A stretch of 64,000 bases of DNA, taken from assembly GCA_016841825.1 (NCBI GenBank), contig JAENYK010000012.1:124001-188000 (forward strand), in the 5' to 3' direction. Within the stretch, counting starts at the first letter, position 1. The number at the start of each line of letters is the position of its first letter. Below, one piece after another: positions 1-64,000 of this stretch. The position numbers and the translations under genes are program-made. The notes beneath the pieces were generated by a model, which was given only the letters and a program-made list of their open reading frames with translations, was not told the origin of the DNA and searched no databases. Source of the stretch: Halothermothrix sp. Lineage in GTDB: Bacteria > Bacillota > Halanaerobiia > DY22613.

Positions 1-1
1 A

Positions 2-577
2 AAGCTTCTTGGGGTTAATGAACCTGATTATGGTCATCTTACTGATAAGATGCTATTGCCAGAAGGAGTAGTTTGCCTCATGAAAGAGCTAAATCAACCA
101 AAAGTTGAAGGTGAACTGGCATTTTGTCTTAAGAGACCACTCAAGGGGCCAGGAGTTACAATTGCAGATGTTTACAATGCTACTGATTGGGTTGCTCCTG
201 CTATTGAAATTGTAGACAGCCGGATAAAGGATTGGAAAATTAAATTGGTAGATACTATTGCGGACAATGGCTCCAGTGCAAAGCTTGTTCTGGGCAGTAA
301 AATGACTAAAATCGAAGAAATAGATATGAGATTGATTGGAATGAATATGGAAAAAAACGGTGAATTATTAAGCAGCGGTACTGGTGCAGAGGTTTGGGGT
401 AATCCAGCTGCTGCAGTTGTATGGCTTGCAAATAAGCTGTCTCAATTTGATATTGAAATGAAAGCAGGAAGCATAATTTTATCCGGTGCAGTTACAGCGG
501 CAGAAGCGGCTAATTCGGGAGATGTTTTTACAGTTAGTTTTCAAGGTATGGGAAGTGTAACAGTAAAATTTGAATAA
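2..577 (+). CDS. 2-keto-4-pentenoate hydratase family protein (5'-truncated by window edge)
   Basis: The frame is open from base 2 and gives about 191 residues; the usual length is near 260, so the N-terminus lies outside the window. The visible start (GVNEPDYGHLTD, then a GELAFCLKRPL strand) is typical of the fumarylacetoacetate hydrolase-fold hydratases and decarboxylases (MhpD/DmpE/DmpH), which hydrate 2-oxopent-4-enoate to 4-hydroxy-2-oxovalerate using a divalent metal. The C-terminal stretch (SGAVTAAEAANSGDVF) also fits. The next two genes carry out the following two steps, so hydratase is favoured, but a 2-oxo-hex-3-enedioate decarboxylase of the same fold cannot be excluded. The cytoplasmic role and operon membership are inferred from the 33-base gap to the next gene. 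Confidence 0.85.
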   Translation, partial: KLLGVNEPDYGHLTDKMLLPEGVVCLMKELNQPKVEGELAFCLKRPLKGPGVTIADVYNATDWVAPAIEIVDSRIKDWKIKLVDTIADNGSSAKLVLGSKMTKIEEIDMRLIGMNMEKNGELLSSGTGAEVWGNPAAAVVWLANKLSQFDIEMKAGSIILSGAVTAAEAANSGDVFTVSFQGMGSVTVKFE

Positions 578-610
578 CTTATTTATATAGTATTGAAAGG
601 AGATATTTTC

Positions 611-1492
611 ATGGAAAAAGTCAAAGTAGGGATTATCGGACCGGGTAATATTGGATCTGATCTGATGTATAAAGTTATGAGGAGTAAGAACTTAGAAATG
701 AGCATGATGGCAGGAATAGTTGAATCAGAGGGTTTAAAAAGAGCTGAAAAGCTTGGTTTTAAAACCTCCATTAGAAGTGTTGATGCAATCATCGAAGACC
801 CTGAGATAAAAATTGTTTTTGAAGCGACCAGTGCAAAGGCTCATGCAGCAAATGCACCATTATTAAAAAAAGCGGGGAAAATCGCAATTGATTTAACACC
901 TGCTGCAATAGGACCTTATGTAGTCCCTTGTGTAAATCTTAACGAAGTATCAGCTCTAGATAACTTTAATATGGTCACCTGTGGCGGACAGGCTACTATT
1001 CCTATCGCCCATGCTATTAATCGGGTGGCTGATTCAGAATATACAGAAATTGTAGCTGCGTTATCTTCAAAAAGTGCAGGACCTGGAACGAGGGCAAATA
1101 TAGATGAGTTCACAGAAACTACTTCAAAGGCCCTGGAGGTGGTAGGTGGAGCTGATAAAGCTAAGGCTATTATTATTCTTAATCCAGCTGAGCCGCCAGT
1201 TATGATGACCAATACTGTTTATTCTATAGTAAGAAATCCGGATGAAGAAAAGATCATTGAATCTATTAATTCAATTGTAAAAGAAGTGCAGGAATATGTG
1301 CCGGGATATCGTTTAAGAGTTCCTCCAATTGTTGATGGGAATAAGGTAACTGCTATTGTTGAGGTAGAAGGAGCAGGAGATTTTCTGCCAAAATATTCTG
1401 GAAATCTTGACATTATAAACTCTGCAGCAATTGCTACGGCTGAAAAGATAGCCTATAGCATGCTTAAAAGGGAGGGCAAAATAAATGACTAA
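611..1492 (+). CDS. mhpF: acetaldehyde dehydrogenase (acylating)
   Basis: A 293-residue protein that converts acetaldehyde, CoA and NAD+ to acetyl-CoA. It opens with a Rossmann dinucleotide motif ([15 protein letters not shown]), and the conserved catalytic Cys lies in the [11 protein letters not shown] motif near residue 127. Length is close to the family's 300-315. The ATG at 611 follows AAAGGAG by 8 bases; an upstream in-frame ATG at 593 lacks a ribosome site. The stop overlaps the aldolase start by 8 bases, which fits the known tight complex in which acetaldehyde is channelled from aldolase to dehydrogenase. Close relatives occur in aerobic meta-cleavage pathways; here the context is anaerobic. 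Confidence 0.92.
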
Positions 1493-2492
1493 ACAAAAAA
1501 TTAACATAGTTGATACCACACTTCGAGATGGCAGTCATGCTGTTAGTCACTCATTTACCGTAGAACAAGTGGAAGCCATTGCTGGGGGCCTTGATAAGGT
1601 AGGTACAAGCATCATAGAAATAAGCCATGGCGATGGGATAGCAGGGGCATCTATCAACTATGGTTTTTGCCAGACCAATGAGATGGAGTTAATTAGAGCT
1701 GCCAGAAAAGTAATTAAAAATTCAAAGTTGGGTGTACTTCTTATCCCGGGAATTGGAACCATAGAAGATTTGAAGGAAGCAAGGGAAGATGGAGCAGAGG
1801 TAGTTAGAGTTGCAACCCATGTTACAGAAGCTGATACTGGTATTCAGCACATCCAGGCTGCTAAAGATATGGGGATGATGGCAGTTGGATTTTTAATGAT
1901 GTCTCATATGGCTTCTCCAGAAAAAATTTTAGAACAGGCGAAGATTTTTGTTGATGCTGGAGCTGATTATATAAATATTGCAGATTCAGCCGGGTATATG
2001 CTGCCTGATGATGTCAGGGCAAGGATTAGTTTGGTCAAAAATTCTATTGATATTCCGGTAGGATATCATTCTCATAATAATTTGGGAGTCTCTATTTATA
2101 ACTCCATAGCAGCAGTGGAAGAAGGAGCGACATATATTGATGTTACCTGTAGAGGGCTGGGAGCTGGAGCAGGTAACACACAAAATGAAGTTCTATGCGC
2201 AGTGCTTGATCGGATGGGCTATGATACAGGGGTAGACTTATATGGAATAATGGATCTGGCTGAAGAGGTAGTGGAACCTATCATGCAGAGACCGCAGATT
2301 ATTAAGACTGCACCATTGGTGATTGGCTATGCAGGAGTTTATTCCAGCTTTTTGCTTCATACCTATAAAGCAGCAGAAAAATACAATTTAAATCCCAGAG
2401 ATATTCTTATAGAGCTTGGAAAACGAAAAATGGTTGGAGGACAAGAGGATATGATTGTAGATGTTGCTTATGAATTATCTCAACAAAAATAA
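1485..2492 (+). CDS. mhpE: 4-hydroxy-2-oxovalerate aldolase
   Basis: A 335-residue HMGL-like TIM-barrel aldolase that cleaves 4-hydroxy-2-oxovalerate to pyruvate and acetaldehyde. The N-terminal [13 protein letters not shown] motif supplies the catalytic Arg and a metal-binding Asp, and YHSHNNLG supplies the two metal-binding His. The C-terminal part ([20 protein letters not shown]) is the DmpG communication domain that pairs with the acylating dehydrogenase. The start overlaps the end of mhpF by 8 bases, preceded by a GGAGG-like site inside mhpF. Translational coupling of the two partners is inferred from this overlap. Confidence 0.94.
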
Positions 2493-2574
2493 ATGAGTTT
2501 ATTATAGTGTTGTTCCATTTTAATTGATGGAGCAATACTATAAGATTTTTAATAAAAAGGAGGGTTTATGGCTT

Positions 2575-3207
2575 ATGAAGCAAGTCACACTATTAGCAAA
2601 GGTAGACCAAGACAAGTGTATAGGGTGTAAAATTTGTACAAAGGTTTGTCCTGTACTATCAATTTCTGTAGTTAATAGAAAAGCCGTGGTAAATGAGGAT
2701 GACTGCCGAGCTTGCGGTAATTGTGAACAGCGATGTCCTTCTCATGCTATAGAAATGGTACCCAGGGAAAAACCATTAAAGGTTTATGTGGATGTTACAA
2801 AGTTTGACCAGGGCAAAATAAGCGAGATTTGCGAGAAAGCCCATTTCAATCCAGAGCAGGTACTTTGTTATTGTACAGGAGTGAGGGCGGATGAAGTTGC
2901 AGCTGCAATCTTAGATGGGGCAAAAACTCCGGAAGCAGTATCTTTGATGACTGGAATTAGGACAGGTTGTACCATTGAATGTGTGCAGCCAGTTTTAAGA
3001 ATGCTGGAAGCTGCCGGATGTGAGCTAAAACCAAATGAGGGTGGCTGGCAGTGGTATGGTACCACTGCGACCGCATGGACAGTTCCGAAAGAAGTGAAAG
3101 AAAAGTACAGTACTAGGGGATTTTATTTTGAAGAGGATAGAGAACTCTTAGATGATATAGCAAAGCTTAATGTAGAAGAGAAAGGAGGGAAAAATCGTGA
3201 TGCATAA
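2575..3207 (+). CDS. ferredoxin-type protein with 2[4Fe-4S] and BFD-like [2Fe-2S] domains
   Basis: About 210 residues. The N-terminal half has two CxxCxxCxxxCP clusters (CIGCKICTKVCP and CRACGNCEQRCP), a bacterial 2[4Fe-4S] ferredoxin. The second half has a CxC motif (VLCYCTGVRADEV) followed about 40 residues later by CTIEC, the pattern of BFD-like [2Fe-2S] domains. The ATG at 2575 sits 10 bases after AAGGAGGG; an earlier in-frame ATG at 2524 lacks a ribosome site. The last bases overlap the next gene. It may carry electrons for the neighbouring enzymes, but no redox partner can be named from the sequence. Confidence 0.75.
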   Translation: MKQVTLLAKVDQDKCIGCKICTKVCPVLSISVVNRKAVVNEDDCRACGNCEQRCPSHAIEMVPREKPLKVYVDVTKFDQGKISEICEKAHFNPEQVLCYCTGVRADEVAAAILDGAKTPEAVSLMTGIRTGCTIECVQPVLRMLEAAGCELKPNEGGWQWYGTTATAWTVPKEVKEKYSTRGFYFEEDRELLDDIAKLNVEEKGGKNRDA

Positions 3208-4648
3208 ACCAATTACTCCAATATCAGCAAAACCATCACAATATGGTATCAATCCTGCGTTAGTAAAAAAACGGGCTTCAGAGCTGCCTAAGATGTGTTC
3301 TTTAAATCTACAGGATTTATTTCCGGATCTTCCAGAGGTTATTTTTCCTGCAGGACCAAATGCAATAGACGATGTTCGTAAAGCAGCCATTGAATCTCTA
3401 AAAAAAGTTGACATGAGTATGATAAAGTCAGAAGACTCTGTAAACGTTCTTGCATCCCATCATGGATTTACTCTTTTTGGTGGAGAACCCTATGCTGAAT
3501 TGTTGAAGGCGATTAAGGATGTTGTAGAGGAAAAAACAGGCTGTAAGGAAGTTCGGCTGCGTGCCGGTGTAGGTATGAGATTTCGGGAAACTGAAGAATA
3601 TATAAAAAGCTATGGATTAGATACCTATTATCATGGAAAAGCCATAGGATTAGCACCAGTTGATGAAGGTATTCCAATAGAAACTGAAATAGGAACATTA
3701 TATGGATTAAAAAAGATTTATGATGCAGATTGGATTATCCACGCTCATCACACAGATGTCAGAGAGGTTCATTTTCATAGACAGGTTGATAAAGCGGTAA
3801 AACCTTTTGGCATGTCTTATGCGCGAATTGAAACAAGGAGCACCTATCATCAAAATTTAGGACCCCGGGCGGCCAACTTTACTGCAAGAGCTCTTTTTGA
3901 ATCGGACTTCGTTCAAAGCAAGTTTGCATTTGCATCTTTCCTGGATGTAGGTCCCCATGGAATTGTTGGAGTAGATTCTGACAACGACTTATATGCATTA
4001 AATGATCGAGCTACTTTTATTGGCTGTCAACGTTATGGAAAGGTTATGACCTTATTTGGAGAAATAGATGAATGTATTGCAGTGCTTGATTTTCCATGTC
4101 CGGTACCCTATGTATTTTCGGCAGGAGTAATCTATGCTAACTTCACAGGAGCAAACGTAGACCTATATGATTTGAAGACACCACTGCCCTCTTATACGTG
4201 GTATACAGAAGCATTTTATGGAAAGAATGACAAACCATTGTTAGGAGATATTCCTCCAATCAATCCTGCAATCAAAATGTGTGTCCATAATTATGCATGG
4301 ACTGGATATCCATCTGCATTCTTCTCAAAGCATATACCTACTATAGTCGTAGGTCAAGAACAGGCCAACCTCTTTGACAGAGACTCTATGAATCTGGAAT
4401 ATATGGATTATGCTGTAAGCATTAAGTCATTAGAGGCAGCCATGGAATTTGCATATCAAACTACAGGTATAGATAAGGTTATTATTTTTGATGGTGCTAT
4501 GGGAGGAATGAATGTAAGTGAAACCATGGCAGAACTGTTACTGGAAAAAGCTCCATTAGTCAGTGAGAAGGTTGATCAAGAGCTGCTGCCCAAATGGCTT
4601 AAGCAAAGAGGAGTAGATGTTTCTATCCTTGATAAGTTAAAGAAATAA
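3200..4648 (+). CDS. putative LarA-like (DUF2088) protein of unknown substrate
   Basis: A 482-residue protein with no signal peptide. I do not recognise a characterised enzyme. The order of segments resembles the LarA N-domain: a beta strand ending in ASHHGFTLFGGEP (about 85-97), a strand plus RAGVGMR (about 120-127), then a His-rich stretch HAHHTDVREVHFHRQVDK at about 181-198. In LarA several His and one Lys hold the nickel-pincer cofactor, so this region could do so, but the GFSGG signature of lactate racemases is absent. Cofactor biosynthesis genes larE-larB-larC lie 27 kb away. GTG at 3197 and ATG at 3200 both follow AAAGGAGGG. It sits between the ferredoxin gene and ubiD, so a racemase or epimerase acting on the same acid is the working idea. 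Confidence 0.45.
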   Translation: MHKPITPISAKPSQYGINPALVKKRASELPKMCSLNLQDLFPDLPEVIFPAGPNAIDDVRKAAIESLKKVDMSMIKSEDSVNVLASHHGFTLFGGEPYAELLKAIKDVVEEKTGCKEVRLRAGVGMRFRETEEYIKSYGLDTYYHGKAIGLAPVDEGIPIETEIGTLYGLKKIYDADWIIHAHHTDVREVHFHRQVDKAVKPFGMSYARIETRSTYHQNLGPRAANFTARALFESDFVQSKFAFASFLDVGPHGIVGVDSDNDLYALNDRATFIGCQRYGKVMTLFGEIDECIAVLDFPCPVPYVFSAGVIYANFTGANVDLYDLKTPLPSYTWYTEAFYGKNDKPLLGDIPPINPAIKMCVHNYAWTGYPSAFFSKHIPTIVVGQEQANLFDRDSMNLEYMDYAVSIKSLEAAMEFAYQTTGIDKVIIFDGAMGGMNVSETMAELLLEKAPLVSEKVDQELLPKWLKQRGVDVSILDKLKK

Positions 4649-4668
4649 ATCTAAAAGGAGGATGAACA

Positions 4669-6015
4669 ATGAGTTACAAGTCAATGCGTGAATGGATGGG
4701 TATTTTAGAAGAACAAGGCAGACTTAAACACGTAAAAAGGGAAGTATCTACAGAGTATGAAATCGCCGCAGTAGGGAAAAAAGCCTGCGGTAAGTATGCA
4801 GTTGTCTTTGATAATCCAAAGGGGAGTAATATGCCTGTTGTTACTGGATTAACTGGATCAAGGGAGTTCTTTTCAAAAGCGTTAAATGTTCCAATATCTG
4901 AGCTTGCGCCACATTTTGAGAGAGCGCAAGCAAATCCAATGGAATGCAGGATAATAGAAAAAAGTCTTGCCCCTGTAAAAGAAGTTATCACAGAGGATGT
5001 TGACTTAACAAAGCTTCCTATTCCTGTACATCATGAAAAGGATAGTGGATCATATATAACTGCAGGGGTTCTTGTGGCCAAAAACCCTGAGACAGGAGAA
5101 AAAAATGTTTCGATCCACAGACTTCAAGTTACTGATAAAAATCATTTGGGGATATTAATATTGCCTAGACATCTTATGCATTTTCATCGAATAGCTGAAA
5201 AGAAGAATCAACCATTGGAAATTGCAATTGTCATCGGGTGTGATCCAATAACTATGTTATCATCCCAGGCATTAACACCAATAGGACAGGATGAGTTTTG
5301 TATAGCCAGTGCCCTCTATGGAGAGCCGATGGAGCTTGTCAAATGTGAAACTGTAGACATTGAAGTTCCGGCCCATGCAGAGATCGTTCTTGAAGGAAAA
5401 ATTCTTCCTAATGTGAGAAAACCAGAGGGTCCTTTCGGTGAATATCCTAAATATTATGGGCCTCGAAAGGATAGAGAATATATAGAGCTCACCTGTATGA
5501 CAACAAGAAAAGACCCAATATTCCAAACTATAGTACCTGCTACAAATGAGCACCTTTTATTAGGAGGAATTCCAAGAGAAGGAGGAATTCTACAATTGGT
5601 TAAGAACGCGGTGCCTACCACGAGTGCTGTACATCTTACACCGGGAGGTACAGGGAGATATCATTTAGTAATACAGATGGACAAGAGAAATGAAGGTGAA
5701 GCAAAAAATGCTATCTTTGCTGCATTTGGAAGTAGTCAAGAGATCAAGCATGTAGTCGTAGTAGATAAGGACGTAGATATCTTTAATCCAATTGAAGTGA
5801 ATTGGGCAATTGCAACCCGTTGTCAAGCAGATAGGGATGTTTTCATTGTCTCTGGAGCCTGTGGAAATAAGTTAGACCCATCTACAAATGATGGACTCTC
5901 AGCAAAAATGGGTATTGATGCTACAGTTCCGATGGAATATAAGGGCACTGATAAGTTTCGCCGTATCCAAATCCCCGGAGAAGAGGAAATTGACTTAGAC
6001 AGTTATCTAGGATAA
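4669..6015 (+). CDS. ubiD: UbiD-family prenylated-FMN decarboxylase
   Basis: A 448-residue UbiD-fold enzyme; such enzymes reversibly decarboxylate alpha,beta-unsaturated or aromatic acids using prenylated FMN. Recognisable parts are the SIHRLQV strand with the conserved Arg, the glutamate-containing PEGPFGEYPKYYG loop, and the C-terminal GCGNK-like segment (SGACGNKLDPSTNDG). AAAAGGAGG precedes the ATG by 7 bases. The substrate cannot be read from sequence. Its place with a hydratase and aldolase of the 2-oxopentenoate route suggests it feeds that route by decarboxylating an unsaturated acid. The cofactor would come from the ubiX gene at 7565. Confidence 0.92.
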   Translation: MSYKSMREWMGILEEQGRLKHVKREVSTEYEIAAVGKKACGKYAVVFDNPKGSNMPVVTGLTGSREFFSKALNVPISELAPHFERAQANPMECRIIEKSLAPVKEVITEDVDLTKLPIPVHHEKDSGSYITAGVLVAKNPETGEKNVSIHRLQVTDKNHLGILILPRHLMHFHRIAEKKNQPLEIAIVIGCDPITMLSSQALTPIGQDEFCIASALYGEPMELVKCETVDIEVPAHAEIVLEGKILPNVRKPEGPFGEYPKYYGPRKDREYIELTCMTTRKDPIFQTIVPATNEHLLLGGIPREGGILQLVKNAVPTTSAVHLTPGGTGRYHLVIQMDKRNEGEAKNAIFAAFGSSQEIKHVVVVDKDVDIFNPIEVNWAIATRCQADRDVFIVSGACGNKLDPSTNDGLSAKMGIDATVPMEYKGTDKFRRIQIPGEEEIDLDSYLG

Positions 6016-6067
6016 GGATTTTTCATTACGGAAAATTTTGCTTATAAAACAAAATGGAGGTAAGAAA

Positions 6068-7318
6068 ATGAATATAGCCCTTGTGTCTTTACTAGCTGTG
6101 ATTTTTGTGTTTGTTGTTGGAGCATTCAAAAAGAATCCTCTGCATCTGGGTCTTTTGGCATTGTTGATTACCTATATTATTGGACGAATTGGTGGCTTTA
6201 GTGATGTGGAAATTATGAAATTTTTCCCGACTACTTTATTTGTCCGTGTATTTGGTATCATGCTATTTTTCGGAATTGCCCAGGCTAACGGATCTTTGGA
6301 ATTATTGGCCAAAAAGATGCTCAAAAGAACTACCAGGAACGTTAAGCTCTTACCATATTTTATATTCTTTACAGGTGTTATCTTAGGGTCTATTGGTATC
6401 AATAGTCTTGCAGGTATGGCAATCCTGAGTGGTATAGGTATTTCGTTAGCATTAGCCTCCGGCGGAAATCCGCTATTGTTTGGTATTGCTGGTGGTTATG
6501 GTGTCGCTACTGGCTGCTATAGCCCAATCAATGAGTTCACTGCTAATATCACATCTGCAACTGAAGGAGCTGGACTGGATGTAAATCTTATGTCAATTTT
6601 TATATTCTCACTCATTGCATATACTGTCAGTTTCACAGTTATGTATTTGATAATGGGAGGACATAAAGCAAAAGGAGAGCTTACAGATGAAGTTCTTAGT
6701 AATTTACCTAAATTTACCCAAAAACAGATCTATACAATGGTGGGTATAGTTGCCGTTTTAGCATTAGTTATTATTTTAGGTATTGATGTAGGATGGGCAG
6801 GAGTAATTGTTGCCATTGTCTGTATCTTGTTAGGCTGTAGTAAATCTACTGATGCTATCAAGAATGTATCCTTAGCATCTCTAATTCTGATAACTGGTGT
6901 TGGGACTCTTATCAGTTTGGTTTCTAAGTTAGGTGGATTTGAAGTTATGAGTAACCTATTGTCTACAGTTATGAGTACTAATACTGTAGCACCTATTATG
7001 AGTTTAACATCCAGTGCAATGTCACTATTTACTCTTGCAAGACTTTGTGTTATTACTCTAGTTCCTGCTATCCCCGGTATTATTAATGCAATTCCTGACG
7101 CATCAATTAATCTAGCGGTAATTGCCACCGCTGCAGGTGCTTTTGCTTCAAGCATTGGGCCACTGTCCTCTAATGGAGCATTAATCATGCAAAACCTTTC
7201 ACAGCAAATGGGAGAGGAAGAGGCTTCAAAATATTTTACTAAGCAGATGGTGTTGGGTGTTATCGGTGCATTTGTGATAGCATTGACATTCTTTGTTCTT
7301 TCAGTGTTAGGAATATAG
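6068..7318 (+). CDS. MatC-like dicarboxylate/anion carrier
   Basis: A 416-residue integral membrane protein with about 11-12 hydrophobic segments. The opening (NPLHLGLLALLITYIIG) and the loop with NGSLELLAKKMLK match the N-terminal domain of MatC-type dicarboxylate carriers in the ion-transporter superfamily. The second half has a repeated hairpin region around TGCYSPINEF and GPLSSNGALIMQ. The ATG at 6068 follows TGGAGGT; an in-frame ATG 30 bases earlier has no ribosome site. As last gene of the operon it probably imports the organic acid degraded by the upstream enzymes. The substrate is inference only. Confidence 0.7.
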   Translation: MNIALVSLLAVIFVFVVGAFKKNPLHLGLLALLITYIIGRIGGFSDVEIMKFFPTTLFVRVFGIMLFFGIAQANGSLELLAKKMLKRTTRNVKLLPYFIFFTGVILGSIGINSLAGMAILSGIGISLALASGGNPLLFGIAGGYGVATGCYSPINEFTANITSATEGAGLDVNLMSIFIFSLIAYTVSFTVMYLIMGGHKAKGELTDEVLSNLPKFTQKQIYTMVGIVAVLALVIILGIDVGWAGVIVAIVCILLGCSKSTDAIKNVSLASLILITGVGTLISLVSKLGGFEVMSNLLSTVMSTNTVAPIMSLTSSAMSLFTLARLCVITLVPAIPGIINAIPDASINLAVIATAAGAFASSIGPLSSNGALIMQNLSQQMGEEEASKYFTKQMVLGVIGAFVIALTFFVLSVLGI

Positions 7319-7425
7319 TAAAAATTAAAATTAACAAATGCACAATATTTTGCTGCATGAGATGAAGATTAGATCAGGTTGTCTATTAATCTTTGTTTAA
7401 GAATATCAACAATTTATATAAAATT

Positions 7426-7474
7426 AAAGCAGAGTGTATTTGAATATAAAGAAAATTCAAATACATTCTGCTTT
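7426..7474 (+). terminator. long stem-loop terminator after the catabolic operon
   Basis: AAAGCAGAGTGTATTTGAAT pairs with the segment at 7455-7474 with one G-T pair across a 9-base loop, about 20 bp. It lies about 110 bases after the carrier stop and before ubiX, so it likely separates the two transcripts. Confidence 0.75.
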
Positions 7475-7564
7475 ATTAAAATTATTAAAAAAATATTTAG
7501 TTTATAGAAATTATATTACCATTTATGTATCAAAATTATTTATAATTATATAAAGAGGTGTGAT

Positions 7565-8131
7565 ATGGATATTGTGATTGGGATTACTGGAGCAACAGGT
7601 ACTATTTATGCTGTTAAATTATTAGAAGCATTAAATGATATGAGTAATGTAAATACTCATCTTATTATGAGCACCTGGGCGATAAAAAATTTAGAAATTG
7701 AAACTGACTATTGTTTAAACGATGTAGAAAATTTGGCAACGGTTGTGTATGATCATCAAGATCTAAGTGCATGCACCTCGAGTGGATCATTTAGGACAGA
7801 TGGAATGGTCATACTGCCCTGTAGTATGAAAACCTTAAGCTCTATAGCAAATGGTTATGATGATAATTTAATCTCTCGCACTGCTGGTGTAATGATAAAA
7901 GAGGGAAGAAAATTGATTTTGTGTCCCAGAGAGACACCCTTGAGTTCGATTCATTTAGAAAACATGCTAAAATTGTCTAATATTGGGGTAAAAATTATTC
8001 CACCGATGCCTGCATTTTATAATAGACCTGAAAGCATAGCAGACATTATAAATCATATGGTCATGAAAGTTCTCGACCAGTTTAGTATACAGCATAAAGA
8101 AGGGAAAAGATGGAATGGCAGTTCTATCTAA
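7565..8131 (+). CDS. ubiX: UbiX-like flavin prenyltransferase
   Basis: A 188-residue flavoprotein-fold enzyme that joins a dimethylallyl group to FMN to make the prenylated-FMN cofactor of UbiD. The N-terminal GITGATGTIYAVKLLEAL is the family's FMN-phosphate loop, LPCSMKTLSSIANGYDDNLI is the conserved Ser-containing segment, and LILCPRETPLSSIHLENM is the prenyl-substrate loop with its Arg. The ATG follows AGAGGTG. It stands alone behind a terminator, 1.5 kb from ubiD, so it could serve other UbiD proteins too. Confidence 0.93.
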   Translation: MDIVIGITGATGTIYAVKLLEALNDMSNVNTHLIMSTWAIKNLEIETDYCLNDVENLATVVYDHQDLSACTSSGSFRTDGMVILPCSMKTLSSIANGYDDNLISRTAGVMIKEGRKLILCPRETPLSSIHLENMLKLSNIGVKIIPPMPAFYNRPESIADIINHMVMKVLDQFSIQHKEGKRWNGSSI

Positions 8132-8149
8132 GATGAAATAAAAATTTAA

Positions 8150-8292
8150 TGTATCTAACTAAATCAGATCAATTATAGAAAAGTGAACTATATCCGGAGT
8201 ATTGATCGTTACTGCCATCTGTCTATATTCATTGGTATTCTTTCGATAAGCACTGCGAACTGGCGTTATAATTTAAAATCCTAATGGACTCT
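8150..8292 (-). pseudogene. remnant of a second copy of the secreted protein gene at 13711-14247
   Basis: This stretch aligns by eye at roughly 75-80% with 13945-14095. Shared blocks include GAAAAGTGAACTAT at 8177, GCCATCTGT at 8214 and TCGATAAG at 8243. It carries no usable frame. It is the first of three collinear fragments of the 14-19.7 kb locus preserved here in the same order, so it is debris of a duplicated locus. Confidence 0.7.
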
Positions 8293-8296
8293 TCAT

Positions 8297-8357
8297 AATA
8301 ATCAGGTGGAGTAGAATCTCCATCTGATTCCCCCATGTTCCTACTTTTTGAACATCG
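8297..8357 (+). repeat. structured repeat, form B, copy 3 (partial)
   Basis: Two adjacent hairpins. TCAGGTGGA pairs with TCTCCATCTGA, and ATGTTC pairs with GAACAT around a 9-base loop. Layout and loop positions match the copies at 19420 and 29190 although the stem sequences differ, with pairing kept. It sits at the junction between two pseudogene fragments. Confidence 0.5.
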
Positions 8358-8367
8358 CAATATATCT

Positions 8368-8600
8368 TTTTATCTATGATTATTAAAAGCCTCCTACCGT
8401 TTGATCTGGAATTCTTGGTTTTCCAATCTATAAGGATATCTCACTTAATGCTTCCCTGAGATCTGTTTCGAATAATATCATAGTCACCAGTGGCTCCATG
8501 TGACAAATTCTCAGAATATCCTATTCCTACTGAGACAACAATCCCACAGAACAGAAAAACTACTATCAAACTTTTTCACCAATTTTTCTCCCTCCTATTA
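8368..8600 (-). pseudogene. remnant of a second copy of the secretin N-terminus
   Basis: It aligns closely with 18930-19160, the first 70 or so codons and ribosome site of the secretin gene. Shared blocks include CCTCCTACCG, TTTGATCTGGAAT, GCTTCCCTGAGATCTGTT and TTTCTCCCTCC. Only the 5' part of the gene is present and the frame is damaged. The loss of everything between the 13.9 kb-like fragment and this one implies an internal deletion of about 4.8 kb in the ancestral copy. Confidence 0.8.
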
Positions 8601-8689
8601 TTGAAGTAGATGAAACCTCAGAATTTATAATAAATTAATCATATTTACTCAGAAGTTATTTTCTAGTCTCATGGCTAGAGTATATGTAC

Positions 8690-8794
8690 TAATTATGGGA
8701 AAAATTTTCTTTTGCAAAAAGGATAATATTAGATGGGTGGCAAAGTAAATTAAAAAGGAGTTTTTGCGTCTGCCATAGATTAGGAGGATTGAAT
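8690..8794 (+). other. duplicated aroE 5' leader fused to the response-regulator gene
   Basis: Bases 8716-8797 match 19592-19685, the untranslated leader of aroE, at about 85-90%. The match includes GGATGGGTGGCAAAGTAAAT-like sequence and an identical TTAGGAGGATTGAATATG, and it ends at the start codon. The response regulator therefore uses the ribosome site that aroE uses. Confidence 0.75.
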
Positions 8795-9493
8795 ATGCTA
8801 AATAGAGTTTTAATTATAGATGATGATACGGAGCTGTGTGCGTTGATAAAAAAATGTGCCACACAAGGAGAATTAGAAGCCGATATTGCCTGTACAGGAA
8901 GGACTGGATTATCAAAAATAATGAACCAAAGTGGCGCCTACTGTCTTGTGATTTTGGATGTTATGCTGCCTGGTTTAAATGGCTTTCAGGTTTTATCTGA
9001 AATTCGCAAAAACAGTACGGTTCCTATACTTATGCTGACAGCAAAAGGCAATGAAATAGATAAGGTGATGGGTCTGCGTCTTGGTGCGGACGATTACCTG
9101 ACAAAGCCATTTAGCATTAATGAACTGATGGCACGAATGGAATCCCTGATAAGACGGTACACGATTTTTAATCAAGCTGCGCCGATGGATGTTCTTATTT
9201 TTCATAATATGGTGATTGACAAGGAAAATTGAACTATCTGTATAAATGGAGAATCAATTGACCTGACTAGCAAGGAATTTGATTTATTACTGTTTCTGGC
9301 TTCTAACAAAGGACGTGTTTTTACAAAAAAGCAAATATACACGCAGGTTTGGAAGAATGAGTACGCATTTGACGATAACAATATCATGTCTTTTATTAGC
9401 AAGCTTCGGAAAAAGATTGAACCAAATACAGAACATCCTTTTTATTTACAGACTGTGCATGGAGTTGGTTACCGCTTTAATAAGGAGGCGTAG
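8795..9493 (+). pseudogene. OmpR-family response regulator interrupted by an in-frame TGA
   Basis: The receiver domain is complete: acidic pair IIDDD near residue 10, phospho-acceptor in VILDVMLPG, Thr in MLTAKG, Lys in DDYLTKPF. The frame then meets TGA at 9230-9232, after VIDKEN. Translation of the same frame beyond the stop gives an intact winged-helix DNA-binding domain (DLTSKEFDLLLFLASNKG to TVHGVGYRF), ending with TAG at 9491. The position of the stop usually holds Arg in relatives, so CGA to TGA is the simplest explanation. Start: ATG 8795, 7 bases after AGGAGG. A read-through protein would be 232 residues. The kinase gene follows 3 bases later. Sequencing error, recoding or true inactivation cannot be told apart here. 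Confidence 0.8.
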
Positions 9494-9496
9494 CAC

Positions 9497-10420
9497 ATGA
9501 AATGGACGTTAGTTTTCTTTTTTTCAACTATTATAAGTATTTGCGTCATTGTCTATCTCTGGGCAAAGCTCTGTCGTGTAAAGGAACAGATTTCTAATAT
9601 TAAGGATGCCCTGGAAGATATTAAAAAAGGAAACTTGAATCGCCGTATCCTTACAAGAAAAAGTGACATGACAAAAACGATTTGCTATAATATCAATGAG
9701 ATTGTTATGAATAATCAGTCACAGCTTACCAAGCTGAAACAATCGGAACAGGCCTACAAACGCCTTATGACAAGTCTTTCCCACGATGTCAAAACACCTT
9801 TGACCTCTTTAGTTGGCTACCTGGAGGCTATACAGGAAAAGATTGTGACAGGAGAAGAAAAAGAGGAATATATTGGTGTAGCTTTAGCCAAAGCCTATCA
9901 CTTAAAGGATTTTGTGGAATCCCTGTTTGAGTGGGTAAAGCTGGATGCGAAGGAGCAAATATTTCAGTTTGAAATCTGTGATTTGAATGAGCTTTCCCGT
10001 AATATTTTAGCCGACTGGATACCAACATTGGAGGACAAACTCTTTGGTTATGAAATTGACATTCCCGATTTGGAGTATAGTGTTTATTTAGACCGCAATG
10101 CTTATGTGCTTATACTCAACAACCTATTTCAAAATATACTTTTGCATAGCGGCGGCGATAAAATTCGCTTTCAAATTTTCGAAGACAAAGTACAAGCGGC
10201 CATTATCGTAACAGATAATGGAAAGGGAATACCCAAAAAGCATCTGTCACATATTTTTGAACGACTTTATCAGGGAGATGAATCCCGATCAACCAGTGGA
10301 AATGGTCTTGGGTTATCTATTGTTCAAGAGCTCGTATCAATACACAGCGGCATGATCCGTGCAGAAAATTTATCGCATGGCGGTGCTACTTTTACCATTA
10401 CCCTTCCGAAAGCTCTGTAG
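9497..10420 (+). CDS. sensor histidine kinase
   Basis: A 307-residue kinase. One N-terminal membrane helix (about 3-24) has no real extracellular domain, then comes a HAMP-like linker (about 30-75), the HisKA motif SLSHDVKTPL (His near 97), an N-box (NNLFQNIL) and G-boxes (DNGKGIP, GNGLGLSIV). A kinase with almost no sensing domain next to an ABC exporter resembles intramembrane-sensing kinases of antibiotic-resistance modules, in which the transporter takes part in sensing; that link is inferred. AAGGAGG precedes the ATG and overlaps the end of the regulator gene. Confidence 0.88.
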   Translation: MKWTLVFFFSTIISICVIVYLWAKLCRVKEQISNIKDALEDIKKGNLNRRILTRKSDMTKTICYNINEIVMNNQSQLTKLKQSEQAYKRLMTSLSHDVKTPLTSLVGYLEAIQEKIVTGEEKEEYIGVALAKAYHLKDFVESLFEWVKLDAKEQIFQFEICDLNELSRNILADWIPTLEDKLFGYEIDIPDLEYSVYLDRNAYVLILNNLFQNILLHSGGDKIRFQIFEDKVQAAIIVTDNGKGIPKKHLSHIFERLYQGDESRSTSGNGLGLSIVQELVSIHSGMIRAENLSHGGATFTITLPKAL

Positions 10421-10442
10421 TACTACGGAGCTTTCTTTTTTT
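10409..10442 (+). terminator. intrinsic terminator overlapping the kinase stop codon
   Basis: AAAGCTCTGTAG pairs with CTACGGAGCTTT and is followed by CTTTTTTT. It separates the two-component genes from the ABC transporter promoter. Confidence 0.85.
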
Positions 10443-10467
10443 CAAAACAAGAAAAAAGTAAGATAAC

Positions 10468-10500
10468 GGCAAGGTTTTGGCAAGGTTTCTACGCTATACT
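10468..10500 (+). promoter_or_regulatory. direct-repeat promoter of the ABC transporter operon
   Basis: Two identical copies of GGCAAGGTTT start at 10468 and 10479, exactly 11 bases apart, and a -10-like TATACT lies at 10495-10500. No proper -35 box is present; the second repeat occupies its place. Tandem repeats on one helix face over the -35 region are usual for OmpR-family activators, so the adjacent regulator is the likely binder. Confidence 0.6.
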
Positions 10501-10596
10501 TAAAAGGAGAAGGGAGAAAAGTATATGTTGGACAATTATTCAGGTGGAAATATCAAAACTTGAACGCAAAAAAATAGTTAAAAAAGGAGATTTAAA

Positions 10597-11520
10597 ATGG
10601 ATAATATTGTAATTGAAACCCGACAATTGACAAAGATATATGGGGAACAAACTGTTGTAAACGAAGTAAATCTGCATGTGCGGAAAGGCCGCATTTACGG
10701 ATTGCTTGGTCGGAATGGTGCGGGTAAAACTACTATTATGAAAATGATTTTGGGGCTTAGTTCGGTTACCTCTGGTGAAGTTGATGTTTTTAGTCAAACC
10801 ATTAAGGGAAACGAAAAATACATTTATCCTCGTATTGGAGCGATTATCGAAACGCCGGGTTTTTATCCTAATCTTACGGGAACGGAAAATCTTGAAATTT
10901 TTGCAAAACTGCGTGGGACATCCAGGCCTAATGCGGTGAAAGAAGCACTTGGAGTCGTCGGGCTGCCGTATAGGGACAAAAAAGTATTTAGCAAATATTC
11001 CCTTGGCATGAAACAACGCCTTGGGATTGCCAATGCAATCCTGCACGATCCGGAACTTCTTATACTGGACGAGCCTACAAATGGTCTTGATCCTATTGGT
11101 ATTGCGGAAGTCAGGAGTTTTATCCAGGACTTATGTGTCAAACGTGGAAAAACAGTTTTGATCTCTAGTCACATTCTCTCAGAAATTTCTTTGCTTGCAG
11201 ATGATATTGGTATCATCCACAACGGTGTTTTGCTGGAGGAAAACAGTTTGGCAGAGCTTCACAAGAGAAATAGTAAGTATATTTTGCTGCAAGTTTCTGA
11301 TACCGCAAAGGCTGTTTTATTGTTAGAACGTCGATTCCATGTGAAAGAATATTCGGTACAGGATACCCATACAGTGCTGCTATATGACACAGATCTTGAT
11401 ATGGCGGAAATCAACAAAGCTTTGATGCTTGAAAATATTTCTGTAATAAGTTTACAGCTCTGTAATGATACTCTGGAAGACTATTTTAAAAAAGTCACGG
11501 GAGGAGAAGGCATTGCTTAA
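10597..11520 (+). CDS. ABC transporter ATP-binding protein (BcrA/LanF-like)
   Basis: A 307-residue ATPase. Walker A is GRNGAGKTT (about 38-46), signature YSLGMKQRLGIA (about 133-144), Walker B LLILDEPTNGLDP (about 152-164), and the switch His lies in ISSHIL. A C-terminal extension of about 85 residues is typical of exporters of the bacitracin-resistance and lantibiotic-immunity type. AAAAAAGGAG precedes the ATG. It is followed by two ABC-2 permeases, giving the ATPase plus two-permease pattern of LanFEG systems. The substrate is unknown; a cell-envelope peptide antibiotic is a reasonable guess. Confidence 0.88.
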   Translation: MDNIVIETRQLTKIYGEQTVVNEVNLHVRKGRIYGLLGRNGAGKTTIMKMILGLSSVTSGEVDVFSQTIKGNEKYIYPRIGAIIETPGFYPNLTGTENLEIFAKLRGTSRPNAVKEALGVVGLPYRDKKVFSKYSLGMKQRLGIANAILHDPELLILDEPTNGLDPIGIAEVRSFIQDLCVKRGKTVLISSHILSEISLLADDIGIIHNGVLLEENSLAELHKRNSKYILLQVSDTAKAVLLLERRFHVKEYSVQDTHTVLLYDTDLDMAEINKALMLENISVISLQLCNDTLEDYFKKVTGGEGIA

Positions 11521-12232
11521 CCTTATTCAATCGGAGTTTCTAAAGCTACGACGTAGAAAATTTATCTGGCTGATGTTGTTTGCTGCTTTGTTCATGCCAC
11601 TTGTTGCTATATTTTATTTTAGTGGGGCAAATGCAACAGAAATAACACCTATACATTTTTACAAATGGACGGCCTTTTCCTACACGCTTTGGATTATTCT
11701 GCCCTTTGTGCTTGGAATGCTTTGTACGATGCTGATATACAACGAGAATCAAGAACAACTATGGATTATTCCTATCAGTAGGATGGGGTACTTTTTTAGC
11801 AAATTTGTGGTGGTTTTGTTTTATTCTATTTGCTTTATGCTGATTACCGCGGTTAGTTCCATTTTGGCGGGGGTCACGTCCGGACTGATTGTATTCACGA
11901 CTGACAGTATTTCTTTTTTGTTCATCAAGTGTCTGGAAATTGGGATTTTGATACCTTTGGCTATATTACCTATACTCGCGGTCACAGTTTCGCAGAAGGG
12001 CTATATCCTTCCAGTATGCGTAACCATTGTTTTTACATTTTTTGGATTTATCTTGCTTATGATAAATATGTACATCCACCCCCTTTCCAGTACGACGGCT
12101 ATTTTTATGCGAAATATTGAAGGAGTTGTTTTGGATGAGCCGGTAAACATGGGAAAAGCCTTTTTGTGTATCGGCATATGGGGAATTGCCTCAACTATTT
12201 GGGCGAAAATTGCGTTAGGAAAAGAAAAGTAG
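11513..12232 (+). CDS. ABC-2 type permease subunit 1
   Basis: About 239 residues with six membrane segments, starting with the basic QSEFLKLRRRKF helix typical of lantibiotic-immunity permeases (LanE/MutE type). The TTG at 11513 is chosen because GGAGGAG lies 6 bases upstream and the next upstream in-frame codons fall deep in the ATPase gene. The 8-base overlap with the ATPase gene suggests coupled translation. Confidence 0.8.
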   Translation: MLNLIQSEFLKLRRRKFIWLMLFAALFMPLVAIFYFSGANATEITPIHFYKWTAFSYTLWIILPFVLGMLCTMLIYNENQEQLWIIPISRMGYFFSKFVVVLFYSICFMLITAVSSILAGVTSGLIVFTTDSISFLFIKCLEIGILIPLAILPILAVTVSQKGYILPVCVTIVFTFFGFILLMINMYIHPLSSTTAIFMRNIEGVVLDEPVNMGKAFLCIGIWGIASTIWAKIALGKEK

Positions 12233-12982
12233 GTGAATGAAGTGAAAACATTATTATGGGTGGAACGATTAAAGCTAAAACGTTCAAAAATTCTATGGAT
12301 AGCTGTATTTTTTGCTGTCATGATAGCATTTATTGTGTTTATGCAGGGACAGTTTCAATATTATGGTCAGCGATATGTGGACGGAGTTACTTGGTACATG
12401 ACTGCAACACAATCCCTGGGGAGCTTATATGTGTTTCCTGCAATTATAGCGCTTATGGGTAGCTACATGATTTGTAGGGAAAATCAGGATGATACAATGA
12501 AATCTCTTGCGCTTATCCCCATTAGTGTCTCTAAATTAGTAGGAGCGAAAATGATCATGACAGCGATTTTTGCTGTTGCTCTTTACGCTTTTCTATTTAC
12601 AGTGACATTAATCGTGGAAGCGGTGCTTCATATCTCTTTGCTTGATTTGGGTATAGTACTTAGCTTTGCAAAAATGTATCTCTTAGAGGGGATAGGTTTT
12701 TTTCTCGCTGTATCTCCTATCATAGCCATAGTATATAGGTTAAAAAAGGGATATTGGTTTGCTCTGATATTTGCTGAACTCTATTCGTTCCTTGGTCTTT
12801 TTATCGGGATGCAGAGTACGATGCGCTCTATATATCCGATTACAGCAGTATTTTGTGCAGCAGGTTATTATAAAACAAACTCGATTCAATTTGTTATAAG
12901 CCTGTTCAGTTTGTTAACTAGCGGCAGTTTATCAGTGGTGTTTTTATATGGACTGAATAGAAAACATGATGTGTTTGATTGA
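12233..12982 (+). CDS. ABC-2 type permease subunit 2
   Basis: About 249 residues with six membrane segments, again beginning with a basic amphipathic helix (WVERLKLKRSKILWI). It completes an ATPase plus two-permease exporter. The GTG at 12233 directly abuts the previous stop; a GTG at 12242 fits the AGGTGA ribosome site better, so the true start may be 9 bases later. Confidence 0.8.
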   Translation: MNEVKTLLWVERLKLKRSKILWIAVFFAVMIAFIVFMQGQFQYYGQRYVDGVTWYMTATQSLGSLYVFPAIIALMGSYMICRENQDDTMKSLALIPISVSKLVGAKMIMTAIFAVALYAFLFTVTLIVEAVLHISLLDLGIVLSFAKMYLLEGIGFFLAVSPIIAIVYRLKKGYWFALIFAELYSFLGLFIGMQSTMRSIYPITAVFCAAGYYKTNSIQFVISLFSLLTSGSLSVVFLYGLNRKHDVFD

Positions 12983-13062
12983 TAGCAAATATAATTTTGG
13001 AGTTTAAATAATGAATAAAGTGAACTGGTTTTTCTCAATAATTATTCATAAAGAACTTAATT

Positions 13063-13107
13063 TGCCAAATAGGAATGGGCGATTACTATGCCCATTCCTA
13101 TTTGGCA
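13063..13107. terminator. 18-bp perfect inverted repeat between convergent operons
   Basis: TGCCAAATAGGAATGGGC at 13063-13080 is the exact reverse complement of 13090-13107, with a 9-base loop. It lies between the exporter operon (plus strand) and the secreted-protein operon (minus strand). Neither side has a strong T-run, so a bidirectional terminator is likely but not certain. Confidence 0.6.
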
Positions 13108-13187
13108 GCCATCAGTTGTTGCTTTTAGACTCGTGACTTTGTGTCTCTATCTTTTGACTGGTTTACCCTTGTCTGGAAAGAAATAAA

Positions 13188-13694
13188 TTATTGTAATTGA
13201 CTTACTGTATATAATATCTCCCCAGAGTAAATTCCGGGGTCAATCTCAAAGGGATTTAACCTTAATCGGAGATTTAGATAAAACAGATCGATACCATTAA
13301 AGGGCTTTTTTATCATTAATTGAGGTATCTGTGATAATTGATACCAGCTTTTACCATCTAGACTCCATTCCAATCGGGTAAAGGGGATTTTCCCTGGACC
13401 GTTGGATAAATATTCTTTGTCTGTGGAAATCCAGATGCCATAGGGAGCATTACTCGCCGTCCTAATCTGATGGACAGCTGGTTTAATAATAATAATCTGC
13501 TCTTCCCCCGAAACTGTAGCTGTTAAGAAGTCTTCTGCTGAAAAAACAATTTGTTTGGCGTCAATCTCAATATAGTATAGAGGGGGAACCTGTAACTTAA
13601 TTCTAAATTCCTGAATGAAGTCTGTTTTAGCATAGGCAGACGGAAGACAGAGTAGGAGGGTTGAGACAAGACTAATCCAGAGTATTTTTTTCAT
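13188..13694 (-). CDS. secreted beta-sandwich protein of the secretin locus
   Basis: A 168-residue protein with a signal peptide (MKKILWISLVSTLLLCLPSAYA, cleavage after AYA). The mature part alternates short beta strands and ends in DPGIYSGEILYTVSQLQ, the same closing motif (Pro-x-x-Tyr-x-x-x-Ile-x-[FY]-T-[VI]-S) found in the two other small proteins of the locus. I do not recognise a named family; pilin or fibre-subunit-like folds often end this way. ATG 13694 follows GAGGAGG. It is the last gene of the minus-strand operon. Confidence 0.6.
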   Translation of the reverse strand: MKKILWISLVSTLLLCLPSAYAKTDFIQEFRIKLQVPPLYYIEIDAKQIVFSAEDFLTATVSGEEQIIIIKPAVHQIRTASNAPYGIWISTDKEYLSNGPGKIPFTRLEWSLDGKSWYQLSQIPQLMIKKPFNGIDLFYLNLRLRLNPFEIDPGIYSGEILYTVSQLQ

Positions 13695-13710
13695 ATAATC
13701 TAACCTCCTC

Positions 13711-14247
13711 CTAATATAACTCACTCACAGTAATTGTAATAGTTCCTTCATACGTACCAGCTGGTTGAGCAGTTAATGAGTCGATCTGAATAGCACCATA
13801 AATGTTAAAATATGTGGTAACCTCGGTGTCATTTAGCAAGCGCTGTTGATAAATTTTACCTGGTTGAAAAGAATAAGCGCTGTTTTCAGGGTAGTTTACC
13901 CAATAGGTTGCATCCAATGTATAAGGTTTATTGGTGAATTCACCTGTGTAACTCAAATCAGTGACAGAAAAGTGAACTATAACCGGGATATTGGTCTTTA
14001 CCGCCATCTGTCCATACCCATTGGAATTCTCTCGATAAGTACCCTTTATTGGAGTCAAAATCTGAAATCGTACTGGGCTTTGTAAAATAGATATATGGAT
14101 AAAGGGATCATTGTCATGCTGAATATTAACTCCATCTGTTAGGTTCAAATGGCTGCTATTCACTTTAGAGGTTCCTACTGTAATCAGTACCCATCCAATC
14201 AACAATATAATTACTCCGATTTTGTGTAACCTGCGTTTAGCAAGCAT
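13711..14247 (-). CDS. membrane-anchored beta-sandwich protein of the secretin locus
   Basis: About 178 residues. A basic start (MLAKRRLHKIG) leads into one hydrophobic helix (IGVIILLIGWVLITVGTS), then an extracytoplasmic beta-rich domain ending in PAGTYEGTITITVSELY. That end matches the closing motif of the neighbours at 13188 and 15899, so the three are likely paralogues or share a fold. ATG 14247 is 8 bases after CAGGAGG; an upstream ATG at 14271 has no ribosome site. A decayed second copy of part of this gene is at 8150-8292. Confidence 0.6.
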   Translation of the reverse strand: MLAKRRLHKIGVIILLIGWVLITVGTSKVNSSHLNLTDGVNIQHDNDPFIHISILQSPVRFQILTPIKGTYRENSNGYGQMAVKTNIPVIVHFSVTDLSYTGEFTNKPYTLDATYWVNYPENSAYSFQPGKIYQQRLLNDTEVTTYFNIYGAIQIDSLTAQPAGTYEGTITITVSELY

Positions 14248-14263
14248 CAGAGAAGCCTCCTGT

Positions 14264-15802
14264 TTATTCATTTTTTAGTGTAAGATCTTTTTCGATTTTT
14301 TGCAGTTCAATATTATCGCTATATATTTTTATTTCAACATGATATAACCCGGGATTTAGATCTTTGGCAATTCCAGTTAAAAGCTGACTCTTGTTTGGAA
14401 GAAGCTGATCTACTCCTTCCGATAAAGTCAGTGGTATGGATTCAATAATACTGTCATTTTGACTAATTATTAAGATAGCTTTTGGGTTGCAGACGATGTT
14501 TCCCGTATTTTTAACACCCAACGAGAAGAGATAACCTTCTTCTGTAAAAATGGAATATAAGTTCTGTATCTCTATATCTCTTAGACCAGTGTCTCCAATC
14601 AGAATAGTCAAGGGAATTTTTTGCTGTTCTAAAGGTTGCTCTTTTTTCTGGGGAGGATAAGCCAGAAATTCTAAATAGCTGTGATAACTTCCCGGTGGGA
14701 TATCTTTTGGCACCACGCAGGTCACAAGTACTTTTTTAGATTGTCTTGCTCCGAGAAATATCTCCTCTTGATGGAATTGAATCCAGTTCAGATTAGAATG
14801 GCTATAATTGGCTTCCACTTCCTGAGCTTTAGTAAGAACCATTGTTTCTTCAGATGTTTCATTTCGTACATCAATGGCTAAAGTTTTTCTCTGGCCTGGC
14901 TGTAGTGTGGTTTCAATCTCCTGTTGTTCAATAGCAAATATATGCATTTCGTCAGCGTTGGAATAGTCAAACTGTCCTTCTGCTATCGTAATATGTTGAC
15001 TTTTAACAATCTGCCCATAGTCACCGTATTTTATAAATATCTGAATTGTGTAATCCCCTGGTGCAAGAGGTTTGGTGATCTCTGCTAAATACTGCACATG
15101 ACTTCCCGGATACATTCTGGTGATATCTAAATTGGCAGTGGCACTTGCTGGACTACGCATAATAACTCTTTCAATAAGATTTCGCTGTGCATCACGAATG
15201 GTTGCTTCACCCGATACTTCAAAATCCCAATCCGAATCATTCTTAATTTGAACCTCCAGAAGTGGTTGATTCTCTTCACCTGGAATCAACCCCCAACCAT
15301 CTACCAATTCAGCACGCTTACGTAAACCGATTCGATCAATTCGAATAATTAAGCGAACGGCATAACGAATCCGAAAAATTACTCCTTGTTGGTTATGTTG
15401 AGTTTGTGGCTCTATCATTAAGATTACAGTATGAGAACCTTGTGCATTTAGGGGTACTTTAACTTTTCCCCGAAGCGATATATTGTCACCTGGATAAATC
15501 TGCACTTCAGTTTTGTCTAATGTAATCCATTCAGCTTCCGGAAAAAATTCTACAGGTAATTGTTGATAGGTCATACTACCGTCTAAAATCTGAATCGGTT
15601 TAAATAAAGATACTCTGACTATTTCTGAATCGTCGGTAGGAGTTAAGGTTATCTCAAACCCTTTTTCCTCACCTGGTTTCATATCTAGTTCCAGCCCTAA
15701 TGGGCGGACACCAATTGCGATACTTTTACCACTACAAATAATGAATGAAATAACGATGAGAATCAATATAAGCATTGGGTAGTAATATGATTTCAATTTC
15801 AT
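14264..15802 (-). CDS. exported Ig-like protein, possible fibre chaperone or anchor
   Basis: A 512-residue protein with an N-terminal hydrophobic segment (about 5-24) and the rest predicted outside the cytoplasm. After IAIGVRPLGLELDMKPGE it shows a chain of Ig/NEW3-like beta-sandwich units: phrases such as GAKQ-like LGARQSKKVLVTCVVP, DIPPGSYHSYLEFL, LNPGLYHVEIKIY recur about every 120 residues. Such repeats occur in PapD-like chaperones and in DUF916-type cell-surface proteins, but no diagnostic motif lets me choose. ATG 15802 lies 8 bases after GGTGGAGG. It is flanked by secreted small subunits, which suggests it binds or presents them. Confidence 0.5.
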   Translation of the reverse strand: MKLKSYYYPMLILILIVISFIICSGKSIAIGVRPLGLELDMKPGEEKGFEITLTPTDDSEIVRVSLFKPIQILDGSMTYQQLPVEFFPEAEWITLDKTEVQIYPGDNISLRGKVKVPLNAQGSHTVILMIEPQTQHNQQGVIFRIRYAVRLIIRIDRIGLRKRAELVDGWGLIPGEENQPLLEVQIKNDSDWDFEVSGEATIRDAQRNLIERVIMRSPASATANLDITRMYPGSHVQYLAEITKPLAPGDYTIQIFIKYGDYGQIVKSQHITIAEGQFDYSNADEMHIFAIEQQEIETTLQPGQRKTLAIDVRNETSEETMVLTKAQEVEANYSHSNLNWIQFHQEEIFLGARQSKKVLVTCVVPKDIPPGSYHSYLEFLAYPPQKKEQPLEQQKIPLTILIGDTGLRDIEIQNLYSIFTEEGYLFSLGVKNTGNIVCNPKAILIISQNDSIIESIPLTLSEGVDQLLPNKSQLLTGIAKDLNPGLYHVEIKIYSDNIELQKIEKDLTLKNE

Positions 15803-15834
15803 CTCTAAATCCTCCACCTTTTAATTTTTAATTC

Positions 15835-15875
15835 GCTAACCAGAGGAGATATCTTAGTGTTTCCCTCTGGTTAGC
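15835..15875 (-). terminator. intra-operon hairpin downstream of the pilin-like gene
   Basis: GCTAACCAGAGG pairs with CCTCTGGTTAGC, 12 bp with a 17-base loop. It lies 24 bases after the stop of the 15899 gene and before the next gene. The T-run is weak. It may be an attenuator or 3' stabiliser that makes the first small subunit the most abundant product. Confidence 0.55.
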
Positions 15876-15898
15876 TTAGCTTGCTTAACTCATGTCTA

Positions 15899-16417
15899 TT
15901 AGTCTAGAGAAATTGTGAAGACAATTTCGGTACTGTAAGTATCAGCAGGCAAATCATACCAGTTATCCGGTAAAGCCGGGATTAATTCTACATCAGCGAA
16001 CCATTCACCATTGATGTAGTTACTACCCCATACTAGTGGAATTTGCCAACTGGCTGATTGATTTGCAGAGTTAATGGTAGCCAGGGTTTGGTTATTTATT
16101 TTAAAGTTCATCTGATAGCCAATTGAGAAATCATGAACCTGACCTACCAGGGGACCAAAAGTAGCAGCTACAGTTACCGGTGCATTCAAACGAAGCCGCA
16201 AAAAATTTTCTTTAAGGTAAGTATGGTCGCCAAAGTGGTCTCTTTTCAATGTTAGATTCCAGCAACCACCATTCATTACATGGAACTGACCAAATGGGTC
16301 TAAAGTTGCATTTATCTCCATAGTCTCAGTGCCACCATTAGTGGAAATGGCAAAACTCGCGATTGATAGACCAAATACTAAGGTCATTACCATCATTAAA
16401 ATAACTAGTTTTTTCAT
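15899..16417 (-). CDS. secreted pilin-like beta-sandwich protein
   Basis: A 172-residue protein with a clear signal peptide (MKKLVILMMVMTLVFGLSIASFA) and a mature part that begins ISTNGGTETMEI. It has a cluster of aromatic and charged residues in the middle, one Cys, and ends ADTYSTEIVFTISLD, the motif shared with the other small secreted proteins here. ATG 16417 follows GAGGAGG. The 282-base gap upstream contains no gene and could hold its own promoter. With a hairpin directly after it, it is the best candidate for the main subunit of an external structure. Confidence 0.6.
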   Translation of the reverse strand: MKKLVILMMVMTLVFGLSIASFAISTNGGTETMEINATLDPFGQFHVMNGGCWNLTLKRDHFGDHTYLKENFLRLRLNAPVTVAATFGPLVGQVHDFSIGYQMNFKINNQTLATINSANQSASWQIPLVWGSNYINGEWFADVELIPALPDNWYDLPADTYSTEIVFTISLD

Positions 16418-16699
16418 TAAAAAATTCCTCCTCATTGGTTATAAGCCTTAAATTTTGGGGTTGGCCGGTTTCACCATTAGCTTCCTACCATCCTATTGGT
16501 GACCAGTTAAAGAATGGCAGTTCACAGCTTCCAATGAGAAATTATCTAACCATCTACTTTTTAAACTATTCTGTGAGAGACCTAGTGATCAAACTCCTGG
16601 CATTTATCACCTCCTGATCTTAATAAATAAATTGAAATCTCTCTTCTTTCTGATACTCAAAATAATCTCGTTAGGGTAAACGAGGTTTGAAGCTTTAAA

Positions 16700-17947
16700 T
16701 TATTCTTGAATAAAATTTAATCCAAAGTGGAGTGATAGGTCTTGATTAACCTTTTGTTCCAGAAGTAAGTTGATACCAACTTCTGGAGAATACAGATAAC
16801 CAATCCCCAGCCGGTTAGTTACCTTTTCCTCCAGATAAATTCCTTCATACCAGGCTTTCCATCTATTTTTTTGATAATTAAGAATAACGTTCCAATAAGG
16901 TGTATGAAAGCTGAGACTATTTCCGCTATAACAGACTGGAAGATAAGAGATTTTGGCTTGCAATAAATCAATATTCATCTGATCTGTGATTCCCCAACGG
17001 AGATCTGCATTAATTCCGTCAGAATCAAGCTGACCGGATAATGCTAAACTTGTTGTCGGTAAAAAATAACTATAATTTAGCCGATAAGATAGTAGTTCAT
17101 CCTGGATTCGAAAATTGCAAAATAATTCATGTTCATTTTTATAGAAGTTATAATCAAGCCCTAACTCATCAAAAATGTAAAGGGTGGTTTCTTGACGTTG
17201 ATATTTCGGATTTGTCGCAATAAATTTATTAATTGCGAGCAAGTTACCAATGGTCCAATATGAACCCTGAGTGTCAAATATTTCCGGTGAGATAGGTATG
17301 GCCGTTAAAAAAAGAGCAAAATGCTTATTACTGTCTGCTGTCTTTCTGGTTAAAATTAATATTGGTTTAGTAGCACTTTCTTGAATCCAATTATTTACTT
17401 GAATATTTCTTATACTTCCCCAAGATGATTCACTTCTCATAATCAGGCGTGTAAGTATTCTTTGATTCTTGTTATCAATTGTCAGCGGAAGTAAACTTAG
17501 TTCAAAAGTTGTTTTCTTTAACTGTTGGAGTATCGTTTTTTCTGCCATTCTAATGGTCACAGGATACTTTTCCATGGTTATTAACCATGACAGATTTTCC
17601 GTTTGCTTGTCGATGGTCAGCTGATTGAGATCCAATTCTATATTCTTTTCACAATAGGTGCTGATTAACTCTAAAATCTGCTTGTTCGTTGAAAAAGTCC
17701 ATTCATTTTCCGTCTCTTCTTCGAATTCAAAATTGATCTTTTGAAATAAGGAATCTTCAAGTTCTTCAAAATAAAGTGAATATAGTACTAAGAAATTTTG
17801 CGAATCCAATGCAGGAAGTTTCCATTCCTGGTTAACCAATAATTTTGCCAGGTCTTTATTCAAGAGTGGTTGTGTCATGGTTTTTCCCGGTACACAGGTG
17901 GTGAAGAGGAGTAGCAGAATAAAAATTATTACTAACTTATTTCTCAT
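16700..17947 (-). CDS. exported protein with probable outer-membrane beta-barrel C-terminus
   Basis: A 415-residue protein with a signal peptide (about 1-22, VPGKTMT after it). The first 240 residues look globular. From about 245 to the end there is a run of alternating amphipathic strands with Tyr/Trp girdles (TLYIFDELGLDYNFY, WNVILNYQKNRWKAWYEG, LSLHFGLNFIQE), typical of outer-membrane barrels. No family is recognised. ATG 17947 follows AGGAGGG. It lies 18 bases after the secretin gene, so the two probably work together in an outer membrane. Confidence 0.5.
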   Translation of the reverse strand: MRNKLVIIFILLLLFTTCVPGKTMTQPLLNKDLAKLLVNQEWKLPALDSQNFLVLYSLYFEELEDSLFQKINFEFEEETENEWTFSTNKQILELISTYCEKNIELDLNQLTIDKQTENLSWLITMEKYPVTIRMAEKTILQQLKKTTFELSLLPLTIDNKNQRILTRLIMRSESSWGSIRNIQVNNWIQESATKPILILTRKTADSNKHFALFLTAIPISPEIFDTQGSYWTIGNLLAINKFIATNPKYQRQETTLYIFDELGLDYNFYKNEHELFCNFRIQDELLSYRLNYSYFLPTTSLALSGQLDSDGINADLRWGITDQMNIDLLQAKISYLPVCYSGNSLSFHTPYWNVILNYQKNRWKAWYEGIYLEEKVTNRLGIGYLYSPEVGINLLLEQKVNQDLSLHFGLNFIQE

Positions 17948-17965
17948 GTTAAACCCTCCTGGAGG

Positions 17966-19141
17966 TTATCTAATAGTGGGAGTTACAAATACCAGAAATT
18001 CCCGATCTGAATTGGATTTTTTTTCAGTTTTAAATAACCAACGAATTATTGGGATATTTCCCAGCAAAGGTACCTTATTTATTGTCATAGAGTTGTTTAG
18101 TATTGTCATTCCAGCAAGTACAACAGTCTGCCCATCTTTTAACTGAAGAGTTGTTGAAACTGTATTTTCTCTGATAATATGACTGTTATTATTTTTGCCA
18201 AGGTAGTGACTCACACTTGGAGTAATCTGAAGGATTAGTTGATTCTGACCAATAATTTTTGCGGTCACCTTTAGACCTACTCCTACTTCAAATTCTTCTA
18301 AACGTGTTGTGCTATCCTGAGATTCTATCAACATAATCTGTTGTTCCCCGACAAATAATTCTGCAGTACTCCCATCTGTCAATAATACTTTTGGATCTGC
18401 TTCAATACTGGCTTTTTGCTCTTCTTCTAACATTTTTAATTCAGCAAATAATTTCCCATATAAATTAGTCTCTAAAATAAATAAATTACTATCCAGACTA
18501 TAGTTAAACCAGGTTTCGGTCTGCTGATCAGTCTCTGTAAAATTTAGCAGATTAATGCCCAGTTCTCTGATTACACTGGAATCTACTTCTGTGACCACTA
18601 CCTGCACTTCAATCTGTTGTTGGGGGAGATCTATCTGTTGTATTAGATTTTTGATCCGTTTTAGTTCTCTGGCTGGAGCGTTAATCGTTAATAGATTGCT
18701 TTCTCTATTCCCCTGAATATAGTTTTTTAGAAAATCTGGTATTAACTCAAATACTTTATTCACAGTGATATGATTTAGTACGACTACTTCTAACTCACTC
18801 AATTCTCCAAAAGTTGTATTTTGTGGATCTGATAGTCCAACCAGATAAAAGTCGTCAAATTTTTTGAAGGTGTAGCCTCCACTGATCAAAATCATGTGTA
18901 ATGCCTTTTCTAAAGGAACTTCCTGCAAATCTACAGTTATTAAACCTCCTACGGTTTGATCTGGAATAATTGGTACCCCAGTTTGTAAAGAGATCTCACT
19001 TAAAGCTTCCCTGAGATCTGTTTCGAACAGCAGCATCGTTACCAAAGGCTCTTCAGTTAACAGATTTTCGGCATAACCTGTTCCAATAGAGAAGATAATT
19101 CCCCAGAACATAAAGACTATTATCAAACATTTTTTTACCAA
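17966..19141 (-). CDS. short secretin (PilQ/GspD family)
   Basis: About 391 residues with a signal peptide. The N-terminal region (ETDLREALSEISLQTGVP, then the VPLEKALHMIL helix) is a secretin/TonB N0-type domain, followed by one N1-like domain ending in IQQIDLPQQQIEVQVVV. The C-terminal secretin domain shows DGQTVVLAGM and the signature VPLLGNIPIIRWLF. Secretins form outer-membrane gates for type II/III secretion or type IV pili, but are usually above 600 residues, so this is a minimal form. TTG 19141 is preferred, 8 bases after GGAGGG. No ATPase, inner-membrane platform or prepilin gene is seen beside it. Confidence 0.85.
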   Translation of the reverse strand: MVKKCLIIVFMFWGIIFSIGTGYAENLLTEEPLVTMLLFETDLREALSEISLQTGVPIIPDQTVGGLITVDLQEVPLEKALHMILISGGYTFKKFDDFYLVGLSDPQNTTFGELSELEVVVLNHITVNKVFELIPDFLKNYIQGNRESNLLTINAPARELKRIKNLIQQIDLPQQQIEVQVVVTEVDSSVIRELGINLLNFTETDQQTETWFNYSLDSNLFILETNLYGKLFAELKMLEEEQKASIEADPKVLLTDGSTAELFVGEQQIMLIESQDSTTRLEEFEVGVGLKVTAKIIGQNQLILQITPSVSHYLGKNNNSHIIRENTVSTTLQLKDGQTVVLAGMTILNNSMTINKVPLLGNIPIIRWLFKTEKKSNSDREFLVFVTPTIR

Positions 19142-19227
19142 TTTCTCTCCCTCCAATATTAAAATTATATGGAAATTTTGATACTTGCCGCTATTATCAC
19201 TAAAGTATAATTCTAATTATGAGAAAA

Positions 19228-19590
19228 TATGCCTGAAGAATTTTAACAAATGTGGTTGGATGATGAAGGTATTAGATTTTTACTTAATTATATTAAAGAC
19301 AAACTTTTTATATACCAAAATATCGGGAAAATATTGAGTTTTGACTATGTATTTAGGAATAATCTAGTATTGTGGGGAAATGATATTTTTGAAAAGGTAA
19401 AATATGAGAAAATATATCTAAGTTCTCTGACTCCCACTTATAGAAGTGGGAACTGCCTCGTTCTACTTCAGATGGTGTTGAATCCCCATCTAAAGCCCCG
19501 AAGTTCAGTTTTAGCTGAACGAGTTCACCGTGTTTACTATGCATAGTCCTGTTTTTGATAACCGGACTTTTTTGTTTATGATATAGAGAG
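19228..19590. mobile_element. about 360-base insertion in the aroE leader, carrying a form B repeat
   Basis: In the decayed copy at 8690-8720 the sequence corresponding to 19200-19228 runs directly into the equivalent of 19590. The intervening stretch is therefore present only in this copy. Its edges both read GAGAAA-like. Inside is the hairpin repeat at 19420-19532 and no convincing gene. Confidence 0.5.
19420..19532 (+). repeat. structured repeat, form B, copy 1
   Basis: Three hairpins in order: CCCACTTATAGAAGTGGG (19433-19450), TCAGATGG pairing with CCATCTAA (about 19468-19492), and GTTCAGTTTTAGCTGAAC (19503-19520), closing with GAGTTCACCGTG. The same order and spacing recur at 29190. The first palindrome resembles subterminal hairpins of IS200/IS605 elements; no transposase or TnpB is present. 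Confidence 0.65.
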
Positions 19591-19682
19591 AAATTTTTTT
19601 TCTTTGAAGGATAACATTGGATGGGTGGCAAAGTAAATTAAAAAGAAGTTTTTGCATCTGGTATGGTTTAGGAGGATTGAAT

Positions 19683-20528
19683 ATGCCGAAATATCTTGGA
19701 ATAATCGGTAACCCCATCGAGCATTCGCTATCACCACTGATGCATAATGCAGCACTGCGAAACCAGAATCTTGCTTACCGATATATTCCTTTTAAAGTTG
19801 AAAAAGATGACTTACTGGCTGCAGTGCAGGGGTTAAAGGTGTTGAATTTTGTAGGTTTTAATGTAACTATTCCCTATAAAGTTGTAGTTATTCCATTTTT
19901 AGATGAGATAACAGAGGAAGCCAGGTTAATTGGTGCTGTTAATACGGTCCTGATTAACAGTGGCAGGTTAGTCGGTCATAATACTGATGGGATTGGCTTT
20001 GTTCATTCTTTGCAGAGAGAAGTTGGGATAACTCCTGAAAAGAGAAAAGTATTGATTTTTGGAGCAGGTGGCGCAGCCAGAGCAGTAGCTGTACAGTTGG
20101 GCTTAGAAGGAGCAGAACAGATAATAATTATTAATCGAACCAGGGAGAGAGCAGTGCTTCTGGCTCAGGAGTTAACAGAAAAGATTTCCGGGACGATTTA
20201 TCAGGGTTTTGGTCTGGGGACAGCAGAATTAGCTGATAGGGTTCGGGAAGCGGAGATTATTGTCAATGCCACACCGGCGGGGATGTTGTCAAGTCACTTG
20301 AAAAAACCGCCAATTAGGGAAGAATGGTTGAGGGCTCGACAATTGGTCGTTGATCTGGTGTATAATCCACTAATAACTCCACTATTGAACCTGGCTCGAA
20401 AATCTGGAGCTCAGATTTTGACAGGAGAGGGAATGCTATTATACCAGGGGGCGGCAGCATATCAGCTCTGGACAGGTTATCAGCCGCCGGTGGAGATCAT
20501 GCGTCAAGCGTTGATGGAAAGACTGTAG
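19683..20528 (+). CDS. aroE: shikimate dehydrogenase (NADP+)
   Basis: A 281-residue enzyme reducing 3-dehydroshikimate to shikimate in the aromatic amino acid pathway. N-terminal motif GNPIEHSLSPLMHNAAL binds substrate, NVTIPYK holds the catalytic Lys, GAVNTV and NTDGIGF follow, and GAGGAARAVAVQL is the NADP-binding loop. The C-terminal end (GEGMLLYQGAAAYQLWTG) is canonical. The ATG is 7 bases after TAGGAGG. It heads the aroE-aroC-aroK-aroB cluster, separated from aroC by 250 bases that contain a repeat. Confidence 0.97.
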   Translation: MPKYLGIIGNPIEHSLSPLMHNAALRNQNLAYRYIPFKVEKDDLLAAVQGLKVLNFVGFNVTIPYKVVVIPFLDEITEEARLIGAVNTVLINSGRLVGHNTDGIGFVHSLQREVGITPEKRKVLIFGAGGAARAVAVQLGLEGAEQIIIINRTRERAVLLAQELTEKISGTIYQGFGLGTAELADRVREAEIIVNATPAGMLSSHLKKPPIREEWLRARQLVVDLVYNPLITPLLNLARKSGAQILTGEGMLLYQGAAAYQLWTGYQPPVEIMRQALMERL

Positions 20529-20609
20529 TAGGCGAGTTTGCCTATAAGTATTTTTAAATTTGCTAATTAGGTAGTATCCAAATTCCAGTGAGTTTGAGAA
20601 CATTCCAGA

Positions 20610-20745
20610 TGGGAAGTCTCCTGGCCTATATAGATGTGAGTATAAATAAAATGGTGTCTACTTCAGTGGAGGTACCAAATCTCTTCTGAAGTCGCTAAGC
20701 TTAAGGCTTTAACAGCTTGCTGTTAGTGTGACTTTAATTTCTTTG
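20610..20745 (+). repeat. structured repeat, form A, copy 1
   Basis: It shares ordered blocks with 23697-23825 and, inverted, with 35300-35450: CTACTTCAGTGGAGGT, TCTTCTGAAGTCGCTAA, and a hairpin TTAACAGCTTGCTGTTA-like, ending GACTTTAA. The layout of three paired segments parallels form B. It fills most of the aroE-aroC gap. Confidence 0.65.
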
Positions 20746-20779
20746 AGAGAAGTAATAAATATAAAAGGAGGGGTTGTCT

Positions 20780-21997
20780 ATGTTTACATATCTAACGGCA
20801 GGTGAGTCCCATGGTATGCAGTTAACTACCATCATCAAGAAAGTACCTTCAGGGCTGTGGTTAACTGCAGAGATGATAAATCAGCAATTAACGCGGCGGC
20901 AGCAGGGATATGGCCGTGGTGGGCGAATGGAAATTGAAAAAGATCGGATTGAGATTACCTCTGGAATCAGACATGGTAGAACTATTGGCAGCCCGATTAG
21001 TATGCAGATTAAGAATCGTGATTGGGAAAATTGGCAGGAGAAGATGAGTGTAGAACCACTAGATTTTGGGTGTAACAGGGAAGAGATGACTAATCCTCGC
21101 CCGGGTCATGCTGACCTTGTGGGAGGAATTAAGTATAATACTTATGATTTGAGAGATATTCTGGAAAGGGCCAGTGCCCGGGAGACTGCAGCCCGAACCG
21201 CAGTAGGAGCGGTCTGTCGTCAGTTTTTACGGGAATTTGGGATACAGATCTGGAGTCATGTGGTACAGATCGGTGACCTGACCAGTCCTAACTGGACTCA
21301 GCTTACCACAGAACAGATCTCGGTTAATCTTGATGATCCGGGAGAGGTTAAAGAGTATTTTGCCCTGGTTGAAAGATCTCCTTTGCGGTGTGGTAGCCCT
21401 GAGCAGCAAGCTAAAATGATTCAGCTGATCGATAACTGGCAGTTAGCGGGAGATTCGGTAGGAGGGGTATTTGAAGTAATTGTTACAGGACTTCCCATCG
21501 GGTTGGGTAGTTATGTACACTGGAACGAACGGTTGGATGGTAAACTGGCACAGGCTTTAGTAAGTGTTCAGGGGATGAAGGCTGTGGAGTTCGGGTTAGG
21601 CTTTGGCGGTAGTGGATTACCAGGTTCACTGGTACATGATCAGATATATTATGCAGAACAGGATACGATTGGAGGATATTTCTATCGGACGACAAATGGA
21701 GCGGGTGGACTTGAGGGTGGGATGACTACCGGGGAGCCTCTGATCATCCGGGTAGGCATGAAACCCATACCAACTCTAATGAAACCACTGCATTCGGTTG
21801 ATATTGTAACTAAGGAAGAAGTGTATGCCAGTAAAGAGAGAGCCGATGTGTGTGCTGTTCCTGCGGCCAGTGTTGTTGGTGAGGGAGTTGTAGCTATAGA
21901 GTTGGCTCAGGCTTTTGCTGCAAAGTTTGGAGGGGATAGTATGACAGAGATCAGGGGTGCTTATGAGAAATATCTGGAATATGTCAGGCAATATTAA
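20780..21997 (+). CDS. aroC: chorismate synthase
   Basis: A 405-residue FMN-dependent enzyme making chorismate from EPSP. The signature TAGESHGM opens the protein, GYGRGGRMEIEKD is the Arg-rich segment that binds EPSP and flavin, and NGAGGLEGGMTTGEP and the C-terminal RADVCAVPAASVVGE are typical. The ATG at 20780 follows AAAGGAGGGG; a TTG 6 bases earlier is less likely. The 3' end overlaps aroK. Confidence 0.97.
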   Translation: MFTYLTAGESHGMQLTTIIKKVPSGLWLTAEMINQQLTRRQQGYGRGGRMEIEKDRIEITSGIRHGRTIGSPISMQIKNRDWENWQEKMSVEPLDFGCNREEMTNPRPGHADLVGGIKYNTYDLRDILERASARETAARTAVGAVCRQFLREFGIQIWSHVVQIGDLTSPNWTQLTTEQISVNLDDPGEVKEYFALVERSPLRCGSPEQQAKMIQLIDNWQLAGDSVGGVFEVIVTGLPIGLGSYVHWNERLDGKLAQALVSVQGMKAVEFGLGFGGSGLPGSLVHDQIYYAEQDTIGGYFYRTTNGAGGLEGGMTTGEPLIIRVGMKPIPTLMKPLHSVDIVTKEEVYASKERADVCAVPAASVVGEGVVAIELAQAFAAKFGGDSMTEIRGAYEKYLEYVRQY

Positions 21998-22517
21998 GAG
22001 AGGCCGGCCCAATATTGTTCTCGTCGGAATGATGGGTAGTGGCAAAACAACGGTAGGCCAACTGTTGTCAAAAATGCTAAATAAGGAATTTATCGATATA
22101 GACCAGTTCGTGGAGAAGAAGGCCAATAAATCCATTCAGGATATTTTTGCTCGGGAGGGAGAAAGAGCCTTCAGGCGTCTGGAGGCTCAGATTGTGGTCA
22201 TGTTAGCAGATAAGCGTGGACTGGTTATCTCTACTGGAGGTGGAATAGTTTTAGATTGGGAGAATATTGAGATTTTGCAGCGGGATGGCCTAATTATCTT
22301 TCTCAATGCTTCACCAGAGGTGATAGCAAAACGTCTTCGGGATGATGATACGCGTCCTTTAATCAAAGCTAATCTACTGAAAACGCTTAAAGAGATATTT
22401 GCTAAACGCATTAACTTATACCAACGGGCTGCAGATATAGTGTTAGATGTGGACCCACTTACTCCTGAGCAGATTGCCGGGGAGATAATCAAACTATTGG
22501 AATCGGAGAATCTTTAA
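21963..22517 (+). CDS. aroK: shikimate kinase
   Basis: A 184-residue P-loop kinase phosphorylating shikimate. Walker A is GMMGSGKTTVG, shikimate-binding residues lie in DIDQF and TGGGIVL, the lid in RDDDTRPLI. It overlaps the end of aroC by about 35 bases; ATGs at 21963 and 21981 are both possible, the first following AGGGGTG. aroK and aroB are neighbours in many bacteria, often behind the pilQ secretin; here a secretin gene lies nearby but on the opposite strand. Confidence 0.93.
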   Translation: MRNIWNMSGNIKRGRPNIVLVGMMGSGKTTVGQLLSKMLNKEFIDIDQFVEKKANKSIQDIFAREGERAFRRLEAQIVVMLADKRGLVISTGGGIVLDWENIEILQRDGLIIFLNASPEVIAKRLRDDDTRPLIKANLLKTLKEIFAKRINLYQRAADIVLDVDPLTPEQIAGEIIKLLESENL

Positions 22518-22563
22518 TTGATCTGAAGAAGATTACTTTAGTGTTGATAAATGTTTAATCCGA

Positions 22564-22573
22564 GGGGGGGGGG
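22564..22573 (+). promoter_or_regulatory. G10 homopolymer forming the aroB ribosome-binding site
   Basis: Ten consecutive G lie directly upstream of aroB, ending 6 bases before the ATG, and they are the only Shine-Dalgarno-like sequence there. Such a run is rare in a genome of this base composition and is prone to slippage, which would change spacing to the start codon. Confidence 0.7.
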
Positions 22574-22579
22574 AAATTA

Positions 22580-23677
22580 ATGCAGCAAAAGTTGACCATC
22601 AACTTACAAGAACGCAGTTATCCGATCTTTATCGGTACTGACATGTTAAAAGATATCGGCAGTTTAATCAGATTACAGATTCCGACAGTCAGGCGAAGTT
22701 TTGTTATCACCAATACTACTGTTGAGAAACTTTATGGGCAGGTTATCATGAATAGTTTGAGCACAGCAGGTTTAGAGCCGGCTATAGCTGCTATCCCGGA
22801 TGGTGAGGAGTACAAGACTCTGGAGACAGCCAGTTCTCTGTATGATAAGCTAATTCAGCATCAGATGGATCGGAGTTCGGTGGTGCTCAGTCTGGGTGGA
22901 GGAGTGGTTGGTGACCTGGCTGGTTTTGTAGCGGCTACTTTTATGCGTGGAGTGGATTTTGTACAGATACCTACTACTTTGCTGGCCCAGGTCGATAGTA
23001 GCATTGGGGGGAAGGTGGCTGTAAATCATCAGGCCGGAAAGAATCTGATCGGAGCATTTTATCAGCCAAAACTGGTGTTGATAGATATCGATACCCTGAG
23101 AACTTTATCCGAAAAAGAGATTACAGCAGGAATGGCAGAGGTCGTCAAATATGGAATGGTCTTTGATGAGGAGTTTTTTTCCTGGATTGAAACCAGTGCT
23201 GCTGGAATTAAGAAGCAAGAGCCAGAGGTGCTGATTCAGATGATCTATCAATCGTGTGTGATCAAAGGTAAAGTGGTAGAAACTGATGAACGAGAAGAAA
23301 ATCTGAGAGCGATCCTCAATTTTGGCCATACAGTAGGGCATGCTCTGGAAAACCTTACCCACTATGTCCGTTATCGCCATGGAGAGGCAGTAGCAATTGG
23401 GATGGTTCAGGCATCCAGATTCGCTATATTAATGGGAATTATTAGTCGGGAAGCTGTTCAGCGTCTAATTAAGATTTTAAAGGTTTTAGGGCTTCCCACA
23501 GAGCTTCCTCCTGATCTATCTTCCCGTGAGATTATCCAGACTATGAGAAAGGATAAAAAGTCCTACCAGGGTAAAGTTAAACTTATTCTACCTACTGCAA
23601 TTGGGCGAATAGAGATTGTAGACCATTGGGATGAAGAGAAACTGAGTAGAGTGTTAGATCAGGCGAATTGTCAGTGA
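22580..23677 (+). CDS. aroB: 3-dehydroquinate synthase
   Basis: A 365-residue NAD+- and metal-dependent enzyme making 3-dehydroquinate from DAHP. The NAD site is PDGEEYKTLETA and SLGGGVVGDLAGFVAATFMRG-like (glycine-rich), substrate site IPTTLLAQVDSSIGGK, metal ligands in ILNFGHTVGHALE and the preceding Glu of GMAEVVKYG and RHGEAVAIGM. It is the last of the aro genes; a bidirectional terminator follows at 23839. Confidence 0.97.
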   Translation: MQQKLTINLQERSYPIFIGTDMLKDIGSLIRLQIPTVRRSFVITNTTVEKLYGQVIMNSLSTAGLEPAIAAIPDGEEYKTLETASSLYDKLIQHQMDRSSVVLSLGGGVVGDLAGFVAATFMRGVDFVQIPTTLLAQVDSSIGGKVAVNHQAGKNLIGAFYQPKLVLIDIDTLRTLSEKEITAGMAEVVKYGMVFDEEFFSWIETSAAGIKKQEPEVLIQMIYQSCVIKGKVVETDEREENLRAILNFGHTVGHALENLTHYVRYRHGEAVAIGMVQASRFAILMGIISREAVQRLIKILKVLGLPTELPPDLSSREIIQTMRKDKKSYQGKVKLILPTAIGRIEIVDHWDEEKLSRVLDQANCQ

Positions 23678-23696
23678 ATTTTAATGATATCTAGAA

Positions 23697-23825
23697 GGAA
23701 AACCTCCCGGTCTTTAGAGGTGGGAGTGGGAATAATTAAATGTTGTTTACTTCCATGGAGGTGCAGACCTCTTATGATGTCGCTAAAACCCGGCATTAAC
23801 AGCTTACCGGTAAGGTAACTATTAT
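23697..23825 (+). repeat. structured repeat, form A, copy 2
   Basis: It begins with a hairpin CCTCCCGGTCTTTAGAGGTGGGAG-like segment, then TTTACTTCCATGGAGGT, GATGTCGCTAA and a hairpin AACAGCTTACCGGTAAG. Blocks and order match 20610-20745. It lies between aroB and the terminator. Confidence 0.6.
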
Positions 23826-23838
23826 AGATCATTTAAAA

Positions 23839-23868
23839 GGCCTCTCAATTAAGAGAGGCCCTAATTTT
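23839..23868. terminator. bidirectional terminator between aroB and the subtilase gene
   Basis: GGCCTCTC pairs with GAGAGGCC across AATTAA, flanked by AAAA on the left and CTAATTTTG on the right, so it can work on both strands for the two convergent genes. Confidence 0.85.
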
Positions 23869-23870
23869 GT

Positions 23871-26765
23871 TTACTTCTCTGGAGAAATGATCTTAATGGT
23901 TTTATCGGCCATAGATGCTGCCTGTAGAGCGGCTGTATCAAAGTCATCGGCTGTAATTTTTAAGATCTCAAAATTTACCCAATTACGGGATTGACCAGGG
24001 GAATATTTGTAAGGAGTAGAATGACCAAAGAATTCACCGATCTCAATCGAACCATCTCCGTCAGTGTCAATATAACCGATAATGTACACATTATTTACGT
24101 TGACAGGGATGTTGTTTACAGTATAATAACCATTTTGGCTGACGGTAACTGCAGTAGTGAGCGGTTCCCAGACATTTTCACTTCTTTTTAAAGCTGCCTG
24201 AATCTGAACGTCATACATCTTTGGCGCTACCATAGCCAGAGCCTGAGAAGCATTTACGATACCTGCACCATAGTAGTAAGTATCACCTTTTGATGTAGCA
24301 GAATCGATCAGGATCTGATATACACTGCCAGGATCAGTAACACCCAGGGTATAGATCAAACCTGCTACAGCAGAGACCTGAGCGGTAGCAGATGAGGTTC
24401 CCGGCCAGACGTAAGTTTCTGTGGTCAGATATGCATCAGGATAACCGGGAATACCGTCATAAATATTATCATAACCATCATTATCAAATCCACCCGGGGC
24501 AACCAATCCCAGATCTTCACCATAATTGGAATAAGGTGCACGGTTCCCGTAGACGTCCACAGCGCCTACAGCCAGAGTGTACCAGGAGGATGCAGGATAG
24601 CTGATCGTGCTGGAAGAGTCATTCCCGGCGGCAGCGAATATAGCTACACCGTAATTATATGCATAGCGTAAGGCGCTCTCCACAGTTGGATGATCTTCCG
24701 GATAGGGGAGTTCGGAATTACCCAGACTGATATTAATTATGTTTGCTCCCAGATCTACTGCTTTACGAATACCTTCGGCTAATAAGAGGTCTTCAGTTCG
24801 CGGCATACCGTCGGCATGAATCTCGCCATCGTAACAGATCTTAATTGGCATAACCTTTAGACCCCAACCGGTGCCTGCCAGACCGGTATTGTTATTGGTC
24901 ACCGCACCAATAATACTTGCCATGTGAGTGCCGTGACTCTGATTGATAGCGGTTAAGTCATCGTAGGGATTAGTATCCTGACCGAAAATATCATATCCGG
25001 GAACCAGATTGGAATCAAGATCACTGTTTGCTCGAATTCCCGTATCCAGAACAGCAACAACAATATTACTATGGATGCCTTTAGCATAATCCCAGGCATC
25101 GGGCATCTTAATGCTCGATAGATTCCATTGAGAAGCATATTTCGGATCATTGGGAACACTCATCAGATGGTTGATATAGTTGGGTTGAACACTATCTACT
25201 TCAGCTATTCGGGCAAGAGCATCTATTATCGAATCAATGTCATTCTGGGTTTGCAGATGATACAGATTGTAACCGCGACTGGTATATGATGCGCTGGTTA
25301 GATTACTCAGAATCTCATCTGCCCTTTCTGAAGTTACATCTTCCGAGAACTGGATCAGTACTCCATTATAATTAACCCCACTCATCAGAGATATAGATCT
25401 GGATAAAAGAGGGAGAGTGACGACATTTGTAGATGGATCCAGACTCTGGTTGACTACAACGTCACCAAAGCTGATTTGCCCACTGGCAGAGGCAGGCAGC
25501 CATTGTAAACGTACTTGCCAGTTATAGTTGTTGACTGTGATCTCTTTATTCTCAATGCGTCCGGCATAATCCGCATGATTCACCTCCAATTTATAATCTC
25601 CCAGGTAAGGAATTCGGAATGATACATTACCTCCGGTTTTGGTATCAATTATCTGATTGTTGGATAGATCTGTCAAACGGATAGTGGCTCCGGTAATCTG
25701 TGTACCATTGGTGTCATTTATCACACTCACATTAATCATGAGTGGCTGCAGTCGAATATTTGGCAGAGTGATGGGGCCAGTCACATTCAGGGAAGTCTCA
25801 TAACTTTCATAACTCTCTTTAGAGATACGTAAAGTTTGATTACCCCTAGTAGCATCTAATTGAAAGTAACCATTAGAGTCAGTATAACAGTATTGGGAAC
25901 CAATAGTGACTGATGCATAAGCAATCCCATACCCCGATTGGGCATCAATAACTTGACCAGTTATAGTATAACTTTGATCCAGATGGACATTAATGGTTTT
26001 GTTGCCAGTCAGGTTAACGGTTTGAGAGCGGGTAATGTAATTGTCGGCAGTAACCTGAAGCGTATAAGTACCTTCAAATATGTCATAAAATGTAACAGTG
26101 GAACCAATCTTTTCATCAAGTAGATTGCCCTGAGAGTCTTTTAAGCTAACAGATGCATTTATAGGTGAACCGCTATAGGTATCATCTACGTTAACAGTAA
26201 GATCAAAAGTAGGTAGTGGTTCCATCTTAATTTGATAATTCTCATCTGAATTCAGAGTAAAATTCAGTATTTTATCATGATAACCTGCCACTTTTACTTT
26301 AAGTCGATAATCACCTTCATAGATATTAGAGAATTCTACTTGACTGCCAGAACGAGGACCATATGTAGCATTTGTATCGGTATTTTTTAAAGTTATAGAA
26401 GCAGTCAATGGTGAATTGGTATTAATATCCACAATATTTACACTTACTGAATACTTTGAGAATTCTTCCAGAACATAACGCAAATTAAGTAGATCTTGAT
26501 TGACTGCAAGGGTATTTGTGGTCTGGTGGTAATTATCTTTGCTGATTACCAGAGTATAAGAACCCTTTTTCAAATCCGAGACAGTGAAATGTCCATTTTC
26601 ATCGGTATAAAAAGCGCCAATGTTTCTAATATATATTTTCGCATCTTTAATTGGCTGAGAGTTTTGGTCTTCAACAATACCACCAATATTATATGATTTA
26701 AAGGCAGCACAGCCAGTCAGTACTATTAGCGTAAAAATTATTGAAATAAGTATAAATTTTTTCAT
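23871..26765 (-). CDS. surface lipoprotein subtilase (S8) with repeated regulatory-like domains
   Basis: A 964-residue protein. The lipoprotein signal (MKKFILISIIFTLIVLTGC) predicts lipid attachment at Cys19. About five CarboxypepD_reg/Ig-like units of about 75 residues follow (to about 430), each with a G-x-Y-x-L-x-V pattern. An I9-like propeptide segment (YNGVLIQFSEDVTSERADEI) precedes the S8 catalytic domain: Asp in AVLDTGIRA, His in SHGTHMASIIGA, Ser in GTSSATAQVSAVAG. A short C-terminal beta domain contains DTDGDGSIEIGEF, possibly calcium binding. The N-terminal placing of the repeats, between anchor and protease, suggests a stalk that holds the enzyme away from the membrane. Its substrate is unknown. 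Confidence 0.9.
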   Translation of the reverse strand: MKKFILISIIFTLIVLTGCAAFKSYNIGGIVEDQNSQPIKDAKIYIRNIGAFYTDENGHFTVSDLKKGSYTLVISKDNYHQTTNTLAVNQDLLNLRYVLEEFSKYSVSVNIVDINTNSPLTASITLKNTDTNATYGPRSGSQVEFSNIYEGDYRLKVKVAGYHDKILNFTLNSDENYQIKMEPLPTFDLTVNVDDTYSGSPINASVSLKDSQGNLLDEKIGSTVTFYDIFEGTYTLQVTADNYITRSQTVNLTGNKTINVHLDQSYTITGQVIDAQSGYGIAYASVTIGSQYCYTDSNGYFQLDATRGNQTLRISKESYESYETSLNVTGPITLPNIRLQPLMINVSVINDTNGTQITGATIRLTDLSNNQIIDTKTGGNVSFRIPYLGDYKLEVNHADYAGRIENKEITVNNYNWQVRLQWLPASASGQISFGDVVVNQSLDPSTNVVTLPLLSRSISLMSGVNYNGVLIQFSEDVTSERADEILSNLTSASYTSRGYNLYHLQTQNDIDSIIDALARIAEVDSVQPNYINHLMSVPNDPKYASQWNLSSIKMPDAWDYAKGIHSNIVVAVLDTGIRANSDLDSNLVPGYDIFGQDTNPYDDLTAINQSHGTHMASIIGAVTNNNTGLAGTGWGLKVMPIKICYDGEIHADGMPRTEDLLLAEGIRKAVDLGANIINISLGNSELPYPEDHPTVESALRYAYNYGVAIFAAAGNDSSSTISYPASSWYTLAVGAVDVYGNRAPYSNYGEDLGLVAPGGFDNDGYDNIYDGIPGYPDAYLTTETYVWPGTSSATAQVSAVAGLIYTLGVTDPGSVYQILIDSATSKGDTYYYGAGIVNASQALAMVAPKMYDVQIQAALKRSENVWEPLTTAVTVSQNGYYTVNNIPVNVNNVYIIGYIDTDGDGSIEIGEFFGHSTPYKYSPGQSRNWVNFEILKITADDFDTAALQAASMADKTIKIISPEK

Positions 26766-27034
26766 GGTCTATCCCTTCCTTTCTTTAACAGACTTACATA
26801 TGTAATTATTTAAACGAAAAGAAAGTGTAACCCTCTTTTTCGTGTAGAGAAATTTGTGTTTTTCGTAGCTCTGTGATCTCAACAAAGTTATACTTTCGAT
26901 AATTTAGACGATAGAGTTTTTGAAAGGTTCCCTGATAATAAAATATTACCACTCTCTTCTAGACCAATGTATTGCCAGAGACATTAGTTTATTATTAATT
27001 GTTTCAATAAATAGATCTGTCATTCAATGCTTTG

Positions 27035-27063
27035 TTGTATTTTTCCTTTAATTCACCTATAAT
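27035..27063 (+). promoter_or_regulatory. sigma-A-type promoter of the PRPP synthetase-like gene
   Basis: TTGTAT and TATAAT are separated by 17 bases, 36 bases before the ATG at 27099. The whole 26766-27098 gap between divergent genes holds this promoter and nothing else I can identify. Confidence 0.65.
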
Positions 27064-27098
27064 AAAAGTGATAACAGATAACATGGGAGGTATGCTGA

Positions 27099-28082
27099 AT
27101 GATTTCAAATGGGGAGATTAAGATATTTGCTGGGAGTACAGGAAAAACTTTTGCAGAAAGAATGTGTGCTTATTTAGGGGTTGAATTGGGCCTGTCGGAG
27201 GTTTTTACTTTTTCTGAAGGTAATATCTTTGTCCGTATAGGAGAGACGGTTCGGGATAAAGATGTTTATCTGGTGCAGCCTATGGGCATGAGACCAAATG
27301 ATGAATTTACCGAAATTCTTTTCTGGATGGATGCTTTTAAACGGGCCAGTGCCAATTCTGTAACCGCAGTTATGCCATATTTTAGCTATGCGAAAGGCGA
27401 CAAAAAAGACGAGCCCCGGGTATCCATTAGAGCCAGAGTGTGTGCCGAATGTATTGAATTGGCGGGAGCAGATCGGGTTGTTACTATGGATTTGCATAGT
27501 CCACAGATTCAGGGATTTTTTAAGAAGCCTGTGGACCATCTGTATGCGTTGCATGTTCTCTGTGAGTATATCAAGACGTTGAATTTAGGTGATCTGGTTG
27601 TAGTCTCTCCAGACGCAGGATTTGCAAAACAGGCTAGACTTTACGCCTCATATTTGAATACAACTGTAGCGATTGGAGACAAAAATCGGAAAGCTCATGA
27701 TGAAAAAGCGGAGGTTTTAGAGATAATTGGTGATATTAATGGTAAAAATGCTTTTATTGTAGATGATTTTACCATTTCAGGTGGTACGCTGGTCGATTTG
27801 GCCAGAGGATTAAAAGAGCGGGGTGCTAAAAGAATATTTGCTGGTTTATCTCATGTTTTACTCAATGAAGCAGGAGTTAAGAAGATCGAAAATAGTCCCA
27901 TTGAACAGCTAATCAGTACTGATTCGGTGGACAACCCGTGGGTAATAAATTCCGCCAAAATTCAGCTAGTCTCTGTAGCACCACTATTTGCGGAAGCTAT
28001 TGCCCGAATTCATTCTAGAGATTCTGTCAGTCAGATTTTTGATCAAATTCCCATGAAGGTGTTGGAAAAGATAATGGTATAA
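27099..28082 (+). CDS. divergent ribose-phosphate pyrophosphokinase family protein
   Basis: A 327-residue protein with the two-domain phosphoribosyltransferase fold of PRPP synthetases. The FAGSTGKTFAERMCAYLG start, the MPYFSYAKGDKKDEPRVSIRA flexible-loop region, the TMDLHSPQIQGFF metal-binding His and the PRPP-loop-like IVDDFTISGGTLV all align with Prs. Key segments differ from standard Prs: YARQDRK is replaced by SYAKGDKK, and the usual VDDxIDTAGT has DFTISGGT. It may be a second PRPP synthetase with altered regulation or a paralogue with another role. GGGAGGT precedes the ATG. Confidence 0.75.
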   Translation: MISNGEIKIFAGSTGKTFAERMCAYLGVELGLSEVFTFSEGNIFVRIGETVRDKDVYLVQPMGMRPNDEFTEILFWMDAFKRASANSVTAVMPYFSYAKGDKKDEPRVSIRARVCAECIELAGADRVVTMDLHSPQIQGFFKKPVDHLYALHVLCEYIKTLNLGDLVVVSPDAGFAKQARLYASYLNTTVAIGDKNRKAHDEKAEVLEIIGDINGKNAFIVDDFTISGGTLVDLARGLKERGAKRIFAGLSHVLLNEAGVKKIENSPIEQLISTDSVDNPWVINSAKIQLVSVAPLFAEAIARIHSRDSVSQIFDQIPMKVLEKIMV

Positions 28083-28253
28083 TCTATTTTGGGTGAAAAA
28101 AATTGGTTTAATAATTATTGTAATAATAGCATCTGGCGGTTGCTTTAACGAGAGAATAATTGATCTATTTGGACTGTAAAACAAGCTCTATCACTCCTAA
28201 ATAGTGGGTACAAGAACACTTTAAAAATAAATAACTAACAATTCAAAAATGTA

Positions 28254-28283
28254 TTGACAAACCCTGTCGGATAGTGCTAATAT
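28254..28283 (+). promoter_or_regulatory. promoter of the ATP-grasp gene
   Basis: A perfect TTGACA box is followed after 18 bases by TAATAT, 46 bases before the ATG at 28329. Confidence 0.65.
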
Positions 28284-28328
28284 ATTGTCGAAAAGACTGA
28301 TATTAGTAACCGAAAGCGGGGATGTCAA

Positions 28329-29135
28329 ATGCGGTTGATCTCATTTAATCCTTATCGTTCAATGGGAATTCCGGGAGTACAATATATTAAACCTGAGATG
28401 ATCTTTCGCCATAAATCTGATATTACTGAGGCTGACTGGATTTTGTATCCCGAATACTGGCAGGTTAATTCTCTCGTTTATGGTCTGAAGAAGAGGATTT
28501 TCCCCAATATTAACACCTATCATCTGGGACACGATAAAGTGGAGATGACCAGAGCTTTTTGGGCTGTCTGTCCAGAAAATGTGCCTTATACGCAGATTTT
28601 TCCATCTACAGAAGTCTATATTCAGCAGGTATTAGATGAATTTACTTTTCCTTTCGTGGCTAAAGAAGTAAGGAATTCTATGGGTCAGGGAGTTTTTTTG
28701 ATTGAGAAGAAGAAAGATTTTCTGCAGTATACTCAGGATAACTCTGTACTCTATGTACAGGAGTATCTACCAATTAAGCGGGATCTACGAATTGTCTATT
28801 TGGGGGATAAAGTGATTACTGCCTATTGGCGGATTGGTATTGAAGGTCAATTTCATAATAATGTCTCTAAAGGTGGAAGTATCTCTTTTGAGGACATTCC
28901 CGAAGGAGCGATTAAACTTGTGGAACGAATAGCTGCAGAGTTGGGGATCAATCATGCTGGTTTTGATGTGGCTGAAGTCGAGGGGCATTTTTATTTTTTG
29001 GAGTTTAATGCTATGTTTGGTAATCAGGCATTGTTAGATCAAAATCTTCCTGTAGGAAAGATAATTTATGAATATTTACTGAGACAGGATATTGACCCTC
29101 GGGAACCAGATAAACCTTTTCCCCGGGCCAGCTAA
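28329..29135 (+). CDS. RimK-like ATP-grasp ligase family protein
   Basis: A 268-residue protein. The central part has the ATP-grasp pattern: a Lys-bearing strand PFVAKEVRNSMGQGVFLI with the glycine-rich loop, VLYVQEYLPIKRDLRIVYLG, then GFDVAEVEGHFYFLEFNAMFG, whose Asp, Glu and Asn bind magnesium. Such enzymes join a carboxylate to an amine with ATP. The N-terminal domain is short and not recognised. It is a single-gene unit with its own promoter and terminator, so neighbours do not suggest a substrate. Confidence 0.75.
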   Translation: MRLISFNPYRSMGIPGVQYIKPEMIFRHKSDITEADWILYPEYWQVNSLVYGLKKRIFPNINTYHLGHDKVEMTRAFWAVCPENVPYTQIFPSTEVYIQQVLDEFTFPFVAKEVRNSMGQGVFLIEKKKDFLQYTQDNSVLYVQEYLPIKRDLRIVYLGDKVITAYWRIGIEGQFHNNVSKGGSISFEDIPEGAIKLVERIAAELGINHAGFDVAEVEGHFYFLEFNAMFGNQALLDQNLPVGKIIYEYLLRQDIDPREPDKPFPRAS

Positions 29136-29145
29136 ACAGGTATTT

Positions 29146-29175
29146 AAACCCTCTAAAAAGTCGGGAGGGTTTTTC
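29146..29175 (+). terminator. terminator of the ATP-grasp gene
   Basis: AAACCCTC pairs with GAGGGTTT, followed by TTTTT. Confidence 0.85.
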
Positions 29176-29189
29176 TATTTTCTAAAGCT

Positions 29190-29298
29190 AAGTTCTATGA
29201 CTCTCACTTTTGTAGTGGGTTGTTCTACTTCAGGTGGGATTGAATCCTCATCTGAAGCCATGCGGTTCAGTTTTAACTGAATGAGTTCACTGTAACCT
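29190..29298 (+). repeat. structured repeat, form B, copy 2
   Basis: It matches 19420-19532 block for block: CTAAGTTCT, a CCCACTT-like palindrome (shortened), CTACTTCAGGTGGGATTGAA, CATCTGAAGCC, GTTCAGTTTTAACTGAA and GAGTTCACTGTA. Differences in the hairpin arms mostly keep the pairing. No coding sequence accompanies it. Confidence 0.65.
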
Positions 29299-29465
29299 TT
29301 ATTTAATAGTACTGCCATTGTTGTCATTAATAAAATCGTGTATAATAAGTAATAGATAGCAAATTTTCTCTTCTCCCTGACTAAACTGATTGCTAGAAAA
29401 ATGTCTAAAAATGTAGTTGATTATTCATTATTATATGCGAAGCAGTGTACATTATAAACATTTTC

Positions 29466-29536
29466 TGTGGATAACCTGGGGATGAATGTGGATAATTGTT
29501 GATATTCTCAATTAGAATGTTAATTGAGGTGGATAA
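29466..29536 (+). other. cluster of DnaA boxes
   Basis: TGTGGATAA, the exact reverse complement of the TTATCCACA DnaA box, occurs at 29466 and 29487, and a one-mismatch copy GGTGGATAA at 29528. All have the same direction, and they are 21 and 41 bases apart, so they face the same side of the helix. The 548-base gap 29136-29683 otherwise holds a terminator, a repeat and AT-rich sequence. Confidence 0.55.
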
Positions 29537-29683
29537 CCTGGTAACAGAAAATTAACATTTATGTAACACAAAATATTTATGCATTCTGTTTTTTGGCTAT
29601 GGACTTTTGTCCATAGGTCTAAGTAGAGAAAATATTAAGCTTTGGTGAGTGAGCATTATCTAATATGAGGAGGTTGACTTTAA

Positions 29684-30757
29684 ATGCCTGATATCTGGAC
29701 ACATATCTTATTTGGAGAAGAAGTGGTCTCGGAGATGAATTCTGAAGAAGTGGGTTTAATCCAGAGATGGCCTACTTTATTCAGGTTTGCCTGTCAGGGA
29801 CCGGACTTTTTATTCTATTATCGTTTTTGGCCCTGGCAGAATTCCCGGGGTGTGAATATAATTGGAGGAAAAATTCATAAAAATGCGGGAGGAGAGTTTA
29901 TTCACCAGAGCATAATTTACTTACGAGACCTACAGTCTCAGGGAATGAATGGTTTTCCACAGCCTGTGGATAAGGCTGGGGATAACGTAGTAGGTGCACC
30001 TGGAGCAGCAATAGCGGAATCCGAACAGCTTAAGGTGTATCTGATGGGGTTAATCTGTCATTATGCTCTGGATGCATCAACTCATCCTTTTATTCACCAT
30101 AATTGTGGAATTTACCGTCACGCTGATTCGAAAACTTATCAATATAAGGGGAATCATAAATATTTTGAACAGTTGATAGATGTGATCTTGCTTCAGGAGA
30201 AACGAGGTTTGCAGGCCAGTCAGGAGCTCGTTTATCGACAGATTGATCTGGGAAAAGAGCTGCCTCAATCTGTGATTAAAATGTATCAGATTCTTGTGGG
30301 AAAATTTTTTCAGCGACAGTTATCGGCAGAAGAGATTAATACAGCCTATCGCGATATGGTTAACGGATGGAAAATCTTCCATGACCCATGGAAAATTAAA
30401 GTATTCCTGATTCAGATGGTTAAAGTTTTGACGCTAGGAAAAATTAAATATTACCAATATTTCTATCCCCATACTGTGGATAGATCTGTGGATTATTTAA
30501 ATAGAAAGCAAAAGCAATGGTGCCATCCTGCTGATAAAAATGAAATTTATAAGACGAGTTTTGATCAGCTTTGGGAGCAGGGTAAAGAGAGAGCTCACAA
30601 TTGGATTAAGAGCATGTCCAAACATCTCACAGGTGAACTTTCCCGGGAGGAGATGATAGCAGAGATTCCAAATCTCTCTTTTTCCAGTGGAAAAGAGCCT
30701 GGTCTGGGCGATGAGGAGCAGATGCGATATTTTTCCCCAGTGGTTAGCTTGAAATAG
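29684..30757 (+). CDS. zinc-dependent phospholipase C-like protein
   Basis: A 357-residue protein of the bacterial zinc-dependent phospholipase C/S1-P1-like fold often annotated in Firmicutes. The N-terminal MPDIWTHILFGEEVV, the QGPDFLFYY segment, GKIHKNAGGEFIHQ and CHYALDASTHPFIHH supply the expected His and Asp metal ligands. No signal peptide is seen, so it may act in the cytoplasm or be exported otherwise. The ATG follows AGGAGGTTGACTTTAA. Its substrate is not known. Confidence 0.7.
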   Translation: MPDIWTHILFGEEVVSEMNSEEVGLIQRWPTLFRFACQGPDFLFYYRFWPWQNSRGVNIIGGKIHKNAGGEFIHQSIIYLRDLQSQGMNGFPQPVDKAGDNVVGAPGAAIAESEQLKVYLMGLICHYALDASTHPFIHHNCGIYRHADSKTYQYKGNHKYFEQLIDVILLQEKRGLQASQELVYRQIDLGKELPQSVIKMYQILVGKFFQRQLSAEEINTAYRDMVNGWKIFHDPWKIKVFLIQMVKVLTLGKIKYYQYFYPHTVDRSVDYLNRKQKQWCHPADKNEIYKTSFDQLWEQGKERAHNWIKSMSKHLTGELSREEMIAEIPNLSFSSGKEPGLGDEEQMRYFSPVVSLK

Positions 30758-30777
30758 TAGGATATCTGTGATATAAT
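30749..30777 (+). promoter_or_regulatory. promoter of the larE leader
   Basis: TTGAAA and a perfect TATAAT with 17-base spacing, overlapping the stop codon of the previous gene. Transcription would begin near 30784, some 260 bases before larE. Confidence 0.7.
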
Positions 30778-30783
30778 ATTCAA

Positions 30784-30921
30784 TTATCAGGTCGAAGAAC
30801 GATCTAACCAGTCAGAAGACTGAACTGCTTATCTGATTGATTTATTTTTTTAGGAATTGAGGAGAAACTAAGGTCATGAAGGCCTCTTGAGGGATTATGG
30901 GGGCTAACATGACCTTTTTTT
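30784..30921 (+). ncRNA. structured leader with terminator upstream of larE
   Basis: The predicted transcript starts with short hairpins (GTCG/CGAT, AGTC/GACT) closed by ATCAG/CTGAT and a T-rich stretch. It then forms a strong terminator: AAGGTCATG (30870) with CATGACCTT (30908) and TTTTTTT. A terminator inside a 260-base leader suggests transcriptional attenuation, perhaps by nickel or another signal tied to the lar genes. I cannot match it to a known riboswitch class; it could instead be a short independent RNA. Confidence 0.45.
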
Positions 30922-31043
30922 GTTGTCTAAGTAATTATTTGTTACAAGGGTGTCAGAGATTATTCTTATCCAGAGTATTATGGCTACCTGAAGTATTATA
31001 GCTTCCAATTAATGCGACTTTAAACAGAGGAGGAGAATGAGAG

Positions 31044-31868
31044 ATGAATTTAGAACAGAAGTATCAAAAATTACAGGATTCGCTGCAGGAGATGGAGAGT
31101 GTAGCTATCGGATTTTCTGGAGGAGTGGACAGTACTTTTTTATTAAAAGTCGCCCATGATGTTTTAGGAGATAAGGCAGTAGCCGTCACTTCTAAATCAG
31201 AAACTTACCCCCAGGAACAATATGAGGAGGCACAGAGGCTGGCCAGGGAGATCGGTGCACCTCACCGAATAATTCATACTGAAGAGTTGGACAATGATGA
31301 TTTTGCCAGGAATGATAGCAATCGTTGCTACTATTGTAAAAAGGAACTTTTCTCCTCAGTATTACTGATAGCCCGTAAGGAAGGTTTGAACTATGTCCTG
31401 GATGGTTCTAATTATGACGACCTCGATGACTATCGTCCTGGCCTGAAAGCAATTAAAGAACTAAAGGTTAGAAGTCCTTTATTAGAGGCAGAACTGACCA
31501 AGGCAGAGATTCGGGAATTATCCAATCGGCTTAATCTGCCCACCTGGGACAAACCATCTTTTGCCTGTCTGTCTTCCCGTTTTCCCTATGGTGACCAGAT
31601 TACTCAGGAGAAGTTAACTATGGTTGATGGGGCTGAGAGATATTTACGAAAATATGATTTTAAACAGCTGCGGGTCAGGCATCATGATGCCAAAACCGCC
31701 AGAATTGAGGTTTTATCTGAAGACATGCCTTTCTTTTTGGAGCATCGGGAAGAAGTGGTTACTGCTGTTAAAAGTCTGGGTTATACATATATAACTTTAG
31801 ATCTGCAGGGATATCGAACCGGGAGTATGAATGAAGTCTTGACAGACGAGGTGAAAGGAAATGGATAA
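31044..31868 (+). CDS. larE: nickel-pincer cofactor synthesis sulfur transferase LarE
   Basis: A 274-residue PP-loop ATPase that adenylates the biscarboxylated nicotinate nucleotide and transfers sulfur to it. The PP-loop is FSGGVDSTFLLKVA, the VTSKSETYP segment follows, and KPSFACLSSRFPYGDQIT contains the Cys that is sacrificed in the lactobacillus enzyme. A second pair, RCYYCKKEL, adds two Cys, making three in all, as in LarE types known to bind a [4Fe-4S] cluster and to act catalytically. AGAGGAGGAG precedes the ATG. It overlaps larB by 8 bases. Confidence 0.93.
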   Translation: MNLEQKYQKLQDSLQEMESVAIGFSGGVDSTFLLKVAHDVLGDKAVAVTSKSETYPQEQYEEAQRLAREIGAPHRIIHTEELDNDDFARNDSNRCYYCKKELFSSVLLIARKEGLNYVLDGSNYDDLDDYRPGLKAIKELKVRSPLLEAELTKAEIRELSNRLNLPTWDKPSFACLSSRFPYGDQITQEKLTMVDGAERYLRKYDFKQLRVRHHDAKTARIEVLSEDMPFFLEHREEVVTAVKSLGYTYITLDLQGYRTGSMNEVLTDEVKGNG

Positions 31869-32625
31869 AGATACTTTACGGCAGCTATTAAGTCAGGTTC
31901 AGGGTGGAGAGATTGCTATAGATGAGGCTTTGAAGAAGATTCACGATGCACCTTTTGAAGATCTGGGTTTTGTCAAATTTGACCACCATCGTCATCTACG
32001 TCAAGGTTTTCCGGAAGTTATTCTGGGTTTAGGGAAGACGCCGACACAGGTGACAGAGATTTTAAAGATGGTAAAAAGTAGAAATCATCCGGTTCTGGCG
32101 ACCAGATGTAGTCAGGAGATCTGGGAAAAAGTTTCCGCTGAGATACCAGAGGCAGAATACCATGAATTGGCTAGATGTATTACCCTTCATCGGGATAAGG
32201 TTAAACCTGTGCAAGGATTGGGTACAGTTCTGGTAGTAAGTGCAGGTACTGGTGATCTACCTGTAGCAGAAGAGGCAGTAATTACCTTAGAAATGCTAGG
32301 TAGCCCTGTGGAGAGATTATATGATGTGGGAGTAGCCGGAATTCATCGTCTTTTTGATAACTATCAGACTATCATGTCTGCTCAGGTATTAATTGTAACG
32401 GCAGGAATGGAAGGGGCTTTAGCCAGTGTAATTGGCGGTCTGGTGGAGAATCCGGTAATTGCTGTACCGACTAGTGTGGGTTATGGAGCCAGTTTTAACG
32501 GCCTCTCGGCACTGTTGGGGATGTTAAATAGTTGTTCTGCTGGAATTGGGATTGTCAACATAGATAATGGCTTTGGGGCTGCTTTTCTGGCCAACTCGAT
32601 TAATAAACTTGGAAAGAAGGGATAA
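31861..32625 (+). CDS. larB: nickel-pincer cofactor synthesis protein LarB
   Basis: A 254-residue PurE-like carboxylase/hydrolase that converts nicotinate adenine dinucleotide to the biscarboxylated mononucleotide. The PurE-like core is seen in VVSAGTGDLPVAEEAV, VYDVGVAGIHR-like LYDVGVAGIHRL, and VTAGMEGALASVIGGLV with PVIAVPTSVGYGASF. The N-terminal half (KFDHHRHLRQGFPEVILG) is the LarB-specific part. It overlaps larE and ends 3 bases before larC, so the three are cotranscribed. Confidence 0.95.
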   Translation: MDKDTLRQLLSQVQGGEIAIDEALKKIHDAPFEDLGFVKFDHHRHLRQGFPEVILGLGKTPTQVTEILKMVKSRNHPVLATRCSQEIWEKVSAEIPEAEYHELARCITLHRDKVKPVQGLGTVLVVSAGTGDLPVAEEAVITLEMLGSPVERLYDVGVAGIHRLFDNYQTIMSAQVLIVTAGMEGALASVIGGLVENPVIAVPTSVGYGASFNGLSALLGMLNSCSAGIGIVNIDNGFGAAFLANSINKLGKKG

Positions 32626-32628
32626 CAG

Positions 32629-33815
32629 ATGAAGATAGCACATTTTGATTGTTTTGCTGGAATTGCTGGTGATATGGTTTTGGGAGCATTGGTAGATCAG
32701 GGAATTGAGTTAGAGTTTATAAAATCAGAGTTAAAAAAATTGAAGATTGATGATTTTGAATTAAAGGCCGAACGGGTGGTCAAAAAGGGGGTCTCTGGAA
32801 CAAAGGTTCACGTTCTTTATGAAGAAGGTCATGTTCATCGACACCTAAAGGATATTTATCAGATTTTAGACCAGAGTGATTTAAAGGATGAGATTAAAGA
32901 TAAGGCAAAGCAGGTTTTCTTAAAGATAGCTGAAGCGGAAGCAAAAGTTCATAATACCACTCCTGAGAAGATTCACTTCCATGAGGTTGGTGCAATGGAT
33001 GCGATTATTGATGTCGTAGGCAGTATAATCGGCATCGAACAGTTGGGTGTCGATCAGATTACTGCTTCCCCACTGCATATTGGAACAGGTTTTGTCAAAT
33101 GTGCTCATGGGACAATGCCAGTACCTGCGCCGGCAACTCTGGAGATTTTAAAAAGCGTTCCCACCTATTGTCAAGGTATTTCCAAAGAACTGGTTACTCC
33201 AACTGGTGCAGCTATAATTACTACTCTTGCCAATGAGTTCACTAATCAGAAGGAGATGACAGTCGAGGCTGTCGGTTATGGTGCAGGAACCCGGGATTTA
33301 GAGCAGATCCCTAATCTGCTCAGGTTGACTGTCGGAAAAAAAAACTCTCTCTAGCTAAAGGTGAGCTTAGCGAAGATGGTTTATATCATGATCGAATGGC
33401 AGTGATAGAAGCCAATATAGATGACATGAATCCTGAGATCTACTCTACTGTTCTGGACAAACTCTTCCAGGCAGGGGCAGTAGATGCATTCATGGTTCCA
33501 ATTATCATGAAAAAAGCCCGTCCAGCCAATATTTTGACTGCCTTAACCCCACCTGAAAAACTTAATCAGGTGATTAAGGTATTTTTTAAAGAGACCACTT
33601 CCATCGGTCTTAGAATCAGTTATCGGGATAAACGTTTTCTGCCCAGAGAGATGATTCAGGTTTCAACTCCATGGGGAGCGGTCAACGCTAAAGCCTGTTA
33701 TTATCAGAATGAACTGGTTAATCTGGCGTTGGAATATGAGGACTGTCGTCGTTTAAGTGAAGAGGTGGGGGTACCTGTGAAGATGATTTATCAGGCTTAT
33801 AAGGAAGAGGAGTAA
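32629..33815 (+). CDS. larC: nickel-pincer cofactor cyclometallase LarC, read through a -1 frameshift
   Basis: LarC inserts nickel into the pincer nucleotide, using CTP. Frame 1 (32629-33354) opens with IAHFDCFAGIAGDM and has a His-rich VHRHL segment; it ends with a TAG at 33352. The rest (33345-33815, -1 frame) continues without a break through LYHDRMAVIEANIDDMNPE and KKARPA, the typical LarC C-terminal domain. The frames join at A AAA AAC (33339-33345), a canonical -1 slippery heptamer in the correct phase, giving about 395 residues. LarC of Lactobacillus plantarum is also made from two frames. Without slippage a 241-residue LarC1 results. A homopolymer error (A9) is the alternative. Confidence 0.88.
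33339..33345 (+). promoter_or_regulatory. -1 slippery heptamer of larC
   Basis: A AAA AAC in the reading phase of larC frame 1, followed by zero-frame TCT CTC TAG. After slipping, reading resumes as CTC TCT CTA GCT and enters the C-terminal domain. Confidence 0.75.
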
Positions 33816-33834
33816 CATTACTAATTGTAAAAAT

Positions 33835-33863
33835 AAGAGGGAGTGAGATACTCTCTCTTTTTT
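33835..33863 (+). terminator. terminator of the lar operon
   Basis: AAGAGGGAGT pairs with ACTCTCTCTT around GAGAT, followed by TTTTT. Confidence 0.85.
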
Positions 33864-34076
33864 GATGCTCAGTTAAAGCATTTCGCGGAAAGGTGGTGCA
33901 GAAAAGTCGTGAAAAAATTTCTATTTCCCTTCCGCCTGTTGTTCGTTTGAGATTTTGAATAGCTTCAATTAATGTTTTTTTCATATTTGTTAACAAAATA
34001 TCAATAAATAAAAGAGGGAATTTTCCAATGATGTTGAATTCTTTTATAAGATTTTAGTTGAGGGGGAATTGAAAAA

Positions 34077-35264
34077 ATGACCGACATAAAAAATATATTT
34101 CAGACAATCTGTGTACACGAAGGAGAAGACTATGAACGGTTTGGTGGTGGCGTGACGCCACCTATTTTTGAGAACTCTCTGTTTTCATTTCCGTCATATG
34201 AAGATATAGACGATGCTTATGCAGGTAAATCCAATCGATATATTTATACTAGAGGATTAAACCCAACTGTAGAGATTTTGGAGAAGAAGATAACTGCTCT
34301 TGAAGGCACAGAAGCGACCAAAGTGATGGCTTCAGGAATGGCAGCTATAACATCAGCTATTATGACAGTCTTAAAGGAAGGCGACCATGTAATTGCTGTT
34401 CGAAACCTGTACTCTCCGGCCCATCAATTTTTGACAGATTATTTGGGGCAAAAGTTTTCTGTAGAGACGACTTATGTCGATGGGCGTAATGTTGATGAGA
34501 TAGCTGAGGCGATAAGGCCGAATACCAGTATTATCTATCTAGAGAGCCCGACTAGCCTGAATTTCCATCTTCAGGATTTGCGGGAAGTATCCCGTCTGGC
34601 GAAAGAGAACGAGATTACCACCATCATCGACAATTCCTATTCAACACCTTACTATCAGCGTCCCTTTGAGTTTGGGGTAGATCTGATTGTGCATTCTGGT
34701 ACTAAATATCTCAATGGCCATAGTGATGTGGTTGTAGGGGTAGTCACTGGACGTAAGGAATTGGTTGCAAGAATCCAACAGTTTGAGCAGGCTTTATTTG
34801 GTGGGATTATTGGGCCTTTTGAAGCCTGGCTGGTGATTAGAGGTTTACGAACTCTGGGTCTGAGGATGGAACGCCATACCAAGTCTGCCCTGAAGATTGC
34901 CAACTTTTTGGAGCAGCATCCAAAAGTGACCAGGGTAAATTATCCGGGATTGGAATCATTTCCTCAAAAAGATCTGGCTGATCGTCAGATGACTGGGTGG
35001 GGTGGTTTACTCAGTTTTGAAGTGGAAGGTGATCAGGATGGCATTAAAAACATGATTAATAAGCTGCAATATTTCTCTATCGGAGTTAGTTGGGGTGGTT
35101 ATGAGAGTTTGGTCTCCCATCCTAATATATCATTAAAGCACAACTTTACTATAGAACAGATGGAGGAATGGGACCTATCACCAAACCTGATACGGATATT
35201 TGTTGGCCTTGAAGATGCGGAAGTTTTGATTCAAGACTTGACTCAGGGTTTGGAAGAGTTATAG
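34077..35264 (+). CDS. PLP-dependent trans-sulfuration enzyme (Cys/Met metabolism family)
   Basis: A 395-residue fold-type I PLP enzyme. The PLP lysine is in HSGTKYLNGHSDVVVG, the phosphate-binding region in ASGMAAITSAIM, the cofactor Asp in TIIDNSYSTPYY, and a carboxylate-binding Arg in LIRIFVGLEDAE. Cystathionine gamma-synthase, cystathionine beta/gamma-lyase and methionine gamma-lyase share these features. The early FENSLFSFPSYEDIDDA segment is not diagnostic, so no symbol is given. It stands alone in a 1.5 kb stretch with 260 bases upstream in which I see no recognisable SAM or T-box element. Confidence 0.85.
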   Translation: MTDIKNIFQTICVHEGEDYERFGGGVTPPIFENSLFSFPSYEDIDDAYAGKSNRYIYTRGLNPTVEILEKKITALEGTEATKVMASGMAAITSAIMTVLKEGDHVIAVRNLYSPAHQFLTDYLGQKFSVETTYVDGRNVDEIAEAIRPNTSIIYLESPTSLNFHLQDLREVSRLAKENEITTIIDNSYSTPYYQRPFEFGVDLIVHSGTKYLNGHSDVVVGVVTGRKELVARIQQFEQALFGGIIGPFEAWLVIRGLRTLGLRMERHTKSALKIANFLEQHPKVTRVNYPGLESFPQKDLADRQMTGWGGLLSFEVEGDQDGIKNMINKLQYFSIGVSWGGYESLVSHPNISLKHNFTIEQMEEWDLSPNLIRIFVGLEDAEVLIQDLTQGLEEL

Positions 35265-35299
35265 AATAGTAATATAATTTAGCCATTATCAATAAAATA

Positions 35300-35450
35300 T
35301 AGGTCTAAGTTAAAGTCGCATTAACAGCAGGCTGTTAATGCCATAAATTTAGCGACTTCAGAATGGAATTTACCTCCACTAAAGTAAACACTATTTTAGT
35401 TATGTATATTTCCACCTATAGAGGTGGGGAGACTTCTCTTCTGATATGTT
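35300..35450 (-). repeat. structured repeat, form A, copy 3 (inverted)
   Basis: The reverse complement reads CCCCACCTCTATAGGTGG, TTTACTTTAGTGGAGGT, CATTCTGAAGTCGCTAA, then CATTAACAGC/GCTGTTAATG and GACTTTAA. It is the best-preserved copy and matches 20610-20745 in order. Confidence 0.7.
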
Positions 35451-35479
35451 GTTAAAAGTTGATGAAAGTAGGTGTGAAC

Positions 35480-36175
35480 ATGGCTAAAGGGAAAGTTGGA
35501 ACTTTCTTGAAAACAATCTGGACAAAATATAATCACCTTTTACTGCTTTTGTATTATCTGTTACTGGGGTTTATCTATTCGACATACAATAAAGCAATAA
35601 TTCCCGAATATTATGTACACTCTTTTTTGGATGATTACATTCCTTTTGTGAAGATTTTTGTCATTCCATATATTTTTTGGTATGTTTACATTACGACAGC
35701 ATTAATTTATTTTGGTCTGACATCACGTAAGGATTTTATCAAACTGGCTCTATTTATGTTTGGTGGAATGACTATATGTTATTTTATTTATTTACTGCTT
35801 CCCAATGGTCAAAAGTTGAGACCATTGATCTCTGATCAGGATTTTTGTTCCCGGTTAATATTGAAGATTTATGCCACAGATAAACCGACTAATGTATCAC
35901 CGAGTATGCATGTTTTGGATTCCATCGCAGTTCATTTAGCAGTAGTGCATTCTAAACTGAAAGATAAGAAGTGGGTTGTCTGGGGCTCGCTAATTTCTGC
36001 AGTCCTGATCTCTCTGTCTACGGTTCTGATTAAACAGCACTCTATAGAAGATGCCTTCTATGCGATAATTTTAGCTTATATTCTTTATAGAGTGATTTAC
36101 AAAGCTAATTGGCAGAAAGGTAAGGTTAAAGGCAAAAAAGACGCTAAAACGACCTCACAGTTAGCAGAAAATTAA
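35480..36175 (+). CDS. PAP2-superfamily membrane phosphatase-like protein
   Basis: About 231 residues with five or six membrane helices. The C-terminal half carries the two parts of the PAP2 signature, SPSMHVLDSIAVH and LSTVLIKQHSIEDA, with the conserved His in each. The N-terminal KxxxxxxRP part appears as GQKLRPLISD. Such proteins dephosphorylate lipid or prenyl phosphates, or act in phosphosphingolipid synthesis (inositol-type). ATG 35480 follows AGGTG; an earlier ATG at 35462 is possible. It is monocistronic. Confidence 0.75.
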   Translation: MAKGKVGTFLKTIWTKYNHLLLLLYYLLLGFIYSTYNKAIIPEYYVHSFLDDYIPFVKIFVIPYIFWYVYITTALIYFGLTSRKDFIKLALFMFGGMTICYFIYLLLPNGQKLRPLISDQDFCSRLILKIYATDKPTNVSPSMHVLDSIAVHLAVVHSKLKDKKWVVWGSLISAVLISLSTVLIKQHSIEDAFYAIILAYILYRVIYKANWQKGKVKGKKDAKTTSQLAEN

Positions 36176-36182
36176 CTATCAA

Positions 36183-36220
36183 CAGACCCTGGTTCTCAGT
36201 AATCAGGGTCTGTGATTTTT
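36183..36220 (+). terminator. terminator after the PAP2 gene
   Basis: CAGACCCTG pairs with CAGGGTCTG, followed by TGATTTTT. It separates two convergent genes. Confidence 0.85.
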
Positions 36221-36223
36221 ATT

Positions 36224-37510
36224 CTAGACAGATTCACCTCTGGCTACAGCCCGCCCCTTCTCTACATCTACCTTAGTTAGAACAATAATACCTAAAATAA
36301 AGAAGATAAATAGGGTAAAGATACCGTTACGACTGGAGCCTGTGAACTGACCAACCAGTCCAAAGATCAATGGTCCAAGAAAGGACATAAACTTACCTGA
36401 AAAACTCATAAATCCGAAAAATTCTGCGGATTTCTCTTTAGGAACCATACTTCCATACAGGGAGCGAGTTAGAGCCTGAGCTCCACCCTGAACAAAACCA
36501 ACCATTGTCGCCAGGATCCAGAACTCCAGAGGGGTACTCATTCTCCAACCTAGAAAAACAATAATGGTATAAATACTTAACGCCAAATAGATAGAGTTTT
36601 TGACACCTAATGGTTTGGCAATTTTGCCAAAGAGCAGGGAGAAAGGTATACCGACAAATTGGGTCAGCAGTAGGGCACCAATCAAATGGGTCTGACCAAT
36701 ATTAATCTCAGCTCCATAAATTGTAGCCATCTTGATGATGGTATTAATGCCTTCATTGTATAGAAGAAAAGCGATTAAGAAAGTAAATAACTCTTTATAT
36801 CTGGAAATCTCTCGAAAAGTATGAGAAATTCTTTTGAAACCGATTTTTATTACATGAGTGAGATTCTGGTTAGCAGTTGAGACATTCGATCTATCTTCTT
36901 TGACATATTTAAAGAGTGGAATTGAGAATATAAACCACCAGAGCCCAACACTAACAAAGGATAGTCTAGTACCCCAGACAGTATCGGGAATTCCCAGAAT
37001 TTCCGGCTTCATAATCATCACCAGGTTAATCGCCAGGAGAAGTCCGCCTCCAAGATAGCCCATAGCATAACCTTTGGTAGAGATATAGTCAATCTCATCT
37101 TTGGAAGTTATCTCCGGGAGTAATGCATCATAGAAGACATTGGCTCCGGAAAATCCTATACTACCAAATAAGAATAAAATAATACATAAAATAAAATCTC
37201 CAGTGGACACAAGAACCAGTAGTGTTGTTGCAATCATTCCCATAAAGGCAAAGAACCGCAAAAATTTCATTCGCGATTTAGAAAAATCGGAGATAGCTCC
37301 CAGGATTGGAGACAGTAAGGCCAGAATTAATACTGCCGCAGATTGAGTATAACCCCAGATGGCTGTCCTTGTAGCAGGAGCCAGATTAGTAGCTATACTG
37401 GCGAAATAGACCGGTAATACTGCTGCCATAACAGTGGTCGCAAAAGCAGAGTTAGCCCAATCATACATAATCCAACCCCAGATAGTCTTCTTCTTTGGAT
37501 CTTTTTTCAT
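36224..37510 (-). CDS. MFS transporter, UMF1/Atg22-like
   Basis: A 428-residue membrane protein with about 12 helices. The opening WGWIMYDWANSAFATTVMAAVLP is characteristic of the UMF1 family of the major facilitator superfamily, and SDFSKSRMKFLRF is the loop between helices 2 and 3. ATG 37510 follows GAGGAGG; the upstream in-frame extension to 37588 has no ribosome site. The substrate of this family is largely unknown in bacteria. Confidence 0.85.
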   Translation of the reverse strand: MKKDPKKKTIWGWIMYDWANSAFATTVMAAVLPVYFASIATNLAPATRTAIWGYTQSAAVLILALLSPILGAISDFSKSRMKFLRFFAFMGMIATTLLVLVSTGDFILCIILFLFGSIGFSGANVFYDALLPEITSKDEIDYISTKGYAMGYLGGGLLLAINLVMIMKPEILGIPDTVWGTRLSFVSVGLWWFIFSIPLFKYVKEDRSNVSTANQNLTHVIKIGFKRISHTFREISRYKELFTFLIAFLLYNEGINTIIKMATIYGAEINIGQTHLIGALLLTQFVGIPFSLLFGKIAKPLGVKNSIYLALSIYTIIVFLGWRMSTPLEFWILATMVGFVQGGAQALTRSLYGSMVPKEKSAEFFGFMSFSGKFMSFLGPLIFGLVGQFTGSSRNGIFTLFIFFILGIIVLTKVDVEKGRAVARGESV

Positions 37511-37693
37511 TATGAAACCCTCCTCATACGATCTATTAATTAGATTAGAATTCATCTTTGCTAAAGTTAAAAATTCTTGGGAAGGCATCGAAAACCCTCT
37601 TTTGTTGTCGAAAATTTAACTTCTGGCGTATATTGTAACATTTATGTAACCTGTTTTGAGGAGGATGCAATTATCATACACAGCCAACGATCT

Positions 37694-37763
37694 AAAAATA
37701 GTCTGTGGTAAAAAGCAAAAGTTTGAGTTATTCTCAAAAAGCTTTTTCCTACAGACTATTTTT
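37694..37763 (-). terminator. long hairpin downstream of the flippase gene
   Basis: AAAAATAGTCTGT at 37694 pairs with ACAGACTATTTTT at 37751, extended inside by GGTAAAAAGC with GCTTTTTCC. It ends the minus-strand gene at 37779 and may also protect the MFS gene promoter. Confidence 0.75.
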
Positions 37764-37778
37764 GGTTGTTTTGTAAAT

Positions 37779-39341
37779 TTATTTAAATTTTTGTAAATCT
37801 TTTTTGGTAACTCCCTGCACCAGAATCATCCATCCCAGATAGAAGACTATAGATACTATAATGGTATACAGGGTAATCAAACGGGGATGTAGCCCGAAGT
37901 TAAAGCCAAGGTTTTCCATCAGGGGTAAGACCCAATATAATAAAAGACAACCACTCAACGGTTTGAACAGAATATGAGTTAGATTCATTTTAAAACCGAC
38001 AATTCTGCCGATAGAGATAAAATCTGCGATGGCACCGATATTCCACCCGATGCTGAGAGCGATAGCTGCACCTTTAATTTGAAATAGTGGGTGACCGGTC
38101 AGGACGTAAAGGCAGCCTAATTTAAAACTGGTTCCAATAATCATATTTTTTACTGCTATTTGCGGCTTACCCAATCCATTTAGAACTCCTCCAGCTACAT
38201 GCACAAAATAGGTTGCAAGAGCTCCGAATCCTAACAGACTGAGTAAAGAACCTGCTTCAGGGAAATTAAATAATAGTTGACAGATCTCATTGCCCCGAAA
38301 GATGAAGAAAAGACTGGCCGGGAATCCGATATAGGTGGTAATTCTTAAAACTTCGTGATACTTCTCCCTGATGGCATTCATCTTATTTCTCGCCAGGGCA
38401 TCTGAGACAGATGGCACCAGGCTGGTGGTCAGTGCATTATTAATAATATTTGGCAAGAAGATAATCTGTAAGGCAATACCCGTTAACTGACCGAATTGAG
38501 ATGTGGCTTCTGCTACCGATAATCCAGACCGCTGTAACAGAGAGGGTATCATGATAGCATCCAGAGTATACATCAGTGAGATAACTAATCTACCGATGGT
38601 GATCGGCACTCCCAACTTAAACAGATCTTTCAAAGCATGACGGGAAGTATATTGAGTGGGAGGTGCGCTGCGCAGATCTGTCGTTAATAAATCATTACCA
38701 TTTCTGATAAATCGATGAGTAATAAAGATTATTACCAGAGTAATCATCCCGCTGAATTCTCCCAGTGTTATACCAATTGCGGCCCCGGTTGCTCCATATT
38801 GCAAACCTTGTTTGATTAGCAGAGCAATCAAGATAAAAGAGGATCCGATTCTGATCAATTGTTCGATAGTTTGGGAGATAGCTGTAGGAGTCATGGTTTT
38901 TAAACCTTGAAAATAACTGCGTAGTATGGAAGCGATAGTTACAAAGATTAGAGATGGTGCGATAGCCAATAGTAATCTATAAGTTCTGATATCAGAGAGG
39001 AGTGTTACGGCAACCCATTTGGCAGAAAAGATGAGAAGTAAAGTTATGGCTAAACTTGATCCCAATAGACAAGTAAATGACACCTTTAAAATTCGCATCG
39101 CAGCTCTGGTGTCTCTCTGAGCATTTTTTTCTGAGACTAGTTTGGCGATAGCCACGGGGAATCCTGCAGTTGAAAGAAGAATTAAGGTAACGTAGATCGG
39201 ATAAATCATCGAATATAGACCAACACCTTCATCTCCCAGATAGTGAACCATAACTATTCTAAGAATAAATCCCAGTATTCGATTTAAAAATCCAGCGATG
39301 GCCAGGATGATAGCTCCCTGGAGAAAAGTTTGCTGCTTCAC
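37779..39341 (-). CDS. SpoVB/MurJ-like polysaccharide flippase
   Basis: About 520 residues with 14 predicted helices in the MOP flippase superfamily. The GFLNRILGFILRIVMVHYLGDEGVGLYSMIYP opening region is typical of SpoVB and related lipid-linked oligosaccharide exporters, and GVPITIGRLVISLMYTLDAIM appears mid-protein. SpoVB is needed for the spore cortex; YtgP/MurJ-type relatives act in vegetative wall synthesis. The genome is spore-forming, so either role is possible. GTG 39341 fits the GGAG site better than GTG 39350. Confidence 0.8.
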   Translation of the reverse strand: MKQQTFLQGAIILAIAGFLNRILGFILRIVMVHYLGDEGVGLYSMIYPIYVTLILLSTAGFPVAIAKLVSEKNAQRDTRAAMRILKVSFTCLLGSSLAITLLLIFSAKWVAVTLLSDIRTYRLLLAIAPSLIFVTIASILRSYFQGLKTMTPTAISQTIEQLIRIGSSFILIALLIKQGLQYGATGAAIGITLGEFSGMITLVIIFITHRFIRNGNDLLTTDLRSAPPTQYTSRHALKDLFKLGVPITIGRLVISLMYTLDAIMIPSLLQRSGLSVAEATSQFGQLTGIALQIIFLPNIINNALTTSLVPSVSDALARNKMNAIREKYHEVLRITTYIGFPASLFFIFRGNEICQLLFNFPEAGSLLSLLGFGALATYFVHVAGGVLNGLGKPQIAVKNMIIGTSFKLGCLYVLTGHPLFQIKGAAIALSIGWNIGAIADFISIGRIVGFKMNLTHILFKPLSGCLLLYWVLPLMENLGFNFGLHPRLITLYTIIVSIVFYLGWMILVQGVTKKDLQKFK

Positions 39342-39540
39342 ATATTTCACTCCAATACAAAATATTAATAAGACAAGAGTTATCTATACCTGAGGGTATA
39401 AATTTCTCATAAATAATATATATGTGATTAAAAAAACTTTATGTCAGAGAAAAGTGAAGGGAGGAGAAGAAGGTAAAGAGTTAGAAATATATGGTGAAGG
39501 AAGTTTTGAAAATATCTCTTATCAGGAGGAATTGAGGAAA

Positions 39541-40314
39541 ATGAGAGCTCCTAATACGTGTGTTGTTTATGCTCATCGAGGTTTTTCAGCAATAGCCCCA
39601 GAGAATACAATGGTGGCATTTCAGAAAGCCCTGGAATTCGGTGCGACAGGGATTGAACTGGATGTTCAATTGTCAAAAGACGGTGTAGTGATGGTCTGTC
39701 ACGATGAAAAAGTGGATCGAACAACAGATGGTCAGGGATTTCTGGTGGATTATACCTGTGCGGAGTTACAGAAGTTGGATGCAGGTAGTTGGTTCTGTTC
39801 CCATGAAGGTTGTCAGTGCAAAAAATATCAGGGTGTGACTATTCCTACACTCAAAGAAGTTTTAGAACTGCTTACTGAACGACTAGCTAACGCTACTGTA
39901 GAGTTAAATATAGAGCTAAAAACAGGAATTGTGGATTATCCGGAATTGGAAGAGAAAGTACTGGAGTTAACTCATCAATATGGGATTCATTCTCGAACTA
40001 TTTTTTCATCATTCAATCATTATAGTTTAAAGAAGATGCGGGAACTGGATAGTAAAGCCAGAATCGGTGTCCTGTATATCGCAGGTATCTATGAACCCTG
40101 GGAATACGTCAAACAATTTGCTGCAGAAGCCATTCATCCAATTTTTTATAACATTCGCCCGGAATTGGTGAAACAAGCCCATCGGGCAGGAATTAAGGTT
40201 AATCCATTTACAGTTAATGAGCCAGGGATGATGAAAAAGATGATCGATTGCGGTGTCGATGGGGTAATTACCAATTATCCAGATCGGCTTCTTAGTTTAT
40301 TAAAACAAATCTAA
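39541..40314 (+). CDS. glycerophosphodiester phosphodiesterase
   Basis: A 257-residue TIM-barrel GDPD. The N-terminal VYAHRGFSAIAPENTMVAF holds the catalytic His-Arg and Glu-Asn, GIELDVQLSKDGVVMVCHDEKVDRTTDG the metal-binding Glu/Asp and second His, and LNIELKTG the third metal Glu. It hydrolyses glycerophosphodiesters to glycerol-3-phosphate and an alcohol. ATG 39541 is used; the in-frame extension upstream to 39424 is unlike the family. A transporter gene follows 17 bases downstream. Confidence 0.92.
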   Translation: MRAPNTCVVYAHRGFSAIAPENTMVAFQKALEFGATGIELDVQLSKDGVVMVCHDEKVDRTTDGQGFLVDYTCAELQKLDAGSWFCSHEGCQCKKYQGVTIPTLKEVLELLTERLANATVELNIELKTGIVDYPELEEKVLELTHQYGIHSRTIFSSFNHYSLKKMRELDSKARIGVLYIAGIYEPWEYVKQFAAEAIHPIFYNIRPELVKQAHRAGIKVNPFTVNEPGMMKKMIDCGVDGVITNYPDRLLSLLKQI

Positions 40315-40331
40315 ATTTAGGAGGCAAGAAG

Positions 40332-41648
40332 ATGGAAAACGGGAATTTGAAGCTTGATTACAAGAATACTTTGATTCTGGGTACAGGATTTATGGCTATC
40401 TCCATGGTCTGGTCACTTTTTAATTCTTATGTGCCTATTTTTCTGGCTAAATATATTGCCAGTACGACCATAATCGGTTACATTATGACTCTGGATAACT
40501 GGGCGGGGATGACGATTCAACCATTGATTACATCTATCAGTGATCGTACCTGGAGGAACGGCGGACGGCGAATGCCCTATTTAAAAGCCGGTATTCCGAT
40601 AGCAGCAGTATTCGTTATTCTTTTACCCTTGAATTTTAATCTGCTGACGATTATTGTGAGTATTCTGATGTTAGATCTCTCGATGAGTATCTTTAGAGGA
40701 CCTACTGTAGCCCTGATGCCAGACCTTACCGCTCCCAAACTACGTAGTAAGGCCAATGGAATTATTAACTTTATGGGTGGACTGGGAGCTCTTATGACTT
40801 ATTTTCTGGGTTCCAGGCTTTATGATATCCATCCTGCATTACCTTTTGCTCTGGCTGCATTAATTATGGTAGGTGTGTTATATCTGTTGGTGAAAAAGAT
40901 TAAAGAACCTCAACCTGGTGAAGTGGGAACAGGTCAGGTCACCATGGCTCCTGAAGGACAGGAGATGGGGACTGAGCCTGCAATGGAAACTGAAGCCAGC
41001 AAAGAGACCGCAAAGAAAGGAAATCTGCTCAAGACTTTGTTTAGGGTAATTGGCGACCATGATAAAAGTTGTTTCTTTTTACTTCTGGCGATTCTCTTCT
41101 GGTTTATTGGCTGGAGTGGTATTGATGCCTTTTTCACTACCTATGGTCAAGATCCATCTGTTTTAGGGTCGGAAAGTGTTGCTTCAAGACTGTTAGGTTA
41201 TTTCTCTTTGACTTTTCTTATCTTTGCGATTCCCAGTGGCTTTATTGCAACCAAAATTGGCAGAAAGAGAACGATTAGTATAGGTATTTTATGTCTTACA
41301 GTGGTGTTGTGTCTATTATTCTTCTTTAAGACTAAGTTGACTATGTCTGTTCTTCTGGCATGCGGCGGAATTGGCTGGTCATTGATAAATATTAACTCAT
41401 ATCCGATGGTCGTAGAGATGGGTAAAGGTGAAGAGATTGGTTCTTATACTGGACTGTATTATCTTTTCTCTTCCATTGCAGCAGTAATTGCGCCGCCACT
41501 TTTTGGTCAATTTATGGATTGGTTCGGAAAAGGTGTGATTTTTATTCTGGCAGCAGTTTCTCTGGTGATAGCTTTTCTTTTTATTACCCGGGTCAGGGCT
41601 GGAGAAGCAGTGTTTGAGCAGGCTAATGAAGCTAATCTGGCAGGATAA
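40332..41648 (+). CDS. MFS transporter, SLC45/GPH-like
   Basis: A 438-residue protein with 12 helices. The WAGMTIQPLITSISDRTWRNGGRRMPYL segment matches the signature loop of sugar-type MFS carriers related to SLC45. A Glu/Thr-rich cytoplasmic loop of about 45 residues separates the two halves. It is in one operon with the phosphodiesterase, so uptake of a related compound or export of the released alcohol are both possible. AGGAGG precedes the ATG. Confidence 0.8.
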   Translation: MENGNLKLDYKNTLILGTGFMAISMVWSLFNSYVPIFLAKYIASTTIIGYIMTLDNWAGMTIQPLITSISDRTWRNGGRRMPYLKAGIPIAAVFVILLPLNFNLLTIIVSILMLDLSMSIFRGPTVALMPDLTAPKLRSKANGIINFMGGLGALMTYFLGSRLYDIHPALPFALAALIMVGVLYLLVKKIKEPQPGEVGTGQVTMAPEGQEMGTEPAMETEASKETAKKGNLLKTLFRVIGDHDKSCFFLLLAILFWFIGWSGIDAFFTTYGQDPSVLGSESVASRLLGYFSLTFLIFAIPSGFIATKIGRKRTISIGILCLTVVLCLLFFFKTKLTMSVLLACGGIGWSLININSYPMVVEMGKGEEIGSYTGLYYLFSSIAAVIAPPLFGQFMDWFGKGVIFILAAVSLVIAFLFITRVRAGEAVFEQANEANLAG

Positions 41649-41761
41649 TTAACTATTAAATCAACTGGTTAAGAATAATTAATTAAATATTGGAGAGTAT
41701 ATTATTATGAAGGTATTTTACTACATTAAATTGGTGAATTAAGAAAATTTGTCAGAAAATT

Positions 41762-41801
41762 AAAACACCCTCTGGTTCAAAAAAATACCCGGGGGTGTTT
41801 T
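41762..41801 (+). terminator. terminator between convergent genes
   Basis: AAAACACCC pairs with GGGGGTGTTTT, followed by a short T stretch on the plus strand and A-rich sequence on the other side, so it may work both ways. Confidence 0.8.
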
Positions 41802-41866
41802 ATGGTTGATGATCGAATTTACGATAGCTGTATTCTGATTCGTGGAATCCATCTTTTTTAGCTTTT

Positions 41867-42298
41867 TTAAGATTCCAGGCAGATAATCTTGTTTCTGCCC
41901 AATTCCTTGGCTTTGTTCAATGCTTTTTCAGCCTCTTCAAATTTAGTACCTACACCGGCACTGAAAATAATACTTAGCTCTTTTTTAACTGAGGGGAAGT
42001 AAAATCCGTGAAAATGCTGTCTAATATCATCTAGTAACACTTTCGATTCATTAATACTTAAACCCTTAAAGAATACTAAAAATTTATCGTGTAAAAGTCT
42101 TCCGATAATATGACGTTCGTCTACATTATGTTTGAGAATTTCAGCAGTCTTTTTTAGAATGTCATCTCCAACATCTCGCCCATAAGCATCATTAAAACTT
42201 TTAAAGTTATCAAGGTCTACGATTGCATAAGTTCCATCGTGTTGTTCTGTTATTTGAAAAAATGATTCCCTATCTAGAAGTCCAGTTAAATTGTCCAC
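41867..42298 (-). CDS. stand-alone degenerate GGDEF-domain protein
   Basis: A 143-residue single domain. The start LTGLLDRESFF, YAIVDLDNFKSFND and AYGRDVGDDIL follow diguanylate cyclases, but the active-site motif GG[DE]EF reads LLHDK (in GRLLHDKFLVFF), so cyclase activity is not expected. No sensor domain is attached. It may bind c-di-GMP or GTP as an effector, or be a decayed enzyme. GTG 42298 follows GAGGTGAGG. Tandem hairpins lie in its leader. Confidence 0.7.
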   Translation of the reverse strand: MDNLTGLLDRESFFQITEQHDGTYAIVDLDNFKSFNDAYGRDVGDDILKKTAEILKHNVDERHIIGRLLHDKFLVFFKGLSINESKVLLDDIRQHFHGFYFPSVKKELSIIFSAGVGTKFEEAEKALNKAKELGRNKIICLES

Positions 42299-42405
42299 GA
42301 TATACCTCACCTCTTCTTTTAGGATTGTTATTATTAGATTCGCTGCATGGCGTGATTATTCCTTTAAATTTTTTAAATATTTTAATAATTAAAATTATCC
42401 AGAAT

Positions 42406-42455
42406 AAAAAAAAGCGATGTATTTAAACATCGCCCGATGTCATTAACATCGCTTT
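42406..42455 (-). terminator. tandem near-identical hairpins in the GGDEF leader
   Basis: On the minus strand GCGATGT...ACATCG occurs twice in a row, and the second copy is followed by eight T. The arms of the two hairpins can also pair crosswise. The signal is about 110 bases upstream of the GGDEF start, so it is either the end of an unseen minus-strand RNA or an attenuator. Confidence 0.55.
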
Positions 42456-42566
42456 AAGCTAAGTACACTTATAAAAGGAGAATTGGAGAGATTTCTCTTA
42501 TATCATAATAAATCAATCTAAAAAAAATCTTAAATAATTAAAATAAAAAAAATTTCTGTTTACCGG

Positions 42567-42618
42567 TTGACAGATGAAAAAATATGTGTTATATTATTAG
42601 TAACGATAATTATTACTG
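42567..42618 (+). promoter_or_regulatory. rubrerythrin promoter with PerR-like box
   Basis: TTGACA (42567) and TATATT (42590) are 17 bases apart. Just downstream, ATAATTATTA (42606-42615) matches ten consecutive positions of the PerR consensus TTATAATTATTATAA. Binding there would block transcription until peroxide stress. The identity of the regulator is inferred. Confidence 0.55.
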
Positions 42619-42637
42619 TTAAGGGGGAATAAAAATT

Positions 42638-43156
42638 ATGAGTAAGAAAACTATTGAAAACCTGAAGGCTGCTTTTGCTGGTGAGAGTCAAGCGAGAAAC
42701 AAATATACTTTCTTTGCTAGTGTAGCTAAGAATGAAGGTTGGTTAGAAGTAGCTGAAGCTTTTGAAGTGGCAGCAGCTAATGAAGAGGCTCATGCTAAGG
42801 TGATCTTCAAATTACTAAAAGGTATTGGTGATACTAAGGCTAATTTGCATGCTGCTATTGATGGAGAGACTTTTGAACATGAAGATATGTATCCAGAGTT
42901 TTTGAAAGTGGCTGAAGAAGAGGGTGAAGAAGCTGCTGCTAAGTATTTCAGAACTGTTATTGATGTTGAAAAACATCATGCCGACATGTTTGCCGCGCTA
43001 AAAGAGCGCTTAGAAAAAGGTGAACTGCTGAAAACTGAGAAGAATACTAAGTGGAAGTGTCGGGTCTGTGGTTACATTCATGAGGGAACAACTCCTCCGG
43101 ATGTTTGTCCACTATGCCATCATCCAGCTAAGTTTTATCAACCTTATAAAGGTTAA
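42638..43156 (+). CDS. rbr: rubrerythrin
   Basis: A 172-residue peroxide-reducing protein. The ferritin-like diiron domain has AFAGESQARNKYTFFA, ANEEAHAKV and VIDVEKHHADMF as ligand segments, followed by a C-terminal rubredoxin-type domain with WKCRVCGYIHEG and DVCPLCHHP. It detoxifies hydrogen peroxide in the cytoplasm of anaerobes, taking electrons from rubredoxin or NADH-dependent partners. AAGGGGG precedes the ATG. Confidence 0.96.
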   Translation: MSKKTIENLKAAFAGESQARNKYTFFASVAKNEGWLEVAEAFEVAAANEEAHAKVIFKLLKGIGDTKANLHAAIDGETFEHEDMYPEFLKVAEEEGEEAAAKYFRTVIDVEKHHADMFAALKERLEKGELLKTEKNTKWKCRVCGYIHEGTTPPDVCPLCHHPAKFYQPYKG

Positions 43157-43229
43157 TCTTCTGGATTAAGATATTTGGTACTTAAGCAAAAGAGTTTTGA
43201 TTAATGAATATCGGTCAAAAATGACATTC

Positions 43230-43272
43230 GACCCGGGATATGATTCTGATACTTAAGCATACGTCCCGGGTC
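43230..43272 (+). terminator. GC-rich hairpin between rubrerythrin and rubredoxin-like genes
   Basis: GACCCGGGA pairs exactly with TCCCGGGTC over a 25-base loop containing CATACG/TATG pairs. There is no T-run, so it may protect the 3' end of the rubrerythrin mRNA rather than terminate. Confidence 0.5.
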
Positions 43273-43298
43273 AATCTAACATGGGGAGTGAAGTAATT

Positions 43299-43628
43299 AT
43301 GTATAAATGTACAGTTTGCGGATTTATTTACGAAGGAGAGGAAGCTCCTGAACATTGCCCAAAATGCGGCGCTCCAAGAGAGAAATTTGCACAAGTGTCA
43401 GATGACACTAAAGCAAAAATTTTGCGTTCTCGCTTCTCCAATGACTTACATATGGAATTGAAGAGTTTGCTGGACTCAGTTTTGCAGATAGCAGAACAGG
43501 GCATTGAAGATAATTTAGATCCGGGCTGCGTGAAAGTTTTTACAGAAGCTAAAGATGCTGCAGTTTTGCTAGGTCAAATGGTTAAAGCAGAACTGGAAAC
43601 CCATATGAAAAAGGAAAAATGGGGATAA
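43299..43628 (+). CDS. rubredoxin-like zinc/iron-ribbon protein with helical C-terminus
   Basis: A 109-residue protein. Residues 1-35 form a short rubredoxin-like knuckle (YKCTVCGFIYEG and EHCPKCGAPREKF). The remaining 70 residues are helical and resemble no domain I can name, with LHMELKSLLDSVLQIAEQG. It follows rubrerythrin and is likely its redox partner or a peroxide-stress protein. ATG 43299 follows GGGGAG. Confidence 0.7.
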   Translation: MYKCTVCGFIYEGEEAPEHCPKCGAPREKFAQVSDDTKAKILRSRFSNDLHMELKSLLDSVLQIAEQGIEDNLDPGCVKVFTEAKDAAVLLGQMVKAELETHMKKEKWG

Positions 43629-43721
43629 AAAAAGTCAAAAGAGGCATAGTAATAAAAGAGTTGGGAGATAGTGAGCCTGACTCTTTTCATATTAGCCTGG
43701 CTAAAAGGGGAAGGTGATTAG

Positions 43722-44300
43722 ATGGTAAACTATGAACAGATCTTTCTGATGTTAATTCCCGAATATCCAACCCTTGCTGTGGCAAAAGAGTTTCAGGAAG
43801 CAATTAATCGGAGGTATCATCTATACAGTATTGTTCCCGATTTGCATATTACTCTGGAATCGATTGCGATTAGGGATGACAGAGATGTCGAGATTGCCAA
43901 AAAGTTGATTAGAGAAATCTGTCATAATGTAGAGCCATTTCCCATTGTTATTGATGGATTTGCTTGTTTTGGACCTCCATACAAGTCGGTTCACCTTCAT
44001 GTAACTAAGACTGAACCATTGGTTAATTTCTATCAAAAGATACATTCCAGTCTTGAACAAGTAGGTCTTGTTGTGCGGGAATATCCTGAAGGGGTGAATT
44101 TCCACATTACTATTGCTTCCAGTTGTTTTCCGGGTCGGAATTGGTCTGAGGAAGAGTATCATCAGGTCTGTGAAGAATTGCAGCAACTTCCGCTAGAATC
44201 GGGATTTATTCTAAATGATCTGGAGTTATGGTATCCTGCTGTTAATCGGGAAGAAAAGTTGGTGGAGAGGTTCACTTTAAATGAAAAGAAACTTACCTAG
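43722..44300 (+). CDS. 2H phosphoesterase (2'-5' RNA ligase family)
   Basis: A 192-residue protein with the two HxT motifs of the LigT/2H superfamily: DLHITLES (about 40-47) and NFHITIAS (about 125-132). Members hydrolyse cyclic phosphates on tRNA or small nucleotides; the exact substrate cannot be read. GGGGAAGGTG precedes the ATG. It sits between stress and spore genes without clear functional links. Confidence 0.8.
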   Translation: MVNYEQIFLMLIPEYPTLAVAKEFQEAINRRYHLYSIVPDLHITLESIAIRDDRDVEIAKKLIREICHNVEPFPIVIDGFACFGPPYKSVHLHVTKTEPLVNFYQKIHSSLEQVGLVVREYPEGVNFHITIASSCFPGRNWSEEEYHQVCEELQQLPLESGFILNDLELWYPAVNREEKLVERFTLNEKKLT

Positions 44301-44405
44301 TTAGGGAAAGGATTACATATGAGCAGTTTAACGCTTATTATTTCATAACAGGTAGGTCTATTTGCAAAATGTATCGGTCAGGAGAGTTTTTCTTTAAAAT
44401 CTAGT

Positions 44406-44438
44406 ACCCTTTCCGTGAAGAAATGGAAGGGGTTTTTC
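44406..44438 (+). terminator. terminator after the 2H phosphoesterase gene
   Basis: ACCCTTTCC pairs with GGAAGGGGT, followed by TTTTT. Confidence 0.8.
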
Positions 44439-44572
44439 GTATAAATGGATTCAAAATTTTAATAAATATAATAGAAATATATTAGTTTAGATAAAATTTT
44501 GCTAATGAAATAGAGTTTAAATGAAAATAGAATGGTTAATAATAATGTTAGAATCCAAAGGGAGGTGTTACT

Positions 44573-44809
44573 ATGACCGTAGGGAAAAAGCTGCATCAAG
44601 CATTAACTTCTCTGGAAGGCTTGAGATCTGAGTATGAGACTTTTGCACAGGATACTGATGACAAAATGGCTCAACAAATGTTCCAAAGTGGTGCTCAGCA
44701 ATTGGATTCTCTGATCACTGACCTGCGTAATCGGGTCAATTATGTGGAACAACAGGAACCGCAATATAAAGTTGAGCAGCAAATGACCGGACAACAGCGG
44801 CAACAATAG
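44573..44809 (+). CDS. DUF1657 small protein
   Basis: A 78-residue helical protein: MTVGKKLHQALTSLEGL, a central helix with FAQDTDDKMAQQMF, and a Gln-rich tail. It matches the DUF1657 family, which in spore formers is found near spoVA and other late sporulation genes. The function is unknown. GGGAGGTG precedes the ATG. Its presence supports spore formation here. Confidence 0.85.
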   Translation: MTVGKKLHQALTSLEGLRSEYETFAQDTDDKMAQQMFQSGAQQLDSLITDLRNRVNYVEQQEPQYKVEQQMTGQQRQQ

Positions 44810-44953
44810 TTTGGTAACACCCGAAGAAGCTGGTCGGATATGGTGATTCCGATCAGTTTCTCATTATAGGTGCTGAAGAATCTCTACTAATTTATTGGTC
44901 ATTATGGTATAATAAACTAAATTAATCAAGAGATAAGGGAGGGAATTTAAACA

Positions 44954-46807
44954 TTGCACAGAACAATTGGTGGGATACTTATATTTGTTATTTTCTTAAC
45001 TGGTAATGTTTTGGCTGCTTCAGGGATTAACACCAGGTATCTTGCCCATGAACCAGCAGAAGAAAGGTTCATCTATTTGACGAGAACTGGCGAAGTAAAT
45101 CTAAAATTTCAGGTTCAACGTTCTGGAGTCGACGAAGTAATTCTGGTACTTAACGATACTGGTAAAGAGTTTAATCTGCATCAGATTAAAATGAATTATT
45201 ATACATTGAACAATTTTTATTGTTTTTATGTCACTCAGTTTGAACCTGTAGGTGATGTTCTCAGTTATTATTTTCAAGTCAAAGCAGGGGAAGATCTGAT
45301 TTATTATGGGGCTTCTGGCCCGGTAAAAAACGCTGCTGACATTCAATTTTTTCGGGTATCTGTTGATTCAGTGCAAACGTTTGTCACGCCGGACTGGGCT
45401 AAAGGAGCAGTTATTTATCAGATATTCCCTGATCGATTTAGCAATGGTGATTCTACCAATGATCCCCGGTCAGGGGAATGGGATGTATATGGTAATCTGA
45501 GTGTGGCCCGCAGCTGGACTGAATTACCTGTTAATCCACCAACGGGATCGGATTTCTTTGGGGGTGATCTGCAGGGAATTATTGACAAATTGGATTATTT
45601 GGCGAATCTGGGGATTCAGGCAATATATCTAAATCCTCTCCATGAGTCTGTTTCCAATCATAAGTATGATGCCAGTGACTTTCAACAGATAGATGATAAT
45701 TTCGGAACTATTGAACTATTTAAGAAATTGGTGGAGGAAGCTAAAAGACGGGGAATTTATATTATTATTGATGGGGTATTTAATCATACAGGAAGCAATT
45801 TTTGGGCATTTCAGGATATTGTGAAAAATGGTAAGAATTCTGCCTATAAGGATTGGTATAATATCTATAGTTACCCTGTGAATCCTGTTGAAGGGAACTA
45901 TGATAGTTGGAATGGTTATAGCAGCTTGCCTGTATTGAATTATGACAGTCGGGAAGTTCGGGACTATATTTTACAAGTAGTTCGTTTCTGGCTGAATTTG
46001 GGTGTTAAGGGTATTAGATTGGATGCACCGACAGAAGTACCTCATGATTTCTGGCAAGAATTGCGACAGGTGGTGAAAGGGATTGACCCTGAAGTTCTCC
46101 TTATAGGAGAGATCTGGCAAGATGCCAGTCCCTGGGTTAATGGTAAAGAATTCGATTCTAACATGAACTATTTATACCGTACTTCTTTGTATAACTTTTT
46201 TATTAAACGGTCCCGCAGTGTTAGTGGTTTTGCTAAAGATTTGGGTATTGATCTTACCCGTTATCCTGAGCCAGCATTGCATGTAATGTATAATCATCTC
46301 GGTTCCCATGATGTAGAACGGGTTAAGACATTGGCCAGGGGGAATACTGAATTGTTGAAACCACTGATTATCTTCCAACTGACTTATATGGGAGCTCCGG
46401 CTATATATTACGGTGATGAGATTGGAATGGAGGGAGGAGATGATCCTGATTGTAGACGTCCGATGATCTGGGATCCTCTCAGACAGGATTTAGAACTCAG
46501 GGAGACATATGAGAGTTTGATTCGGATTAGGGGTTCTTCATTGGCTCTCAGACAGGGCAGCTTTACTCCTGTATTTATAGATGATGAGAATAAGATTCTG
46601 GGTTTTGAAAGGGTTTATGGGAGCCAGAGAGTATTTGTTGTGATTAATAACAATGAACAATCATATACCATGGATATCCCTTTTGATGAGTGGAAAATTG
46701 AAGGAGTATTAGTTGATCTTTTGAATCGGGGTATTTATACTGCAGAAAAATCCAGGATACAGATTGAAGCGAACTTTGGAGCTGTATTAAAAGTGTTGGA
46801 GGAGTAA
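44954..46807 (+). CDS. secreted GH13 alpha-amylase/neopullulanase-type glycosidase
   Basis: A 617-residue enzyme with a signal peptide (MHRTIGGILIFVIFLTGNVLAAS). An N-terminal beta domain of about 110 residues (CBM34-like) is followed by the GH13 barrel: VFNHTGSNF (region I), GIRLDAPTEV with the nucleophile Asp (region II), LIGEIWQD with the acid Glu (region III) and NHLGSHDVERV with the third Asp (region IV). The order and N-domain favour a neopullulanase or cyclomaltodextrinase. It cleaves alpha-glucans outside the cytoplasm. The start is TTG 44954 after GGGAGGG. A long hairpin follows. Confidence 0.93.
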   Translation: MHRTIGGILIFVIFLTGNVLAASGINTRYLAHEPAEERFIYLTRTGEVNLKFQVQRSGVDEVILVLNDTGKEFNLHQIKMNYYTLNNFYCFYVTQFEPVGDVLSYYFQVKAGEDLIYYGASGPVKNAADIQFFRVSVDSVQTFVTPDWAKGAVIYQIFPDRFSNGDSTNDPRSGEWDVYGNLSVARSWTELPVNPPTGSDFFGGDLQGIIDKLDYLANLGIQAIYLNPLHESVSNHKYDASDFQQIDDNFGTIELFKKLVEEAKRRGIYIIIDGVFNHTGSNFWAFQDIVKNGKNSAYKDWYNIYSYPVNPVEGNYDSWNGYSSLPVLNYDSREVRDYILQVVRFWLNLGVKGIRLDAPTEVPHDFWQELRQVVKGIDPEVLLIGEIWQDASPWVNGKEFDSNMNYLYRTSLYNFFIKRSRSVSGFAKDLGIDLTRYPEPALHVMYNHLGSHDVERVKTLARGNTELLKPLIIFQLTYMGAPAIYYGDEIGMEGGDDPDCRRPMIWDPLRQDLELRETYESLIRIRGSSLALRQGSFTPVFIDDENKILGFERVYGSQRVFVVINNNEQSYTMDIPFDEWKIEGVLVDLLNRGIYTAEKSRIQIEANFGAVLKVLEE

Positions 46808-46816
46808 ATGCTCAAT

Positions 46817-46870
46817 AGAGGTAACGGGGCATTTCTGTTATAAGTATCACCAGAAATCCCCGTTACCTCT
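46817..46870 (+). terminator. 21-bp hairpin after the amylase gene
   Basis: AGAGGTAACGGGG plus ATTTCTG pairs with CAGAAAT plus CCCCGTTACCTCT, interrupted by one unpaired base. The arms are exact and the loop is 13 bases. It is a strong transcript end though the T-run is short. Confidence 0.75.
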
Positions 46871-47077
46871 TATACCCGATATGCCGGTACTGGATTTAAC
46901 CAACCCTTGAGTTTGCCATATGTGAATATTTTTGATTTATAGTTATTATGGGTTTTTAGAAAATGTTATGCTTAATAGCAGAATTTAAAATTCTATACTG
47001 AATATTTTAGCAGGATTAAGCTATCTATTCGAGAAATATTAAAAAGTAATAACTAGTAAAAAGAAAGGATGATCATT

Positions 47078-48268
47078 ATGGCTTTAGATATGATAAAGGT
47101 CAAAGAAAAAATTACGGCAATCGAGTCTAGATTAATTGAGATTCGTCGAACCATTCATATGAACCCTGAGTTGGGTTTTGAGGAATTTCAGACAAGTAAA
47201 TTGGTTGCAGATGAATTAGAAAAGATAGGTCTGAAAGTACGTAGAGGAGTTGCTAAAACAGGGGTTGTGGGATTATTGGAAGGCGCAAAGCCTGGACCAA
47301 CCATCGCTTTTCGTGCGGATATGGATGCGTTATCGATGGAGGATAAGAAAGACGTTCCTTATGCTTCACGGATTCCCGGTAAAGCACACGCCTGTGGTCA
47401 TGATGTGCATACCACTATTTTATTGGGAACTGCCATGGTTTTAAGCCAGTTTGCAGCTGAAATTCCTGGGCAGGTAAAATTTATCTTTCAACCTGCTGAA
47501 GAAGGCCCCGGTGGAGCAGCACCAATGATTGAGGAAGGTGTGCTAGATGGAGTGGATGTAATTTATGGGCTGCATACCTGGGTTCATGGGGAGGTTGGAG
47601 AAGTTGGAATTTCTCTCGGCCCAACTTCTGCCAGTGCCGATGAGATAGACATTAAGATTCTGGGTAAAGGGGGTCATGGTGCGTACCCACATGAAGGTGT
47701 GGATGCTATTCATTTAGCAGGATTGGTTGTCACTGCCCTGCATACTCTGGCCAGTCGATTTATTGATCCACTGGAACCGAATGTGATTACGATTGGAACG
47801 ATTAAAGGTGGGTATCGAAGAAATATTATAGCAGACCAGGTGGAAATGCAGGGAACAGTTAGAACGTATAATGAAGATTTGCGCTATCAGATAAAAGAAC
47901 AGATTGAGAAGACTCTGGCAGGAATTACCTCAGCTTTCGGGGGAGATTATTCTCTTGAATATAACTTTGGCTATCCTCCTCTGATCAATCATTTAGAAAA
48001 AGCCAAAAATGTGGGACAGGTTATCTCCAATCTCCCATATCCATTTAAAGAGGTAGAACGGGCCCCTTCTATGGGTGGAGAAGATTTTGCGTTTTATTTA
48101 CAAAAAGTGCCTGGGGCCTTTTTCTATCTGGGAACTCGCAGTTCGGAGAAGACTGCTTATCCCGGACATCATTCACTCTTTGATGTGGATGAACGGGCTC
48201 TGGCACTTGGAGTATTAATCTTTGCGGGATTGGTGAAAGATTTTTTTGAAAGAGAGAAGCGGGCTTAA
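47078..48268 (+). CDS. M20-family amidohydrolase
   Basis: A 396-residue metal-dependent hydrolase of the hippurate hydrolase/N-acyl-amino-acid deacylase group. Metal ligands appear in ACGHDVHTT, QPAEEGPGG, YGLHTWVHG and GGEDFAFYL; the dimerisation domain is in the middle. It removes acyl groups from amino acids or peptides. ATG 47078 has GAAAGGA at a good distance; ATG 47069 overlaps it. Confidence 0.92.
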   Translation: MALDMIKVKEKITAIESRLIEIRRTIHMNPELGFEEFQTSKLVADELEKIGLKVRRGVAKTGVVGLLEGAKPGPTIAFRADMDALSMEDKKDVPYASRIPGKAHACGHDVHTTILLGTAMVLSQFAAEIPGQVKFIFQPAEEGPGGAAPMIEEGVLDGVDVIYGLHTWVHGEVGEVGISLGPTSASADEIDIKILGKGGHGAYPHEGVDAIHLAGLVVTALHTLASRFIDPLEPNVITIGTIKGGYRRNIIADQVEMQGTVRTYNEDLRYQIKEQIEKTLAGITSAFGGDYSLEYNFGYPPLINHLEKAKNVGQVISNLPYPFKEVERAPSMGGEDFAFYLQKVPGAFFYLGTRSSEKTAYPGHHSLFDVDERALALGVLIFAGLVKDFFEREKRA

Positions 48269-48282
48269 TTGCCCGCTATTTT

Positions 48283-49128
48283 TTAATTAAATGGAAGTTG
48301 TGATTTGTAGTTGTTAAATTGATTGTATGCCTGGGATATTTGTTGTTGATCAGCTTTTTCGGCTTTGTACCAACCGCGCTGTTCCATCAGTTGATATAAA
48401 GCTTTCCGATTGTTGTGAGTCTCATTTAATATGTTTTTTAAAGTGTTCTGCAGTTCGGGTGTAGTGGCTTCAAAAGTACTAATGTTGTATCCTTCTGTCA
48501 GATACTTTTCTGAGGCTAATAGGTCATTAATCCGATCCCGATCATTTACCTGAATCCCATTCATTTGACCTGGCTGGGATTGTATAGCCTGATTTTGAAA
48601 AGTAGTACCTGGTTGATTTATACCTCCCTGAGGTTGGAAGCCATAGTGGTTGATGTTACTTTGATTTTGCGAAACTGCACCATATTGATTGATGCCACCT
48701 TGATTTTGAGAGGTGGGATTAAATTGGTTCATACCTCCCTGATATTGGGAGGTGGGACCAGATTGGTACATATTCCCCTGATAGTGAGACCCAGTCCCAG
48801 GATATTGTTCCACTCTTTGAGGTAAGTAAGGATTGTTTTGATATTGGCTTCTGCTCTGGTTCAGGTTATTTTGATATTGTGAACCAGAATATTGGCCTCC
48901 ATGGAATCGTACATTATTTAACTTATCCTCACGATGGTAAGGGTAATTCCCCTGATAGCGACTGGTATGATATGGCTGATTACTCATGGTTGGATTTCTG
49001 GTAAAAGAAGGATTGCCATAGGGAGACCCTTCTTCTTCAGTATATCCTCTGTATTGGGTATTGGGATAAATTGAACCAAATTGTGGACGCTGAGTAAATT
49101 GCCGTCCCAGATTGTTTCGATTATCCAT
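48283..49128 (-). CDS. CotF-domain spore coat protein with Gln/Asn/Tyr-rich extension
   Basis: A 281-residue protein. The first 190 residues are low complexity, rich in Gln, Asn, Tyr, Gly and Ser with recurring SQYQGN and NQYG units. The C-terminal 85 residues (DRINDLLASEKYLTEGYN, then NILNETHNNRKALYQLMEQRGWY) are a CotF-type ferritin-like helical domain found in spore coats. The gene overlaps the upstream repeat-protein stop by one base (TAATG type), so translation is coupled. Confidence 0.85.
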   Translation of the reverse strand: MDNRNNLGRQFTQRPQFGSIYPNTQYRGYTEEEGSPYGNPSFTRNPTMSNQPYHTSRYQGNYPYHREDKLNNVRFHGGQYSGSQYQNNLNQSRSQYQNNPYLPQRVEQYPGTGSHYQGNMYQSGPTSQYQGGMNQFNPTSQNQGGINQYGAVSQNQSNINHYGFQPQGGINQPGTTFQNQAIQSQPGQMNGIQVNDRDRINDLLASEKYLTEGYNISTFEATTPELQNTLKNILNETHNNRKALYQLMEQRGWYKAEKADQQQISQAYNQFNNYKSQLPFN

Positions 49129-50162
49129 TACATACTTCCCCCATAGTTGCGATCTTCACCATGCTCAGTAGTATATCCTCTATAAGCATTAGTGTAGCCA
49201 TATTGATTATTCTGATTCATTCCATATTGGTTGCCACCACTGTAGTTGGTAAAGCCGAAACCACCATAGTTGTGAGCTTCAGAATGTTGAGGGTTATTAC
49301 CTCTATATTGGTTGGTATAACCATATTGATTGCTCTGGTTCATGCCGTATTGATTACCCTGGTTTAAATCCTGGTATTGATTAGTGCCACCATACTGATA
49401 ACCAGTGCTGTAGTTAGAAGTAAGTTCTTCAGAATGACCAGGTGTGTATCCTCGATATTGGTTGGTGTAGCCATATTGGTTACCCGGTTGATTGATTCCA
49501 TACTGATTATTTTGATTCAGACCCTGGTATTGACTCCGTCCAACGAACTGATTGCCGCCAGTATAGTTAGTCAGACCTCCGTAGTTATGAGCTTCAGAAT
49601 GTTCGGGAACATTGCCCCGATATTGGCTGGTATAACCATATTGATTGTTTTGATTCATACCATATTGATTACCCTGATTCAATCCCTGATATTGACTCCG
49701 TCCAACGAACTGATTGCCGCCAGCATAGTTAGTCAGACCATAACCGCCATAGTTGTGAGATTCGGAGTGTTGTGGATAGTAGCCCCGATATTGGCTGGTA
49801 TAACCATATTGATTGTTTGGATTCAGGCCAAATTGGTTACTCTGATTCAATCCCTGATATTGACTTCGTCCAACGAATTGATTGCCGCCAGTATAGTTAG
49901 TCAAACCATAACTACCATAATTGTGAGCCTCAGAATGCTCGGGAGTGTATCCCCGATATTGGTTGGTGTAACCATATTGATTGTTTTGATTCATACCATA
50001 TTGGTTACCTTGATTCAATCCCTGATATTGACTCCGTCCAGCGAACTGATTGCCGCCAGTATAATTATTCAGACCATAACCACCATAGTTGTGAGCTTCG
50101 GAATGTTGTGGATTGTTACCCCGATATTGACCTGTATAGCCATATTGATTCATGTTATTCAT
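49128..50162 (-). CDS. tandem-repeat coat-like protein
   Basis: A 344-residue protein made almost wholly of seven tandem units, five near full length (about 55 residues). Each starts NQYGYT-x-QYRG, passes P-x-HSE-AHNYGG, GGNQFVGRSQYQGLNQ and ends YGMNQ. It has no signal peptide, no Cys and no Lys in the units. Such Tyr/Asn/Gln-rich repeats suit a cross-linked or phase-separating coat layer (dityrosine formation is known in coats). ATG 50162 follows AAGGAGG. Repeat copies are highly alike in DNA, so unit number may vary between strains. Confidence 0.8.
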   Translation of the reverse strand: MNNMNQYGYTGQYRGNNPQHSEAHNYGGYGLNNYTGGNQFAGRSQYQGLNQGNQYGMNQNNQYGYTNQYRGYTPEHSEAHNYGSYGLTNYTGGNQFVGRSQYQGLNQSNQFGLNPNNQYGYTSQYRGYYPQHSESHNYGGYGLTNYAGGNQFVGRSQYQGLNQGNQYGMNQNNQYGYTSQYRGNVPEHSEAHNYGGLTNYTGGNQFVGRSQYQGLNQNNQYGINQPGNQYGYTNQYRGYTPGHSEELTSNYSTGYQYGGTNQYQDLNQGNQYGMNQSNQYGYTNQYRGNNPQHSEAHNYGGFGFTNYSGGNQYGMNQNNQYGYTNAYRGYTTEHGEDRNYGGSM

Positions 50163-50178
50163 GTAGTGTTTAACCTCC

Positions 50179-50361
50179 TTAAGATAGATAGTTGAGTAGT
50201 GTGTTGTAATTGTCTTGATGTTTTTTTCCAATATCTTTTACAGCTTGTTGTAAGTCTGGATCACGAATCTGTTGGGCATATTCATTGTACTTTTTCGCCA
50301 TCAACAGTTCCCAGGAGAGGTGATCTGTTACGTAATTAAACTCTTTGCTGGATAGGGGCAA
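50179..50361 (-). CDS. short CotF-like spore coat protein
   Basis: A 60-residue helical protein (SSKEFNYVTDHLSWELLMAKKYNEYAQQ, with LLMAKKY typical of CotF-like proteins), the length of one half of a CotF domain. The TTG at 50361 follows AAAGGAG. It leads a three-gene coat operon with the repeat protein and the 281-residue CotF protein, 16 bases upstream of the former. Confidence 0.8.
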   Translation of the reverse strand: MPLSSKEFNYVTDHLSWELLMAKKYNEYAQQIRDPDLQQAVKDIGKKHQDNYNTLLNYLS

Positions 50362-50545
50362 TAAACTTCACTCCTTTCTAATAAATATTTTCAAATTTAT
50401 TCTGTCACAAAAGGGAAAATTTATTACAACAAATTTGATTTTGTCTGGAAAAAATGAGTTGCAAATTTAAGAAAGTGTTTTTCAAAGGAGATTAACCTGG
50501 AGATCAAGAATATACCAATACAAATGTAGACTGGGGTGAAGAGAG

Positions 50546-51133
50546 ATGGCACTAATTATTTTGGCCGGAGGAAAAAGTACACGAATGGGGGTCAGAGATA
50601 AAGCTTTATTACCATTAGGAGGGGAAACAATGACAGGGGTGATTATCAAAAGATTAGCACCTCTTTTTTCGAAAACTATAGTCGTGGCCAAAGATGCCCA
50701 ACCTTTTATTAGGTATTCTGTTAGAGTAATTTCTGATGAATATCCCGGTTGTGGTCCGATCAGTGGCATTCATGCAGGTCTTAGAGCCAGTTCTGACCCA
50801 TATAATCTCATTTTGGCATGTGATCTGCCGCTGATAAAAAGCGAGCTAGTGAAAGTGCTAATAAACCATGCCTGTAAGGACTTAACTATTCCCATAATTG
50901 GTAAGTATCCAGAGCCTTTAATAGCTGTTTATGCTAAAAGAATTGTCCCCTTGCTGGAAAGATCGATTCTGGCAGGTGATTATAAGTTAACTAATTTATT
51001 GACCCATCTGGAAGTTGAATATATTTCTGAATCTCTATTAAGGAAGGTCGATCCTGAACTACGGTCTTTTTTAAATGTGAACAGTCCTGCGGATTATGAA
51101 AAAGTTAAAATGATTTTACAAGAAGAAGTTTAG
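50546..51133 (+). CDS. mobA: molybdenum cofactor guanylyltransferase
   Basis: A 195-residue nucleotidyltransferase. The signature LAGGKSTRMGVRDKALLPLGG binds GTP, VISDEYPGCGPISGIHAGL and ACDLPLI bind metal and substrate. It attaches GMP to molybdopterin. The C-terminal FLNVNSPADYE is typical of the family. No other molybdenum-cofactor gene is in the window, so use in another nucleotide-sugar type reaction is possible but less likely. Confidence 0.87.
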   Translation: MALIILAGGKSTRMGVRDKALLPLGGETMTGVIIKRLAPLFSKTIVVAKDAQPFIRYSVRVISDEYPGCGPISGIHAGLRASSDPYNLILACDLPLIKSELVKVLINHACKDLTIPIIGKYPEPLIAVYAKRIVPLLERSILAGDYKLTNLLTHLEVEYISESLLRKVDPELRSFLNVNSPADYEKVKMILQEEV

Positions 51134-51243
51134 TTCAATTGAAGGGTTAACACAAGATTCCAATTGATTTTACCGGGAAAATATGTTACCCTAAAAGCCA
51201 TATTAGAAATCTTAATGATTTTTATGGGAGAGGAGGGATTGAT

Positions 51244-52953
51244 GTGGAGATTCATGGCATCCTGTTCACTTTGGTAAAAAATATGAGTGTGATCGTCACT
51301 TTTGCTTATCTCTTTAGCAAGAATGATCTTTTCGGTCATGTTATTGAACGCAAGTATAAATTAGGTAAATTTTATTTGATATTACTATTTGTCCCTTTGT
51401 CAATTGCAGGAACTTATCTCAGTTTTGGAGTATTAGATGCCCTGGCTAATATTCGTTCGATTGGAGCAATAGTTGGTGGTATTTATGGTGGACCGCTGGT
51501 AGGTGTTATAGTTGGTCTAATATCAGGCTTTCACCGTTGGACTCTTGGCGGTTTTACAGCATTTTCCTGTGCTGTAGGAGTAGTAGGATCAGGTTTAATT
51601 GGTGGGTTATATCATCAATATATCAAAGGAAAATCCCCTGAGACGATTGGTGCGATGGGAGTAACCACAGTTGCTTTGGTGGTGGAAATGGCTTTAGTTT
51701 TATTGTTGAGTAAACCTTTCGATCAAGCCTGGCATCTGGTTAAGATTATTACGATTCCTATGACTATGAGCAATGTTGTTGGAGTTGGTATCTTTGTGAA
51801 TATTTTAGAGAGTGCCAGAGTAGAGATAGATCATGTTAAAGCTATGCAGTCCCGAAAGGCACTAAATATAGCCAATCAGACTTTGCCATATCTGCGGAAG
51901 GGCTTAGCTGCTCAATCTGCTGCCAGAGTTGTGGAGCTTATTTATCAGGAGACTGATATTGATGCTGTGGCAATCACAGATAATGAGAAAATTTTGGCAT
52001 ATATAGGAGTTGGTTCAGATCATCATCTACCAGGGCAAGAGATTAGAACCAGAGCTACCCAGAGTGCTCTGGTTAATGGAGGAATGGTTGTTGTACTGGA
52101 AAAAGATGAGATCGGCTGTAGCCATGAAGGATGTCTGTTGAATTCAGCTGTTGTTGTACCTCTGTGGAATAATGAACAACTGTTGGGTGTATTAAAGTTA
52201 TATCGAGTCAAAGGAAAATCTATATCTTCTTCAGATATAGAGCTGGCCCGGGGGATTAGTTGTCTATTAGCTAATCAGATAGAGATTGCCCGCTTAAGCG
52301 AACAGGCTCAATTGACTATTGAGGCTGAGCTGAAAGCTCTACAAACCCAGATTAATCCCCATTTTCTTTTCAATTCGATTAATACAATCGTCTCTTATTG
52401 CCGGACTGAACCGATGAAAGCGAGAAGCTTACTGTTGAGATTGGCAGAAGTATTCCGTTATACTTTAAAAAGCAAAGGATATTTATGTGCTTTAGAAGAG
52501 GAGATCAAATTGGTACAGGATTATATGGAGATAGAACAGGCTAGATTCGGCGAACGAATTAATTTGGAGATAGATGTGGCTGCAGACTTATTTAAGGTTG
52601 CCATACCTCGGTTATCTTTACAGCCATTAGTGGAAAACGCAGTCAAACATGGAGTATCGAAAATATCTGGGAAGGGGAGAATAAAGATCAGTGCCAGAAA
52701 AATAGACACAGGAGTTGAGATCATGGTAATTGATAATGGGGTCGGAATTCCTGATGATAAGATTGATTCTGTTCTTAATCCAGGCCAGGGAGACAATCTG
52801 GGAATTGGTCTGTCTAATGTTCATACAAGGTTAATCAATCTTTTTGGAGAAGGTTCGGGAATTAGAATTGAGAGCGGCGAAGATCTGGGAACCAGTCTCT
52901 TCTTTGTGGTTCCGGAAAATTTAGCGGATGGAGATAATACGCAGATTGCCTGA
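51244..52953 (+). CDS. LytS-family sensor histidine kinase
   Basis: A 569-residue kinase. Residues 1-195 hold about six membrane helices of the 5TM-LytS type (GGIYGGPLVGVIVGLISGFHRW). A GAF-like domain follows (about 225-350), then the HisKA_7TM-like motif LQTQINPHFLFNSINTI with its phospho-His, and the ATPase N- and G-boxes PLVENAVKHGV and DNGVGIPDD. Members sense small molecules; the BtsS type senses pyruvate. Start GTG 51244 follows GGAGGG. It pairs with the regulator 50 bases downstream. Confidence 0.92.
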   Translation: MEIHGILFTLVKNMSVIVTFAYLFSKNDLFGHVIERKYKLGKFYLILLFVPLSIAGTYLSFGVLDALANIRSIGAIVGGIYGGPLVGVIVGLISGFHRWTLGGFTAFSCAVGVVGSGLIGGLYHQYIKGKSPETIGAMGVTTVALVVEMALVLLLSKPFDQAWHLVKIITIPMTMSNVVGVGIFVNILESARVEIDHVKAMQSRKALNIANQTLPYLRKGLAAQSAARVVELIYQETDIDAVAITDNEKILAYIGVGSDHHLPGQEIRTRATQSALVNGGMVVVLEKDEIGCSHEGCLLNSAVVVPLWNNEQLLGVLKLYRVKGKSISSSDIELARGISCLLANQIEIARLSEQAQLTIEAELKALQTQINPHFLFNSINTIVSYCRTEPMKARSLLLRLAEVFRYTLKSKGYLCALEEEIKLVQDYMEIEQARFGERINLEIDVAADLFKVAIPRLSLQPLVENAVKHGVSKISGKGRIKISARKIDTGVEIMVIDNGVGIPDDKIDSVLNPGQGDNLGIGLSNVHTRLINLFGEGSGIRIESGEDLGTSLFFVVPENLADGDNTQIA

Positions 52954-53004
52954 TCTTATATCTGACGAAAGATAGTATTGATTTTATAAACAGGAGTGGT
53001 CTTT

Positions 53005-53754
53005 GTGAAATTCAAAACCATAATCATTGATGATGAAAAACCTGCACTGGATGAGATGGTGTTTTTATTGGAAAAATATCCACAAATTGAGGTGATTGGT
53101 ACTGCCAATGATGGCATTCAGGGGTGGGATATGATTCTGGAAAAAAGACCTGATCTGGTATTTCTAGATATTGAAATGCCCGGTATGTCTGGTCTAGAAG
53201 TTGCATTCAGATTGCATAAGATGCGTGACCTGATTCAACCAAAAGTTGTTTTTACAACCGCTTATGATCAATTTGCCATCAGTGCATTTGAGATAGAAGC
53301 TATTGACTATCTACTAAAACCAATTGTTGAGGATAGGTTGAACGCCACGATAGAAAGAATAACTTTAAAGTCAAAAGAGAAACAGGCAAATGAGAGCGAA
53401 ACCCCGCTTACAAAAGTGTCAACTAGAATTCCTGTTGATTATAAAGGTAGATATAAAATGTTGGCAGTGGAGAAGATCCTGTATTTTACCACAGAAGCGG
53501 GAATAGTCACTGCCAAAACTGGTGAGGAGACCTATCCTGTTAATACCAGTCTAACTGATTTAGAAGAAAACCTGAAAGATCGGGGATTTTTCCGTTGTCA
53601 TCGAGGGTACATTGTTAATTTAGAACATGTGACAGAGGTCATTCCCTGGTTTAAGGGTAAATATCTGTTGCTTATGGATGATGCTCAGAAAAGCGAAGTT
53701 CCAGTAAGTAGGACTTATATTAAGGACTTGTGTGATATATTTAATTTAAAATAA
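53005..53754 (+). CDS. LytTR-family response regulator
   Basis: A 249-residue regulator. The receiver domain has IIIDDEKPA, phospho-Asp in LVFLDIEMPG and Lys in YLLKPIV. The C-terminal LytTR DNA-binding domain includes MLAVEKILYFTTEAG and FFRCHRGYIVNL. GTG 53005 follows AGGAGTGG. A CstA-type transporter gene lies 137 bases downstream and is a likely target, as in the E. coli BtsSR-BtsT pair. Confidence 0.92.
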   Translation: MKFKTIIIDDEKPALDEMVFLLEKYPQIEVIGTANDGIQGWDMILEKRPDLVFLDIEMPGMSGLEVAFRLHKMRDLIQPKVVFTTAYDQFAISAFEIEAIDYLLKPIVEDRLNATIERITLKSKEKQANESETPLTKVSTRIPVDYKGRYKMLAVEKILYFTTEAGIVTAKTGEETYPVNTSLTDLEENLKDRGFFRCHRGYIVNLEHVTEVIPWFKGKYLLLMDDAQKSEVPVSRTYIKDLCDIFNLK

Positions 53755-53891
53755 GATAATTGTGTCTCATCTTAAGTATAGTGCAGCTCGGACTGTAAAA
53801 TATGCAGTCTGGCTCAAATCAATTGTAACTAAGGTTACCTTCTTATATAATCACCTTATCAATTAATTACACTATTAAGGAGGAACCACTA

Positions 53892-55292
53892 ATGCTAACA
53901 TTTATCGGATCCATTGTCCTACTGATTCTAGGTTATTTCATCTATGGGATTATTGTGGAGAAAATATTTGGTGCAGATGAGACACGGGAAACACCGGCAG
54001 CTAAATTAAGCGACGGTGTGGATTTTGTGCCAATGCCCTGGTATAAAATCTTTTTGATTCAATTTTTGAACATTGCGGGTCTTGGACCCATCTTTGGAGC
54101 TATTTCGGGTGCTCTCTGGGGACCAGTTGCTTTTCTCTGGATCGTTTTTGGTTCGATTTTTGCCGGAGCAGTTCATGATTATCTATCTGGAATGATCTCC
54201 ATGCGTCATGATGGTGCCAGTATTTCCGAGTTAATAGGTGAGTATTTGGGGAACGGACCTCGCCAGATTATGCGTGTATTTTCTCTGATTCTTTTGATTC
54301 TTGTAGGTACGGTGTTTATGACCGGACCTGCGACACTGTTAGCCTCTCTTACTCCAAAGGCTATCACTACCAATGTCTGGTTGATTATCATTATCGCATA
54401 TTATTTCCTGGCAACCATTCTGCCAGTTGACAAAATTATCGGTCGTCTTTACCCACTATTTGGAGCTTCACTGATAATTATGGCTGTAGGAGTAGGTGGT
54501 AGCTTAATCTTTGGTGGGTATGATGTTCCTGAACTTGTTTTTGCGAATTTTCATCCGACCGGTTTAGCAATCTGGCCAATGTTGTTTGTAACCATTGCCT
54601 GTGGTGCAATCAGTGGATTTCATGCCACTCAATCTCCGATGATGGCCAGATGTACAACTAATGAGAAATATGGTCGTCAGGTATTCTATGGTGCAATGAT
54701 CGCTGAAGGTATTGTAGCCCTTGTCTGGGCAGCGGCAGCGATGACCTTCTTTGGTGGTACAACAGGTTTACAGGCAGCTTTAACTGCAGGTGGTCCGGCA
54801 GGAGTAGTTAATGAGATTACCGGAAATATGTTAGGAGTTGTCGGCGGGATTCTGGCAATGTTAGGAGTAATTGCTTTACCAATCAGTTCTGGAGATACAG
54901 CATTTAGAAGTGCCCGTTTGCAATTGGCTGATATGTTTAAATTTAGCCAAAAAAGTACTGGTAGTCGCTTAAAACTGGCTTTACCATTGTTTGCGATTGG
55001 TGTAGCCTTATCTCAAATTGATTTTACGATCATCTGGAGATATTTTGCCTGGTCTAATCAGACTTTAGCAATGATGGCTTTATGGACTGGGGCAGCGTAT
55101 CTGTTAAAACATGGACGTTTTCACTGGATTGCTACGATTCCTGCAACTTTTATGACGGCAGTATCTGTCAGCTATATTCTGGTCGCTCCGGAAGGATTTA
55201 GACAGAGTCTGGCTCTGGGGACTCCCGTAGGTATTCTGGCAGCTGTTCTGGCTCTGGGTGTATTTCTATATACTCAAAAAAAGAGAATATAA
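53892..55292 (+). CDS. cstA: CstA/BtsT-family carbon starvation (pyruvate/peptide) transporter
   Basis: A 466-residue membrane protein with about 13 helices, shorter than the 700-residue E. coli CstA and of the compact type common in Firmicutes. QFLNIAGLGPIFGAISGALWGP is the CstA signature, HDYLSGMISMRHDGASI follows, and GAISGFHATQSPMMARC lies mid-protein. E. coli homologues take up pyruvate. Its position after a LytS/LytTR pair is the same layout as pyruvate-sensing modules. Hairpin AGCTCGGACTG/CAGTCTGGCT in the gap at 53785-53813 may mark the end of the regulator transcript. Confidence 0.9.
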   Translation: MLTFIGSIVLLILGYFIYGIIVEKIFGADETRETPAAKLSDGVDFVPMPWYKIFLIQFLNIAGLGPIFGAISGALWGPVAFLWIVFGSIFAGAVHDYLSGMISMRHDGASISELIGEYLGNGPRQIMRVFSLILLILVGTVFMTGPATLLASLTPKAITTNVWLIIIIAYYFLATILPVDKIIGRLYPLFGASLIIMAVGVGGSLIFGGYDVPELVFANFHPTGLAIWPMLFVTIACGAISGFHATQSPMMARCTTNEKYGRQVFYGAMIAEGIVALVWAAAAMTFFGGTTGLQAALTAGGPAGVVNEITGNMLGVVGGILAMLGVIALPISSGDTAFRSARLQLADMFKFSQKSTGSRLKLALPLFAIGVALSQIDFTIIWRYFAWSNQTLAMMALWTGAAYLLKHGRFHWIATIPATFMTAVSVSYILVAPEGFRQSLALGTPVGILAAVLALGVFLYTQKKRI

Positions 55293-55448
55293 TTCAGGTA
55301 AGCCCTGTATCAGATAATGATATGGGGCTTTTGGGTTTTAAAAGGACAGAAAATTATTCTCCCGGAAGGAAAAGTCTAAAGATATCCAGAAACTCATAGT
55401 ATAGATTATTGGATAACAAATGACTATAGGGTAAAGGAGGAATGATCA

Positions 55449-56156
55449 GTGAATCAAAAAGCATTACATAAGATTAGCTATGGAGTGTATATAGTATCAT
55501 CGAAAAAAGGAGACAATCTGAATGGTCAGATTGCCAATACAGTCTTCCAGATTACCTCAGAGCCGATGGTAATCGCGGTAAGCATTAATAAAAAGAATCT
55601 CACTCATGAATATATTACTGAGAGTAAGGTTTTTACCGTATCAATCCTGAGTACAGATACACCCATGACACTTATCGGTAAATTTGGATTCAAATCAGGA
55701 CGTGATATTGATAAATTTGCTGATACGGATTATAAAGTTGGGGAGACAGGTGCTCCGGTTGTTTTGGATAGCACACTTGCCTATCTGGAGGCCAGAGTTT
55801 TAAACAGTATGGATGTAGGAACTCATACTATCTTTACCGCTGAAGTGTTTGGTGGTGAGGTTCTCAATGATATTGTGCCGATGACTTATGAGTACTATCA
55901 TCAGGTGAAGAAAGGTACTGCACCAAAGACAGCACCGACATATTTAAAAGAGGGCAATGAAAAGATGGAGCAGTCAGATAAAAAGTCTGCTGGAGGTAAA
56001 TATCGGTGTACAGTCTGTGGTTATATCTATGATCCAGCTGTCGGTGACCCTGATTCTGGCATCATGCCAGGGACATCTTTTGGTGAGATTCCGGGTGATT
56101 GGGTCTGTCCAATATGTGGAGCGAGTAAACCAGAATTTGAACCAATTAAAGAGTAA
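55449..56156 (+). CDS. flavin reductase-rubredoxin fusion (high-molecular-weight rubredoxin)
   Basis: A 235-residue protein. The first 165 residues are an FMN-binding flavin reductase domain ([25 protein letters not shown]), and the C-terminal 50 residues a full rubredoxin with [18 protein letters not shown] and [13 protein letters not shown]. This is the Hrb layout known from Moorella, which passes electrons from NADH to flavodiiron proteins for oxygen and NO reduction. No flavodiiron gene is adjacent. GTG 55449 follows AAAGGAGG. Confidence 0.92.
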
Positions 56157-56174
56157 AGTTGAGATATATTTACT

Positions 56175-56216
56175 AACAAACCTGTAGTTAAAGACCGCAG
56201 GTTTGTTATTTTTTTA
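56175..56216 (+). terminator. terminator of the flavin reductase-rubredoxin gene
   Basis: AACAAACCTG pairs with CAGGTTTGTT, followed by ATTTTTTT. Confidence 0.9.
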
Positions 56217-56355
56217 GGAGATGGTCAGATTTAATTCATAAAAATCTCTGCTTTAATCAAAATATCCCTTATTGATTACCTCAATTCAAGAACCAATATT
56301 ACCAGAAAAGAATAAGATGGTATTACCTTTAGAATGAAAAGGAGGGATTTATGAT

Positions 56356-56559
56356 ATGGGTAAATCTAGTAAGAAAAAGCCAAATATGGGAGCGGGGATG
56401 TATAACAACGTAATAGGCCCCAATTATGAATTGGCTAGAGCATATGTACCGATTCAGGTATTCAATCAACAATATAGGCCTGAGGTGGCGCTACAGAAAG
56501 GTACAATTTTTCCTGAACTATATCGACCTTATCCCCCATGTTATAGGAGAAATGATTAA
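56356..56559 (+). CDS. cotJA: spore coat protein CotJA
   Basis: A 67-residue protein ending in the CotJA core: ELARAYVPIQVFNQQYRP, EVALQKGTIFPELYRPY. The Lys-rich first 25 residues are extra. GGAGGG precedes the ATG. First of cotJA-cotJB-cotJC, expressed in the mother cell in Bacillus and laid into the coat. Confidence 0.9.
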   Translation: MGKSSKKKPNMGAGMYNNVIGPNYELARAYVPIQVFNQQYRPEVALQKGTIFPELYRPYPPCYRRND

Positions 56560-56592
56560 AGTAAAATTTATTTTGAAAGGAGGATTATCTGA

Positions 56593-57285
56593 ATGAGTAA
56601 AGATTGTGAATGCAAACATGATTATGAACATGATTCTTGTGAGAAAAAGTATGACAAAGATTGTATGAATCCTTGCCCAATGATGCCATGTATGGAAGGG
56701 ATGATGTCAATGCATCATATGATGCCCTGCATGGGAAATATGATGCCAATGCACCAAATGCCGATGATGCCCTGGATGGGAGGTATGATGCCTATGGAGC
56801 AGATGCCCATGATGCAGGGTATGTACGATATGATGCCTATGGAACAAATGGGAATGCCGCACGGTTATTGCATGCCCGGTGAACTAATGCCAATGTATCA
56901 GATGCCGATGTGTGGGGATGATTATTATGCCGACGAACTTGCTGGCCTGGAAGATTACTATGAAGATGATCATCATGAAGATTGTGAAGATTACGAGAAC
57001 TTTGTCGATGCTCTAAATGAAGCTTATCCCGATTTAAATGATGAAGCCAAATGTCTTCTAAAAAAACTAATGGAGATAGATTTTACGCTAATTGAACTCA
57101 ATTTGTATCTTGATACACATCCAACCGATCGACGGGCATTAGCCCAATTTAATCGCTTTGTGTGTATGAGAAAACCAATTTTGGAGAGATTGGATAAGGT
57201 TTATGGCCCGATTGCTCTAAATCAACCGATTCAATACCCATGGGCCTGGTTAAATCAACCCTGGCCCTGGAGAATACACTTTTAA
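56593..57285 (+). CDS. cotJB: CotJB with Met/His/Cys-rich N-terminal extension
   Basis: A 230-residue protein; usual CotJB is near 90. The C-terminal 95 residues are CotJB (LKKLMEIDFTLIELNLYLD, THPTDRRALAQFN, ending YPWAWLNQPWPWRIHF). The first 110 residues are a Met-rich tract with repeated MMPM-x-QMPMM units, several Cys and His (CECKHDYEHD, CMPG), then an acidic EDYYEDDHHEDCEDYE block. Met/His/Cys repeats of this type usually bind copper or other soft metals. Since CotJC is a manganese catalase, the extension could buffer metal or quench oxidants at the coat. AAAGGAGG precedes the ATG. Confidence 0.85.
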   Translation: MSKDCECKHDYEHDSCEKKYDKDCMNPCPMMPCMEGMMSMHHMMPCMGNMMPMHQMPMMPWMGGMMPMEQMPMMQGMYDMMPMEQMGMPHGYCMPGELMPMYQMPMCGDDYYADELAGLEDYYEDDHHEDCEDYENFVDALNEAYPDLNDEAKCLLKKLMEIDFTLIELNLYLDTHPTDRRALAQFNRFVCMRKPILERLDKVYGPIALNQPIQYPWAWLNQPWPWRIHF

Positions 57286-57300
57286 AGGGGGGATTACTTA

Positions 57301-57507
57301 ATGTGGGTATATGAAAAGAAGTTAGAATATCCGGTAAGAGTAGAAGGCACAGATTTGAACCTGGCCTCATTGTTATATGAACAATACGGGGGTCCAGATG
57401 GAGAACTCTCTGCAGGTGTTAGGTATCTTAATCAGAGATATTATATGCCATTGAAAGAAGCAGAAGGGACATTGACTGATATAGGCACTGAGGAATACGT
57501 TCCATAA
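57301..57507 (+). pseudogene. cotJC: 5' part of cotJC (manganese catalase), interrupted by an integrated element
   Basis: The 68 residues start MWVYEKKLEYPVRV, continue YEQYGGPDGELSAGVRYLNQ and break off at LTDIGTEE, after which only YVP and a stop follow. Intact CotJC is about 190 residues and continues from this point with a helix holding manganese ligands (EE-x-AHLEM). The missing 120 residues are not found before the right edge. A serine recombinase gene starts 16 bases beyond the stop, in the other direction. The gene is therefore split, perhaps reversibly. AAAGGGGGG precedes the ATG, 16 bases after cotJB. Confidence 0.92.
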
Positions 57508-57522
57508 AGTTATCTGTGATTC

Positions 57523-59091
57523 TTATTTTACAGTAGGGAAGAGGATGAGTTCAAAATCTTCTGGATTGTGCCAACGTCCTCCTTTAGATCTGTAATATTC
57601 AACTTTACCAAGTATAGATTTTAGTAGTTGATTTTTTAAATCCAGATCATCTGTTTTGGTGTACATTTCAAGAACTTTTTCTAATTTGGGGATTAGAGTA
57701 TTAAGATTGTCTTCTTGAGCTTCTTCAATGCGAATATCTTCGTTAATTTTATTAATGGCTTCCCTGGTTTCTCGAATTTTTTCATTGAGTAACTTCGATC
57801 TGTCGAGAAAAGTATCAACATTGTAGATACCTTGCTCCAGAAGGTCATGAATACGGCCAGTTTGATTTTCCAGATTATGCAGTTCTTTTTGGAGGTTTTC
57901 TAAAGATTTCTCAAGAACGAGTTTTTTTGAAGTAGTCGGGGTTGGCTCGTCTTTTTCCCATTTGATTTTTAGATCTATGAGCCAATCGGTTAATGCAGTT
58001 AACAGACGATCTTCAACTATTTCCAACTTAGAGGAAACATTTTTGCATCCAGGAATTGGACACATTAAAGCATCTGGTCCTTTTTTATATGGCCGTCTTA
58101 CCATTCTGCGACCACAAACACCACAGATGATTATTCCACATAGAGGATTTTTAACCTTGGTACCTCTGGTTGGAACACGGGCAGAATTTACACTCAGATA
58201 CTTCTGAGCAATCTCCCAGGTCTTTAAACTGATGATAGGTTTATGTAAACCTTCAACTAGAATACACTCTTCTTCGCTTGATCTAGGGCGAGATTTAACT
58301 ATTTGTCCATCTTCCATCTTTTTAGTAGTCTTTCTCCAATTCCATCTAATCATTCCAATATATACTGGATTTCGCAACATATCAAGGATGGTAGATGTTA
58401 CCCAGATATCGCTTTTCGCAGGTGAAATTTTGAGTTCATTCAGTTTTCCTGCTATCATAGATACACCTAAAAGATGAGCTTCGCCATCAACTATCTCCCC
58501 TTTTGTATACCACTGGAAGATAAGTTTGACAATTTCTGCCTGTTCGGGATCAATTTCTAGTGTGTAGCCTTTCTGATTCTCTAGTTTTTTTCTACGGTAA
58601 CCAAATGGAGCTATACTTCCTAAGTATTTACCTTCTTTGACAGATGCGATTCTGCCCTGTTGTAATCTTCGATTTATTGTTTTGTATTCTCTTCGAGACA
58701 TAAAGAGACCGAATTCAAAATACTCTTCATCGAATTCGTTGTCTGGATCATAAGTCTTATGAGGAGTGATGATTTTAGTTTCACTGTATTTGAATGTCTG
58801 TGCCACTAACCCTTGATCTGCAGTATCCCCACGTGCGAGACGTTCCACTTCCATTACCAGTACTCCGGTCCACATACCTTGTTCCACTTCGGTAAGCAGT
58901 TGTTGCATTACTGGACGGGATGCAATTGTTTCACCAGATACAACTTCGGAGTGAATATGTGTAATATGAAGATTTCTTTTTTTCGCGAGTTCTAGTAAGG
59001 CTTTTCTGTGCCGTGCTAAAGTTTCACCTTCACCTCTAGCTTCAGCTTCCATGTCAGCTCTGGACTTTCGAAGGTATATACAGTATTGCAT
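57523..59091 (-). CDS. large serine recombinase
   Basis: A 522-residue integrase. The resolvase domain (1-150) has YLRKSRAD with catalytic Ser10 and the Arg residues in VMEVERLARG. A recombinase domain follows (about 165-290, GSIAPFGYRRKK), then the zinc-ribbon CGIIICGVCGRRM with CPIPGC, and a coiled coil at about 385-450 (LEKSLENLQKELHNLENQ) needed for synapsis. The 3' end faces the interrupted cotJC, as sprA and spoIVCA lie next to their attachment sites. A directionality factor is needed for excision; none is recognised in the visible part. Confidence 0.95.
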   Translation of the reverse strand: MQYCIYLRKSRADMEAEARGEGETLARHRKALLELAKKRNLHITHIHSEVVSGETIASRPVMQQLLTEVEQGMWTGVLVMEVERLARGDTADQGLVAQTFKYSETKIITPHKTYDPDNEFDEEYFEFGLFMSRREYKTINRRLQQGRIASVKEGKYLGSIAPFGYRRKKLENQKGYTLEIDPEQAEIVKLIFQWYTKGEIVDGEAHLLGVSMIAGKLNELKISPAKSDIWVTSTILDMLRNPVYIGMIRWNWRKTTKKMEDGQIVKSRPRSSEEECILVEGLHKPIISLKTWEIAQKYLSVNSARVPTRGTKVKNPLCGIIICGVCGRRMVRRPYKKGPDALMCPIPGCKNVSSKLEIVEDRLLTALTDWLIDLKIKWEKDEPTPTTSKKLVLEKSLENLQKELHNLENQTGRIHDLLEQGIYNVDTFLDRSKLLNEKIRETREAINKINEDIRIEEAQEDNLNTLIPKLEKVLEMYTKTDDLDLKNQLLKSILGKVEYYRSKGGRWHNPEDFELILFPTVK

Positions 59092-59541
59092 TAGATAACA
59101 CCAACCTTTCTATTTATTAATTTACTCTGAGTTGGTTTCCTATGTTTAATCATTTCTGATTTAAAACTTTTCGGTAAGTGGTACTTTAGGTGGAAAATTA
59201 AATAGTGTCTGATCTGTTGTTAAATTTTATCTATCATGGAGCTGACCTCCGTTATCAGTTGACCCAAGTGACATATTCTAACATATTCTCTGGATAGAAT
59301 TATATTCCTTCTGAAAATGGGAGTAAGATAGCCATGTTAAACAATTTTAGGGTTATTTATTGTGGAATTTTTGGTAATTTAGTGATATAATACGGATATG
59401 ATGAGTTTAAGGTGAAAAGTCTATCATATGGATAATAGATAATTTTATAAATTTGAAAATAAATTTATTTATATGAAAGGCGGTGATTGTAATGAATTTA
59501 TGCTGAGATATAGAATTATATGGGGGAAGAGGTGTAAGAAG
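59092..59541. other. intergenic region between recombinase and TPR gene
   Basis: It is AT-rich with no gene. At 59272-59290 the unit ACATATTCT occurs twice 11 bases apart, and TTGACC at 59260 is followed at promoter distance by TATTCT. A four-codon frame (ATG at 59492, stop TGA) follows the strong AAAGGCGGTG site at 59476-59485. These could be the recombinase operator and the remains of an earlier TPR start. Confidence 0.35.
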
Positions 59542-60521
59542 ATGGGAAAAAATTTTGAAAAAGCCGAAATAGCTTTTTCGAAAAAAGACTACTTTGAAGC
59601 AATTGAGCAAAGCATATTGTCTTTTGGCACTGCAAAGAATGTTGAATCGGTAATATTATTGATGAAATCTTATTATAATTTGCAGGTGTATAAAAAGGTT
59701 TTAACAAAGTCAAAGTTGTCTGAAGGTATTGTGAAAAATGAGCAGCAGGCTGTTCAGGTGGTCAGACTGAAAGCGAATGCTTTTACCCGTTTAGGGTTAT
59801 ATAACAAGGCAACTAGTGAATATGACTATTTGTTGCAAAAATACCCAGATAGTAAGCTGGCACAATTTGCTGGTGTGGTGGGCAAAGGAGCAGTTTATTC
59901 ATTTCGCTTAAAAAAGCTTGAATTGGATGAAACACCAATAGAGAGTAAACAAAAAGTTCAGAAAGATCTTGCCACAAAAGCATTAGAATGTTATCGACAG
60001 GCTACCCAATATGTACAGACAAAAAAGGAAGAGGGTTTGCTGTTAAACAATATTGCTTGTATTCACCAGATCAAAGGGGAGGATTTGGTGGCTTCAAAGT
60101 ATTTTGAAAAGCTCTAAAGTTATCTGAAGGATTTTTGAAGGCAGAGATATTAACTGGTTTAGGACTGTCTTTCAGCAGGTTGGGTGATGTTGAGCAAGGG
60201 TTAAAGCTATTGGCACAAGGTCGTGAGTTGTTACTTATTAAAAAGCATCAAGAAGGCTTAGGGAGGAATATCAAGACAGTGGGTATTATTGAAAAGGAAA
60301 GAGGTAATCTTAAGGAAGCTTATGCACATTTTTCTCAGGCTTTAAAAATATTTGCTGATAAAGATTTATTCCACCAGGCTGCAGAAGTGTCTGTGTATCT
60401 GGCTGATATTGCTCAAACCGAAGAGAAAAGAGTCAAATATCTAAGTGACTATTGTATTCATAATAAAGAGAAGAAGAAGGAGGAGAGTAGGTTGTGCGTA
60501 AGTTTCTTGGAATGCTATTAA
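59542..60521 (+). pseudogene. TPR protein, frame broken at about 60110 (RRNPP receptor-like)
   Basis: Two adjoining frames make one TPR protein of about 325 residues. The first (to 60117) ends ...GEDLVASKYFEKL; re-reading one base earlier gives EKALKLSEGFLKAEI and continues through LGLSFSRLGDVEQGLKLL and AYAHFSQALKIF to 60521. At least six TPR-like helical pairs are visible, with no DNA-binding domain at the N-terminus, as in Rap proteins. The break is not a canonical slippery site, so a mutation or a base error is likely. ATG 59542 follows AGAGGTG. A small exported-peptide gene overlaps its 3' end by 28 bases. Confidence 0.65.
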
Positions 60522-60634
60522 TTATAGGCATGTTTTTACTGAGGATGATATTTTTCAATGTTCCTTATACAGCAGATCCTGTATTACCTGGTGAAGAAGG
60601 CTATTCAGCTATAGTAATTAATACTGAATCTTAA
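60494..60634 (+). CDS. small exported peptide precursor (Phr/AimP-like arrangement)
   Basis: A 46-residue peptide starting at GTG 60494, 8 bases after AAGGAGGAG. The N-terminus is basic then hydrophobic (MRKFLGMLLIIGMFLL), and the C-terminal half is polar and ends EGYSAIVINTES, the layout of secreted signalling-peptide precursors. It overlaps the TPR gene's end in another frame, the same arrangement as rap-phr cassettes. It is too short to judge by similarity. A terminator follows at once. Confidence 0.5.
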   Translation: MRKFLGMLLIIGMFLLRMIFFNVPYTADPVLPGEEGYSAIVINTES

Positions 60635-60639
60635 ATTTG

Positions 60640-60667
60640 AAACCACTCCATTATTCGAGAGTGGTTT
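60640..60667. terminator. bidirectional terminator between the peptide and XRE genes
   Basis: AAACCACTC pairs with GAGTGGTTT over CATTATTCGA, with TTTGA and TTAATTA on its two sides. It serves two convergent transcripts. Confidence 0.8.
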
Positions 60668-61206
60668 TAATTATATAGTTTGAACTTAATATGTTGATCT
60701 ATAGCTTTTATATCATCTTCAGGTAGTCCTAATCTATAGAGTTCTCGTTTGATGATTTCAAAGGATTGTTCATCGTCTCTAACGAGGATATTAGGGTCTA
60801 TATTTAAAACATTAGCAATAGATTCTATTTCCTCCTGTGTAGGTTGTGTAGTTCCGTTTTCAATATTATTTAATCTTAATGGATCAATCTTTCCTTTTAA
60901 CAGTTTAGCCATGTCATAAAGTTCTAGCCCTTTTAATTTACGTTTACTTTTAATAATCTGACCCAGTTCTTTTTCCCTACTTTTGATATCTTCGCCTAAT
61001 AGAAATAAAACCGAAACTTTAAAGTAGGTGGCTAGTTTGTATAATTGAGGAACACCAATATCTAAGTTACCATTTTCCCAGCGACTTATGTATGTTGGAT
61101 GTTCTTGAATAGCTTCTGCAAGTTGTACTTGAGTTATCTTTTGTTCTTTTCTCAAAGCTTTTAATCGCTCACCGATAATCACTCGCTTGTGTTGCATGTC
61201 TTCCAT
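60667..61206 (-). CDS. transcriptional regulator with two XRE-type HTH domains
   Basis: A 179-residue protein. Domain 1 (about 13-67) is a clear HTH_XRE: LKALRKEQKITQVQLAEAI, then YISRWENGN. Domain 2 (about 80-140) is a second, weaker one (SKRKLKGLELYDMAKLLKG, LRLNNIENGTTQPTQEE). The C-terminal tail is helical. ATG 61206 follows GAGGTGGG. It is divergent from the small XRE gene at 61430, which is the layout of a repressor and its antagonist in phages. Confidence 0.85.
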   Translation of the reverse strand: MEDMQHKRVIIGERLKALRKEQKITQVQLAEAIQEHPTYISRWENGNLDIGVPQLYKLATYFKVSVLFLLGEDIKSREKELGQIIKSKRKLKGLELYDMAKLLKGKIDPLRLNNIENGTTQPTQEEIESIANVLNIDPNILVRDDEQSFEIIKRELYRLGLPEDDIKAIDQHIKFKLYN

Positions 61207-61289
61207 TGTTCCCACCTCTTTTCTTCTTACTAATTATATCTTATAAAGATCAAAGGGTCAAATGGTGTTGATTTATTTGAATATTCCAC

Positions 61290-61355
61290 TTGACATATTT
61301 GAAAGTTAATAGTATAATAATCTTAAAATATTGAAATATGTTTCAAATATTGAAA
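61290..61355 (+). promoter_or_regulatory. promoter and operator between divergent XRE genes
   Basis: TTGACA (61290) and TATAAT (61313) are 17 bases apart, an excellent promoter for the plus-strand genes. Downstream TTGAAA-tatg-TTTCAA (61334-61349) is a palindrome, and related half-sites ATTTGAA occur at 61276 and 61298, overlapping the promoter. They are probable repressor sites. Confidence 0.65.
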
Positions 61356-61429
61356 ATCAAAATAGGCATAAACCTTTTCTTTTTTCAAAAGATATTGTCC
61401 ATCTAAGTGGACAGAGGAGGTGATTGAAG

Positions 61430-61690
61430 TTGAGGGATATGCTTAGGAAAAGCAGGCAAAATAGGGGATGGTCAATTCGTGATACTGCAGAGAAAACAGG
61501 TATTACTAAGTCTCAATATCATAATATTGAGTTGGGGAGAGCTAACCCTAATCCAGAGGAGGCAAAGGTGATCTGCGATATTCTGAATTTGGAGTTCGGT
61601 AGTGCTTTTCCAGAAATGATTCAAATTTATCAAAAGGAAGTAGAAATTAGATCGGTTCTGGTATCTGGAATTCATCCGAATGCTATGTAA
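61430..61690 (+). CDS. small XRE-family regulator
   Basis: An 86-residue protein with an HTH_XRE domain: LRKSRQNRGWSIRDTAEKTG, then SQYHNIELGRANP. TTG 61430 is 9 bases after AGGAGG; the TTG at 61424 is too close. It leads the likely operon to the partition genes and may control them or oppose the divergent repressor. Confidence 0.8.
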   Translation: MRDMLRKSRQNRGWSIRDTAEKTGITKSQYHNIELGRANPNPEEAKVICDILNLEFGSAFPEMIQIYQKEVEIRSVLVSGIHPNAM

Positions 61691-61744
61691 TTTTTGAATA
61701 GGACGATCACTTCCTGAAATATACATATTCAAGGAGGTGGTGTT

Positions 61745-61906
61745 ATGGCAATTGTCGACCAGTATAAGCTAGGTGGGACCACAATTAAAATTGACGACAG
61801 TGCAATAGTTACAGATCCTGAAGAGTTAGAAGTCATTCACCAACATATAGCTAACGTTTGTTGGAGAATTGTCATGGCCGCAAGAGCTCAGGGGAAGAAT
61901 ATCTAA
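61745..61906 (+). CDS. small protein of unknown function
   Basis: A 53-residue protein (MAIVDQYKLGGTTIKIDD, ending MAARAQGKNI) with a strong AAGGAGGTGGTG site. It has a single Cys-Trp pair and a helical C-terminus. I do not recognise it. It lies between the regulator and the partition repeats in the same direction; its size would suit a recombination directionality factor, but no HTH is visible. Confidence 0.6.
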   Translation: MAIVDQYKLGGTTIKIDDSAIVTDPEELEVIHQHIANVCWRIVMAARAQGKNI

Positions 61907-61945
61907 CTATATCAGTAGAAGGCCATTATTGGCCTTCCAGTAGAA

Positions 61946-62100
61946 ATAAGACAAACTATCTTCTCTTTGTCTATTAAGAATAAGACTGGAGTAAATAGAG
62001 CAGATAGTCTTACAGATGTTAGATTATAGTAAGACCAAAGTAAGATTGCTGGTGGTTTTGTCTTACAGAAGTAAGACTAGATTAAAACTAAAATAAGACT
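61946..62100. repeat. TAAGAC repeats, candidate parC centromere
   Basis: TAAGAC or a one-base variant occurs at about 61947, 61981, 62030, 62041, 62072 and 62094, and reversed (GTCTTA) at about 62007 and 62060. Spacings are mostly near multiples of 11 bases. They lie directly before the actin-like gene, where ParMRC-type centromeres with their promoter are found. The hairpin GAAGGCC/GGCCTTC at 61918-61937 precedes them. Confidence 0.6.
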
Positions 62101-62126
62101 GCCAAAAAATAAGAGGAGGAAGAAGA

Positions 62127-63221
62127 ATGGAGAAAATTCATATTTTTGCACCAGACTTGGGGAATAGTTATACTCATTTTGTGAAACCAGAGACTTTAGA
62201 GGTGGTGTCAATTCCATCTTTGATTGCTCCTGCCAGGAAGATTAGATACACTGAGGAGTTTGGAGATCTTTCATCTAGTGAAAAGGGAAATGAGATTCAG
62301 GAGATGATTCTGCAGACAGATGAAGGTACATTTTTTGTTGGTCATTATGCTTATCTTAAGTCTCGAAATGGAGTAAAGTTGTCTCTCGACACTCAGCAGT
62401 CAATGTTCATTAAAGATAAGCTTTTGAAAACTTCTATGGCCATGGCACTCCCACAGAGATGTCAGGTGAAGTTAGTGTTAGGTCATCCGTATTCTGAGTC
62501 AAGCCTTGCTAAAGAGTATGAGAGGATGGCTTTGGGGGCACATGAGTTTGGATTTAATGGTAAGGAGTACTGTCATGAGGTGATAGAAGTTATAACCATG
62601 GCACAACCAGTAGCTGCTTTTTTAGGAATTGTAACCGACAGCTTTGGAAGAACGCTTAAAGAATATATCCCGTATTTCAATATTCCAGTTGTAGTGATCG
62701 ATATTGGCGGTGGAACGGTGGACTTCTGTTGGATTGAGAAAAACCCAATAAATGGAGAACTTGAAGTGGTGGATGAATATTCTGACTCTAAATGGTTAGG
62801 TGTCTGGTACAGTCTTGGTTTGATTAAGGAGGAAATAGCAGTAAGATATGGTGTTGAAAAGCGAATTGTTGATCTGGAGTATGAATTGAAAGGTAAGAAA
62901 TCTCTGGTCAATATAAAAGGGGAAATGGTCGATATCTCAAAGTTGAAGAAATCTATGTATGAACAGACTTCTGTTGATATCCTTACGCTAGGGATAAACC
63001 TGTGGAAGGATGCTAAAGGAAAGATCGGTATAGCGTTTTCTGCGGGTGGGGGATCAGAGACATTTCAGGAGGTACTAATTCCTCGATATGATAGGTTATT
63101 TACTCAATATGCTTTTGCAGATAAGTTTGCTATAGCAAGGGGTCAATGGACGAAAGCTGTTAAGATGTGGGGAATACCTAAAATTGAGAAAGTAGTGGAA
63201 AGTGGTGAAGTAGATGGTTAA
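62127..63221 (+). CDS. parM: ParM-like actin-family plasmid segregation protein
   Basis: A 364-residue actin-fold ATPase. Phosphate-1 region is FAPDLGNSYTHFVKP, phosphate-2 VVVIDIGGGTVDFCW, and the adenosine motif FSAGGGSETF. Such proteins form filaments that push plasmid copies apart, attached through a ParR adaptor at parC. AGAGGAGGAAG precedes the ATG. The stop overlaps the next gene by 8 bases. ParM-like actins also occur in phages and in some phage-plasmids, which fits the recombinase at the element's edge. Confidence 0.87.
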   Translation: MEKIHIFAPDLGNSYTHFVKPETLEVVSIPSLIAPARKIRYTEEFGDLSSSEKGNEIQEMILQTDEGTFFVGHYAYLKSRNGVKLSLDTQQSMFIKDKLLKTSMAMALPQRCQVKLVLGHPYSESSLAKEYERMALGAHEFGFNGKEYCHEVIEVITMAQPVAAFLGIVTDSFGRTLKEYIPYFNIPVVVIDIGGGTVDFCWIEKNPINGELEVVDEYSDSKWLGVWYSLGLIKEEIAVRYGVEKRIVDLEYELKGKKSLVNIKGEMVDISKLKKSMYEQTSVDILTLGINLWKDAKGKIGIAFSAGGGSETFQEVLIPRYDRLFTQYAFADKFAIARGQWTKAVKMWGIPKIEKVVESGEVDG

Positions 63222-63477
63222 GTCCTACAAAGTTAGGACATATCCGACTCTATATCCGTGGATACCAGTACATATGGAGATCATCAGAGAGTATGAGAAA
63301 TGTCCAAATAAGTCAGAGTTCGTTAGAATGGCTTTAGAGCATTTTGCAAAAAGTGGGTTTCCGGGGTTACAATCTGGTCAACCACAGGTGTTAGATAATT
63401 TACGTCAAACCAAACGGGTAACCACTGAGCAAGGTAAAGGTGAGGTTTATGATGATGACCCATTATCAGATTTATAA
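63214..63477 (+). CDS. ParR-like partition adaptor
   Basis: An 87-residue protein. KSYKVRTYPTLYPWIPVHMEIIR is followed by KSEFVRMALEHFAKSG, the sequence pattern of a ribbon-helix-helix domain, and the C-terminal 35 residues are charged and disordered, ending in acidic DDDPLSDL. In ParR the tail caps the actin filament. GTGGTG precedes the ATG, which overlaps the actin gene. Identity is inferred mostly from position. Confidence 0.6.
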   Translation: MVKSYKVRTYPTLYPWIPVHMEIIREYEKCPNKSEFVRMALEHFAKSGFPGLQSGQPQVLDNLRQTKRVTTEQGKGEVYDDDPLSDL

Positions 63478-63489
63478 GGATGTGGTCTA

Positions 63490-64000
63490 GTGAGTAGTGA
63501 TACCCAAAGTATTAAAATCGATTTTAGATTGCTAGAGAATACAGAATTCAATAGGTTGATGAGATCGGGGTGCTTTAACACCTATTGTCAGATAAGAAAG
63601 ATGATCTGGCGTTCCCTTAGACCATCTGTGATCGGAGATTTGCATATTCGATATATGAGCGGTAGTTTAGCCGCTGCGTGTAAAACGAAGAAACTGGCCC
63701 AGCTTTGTTCGGTAACTCCAAGGCAGGTTAGAAATGACATTCGGAAAATGAAAGAGGAATATCAGATAGTGGATTGTGTCTCTGAAAACGATTATTATGT
63801 TTTTATCCTGGGTGAGTGGAATGAGATTGAGAGAAATGGAAAACCACTACGATATGAATATTATTATCTGGATAAATATGCGACTTTTATTCAACGTCAA
63901 TCAGAGGATGAGGAAATGAATTTCCCCAGCGAGGAAAAAGATTTCCACGAAGTGCGGAAATTTATTTCCCCCAAGGAATATATAACCCGCTTTATTCACG
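63490..64000 (+). CDS. replication-initiator-like protein (3'-truncated by window edge)
   Basis: The first 170 residues are visible from GTG 63490, 12 bases after the ParR-like gene. The central part (KKLAQLCSVTPRQVRNDIRKM) is a helix-turn-helix of the type in plasmid and phage initiators, after a hydrophobic N-terminal domain (LRPSVIGDLHIRYM). The polar EDEEMNFPSEEKDFHEVRKF linker carries three inverted repeats in its DNA. I do not recognise a named family; a DnaD or lambda-O-like role is inferred from layout. Confidence 0.55.
   Translation, partial: MSSDTQSIKIDFRLLENTEFNRLMRSGCFNTYCQIRKMIWRSLRPSVIGDLHIRYMSGSLAAACKTKKLAQLCSVTPRQVRNDIRKMKEEYQIVDCVSENDYYVFILGEWNEIERNGKPLRYEYYYLDKYATFIQRQSEDEEMNFPSEEKDFHEVRKFISPKEYITRFIH
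63912..63969. repeat. three phased GGAAA-N4-TTTCC repeats inside the initiator-like gene
   Basis: GGAAATGAATTTCC (63912), GGAAAAAGATTTCC (63933) and GGAAATTTATTTCC (63956) are 21 and 23 bases apart, about two helix turns. The spacers differ, the palindromic arms do not. Repeats inside an initiator coding sequence mark the origins of lambdoid and many Firmicute phages. Confidence 0.65.

Follow-up and report, generated by a model that had tools for sequence, protein, structure and literature searches.

The spore-coat Mn catalase gene cotJC is interrupted in this genome by an element that carries a large serine recombinase at the break, and both parts of the gene are kept in frame. Judging from the sequence, we consider it likely that a site-specific integrative element is docked in cotJC and is cut out in the mother cell by a sigma-E/SpoIIID-controlled excision factor, which would restore CotJC. 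The window, i.e. the whole 64-kb stretch of DNA analysed, comprises positions 124001-188000 of contig C27 of a 5.08-Mb genome in 43 contigs (G000). The genes and attachment site at the break are as follows:

56356-56559, plus strand: cotJA (67 aa), 61% identical to the cotJA preceding an intact cotJC in the nearest relative, G001
56593-57285, plus strand: cotJB, with a long Met-rich N-terminal extension (PF12652, E 6e-23)
57301-57496, plus strand: 5' half of cotJC, codons 1-65, ending where the crossover falls, within the second Glu codon of GTEE (PF05067 positions 1-67)
57491-57496, plus strand: attL core AGGAAT, common to C11 21276-21281 (attR); joining here restores CotJC
57497-57521, plus strand: attL arm on the element side, ACGTTCCATAAAGTTATCTGTGATT, inverted partner of ATCACAGATAACTTCATGGAACGA at the C11 end in the reconstructed attP palindrome
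57523-59091, minus strand: large serine recombinase (integrase), 522 aa, with Resolvase, Recombinase and Zn_ribbon domains (PF00239, PF07508, PF13408)

The preliminary description had reported cotJA and cotJB as intact, cotJC as breaking off after LTDIGTEE and a large serine recombinase as facing the break from 16 bases away, and the family searches bore this out. The gene order cotJA-cotJB-cotJC is kept in relatives. The cotJC frame of the window spans 57301-57507 and matches PF05067 up to position 67 (E 6e-19); homology ends after ...LTDIGTEE, where YVP and a stop codon follow, and the 3' end of the recombinase lies 16 bases beyond this stop. The rest of the gene had been expected farther to the right. 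It is not on C27, which ends 38 bases beyond the window, but a search of the genome with the Mn_catalase model located it in frame at C11 21269-21631 (model positions 63-196), at the far end of the element. This 3' half (129 aa) is intact, and the same search found an intact Mn catalase paralogue on C19. Plain loss of cotJC, of which a missing 3' part had been named as a sign, was rejected, as the half is present and in frame.

When the two host halves were joined at the common core AGGAAT, a CotJC of 190 aa was obtained that is gap-free at the joint and 62-68% identical to the intact CotJC of relatives (BLAST identities to correctly oriented loci). The assembly holds the split pieces and the one paralogue; the joined (excised) junction is absent from it. 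The left junction reads GGCACTG-AGGAAT-ACGTTCCATAAAGTTATCTGTGAT and the right junction ATCACAGATAACTTCATGGAACGA-AGGAAT-TTGCTCACTGGGAG, so that the joined host sides give ...LTDIGTEEFAHWEIIATLIW..., while the joined element sides, corresponding to the circle junction, form a palindrome whose arms match at 22 of 25 positions, compared to a maximum of 17 in 2000 shuffles. Its centre dinucleotide GA is the same in three other elements, and the palindrome is typical of a large-serine-recombinase attP. The crossover falls in codon 65, and the corresponding residue in an alignment with the L. plantarum Mn catalase 1jku is number 66; we take the manganese ligands of 1jku to be Glu66 together with Glu35, His69, Glu148 and His181. 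The sequence features that define skin-type intervening elements are present at this locus: a sporulation gene divided in frame, with codons 1-65 of cotJC in the window and the rest on C11; an element-encoded serine recombinase with its three Pfam domains at the break; and a short direct core with flanking inverted repeats that permits precise joining.

The element measures at least 27.8 kb, with 6.5 kb on C27 and 21.3 kb on C11. Its middle is absent from the assembly because C27 ends in a multicopy repeat, which is also found at the ends of C2, C10, C30 and C33 and inside C7. Comparison of the contig ends gave no overlap closing the gap between C27 and C11, the repeat lying in between. Halves on two contigs, together with an estimated contamination of 4.72%, could reflect an assembly artefact in which the halves come from different genomes or form a chimera. 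We give this practically no credence: attP arms that match each other are found at the two element ends, the reading frame continues between the host ends, and the same split is seen in many other genomes, several times on one contig.

Related recombinases and their target in cotJC

The recombinase matches the integrases of PHROG 95 (E 1e-102), its nearest solved structure is the SPbeta integrase 9dxh (E 7e-50), its frame is intact and its catalytic motifs are conserved. It was aligned with seven IMG/VR relatives, a collection of 84,980 species genomes was scanned, and the best 80 loci of a longer list were analysed. At 61 of these 80 best loci, across Bacillota, a cotJC fragment was present in the retrieved DNA. 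Fifty-seven cotJC halves lie less than 700 nt from the recombinase end, at a median distance of 47 nt; 36 are 3' halves on the recombinase strand and 21 are 5' halves on the opposite strand, the arrangement of the window. The cut point in the relatives is normally around codons 61-69, and by sequence the clade shows a preference for this cotJC codon as its insertion point. On the recombinase tree the cotJC label was clustered (14 changes vs 23 in shuffles). A supported group of nine members lacks any nearby cotJC half, and therefore the cotJC target is not universal in the clade. Among the 16 genomes without a cotJC half at the recombinase locus, several have the gene split at the same site elsewhere and several have an intact cotJC or none. 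No close recombinase was found in same-class relatives of the host, and there was no same-species empty site to compare.

The elements range from 3.25 to 98.5 kb in size. Those with both halves on one contig include one of 3.25 kb from an Alkaliphilus MAG, one of 3.5 kb from C. carboxidivorans P7, one of 4.4 kb, and one of 4.7 kb from T. praeacuta, as well as larger ones of 7.2 kb (A. transvaalensis), about 13 kb, 46-62 kb and 98.5 kb (C. galactitolivorans). In silico joining at a shared core regenerates CotJC in the four smallest elements having both halves in the retrieved DNA. With the frame restored by joining the host halves and dozens of parallel loci, the skin-like layout with a restorable CotJC that had been proposed is supported, and on sequence grounds we regard the skin-like reading of the element as well supported.

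The interrupted halves also show signs of constraint. A natural stop codon is reached at 115-169 aa by 34 of the 38 3' halves of relatives; three others run off the retrieved DNA, and the one at locus L106 stops early, at 79 aa. The dN/dS of interrupted 3' halves is 0.03-0.12. In four pairs of loci the divergence of the recombinases is similar to that of the 3' halves (dS of recombinase and half, respectively, 0.79/1.03, 1.00/0.91, 0.94/1.17 and 1.61/1.30), and in these the dN/dS of the half is 0.08-0.12; therefore, purifying selection appears to have acted during the split state. Several dN/dS values for 5' halves came from misframed fragments and were left out. The low values seem best explained by long residence of the elements with the gene product still required.

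The pair L061/L063 shows the opposite, with a recombinase dS of 0.03 and a half dS of 0.52, i.e. a recent transfer between hosts. This would suit an ordinary mobile element that uses the conserved cotJC codon as attB and leaves when induced for transfer, by way of the cI-like repressor or a peptide signal, unconnected to sporulation and with the break in cotJC as a tolerated cost. The intact Mn catalase paralogue points in the same direction, as it could make the loss of cotJC tolerable. We nevertheless consider such an explanation unlikely, given that both cotJC parts are kept in 20 of 20 genomes searched whole (these were reached via recombinase loci and have elements of 3.5-98.5 kb) and that long-interrupted halves have a dN/dS of about 0.1.

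Two further cut places were found in cotJC. One, near codon 33 (between GGP and xGE), lies beside a different serine recombinase in several genomes, namely Clostridium sp. D33t1, C. methylpentosum, L085, L104 and L126; the insert of Clostridium sp. D33t1 is 3.2 kb long, has the shared sequence GGACCGCATGGCG and carries a superoxide-dismutase-like gene. The other was seen in Lachnospiraceae MD329 and L107 and lies around codons 133-136, where AAE aligns with Glu148 of 1jku. Two insertions are present in some genomes of this set, and cotJC is therefore in three pieces there. It is conceivable, although we hold this tentatively and slightly more against than for, that cotJC is a general developmental dock of Bacillota, entered by different serine recombinases at three Mn-site codons (approximately Glu35, Glu66 and Glu148), with some genomes doubly inserted and the minimal elements of 3.2-3.6 kb being excisable "DNA introns" that have taken up residence and leave only in the mother cell. 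The dock of the window would then hold a ParM-carrying plasmid-like element whose circle could persist.

Candidate excision factor and proposed mechanism

The following features of the window concern the control of excision:

61290-61318, plus strand: sigma-A-type promoter TTGACA-17-TATAAT ahead of a small HTH gene, read from the sequence
61696-61726, plus strand: predicted promoter of the candidate excision factor, with GAATA (-35), AGGACGA (SpoIIID-like box) and AATATACAT (-10)
61745-61906, plus strand: candidate recombination directionality factor (RDF), 53 aa (leave-one-out HMM, E 8.7e-9, to the family beside related recombinases)

The minimal elements (3.25-4.7 kb) hold the recombinase and an ORF of 58-77 aa related to the window ORF 61745-61906. 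By iterated HMM, 57 members of this small-protein family were collected in the recombinase loci. An HMM built without the window member finds it, and among the small ORFs of C11 and of the element part in the window it is the only match. In an AlphaFold model (pLDDT 91), the 53-aa protein forms a beta hairpin and then a long helix. A Foldseek search of the whole PDB placed SprB, as found in the SPbeta integrase complex 9dxd, first, with a non-significant E-value of 4.7, and the likeness of the modelled fold to SprB is only suggestive. A PHROGs search with the protein gave no match. Its NCBIfam match to PrgJ (16.5 bits vs a cut-off of 144) was dismissed as chance, and so were the short matches of the small-protein profile to complex I among solved structures. 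Its family travels with these recombinases, and the 53-aa protein is probably the excision factor of the element.

Many family ORFs are preceded by a conserved motif, KMATAGGACAA-N11-[CA]ATA, or more fully KMATAGGACAAA-N11-[CA]ATANNNT, mostly 30-50 nt before the start codon. It is matched by 23 of the 57 upstream regions vs 0.29 in shuffles when ATA, GAC and ATA are fixed in the search pattern; positions outside the pattern are conserved as well (K in 22/23, M in 21/23), and the spacing is near-constant. We take KMATA...CATA to be a sigma-E type promoter and WWRRACARNY to be the B. subtilis SpoIIID box. The motif would thus consist of sigma-E-like hexamers overlapping a SpoIIID-like box. In the window, the site GAATAGGACGA...AATATACAT stands in the same register as in 22 other RDF upstream regions, its -10 ends 18 nt before the start codon, and its SpoIIID-like box carries one mismatch (GGACGA). 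When both strands of the 64-kb window were scanned, a motif of this type was found once, at the 61745-61906 gene, and spoIIID is present in the genome.

By a relaxed pattern, the motif is enriched at cotJC-splitting loci (25/40 vs 4/17, Fisher p 0.01), and this mother-cell-type motif at the candidate excision factor speaks further against an ordinary mobile element. Even by the relaxed pattern, it is absent from 15 of the 40 cotJC-splitting loci with the small protein; two of these, the Clostridium elements L062 and L064, have the sigma-K-like CACA-N14-TCATAAAyTA instead. The plain sigma-A promoter at 61290 lies upstream of the same operon as the candidate factor, and therefore some expression of the operon outside sporulation is possible.

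In the mechanism that we propose, the large serine recombinase would join attP to attB inside cotJC, with the crossover at the GA of the metal-ligand Glu codon, and cotJC would remain split in growing cells. The 53-aa protein would be switched on in the mother cell by sigma-E RNA polymerase together with SpoIIID; it would bind the recombinase and reverse its direction. The element would then exit as a circle, and cotJA-cotJB-cotJC would become one operon for the full spore-coat Mn catalase, while in the forespore the element would stay integrated and be inherited. Here we infer the function of the small protein, the identity of the box as a SpoIIID site and the mother-cell timing; restoration of cotJC by excision during sporulation is presumed on the same sequence grounds.

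Plasmid-like genes of the element

The remaining features of the element in the window are:

59473-60521, plus strand: TPR protein gene with a frameshift near 60120, then a small secreted-peptide-like ORF (from about 60495)
60667-61215, minus strand: XRE/cI-like repressor with two HTH domains (PF01381, E 3e-26; RstR-like by NCBIfam, below the cut-off)
61424-61690, plus strand: small HTH regulator (PF12844/PF01381)
61947-62099, no strand: centromere-like cluster with 7 of the window's 23 TAAGAC/GTCTTA sites
62127-63221, plus strand: ParM-like actin (PF17989, PF21522; PHROG 691 partition protein, E 7e-28; NCBIfam ParM)
63214-63477, plus strand: small ORF in the ParR position after parM, without a match in the family search
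63490-64000, plus strand: possible initiator, without a match in family searches, its 3' end inside the multicopy repeat that ends C27

The partition genes announced in the preliminary description proved to be ParM-like (PF17989, PHROG 691 and NCBIfam ParM), and with the upstream repeat cluster they make up a partition system of the plasmid type. The suggestion that a plasmid-like circle could replicate fared less evenly: the ParM protein and the centromere-like repeat agree with it, but no initiator is recognisable and the putative one runs into the repeat. The C11 part carries an apparent operon of nucleotidyltransferase, phosphoribosyltransferase, ABC-2 transporter, TPP-dependent dehydrogenase, glycosyltransferase, radical SAM and epimerase-like genes, as well as two further TPR genes. 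Neither the 6.5 kb at the C27 end nor the scanned C11 proteins include a recognisable gene for phage structure, packaging or lysis, the middle being unassembled. Judged by its ParM gene, the visible part appears plasmid-like and not phage; for the element as a whole a phage origin is possible, given the unassembled middle.

Part of this content would fit an exit triggered independently of sporulation, as expected of an ordinary mobile element. The XRE repressor and the sigma-A promoter upstream of the small HTH gene could serve such an induction, and so could the TPR/peptide pairs at both element ends; the TPR gene with its peptide ORF may be a Rap-Phr-like arrangement, although this is a guess. 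The initiator in the repeat and the frameshift in the TPR gene mean, on the other hand, that part of the element may be decaying, as it would after a dead insertion that had cost the host cotJC and left the halves as relics. This is very improbable, since neither the halves nor the att arms are damaged, joining gives an in-frame product with 62-68% identity to intact relatives, and the recombinase keeps its frame and catalytic motifs. We retain regulated excision in the mother cell as the preferred reading.

Comparison with known intervening elements

The known elements that intervene in sporulation genes are a handful of separate cases, in sigK, spsM, spoVFB, gerE and yabG. No report of cotJC as the target of an intervening element was found in the literature searched, outside of which most subscription journals and preprints fall. 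A CotJC-like catalase gene is mentioned next to the C. difficile phage phi027, which fits cotJC as a target (PMC11222575). What the cotJC elements offer is one gene as the recurrent target of a recombinase clade across many Bacillota families, with a shared candidate excision factor and a shared mother-cell-type promoter, and therefore the evolution of programmed DNA excision is open to comparison, including the way in which a mobile element subjects its exit to the developmental programme of the host and the minimum size that such an element can reach. Since the codon pair recognised by the recombinases is highly conserved, they also lend themselves, as a natural series, to work on how serine integrases recognise attB. 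Direct tests are permitted by cultured hosts, namely Clostridium carboxidivorans P7, Tissierella praeacuta and Alkaliphilus transvaalensis.

The skin element of C. difficile, in sigK, likewise has a large serine recombinase (CD1231) beside the break of a mother-cell gene. Excision of skin requires the factor CD1234, which is controlled by sigma-E and SpoIIID (PMC5025042), a control like that predicted for the candidate factor of the window; CD1231 and CD1234 are compared here by description only. In contrast to skin, the target here is a coat catalase and the element is plasmid-like. SPbeta in spsM of B. subtilis (SprA/YokA, SprB/YotN) has a recombinase of the same architecture (29% identity; PDB 9dxh), a late mother-cell surface gene as target and a small excision factor, SprB, the top but non-significant fold match. 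Unlike the cotJC element, SPbeta is a full 130-kb phage with another target and other att sites. The integrase of the Paenibacillus phage phiIBB_Pl23 is 56% identical to the window recombinase, and the core GGTACAGAAGA lies just past its stop codon, but phiIBB_Pl23 is a temperate phage and its RDF-like gene is without the mother-cell motif.

The gin element in gerE of Bacillus cereus ATCC 10987 (GirC/GirX) is also a non-phage gene-intervening element with a serine recombinase and an RDF; it differs in its target and its three recombinases, and no ParM system is mentioned in the description consulted (PMC5595907). In the yin element in yabG of Clostridium botulinum V73, a serine recombinase adjoins the 5' part of the sporulation gene and the circle was detected (PMC10747680). 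Yin was reported as unique to one isolate, whereas the cotJC elements are spread over Bacillota (PMC10747680 for yin).

Further insertion sites in cotJC

Near codon 33, cotJC has a second insertion site, where a different serine recombinase is found. Insertions close to this codon are seen in the following fetched loci:
L146 (genome G178, contig C2, 112300-116300)
L147/L148 (C. methylpentosum)
L104
L126
L157/L158

Both cotJC insertions are present together in some genomes, so that the gene lies in three pieces. The codon-33 element of L146 (3.2 kb) carries a candidate superoxide-dismutase-like gene, named by eye (653-1438, reverse strand), which sits within the catalase gene that its own element splits.

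A third insertion site is the AAE codon of cotJC, which aligns with Glu148 of the L. plantarum Mn catalase:
L156 (genome G194, contig C22, 600-12100), the site adjoined by a distant serine recombinase
L159 (genome G196)

At its N-terminus, CotJB (encoded at 56593-57285 of the window) is extended by a long stretch rich in Met (MPMHQMPMMPWMGGMM...).

Relatives of the recombinase

In Paenibacillus cellulosilyticus (L153, NZ_CP054613), the recombinase is 46% identical and a cotJC 5' half lies 3.4 kb off; the replicon that carries them is 2.7 Mb in size and a plasmid by its listing. No cotJC half was found near the recombinase in a supported group of nine loci (L085, L107, L110, L115, L120, L121, L124, L127, and L130), which probably use another target site or gene.

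Cargo and TPR genes

A multicopy repeat at about 63983-64000 of the window and the end of its contig, C27, runs into the putative initiator gene, and several other contigs end in the same repeat. The cargo operon and the TPR protein genes, the latter at both element ends, are:
L005 (element locus), 84-16905, apparent cargo operon (nucleotidyltransferases, PRPP and sugar enzymes, TPP dehydrogenase, radical SAM, ABC-2 exporter)
window, 59473-60635, TPR gene, frameshifted
L005, 18108-19458, TPR gene
L002 (element locus), 265-1221, TPR gene

Two of these TPR genes are followed by small secreted-peptide-like ORFs, an arrangement that could possibly represent Rap-Phr-like signalling.
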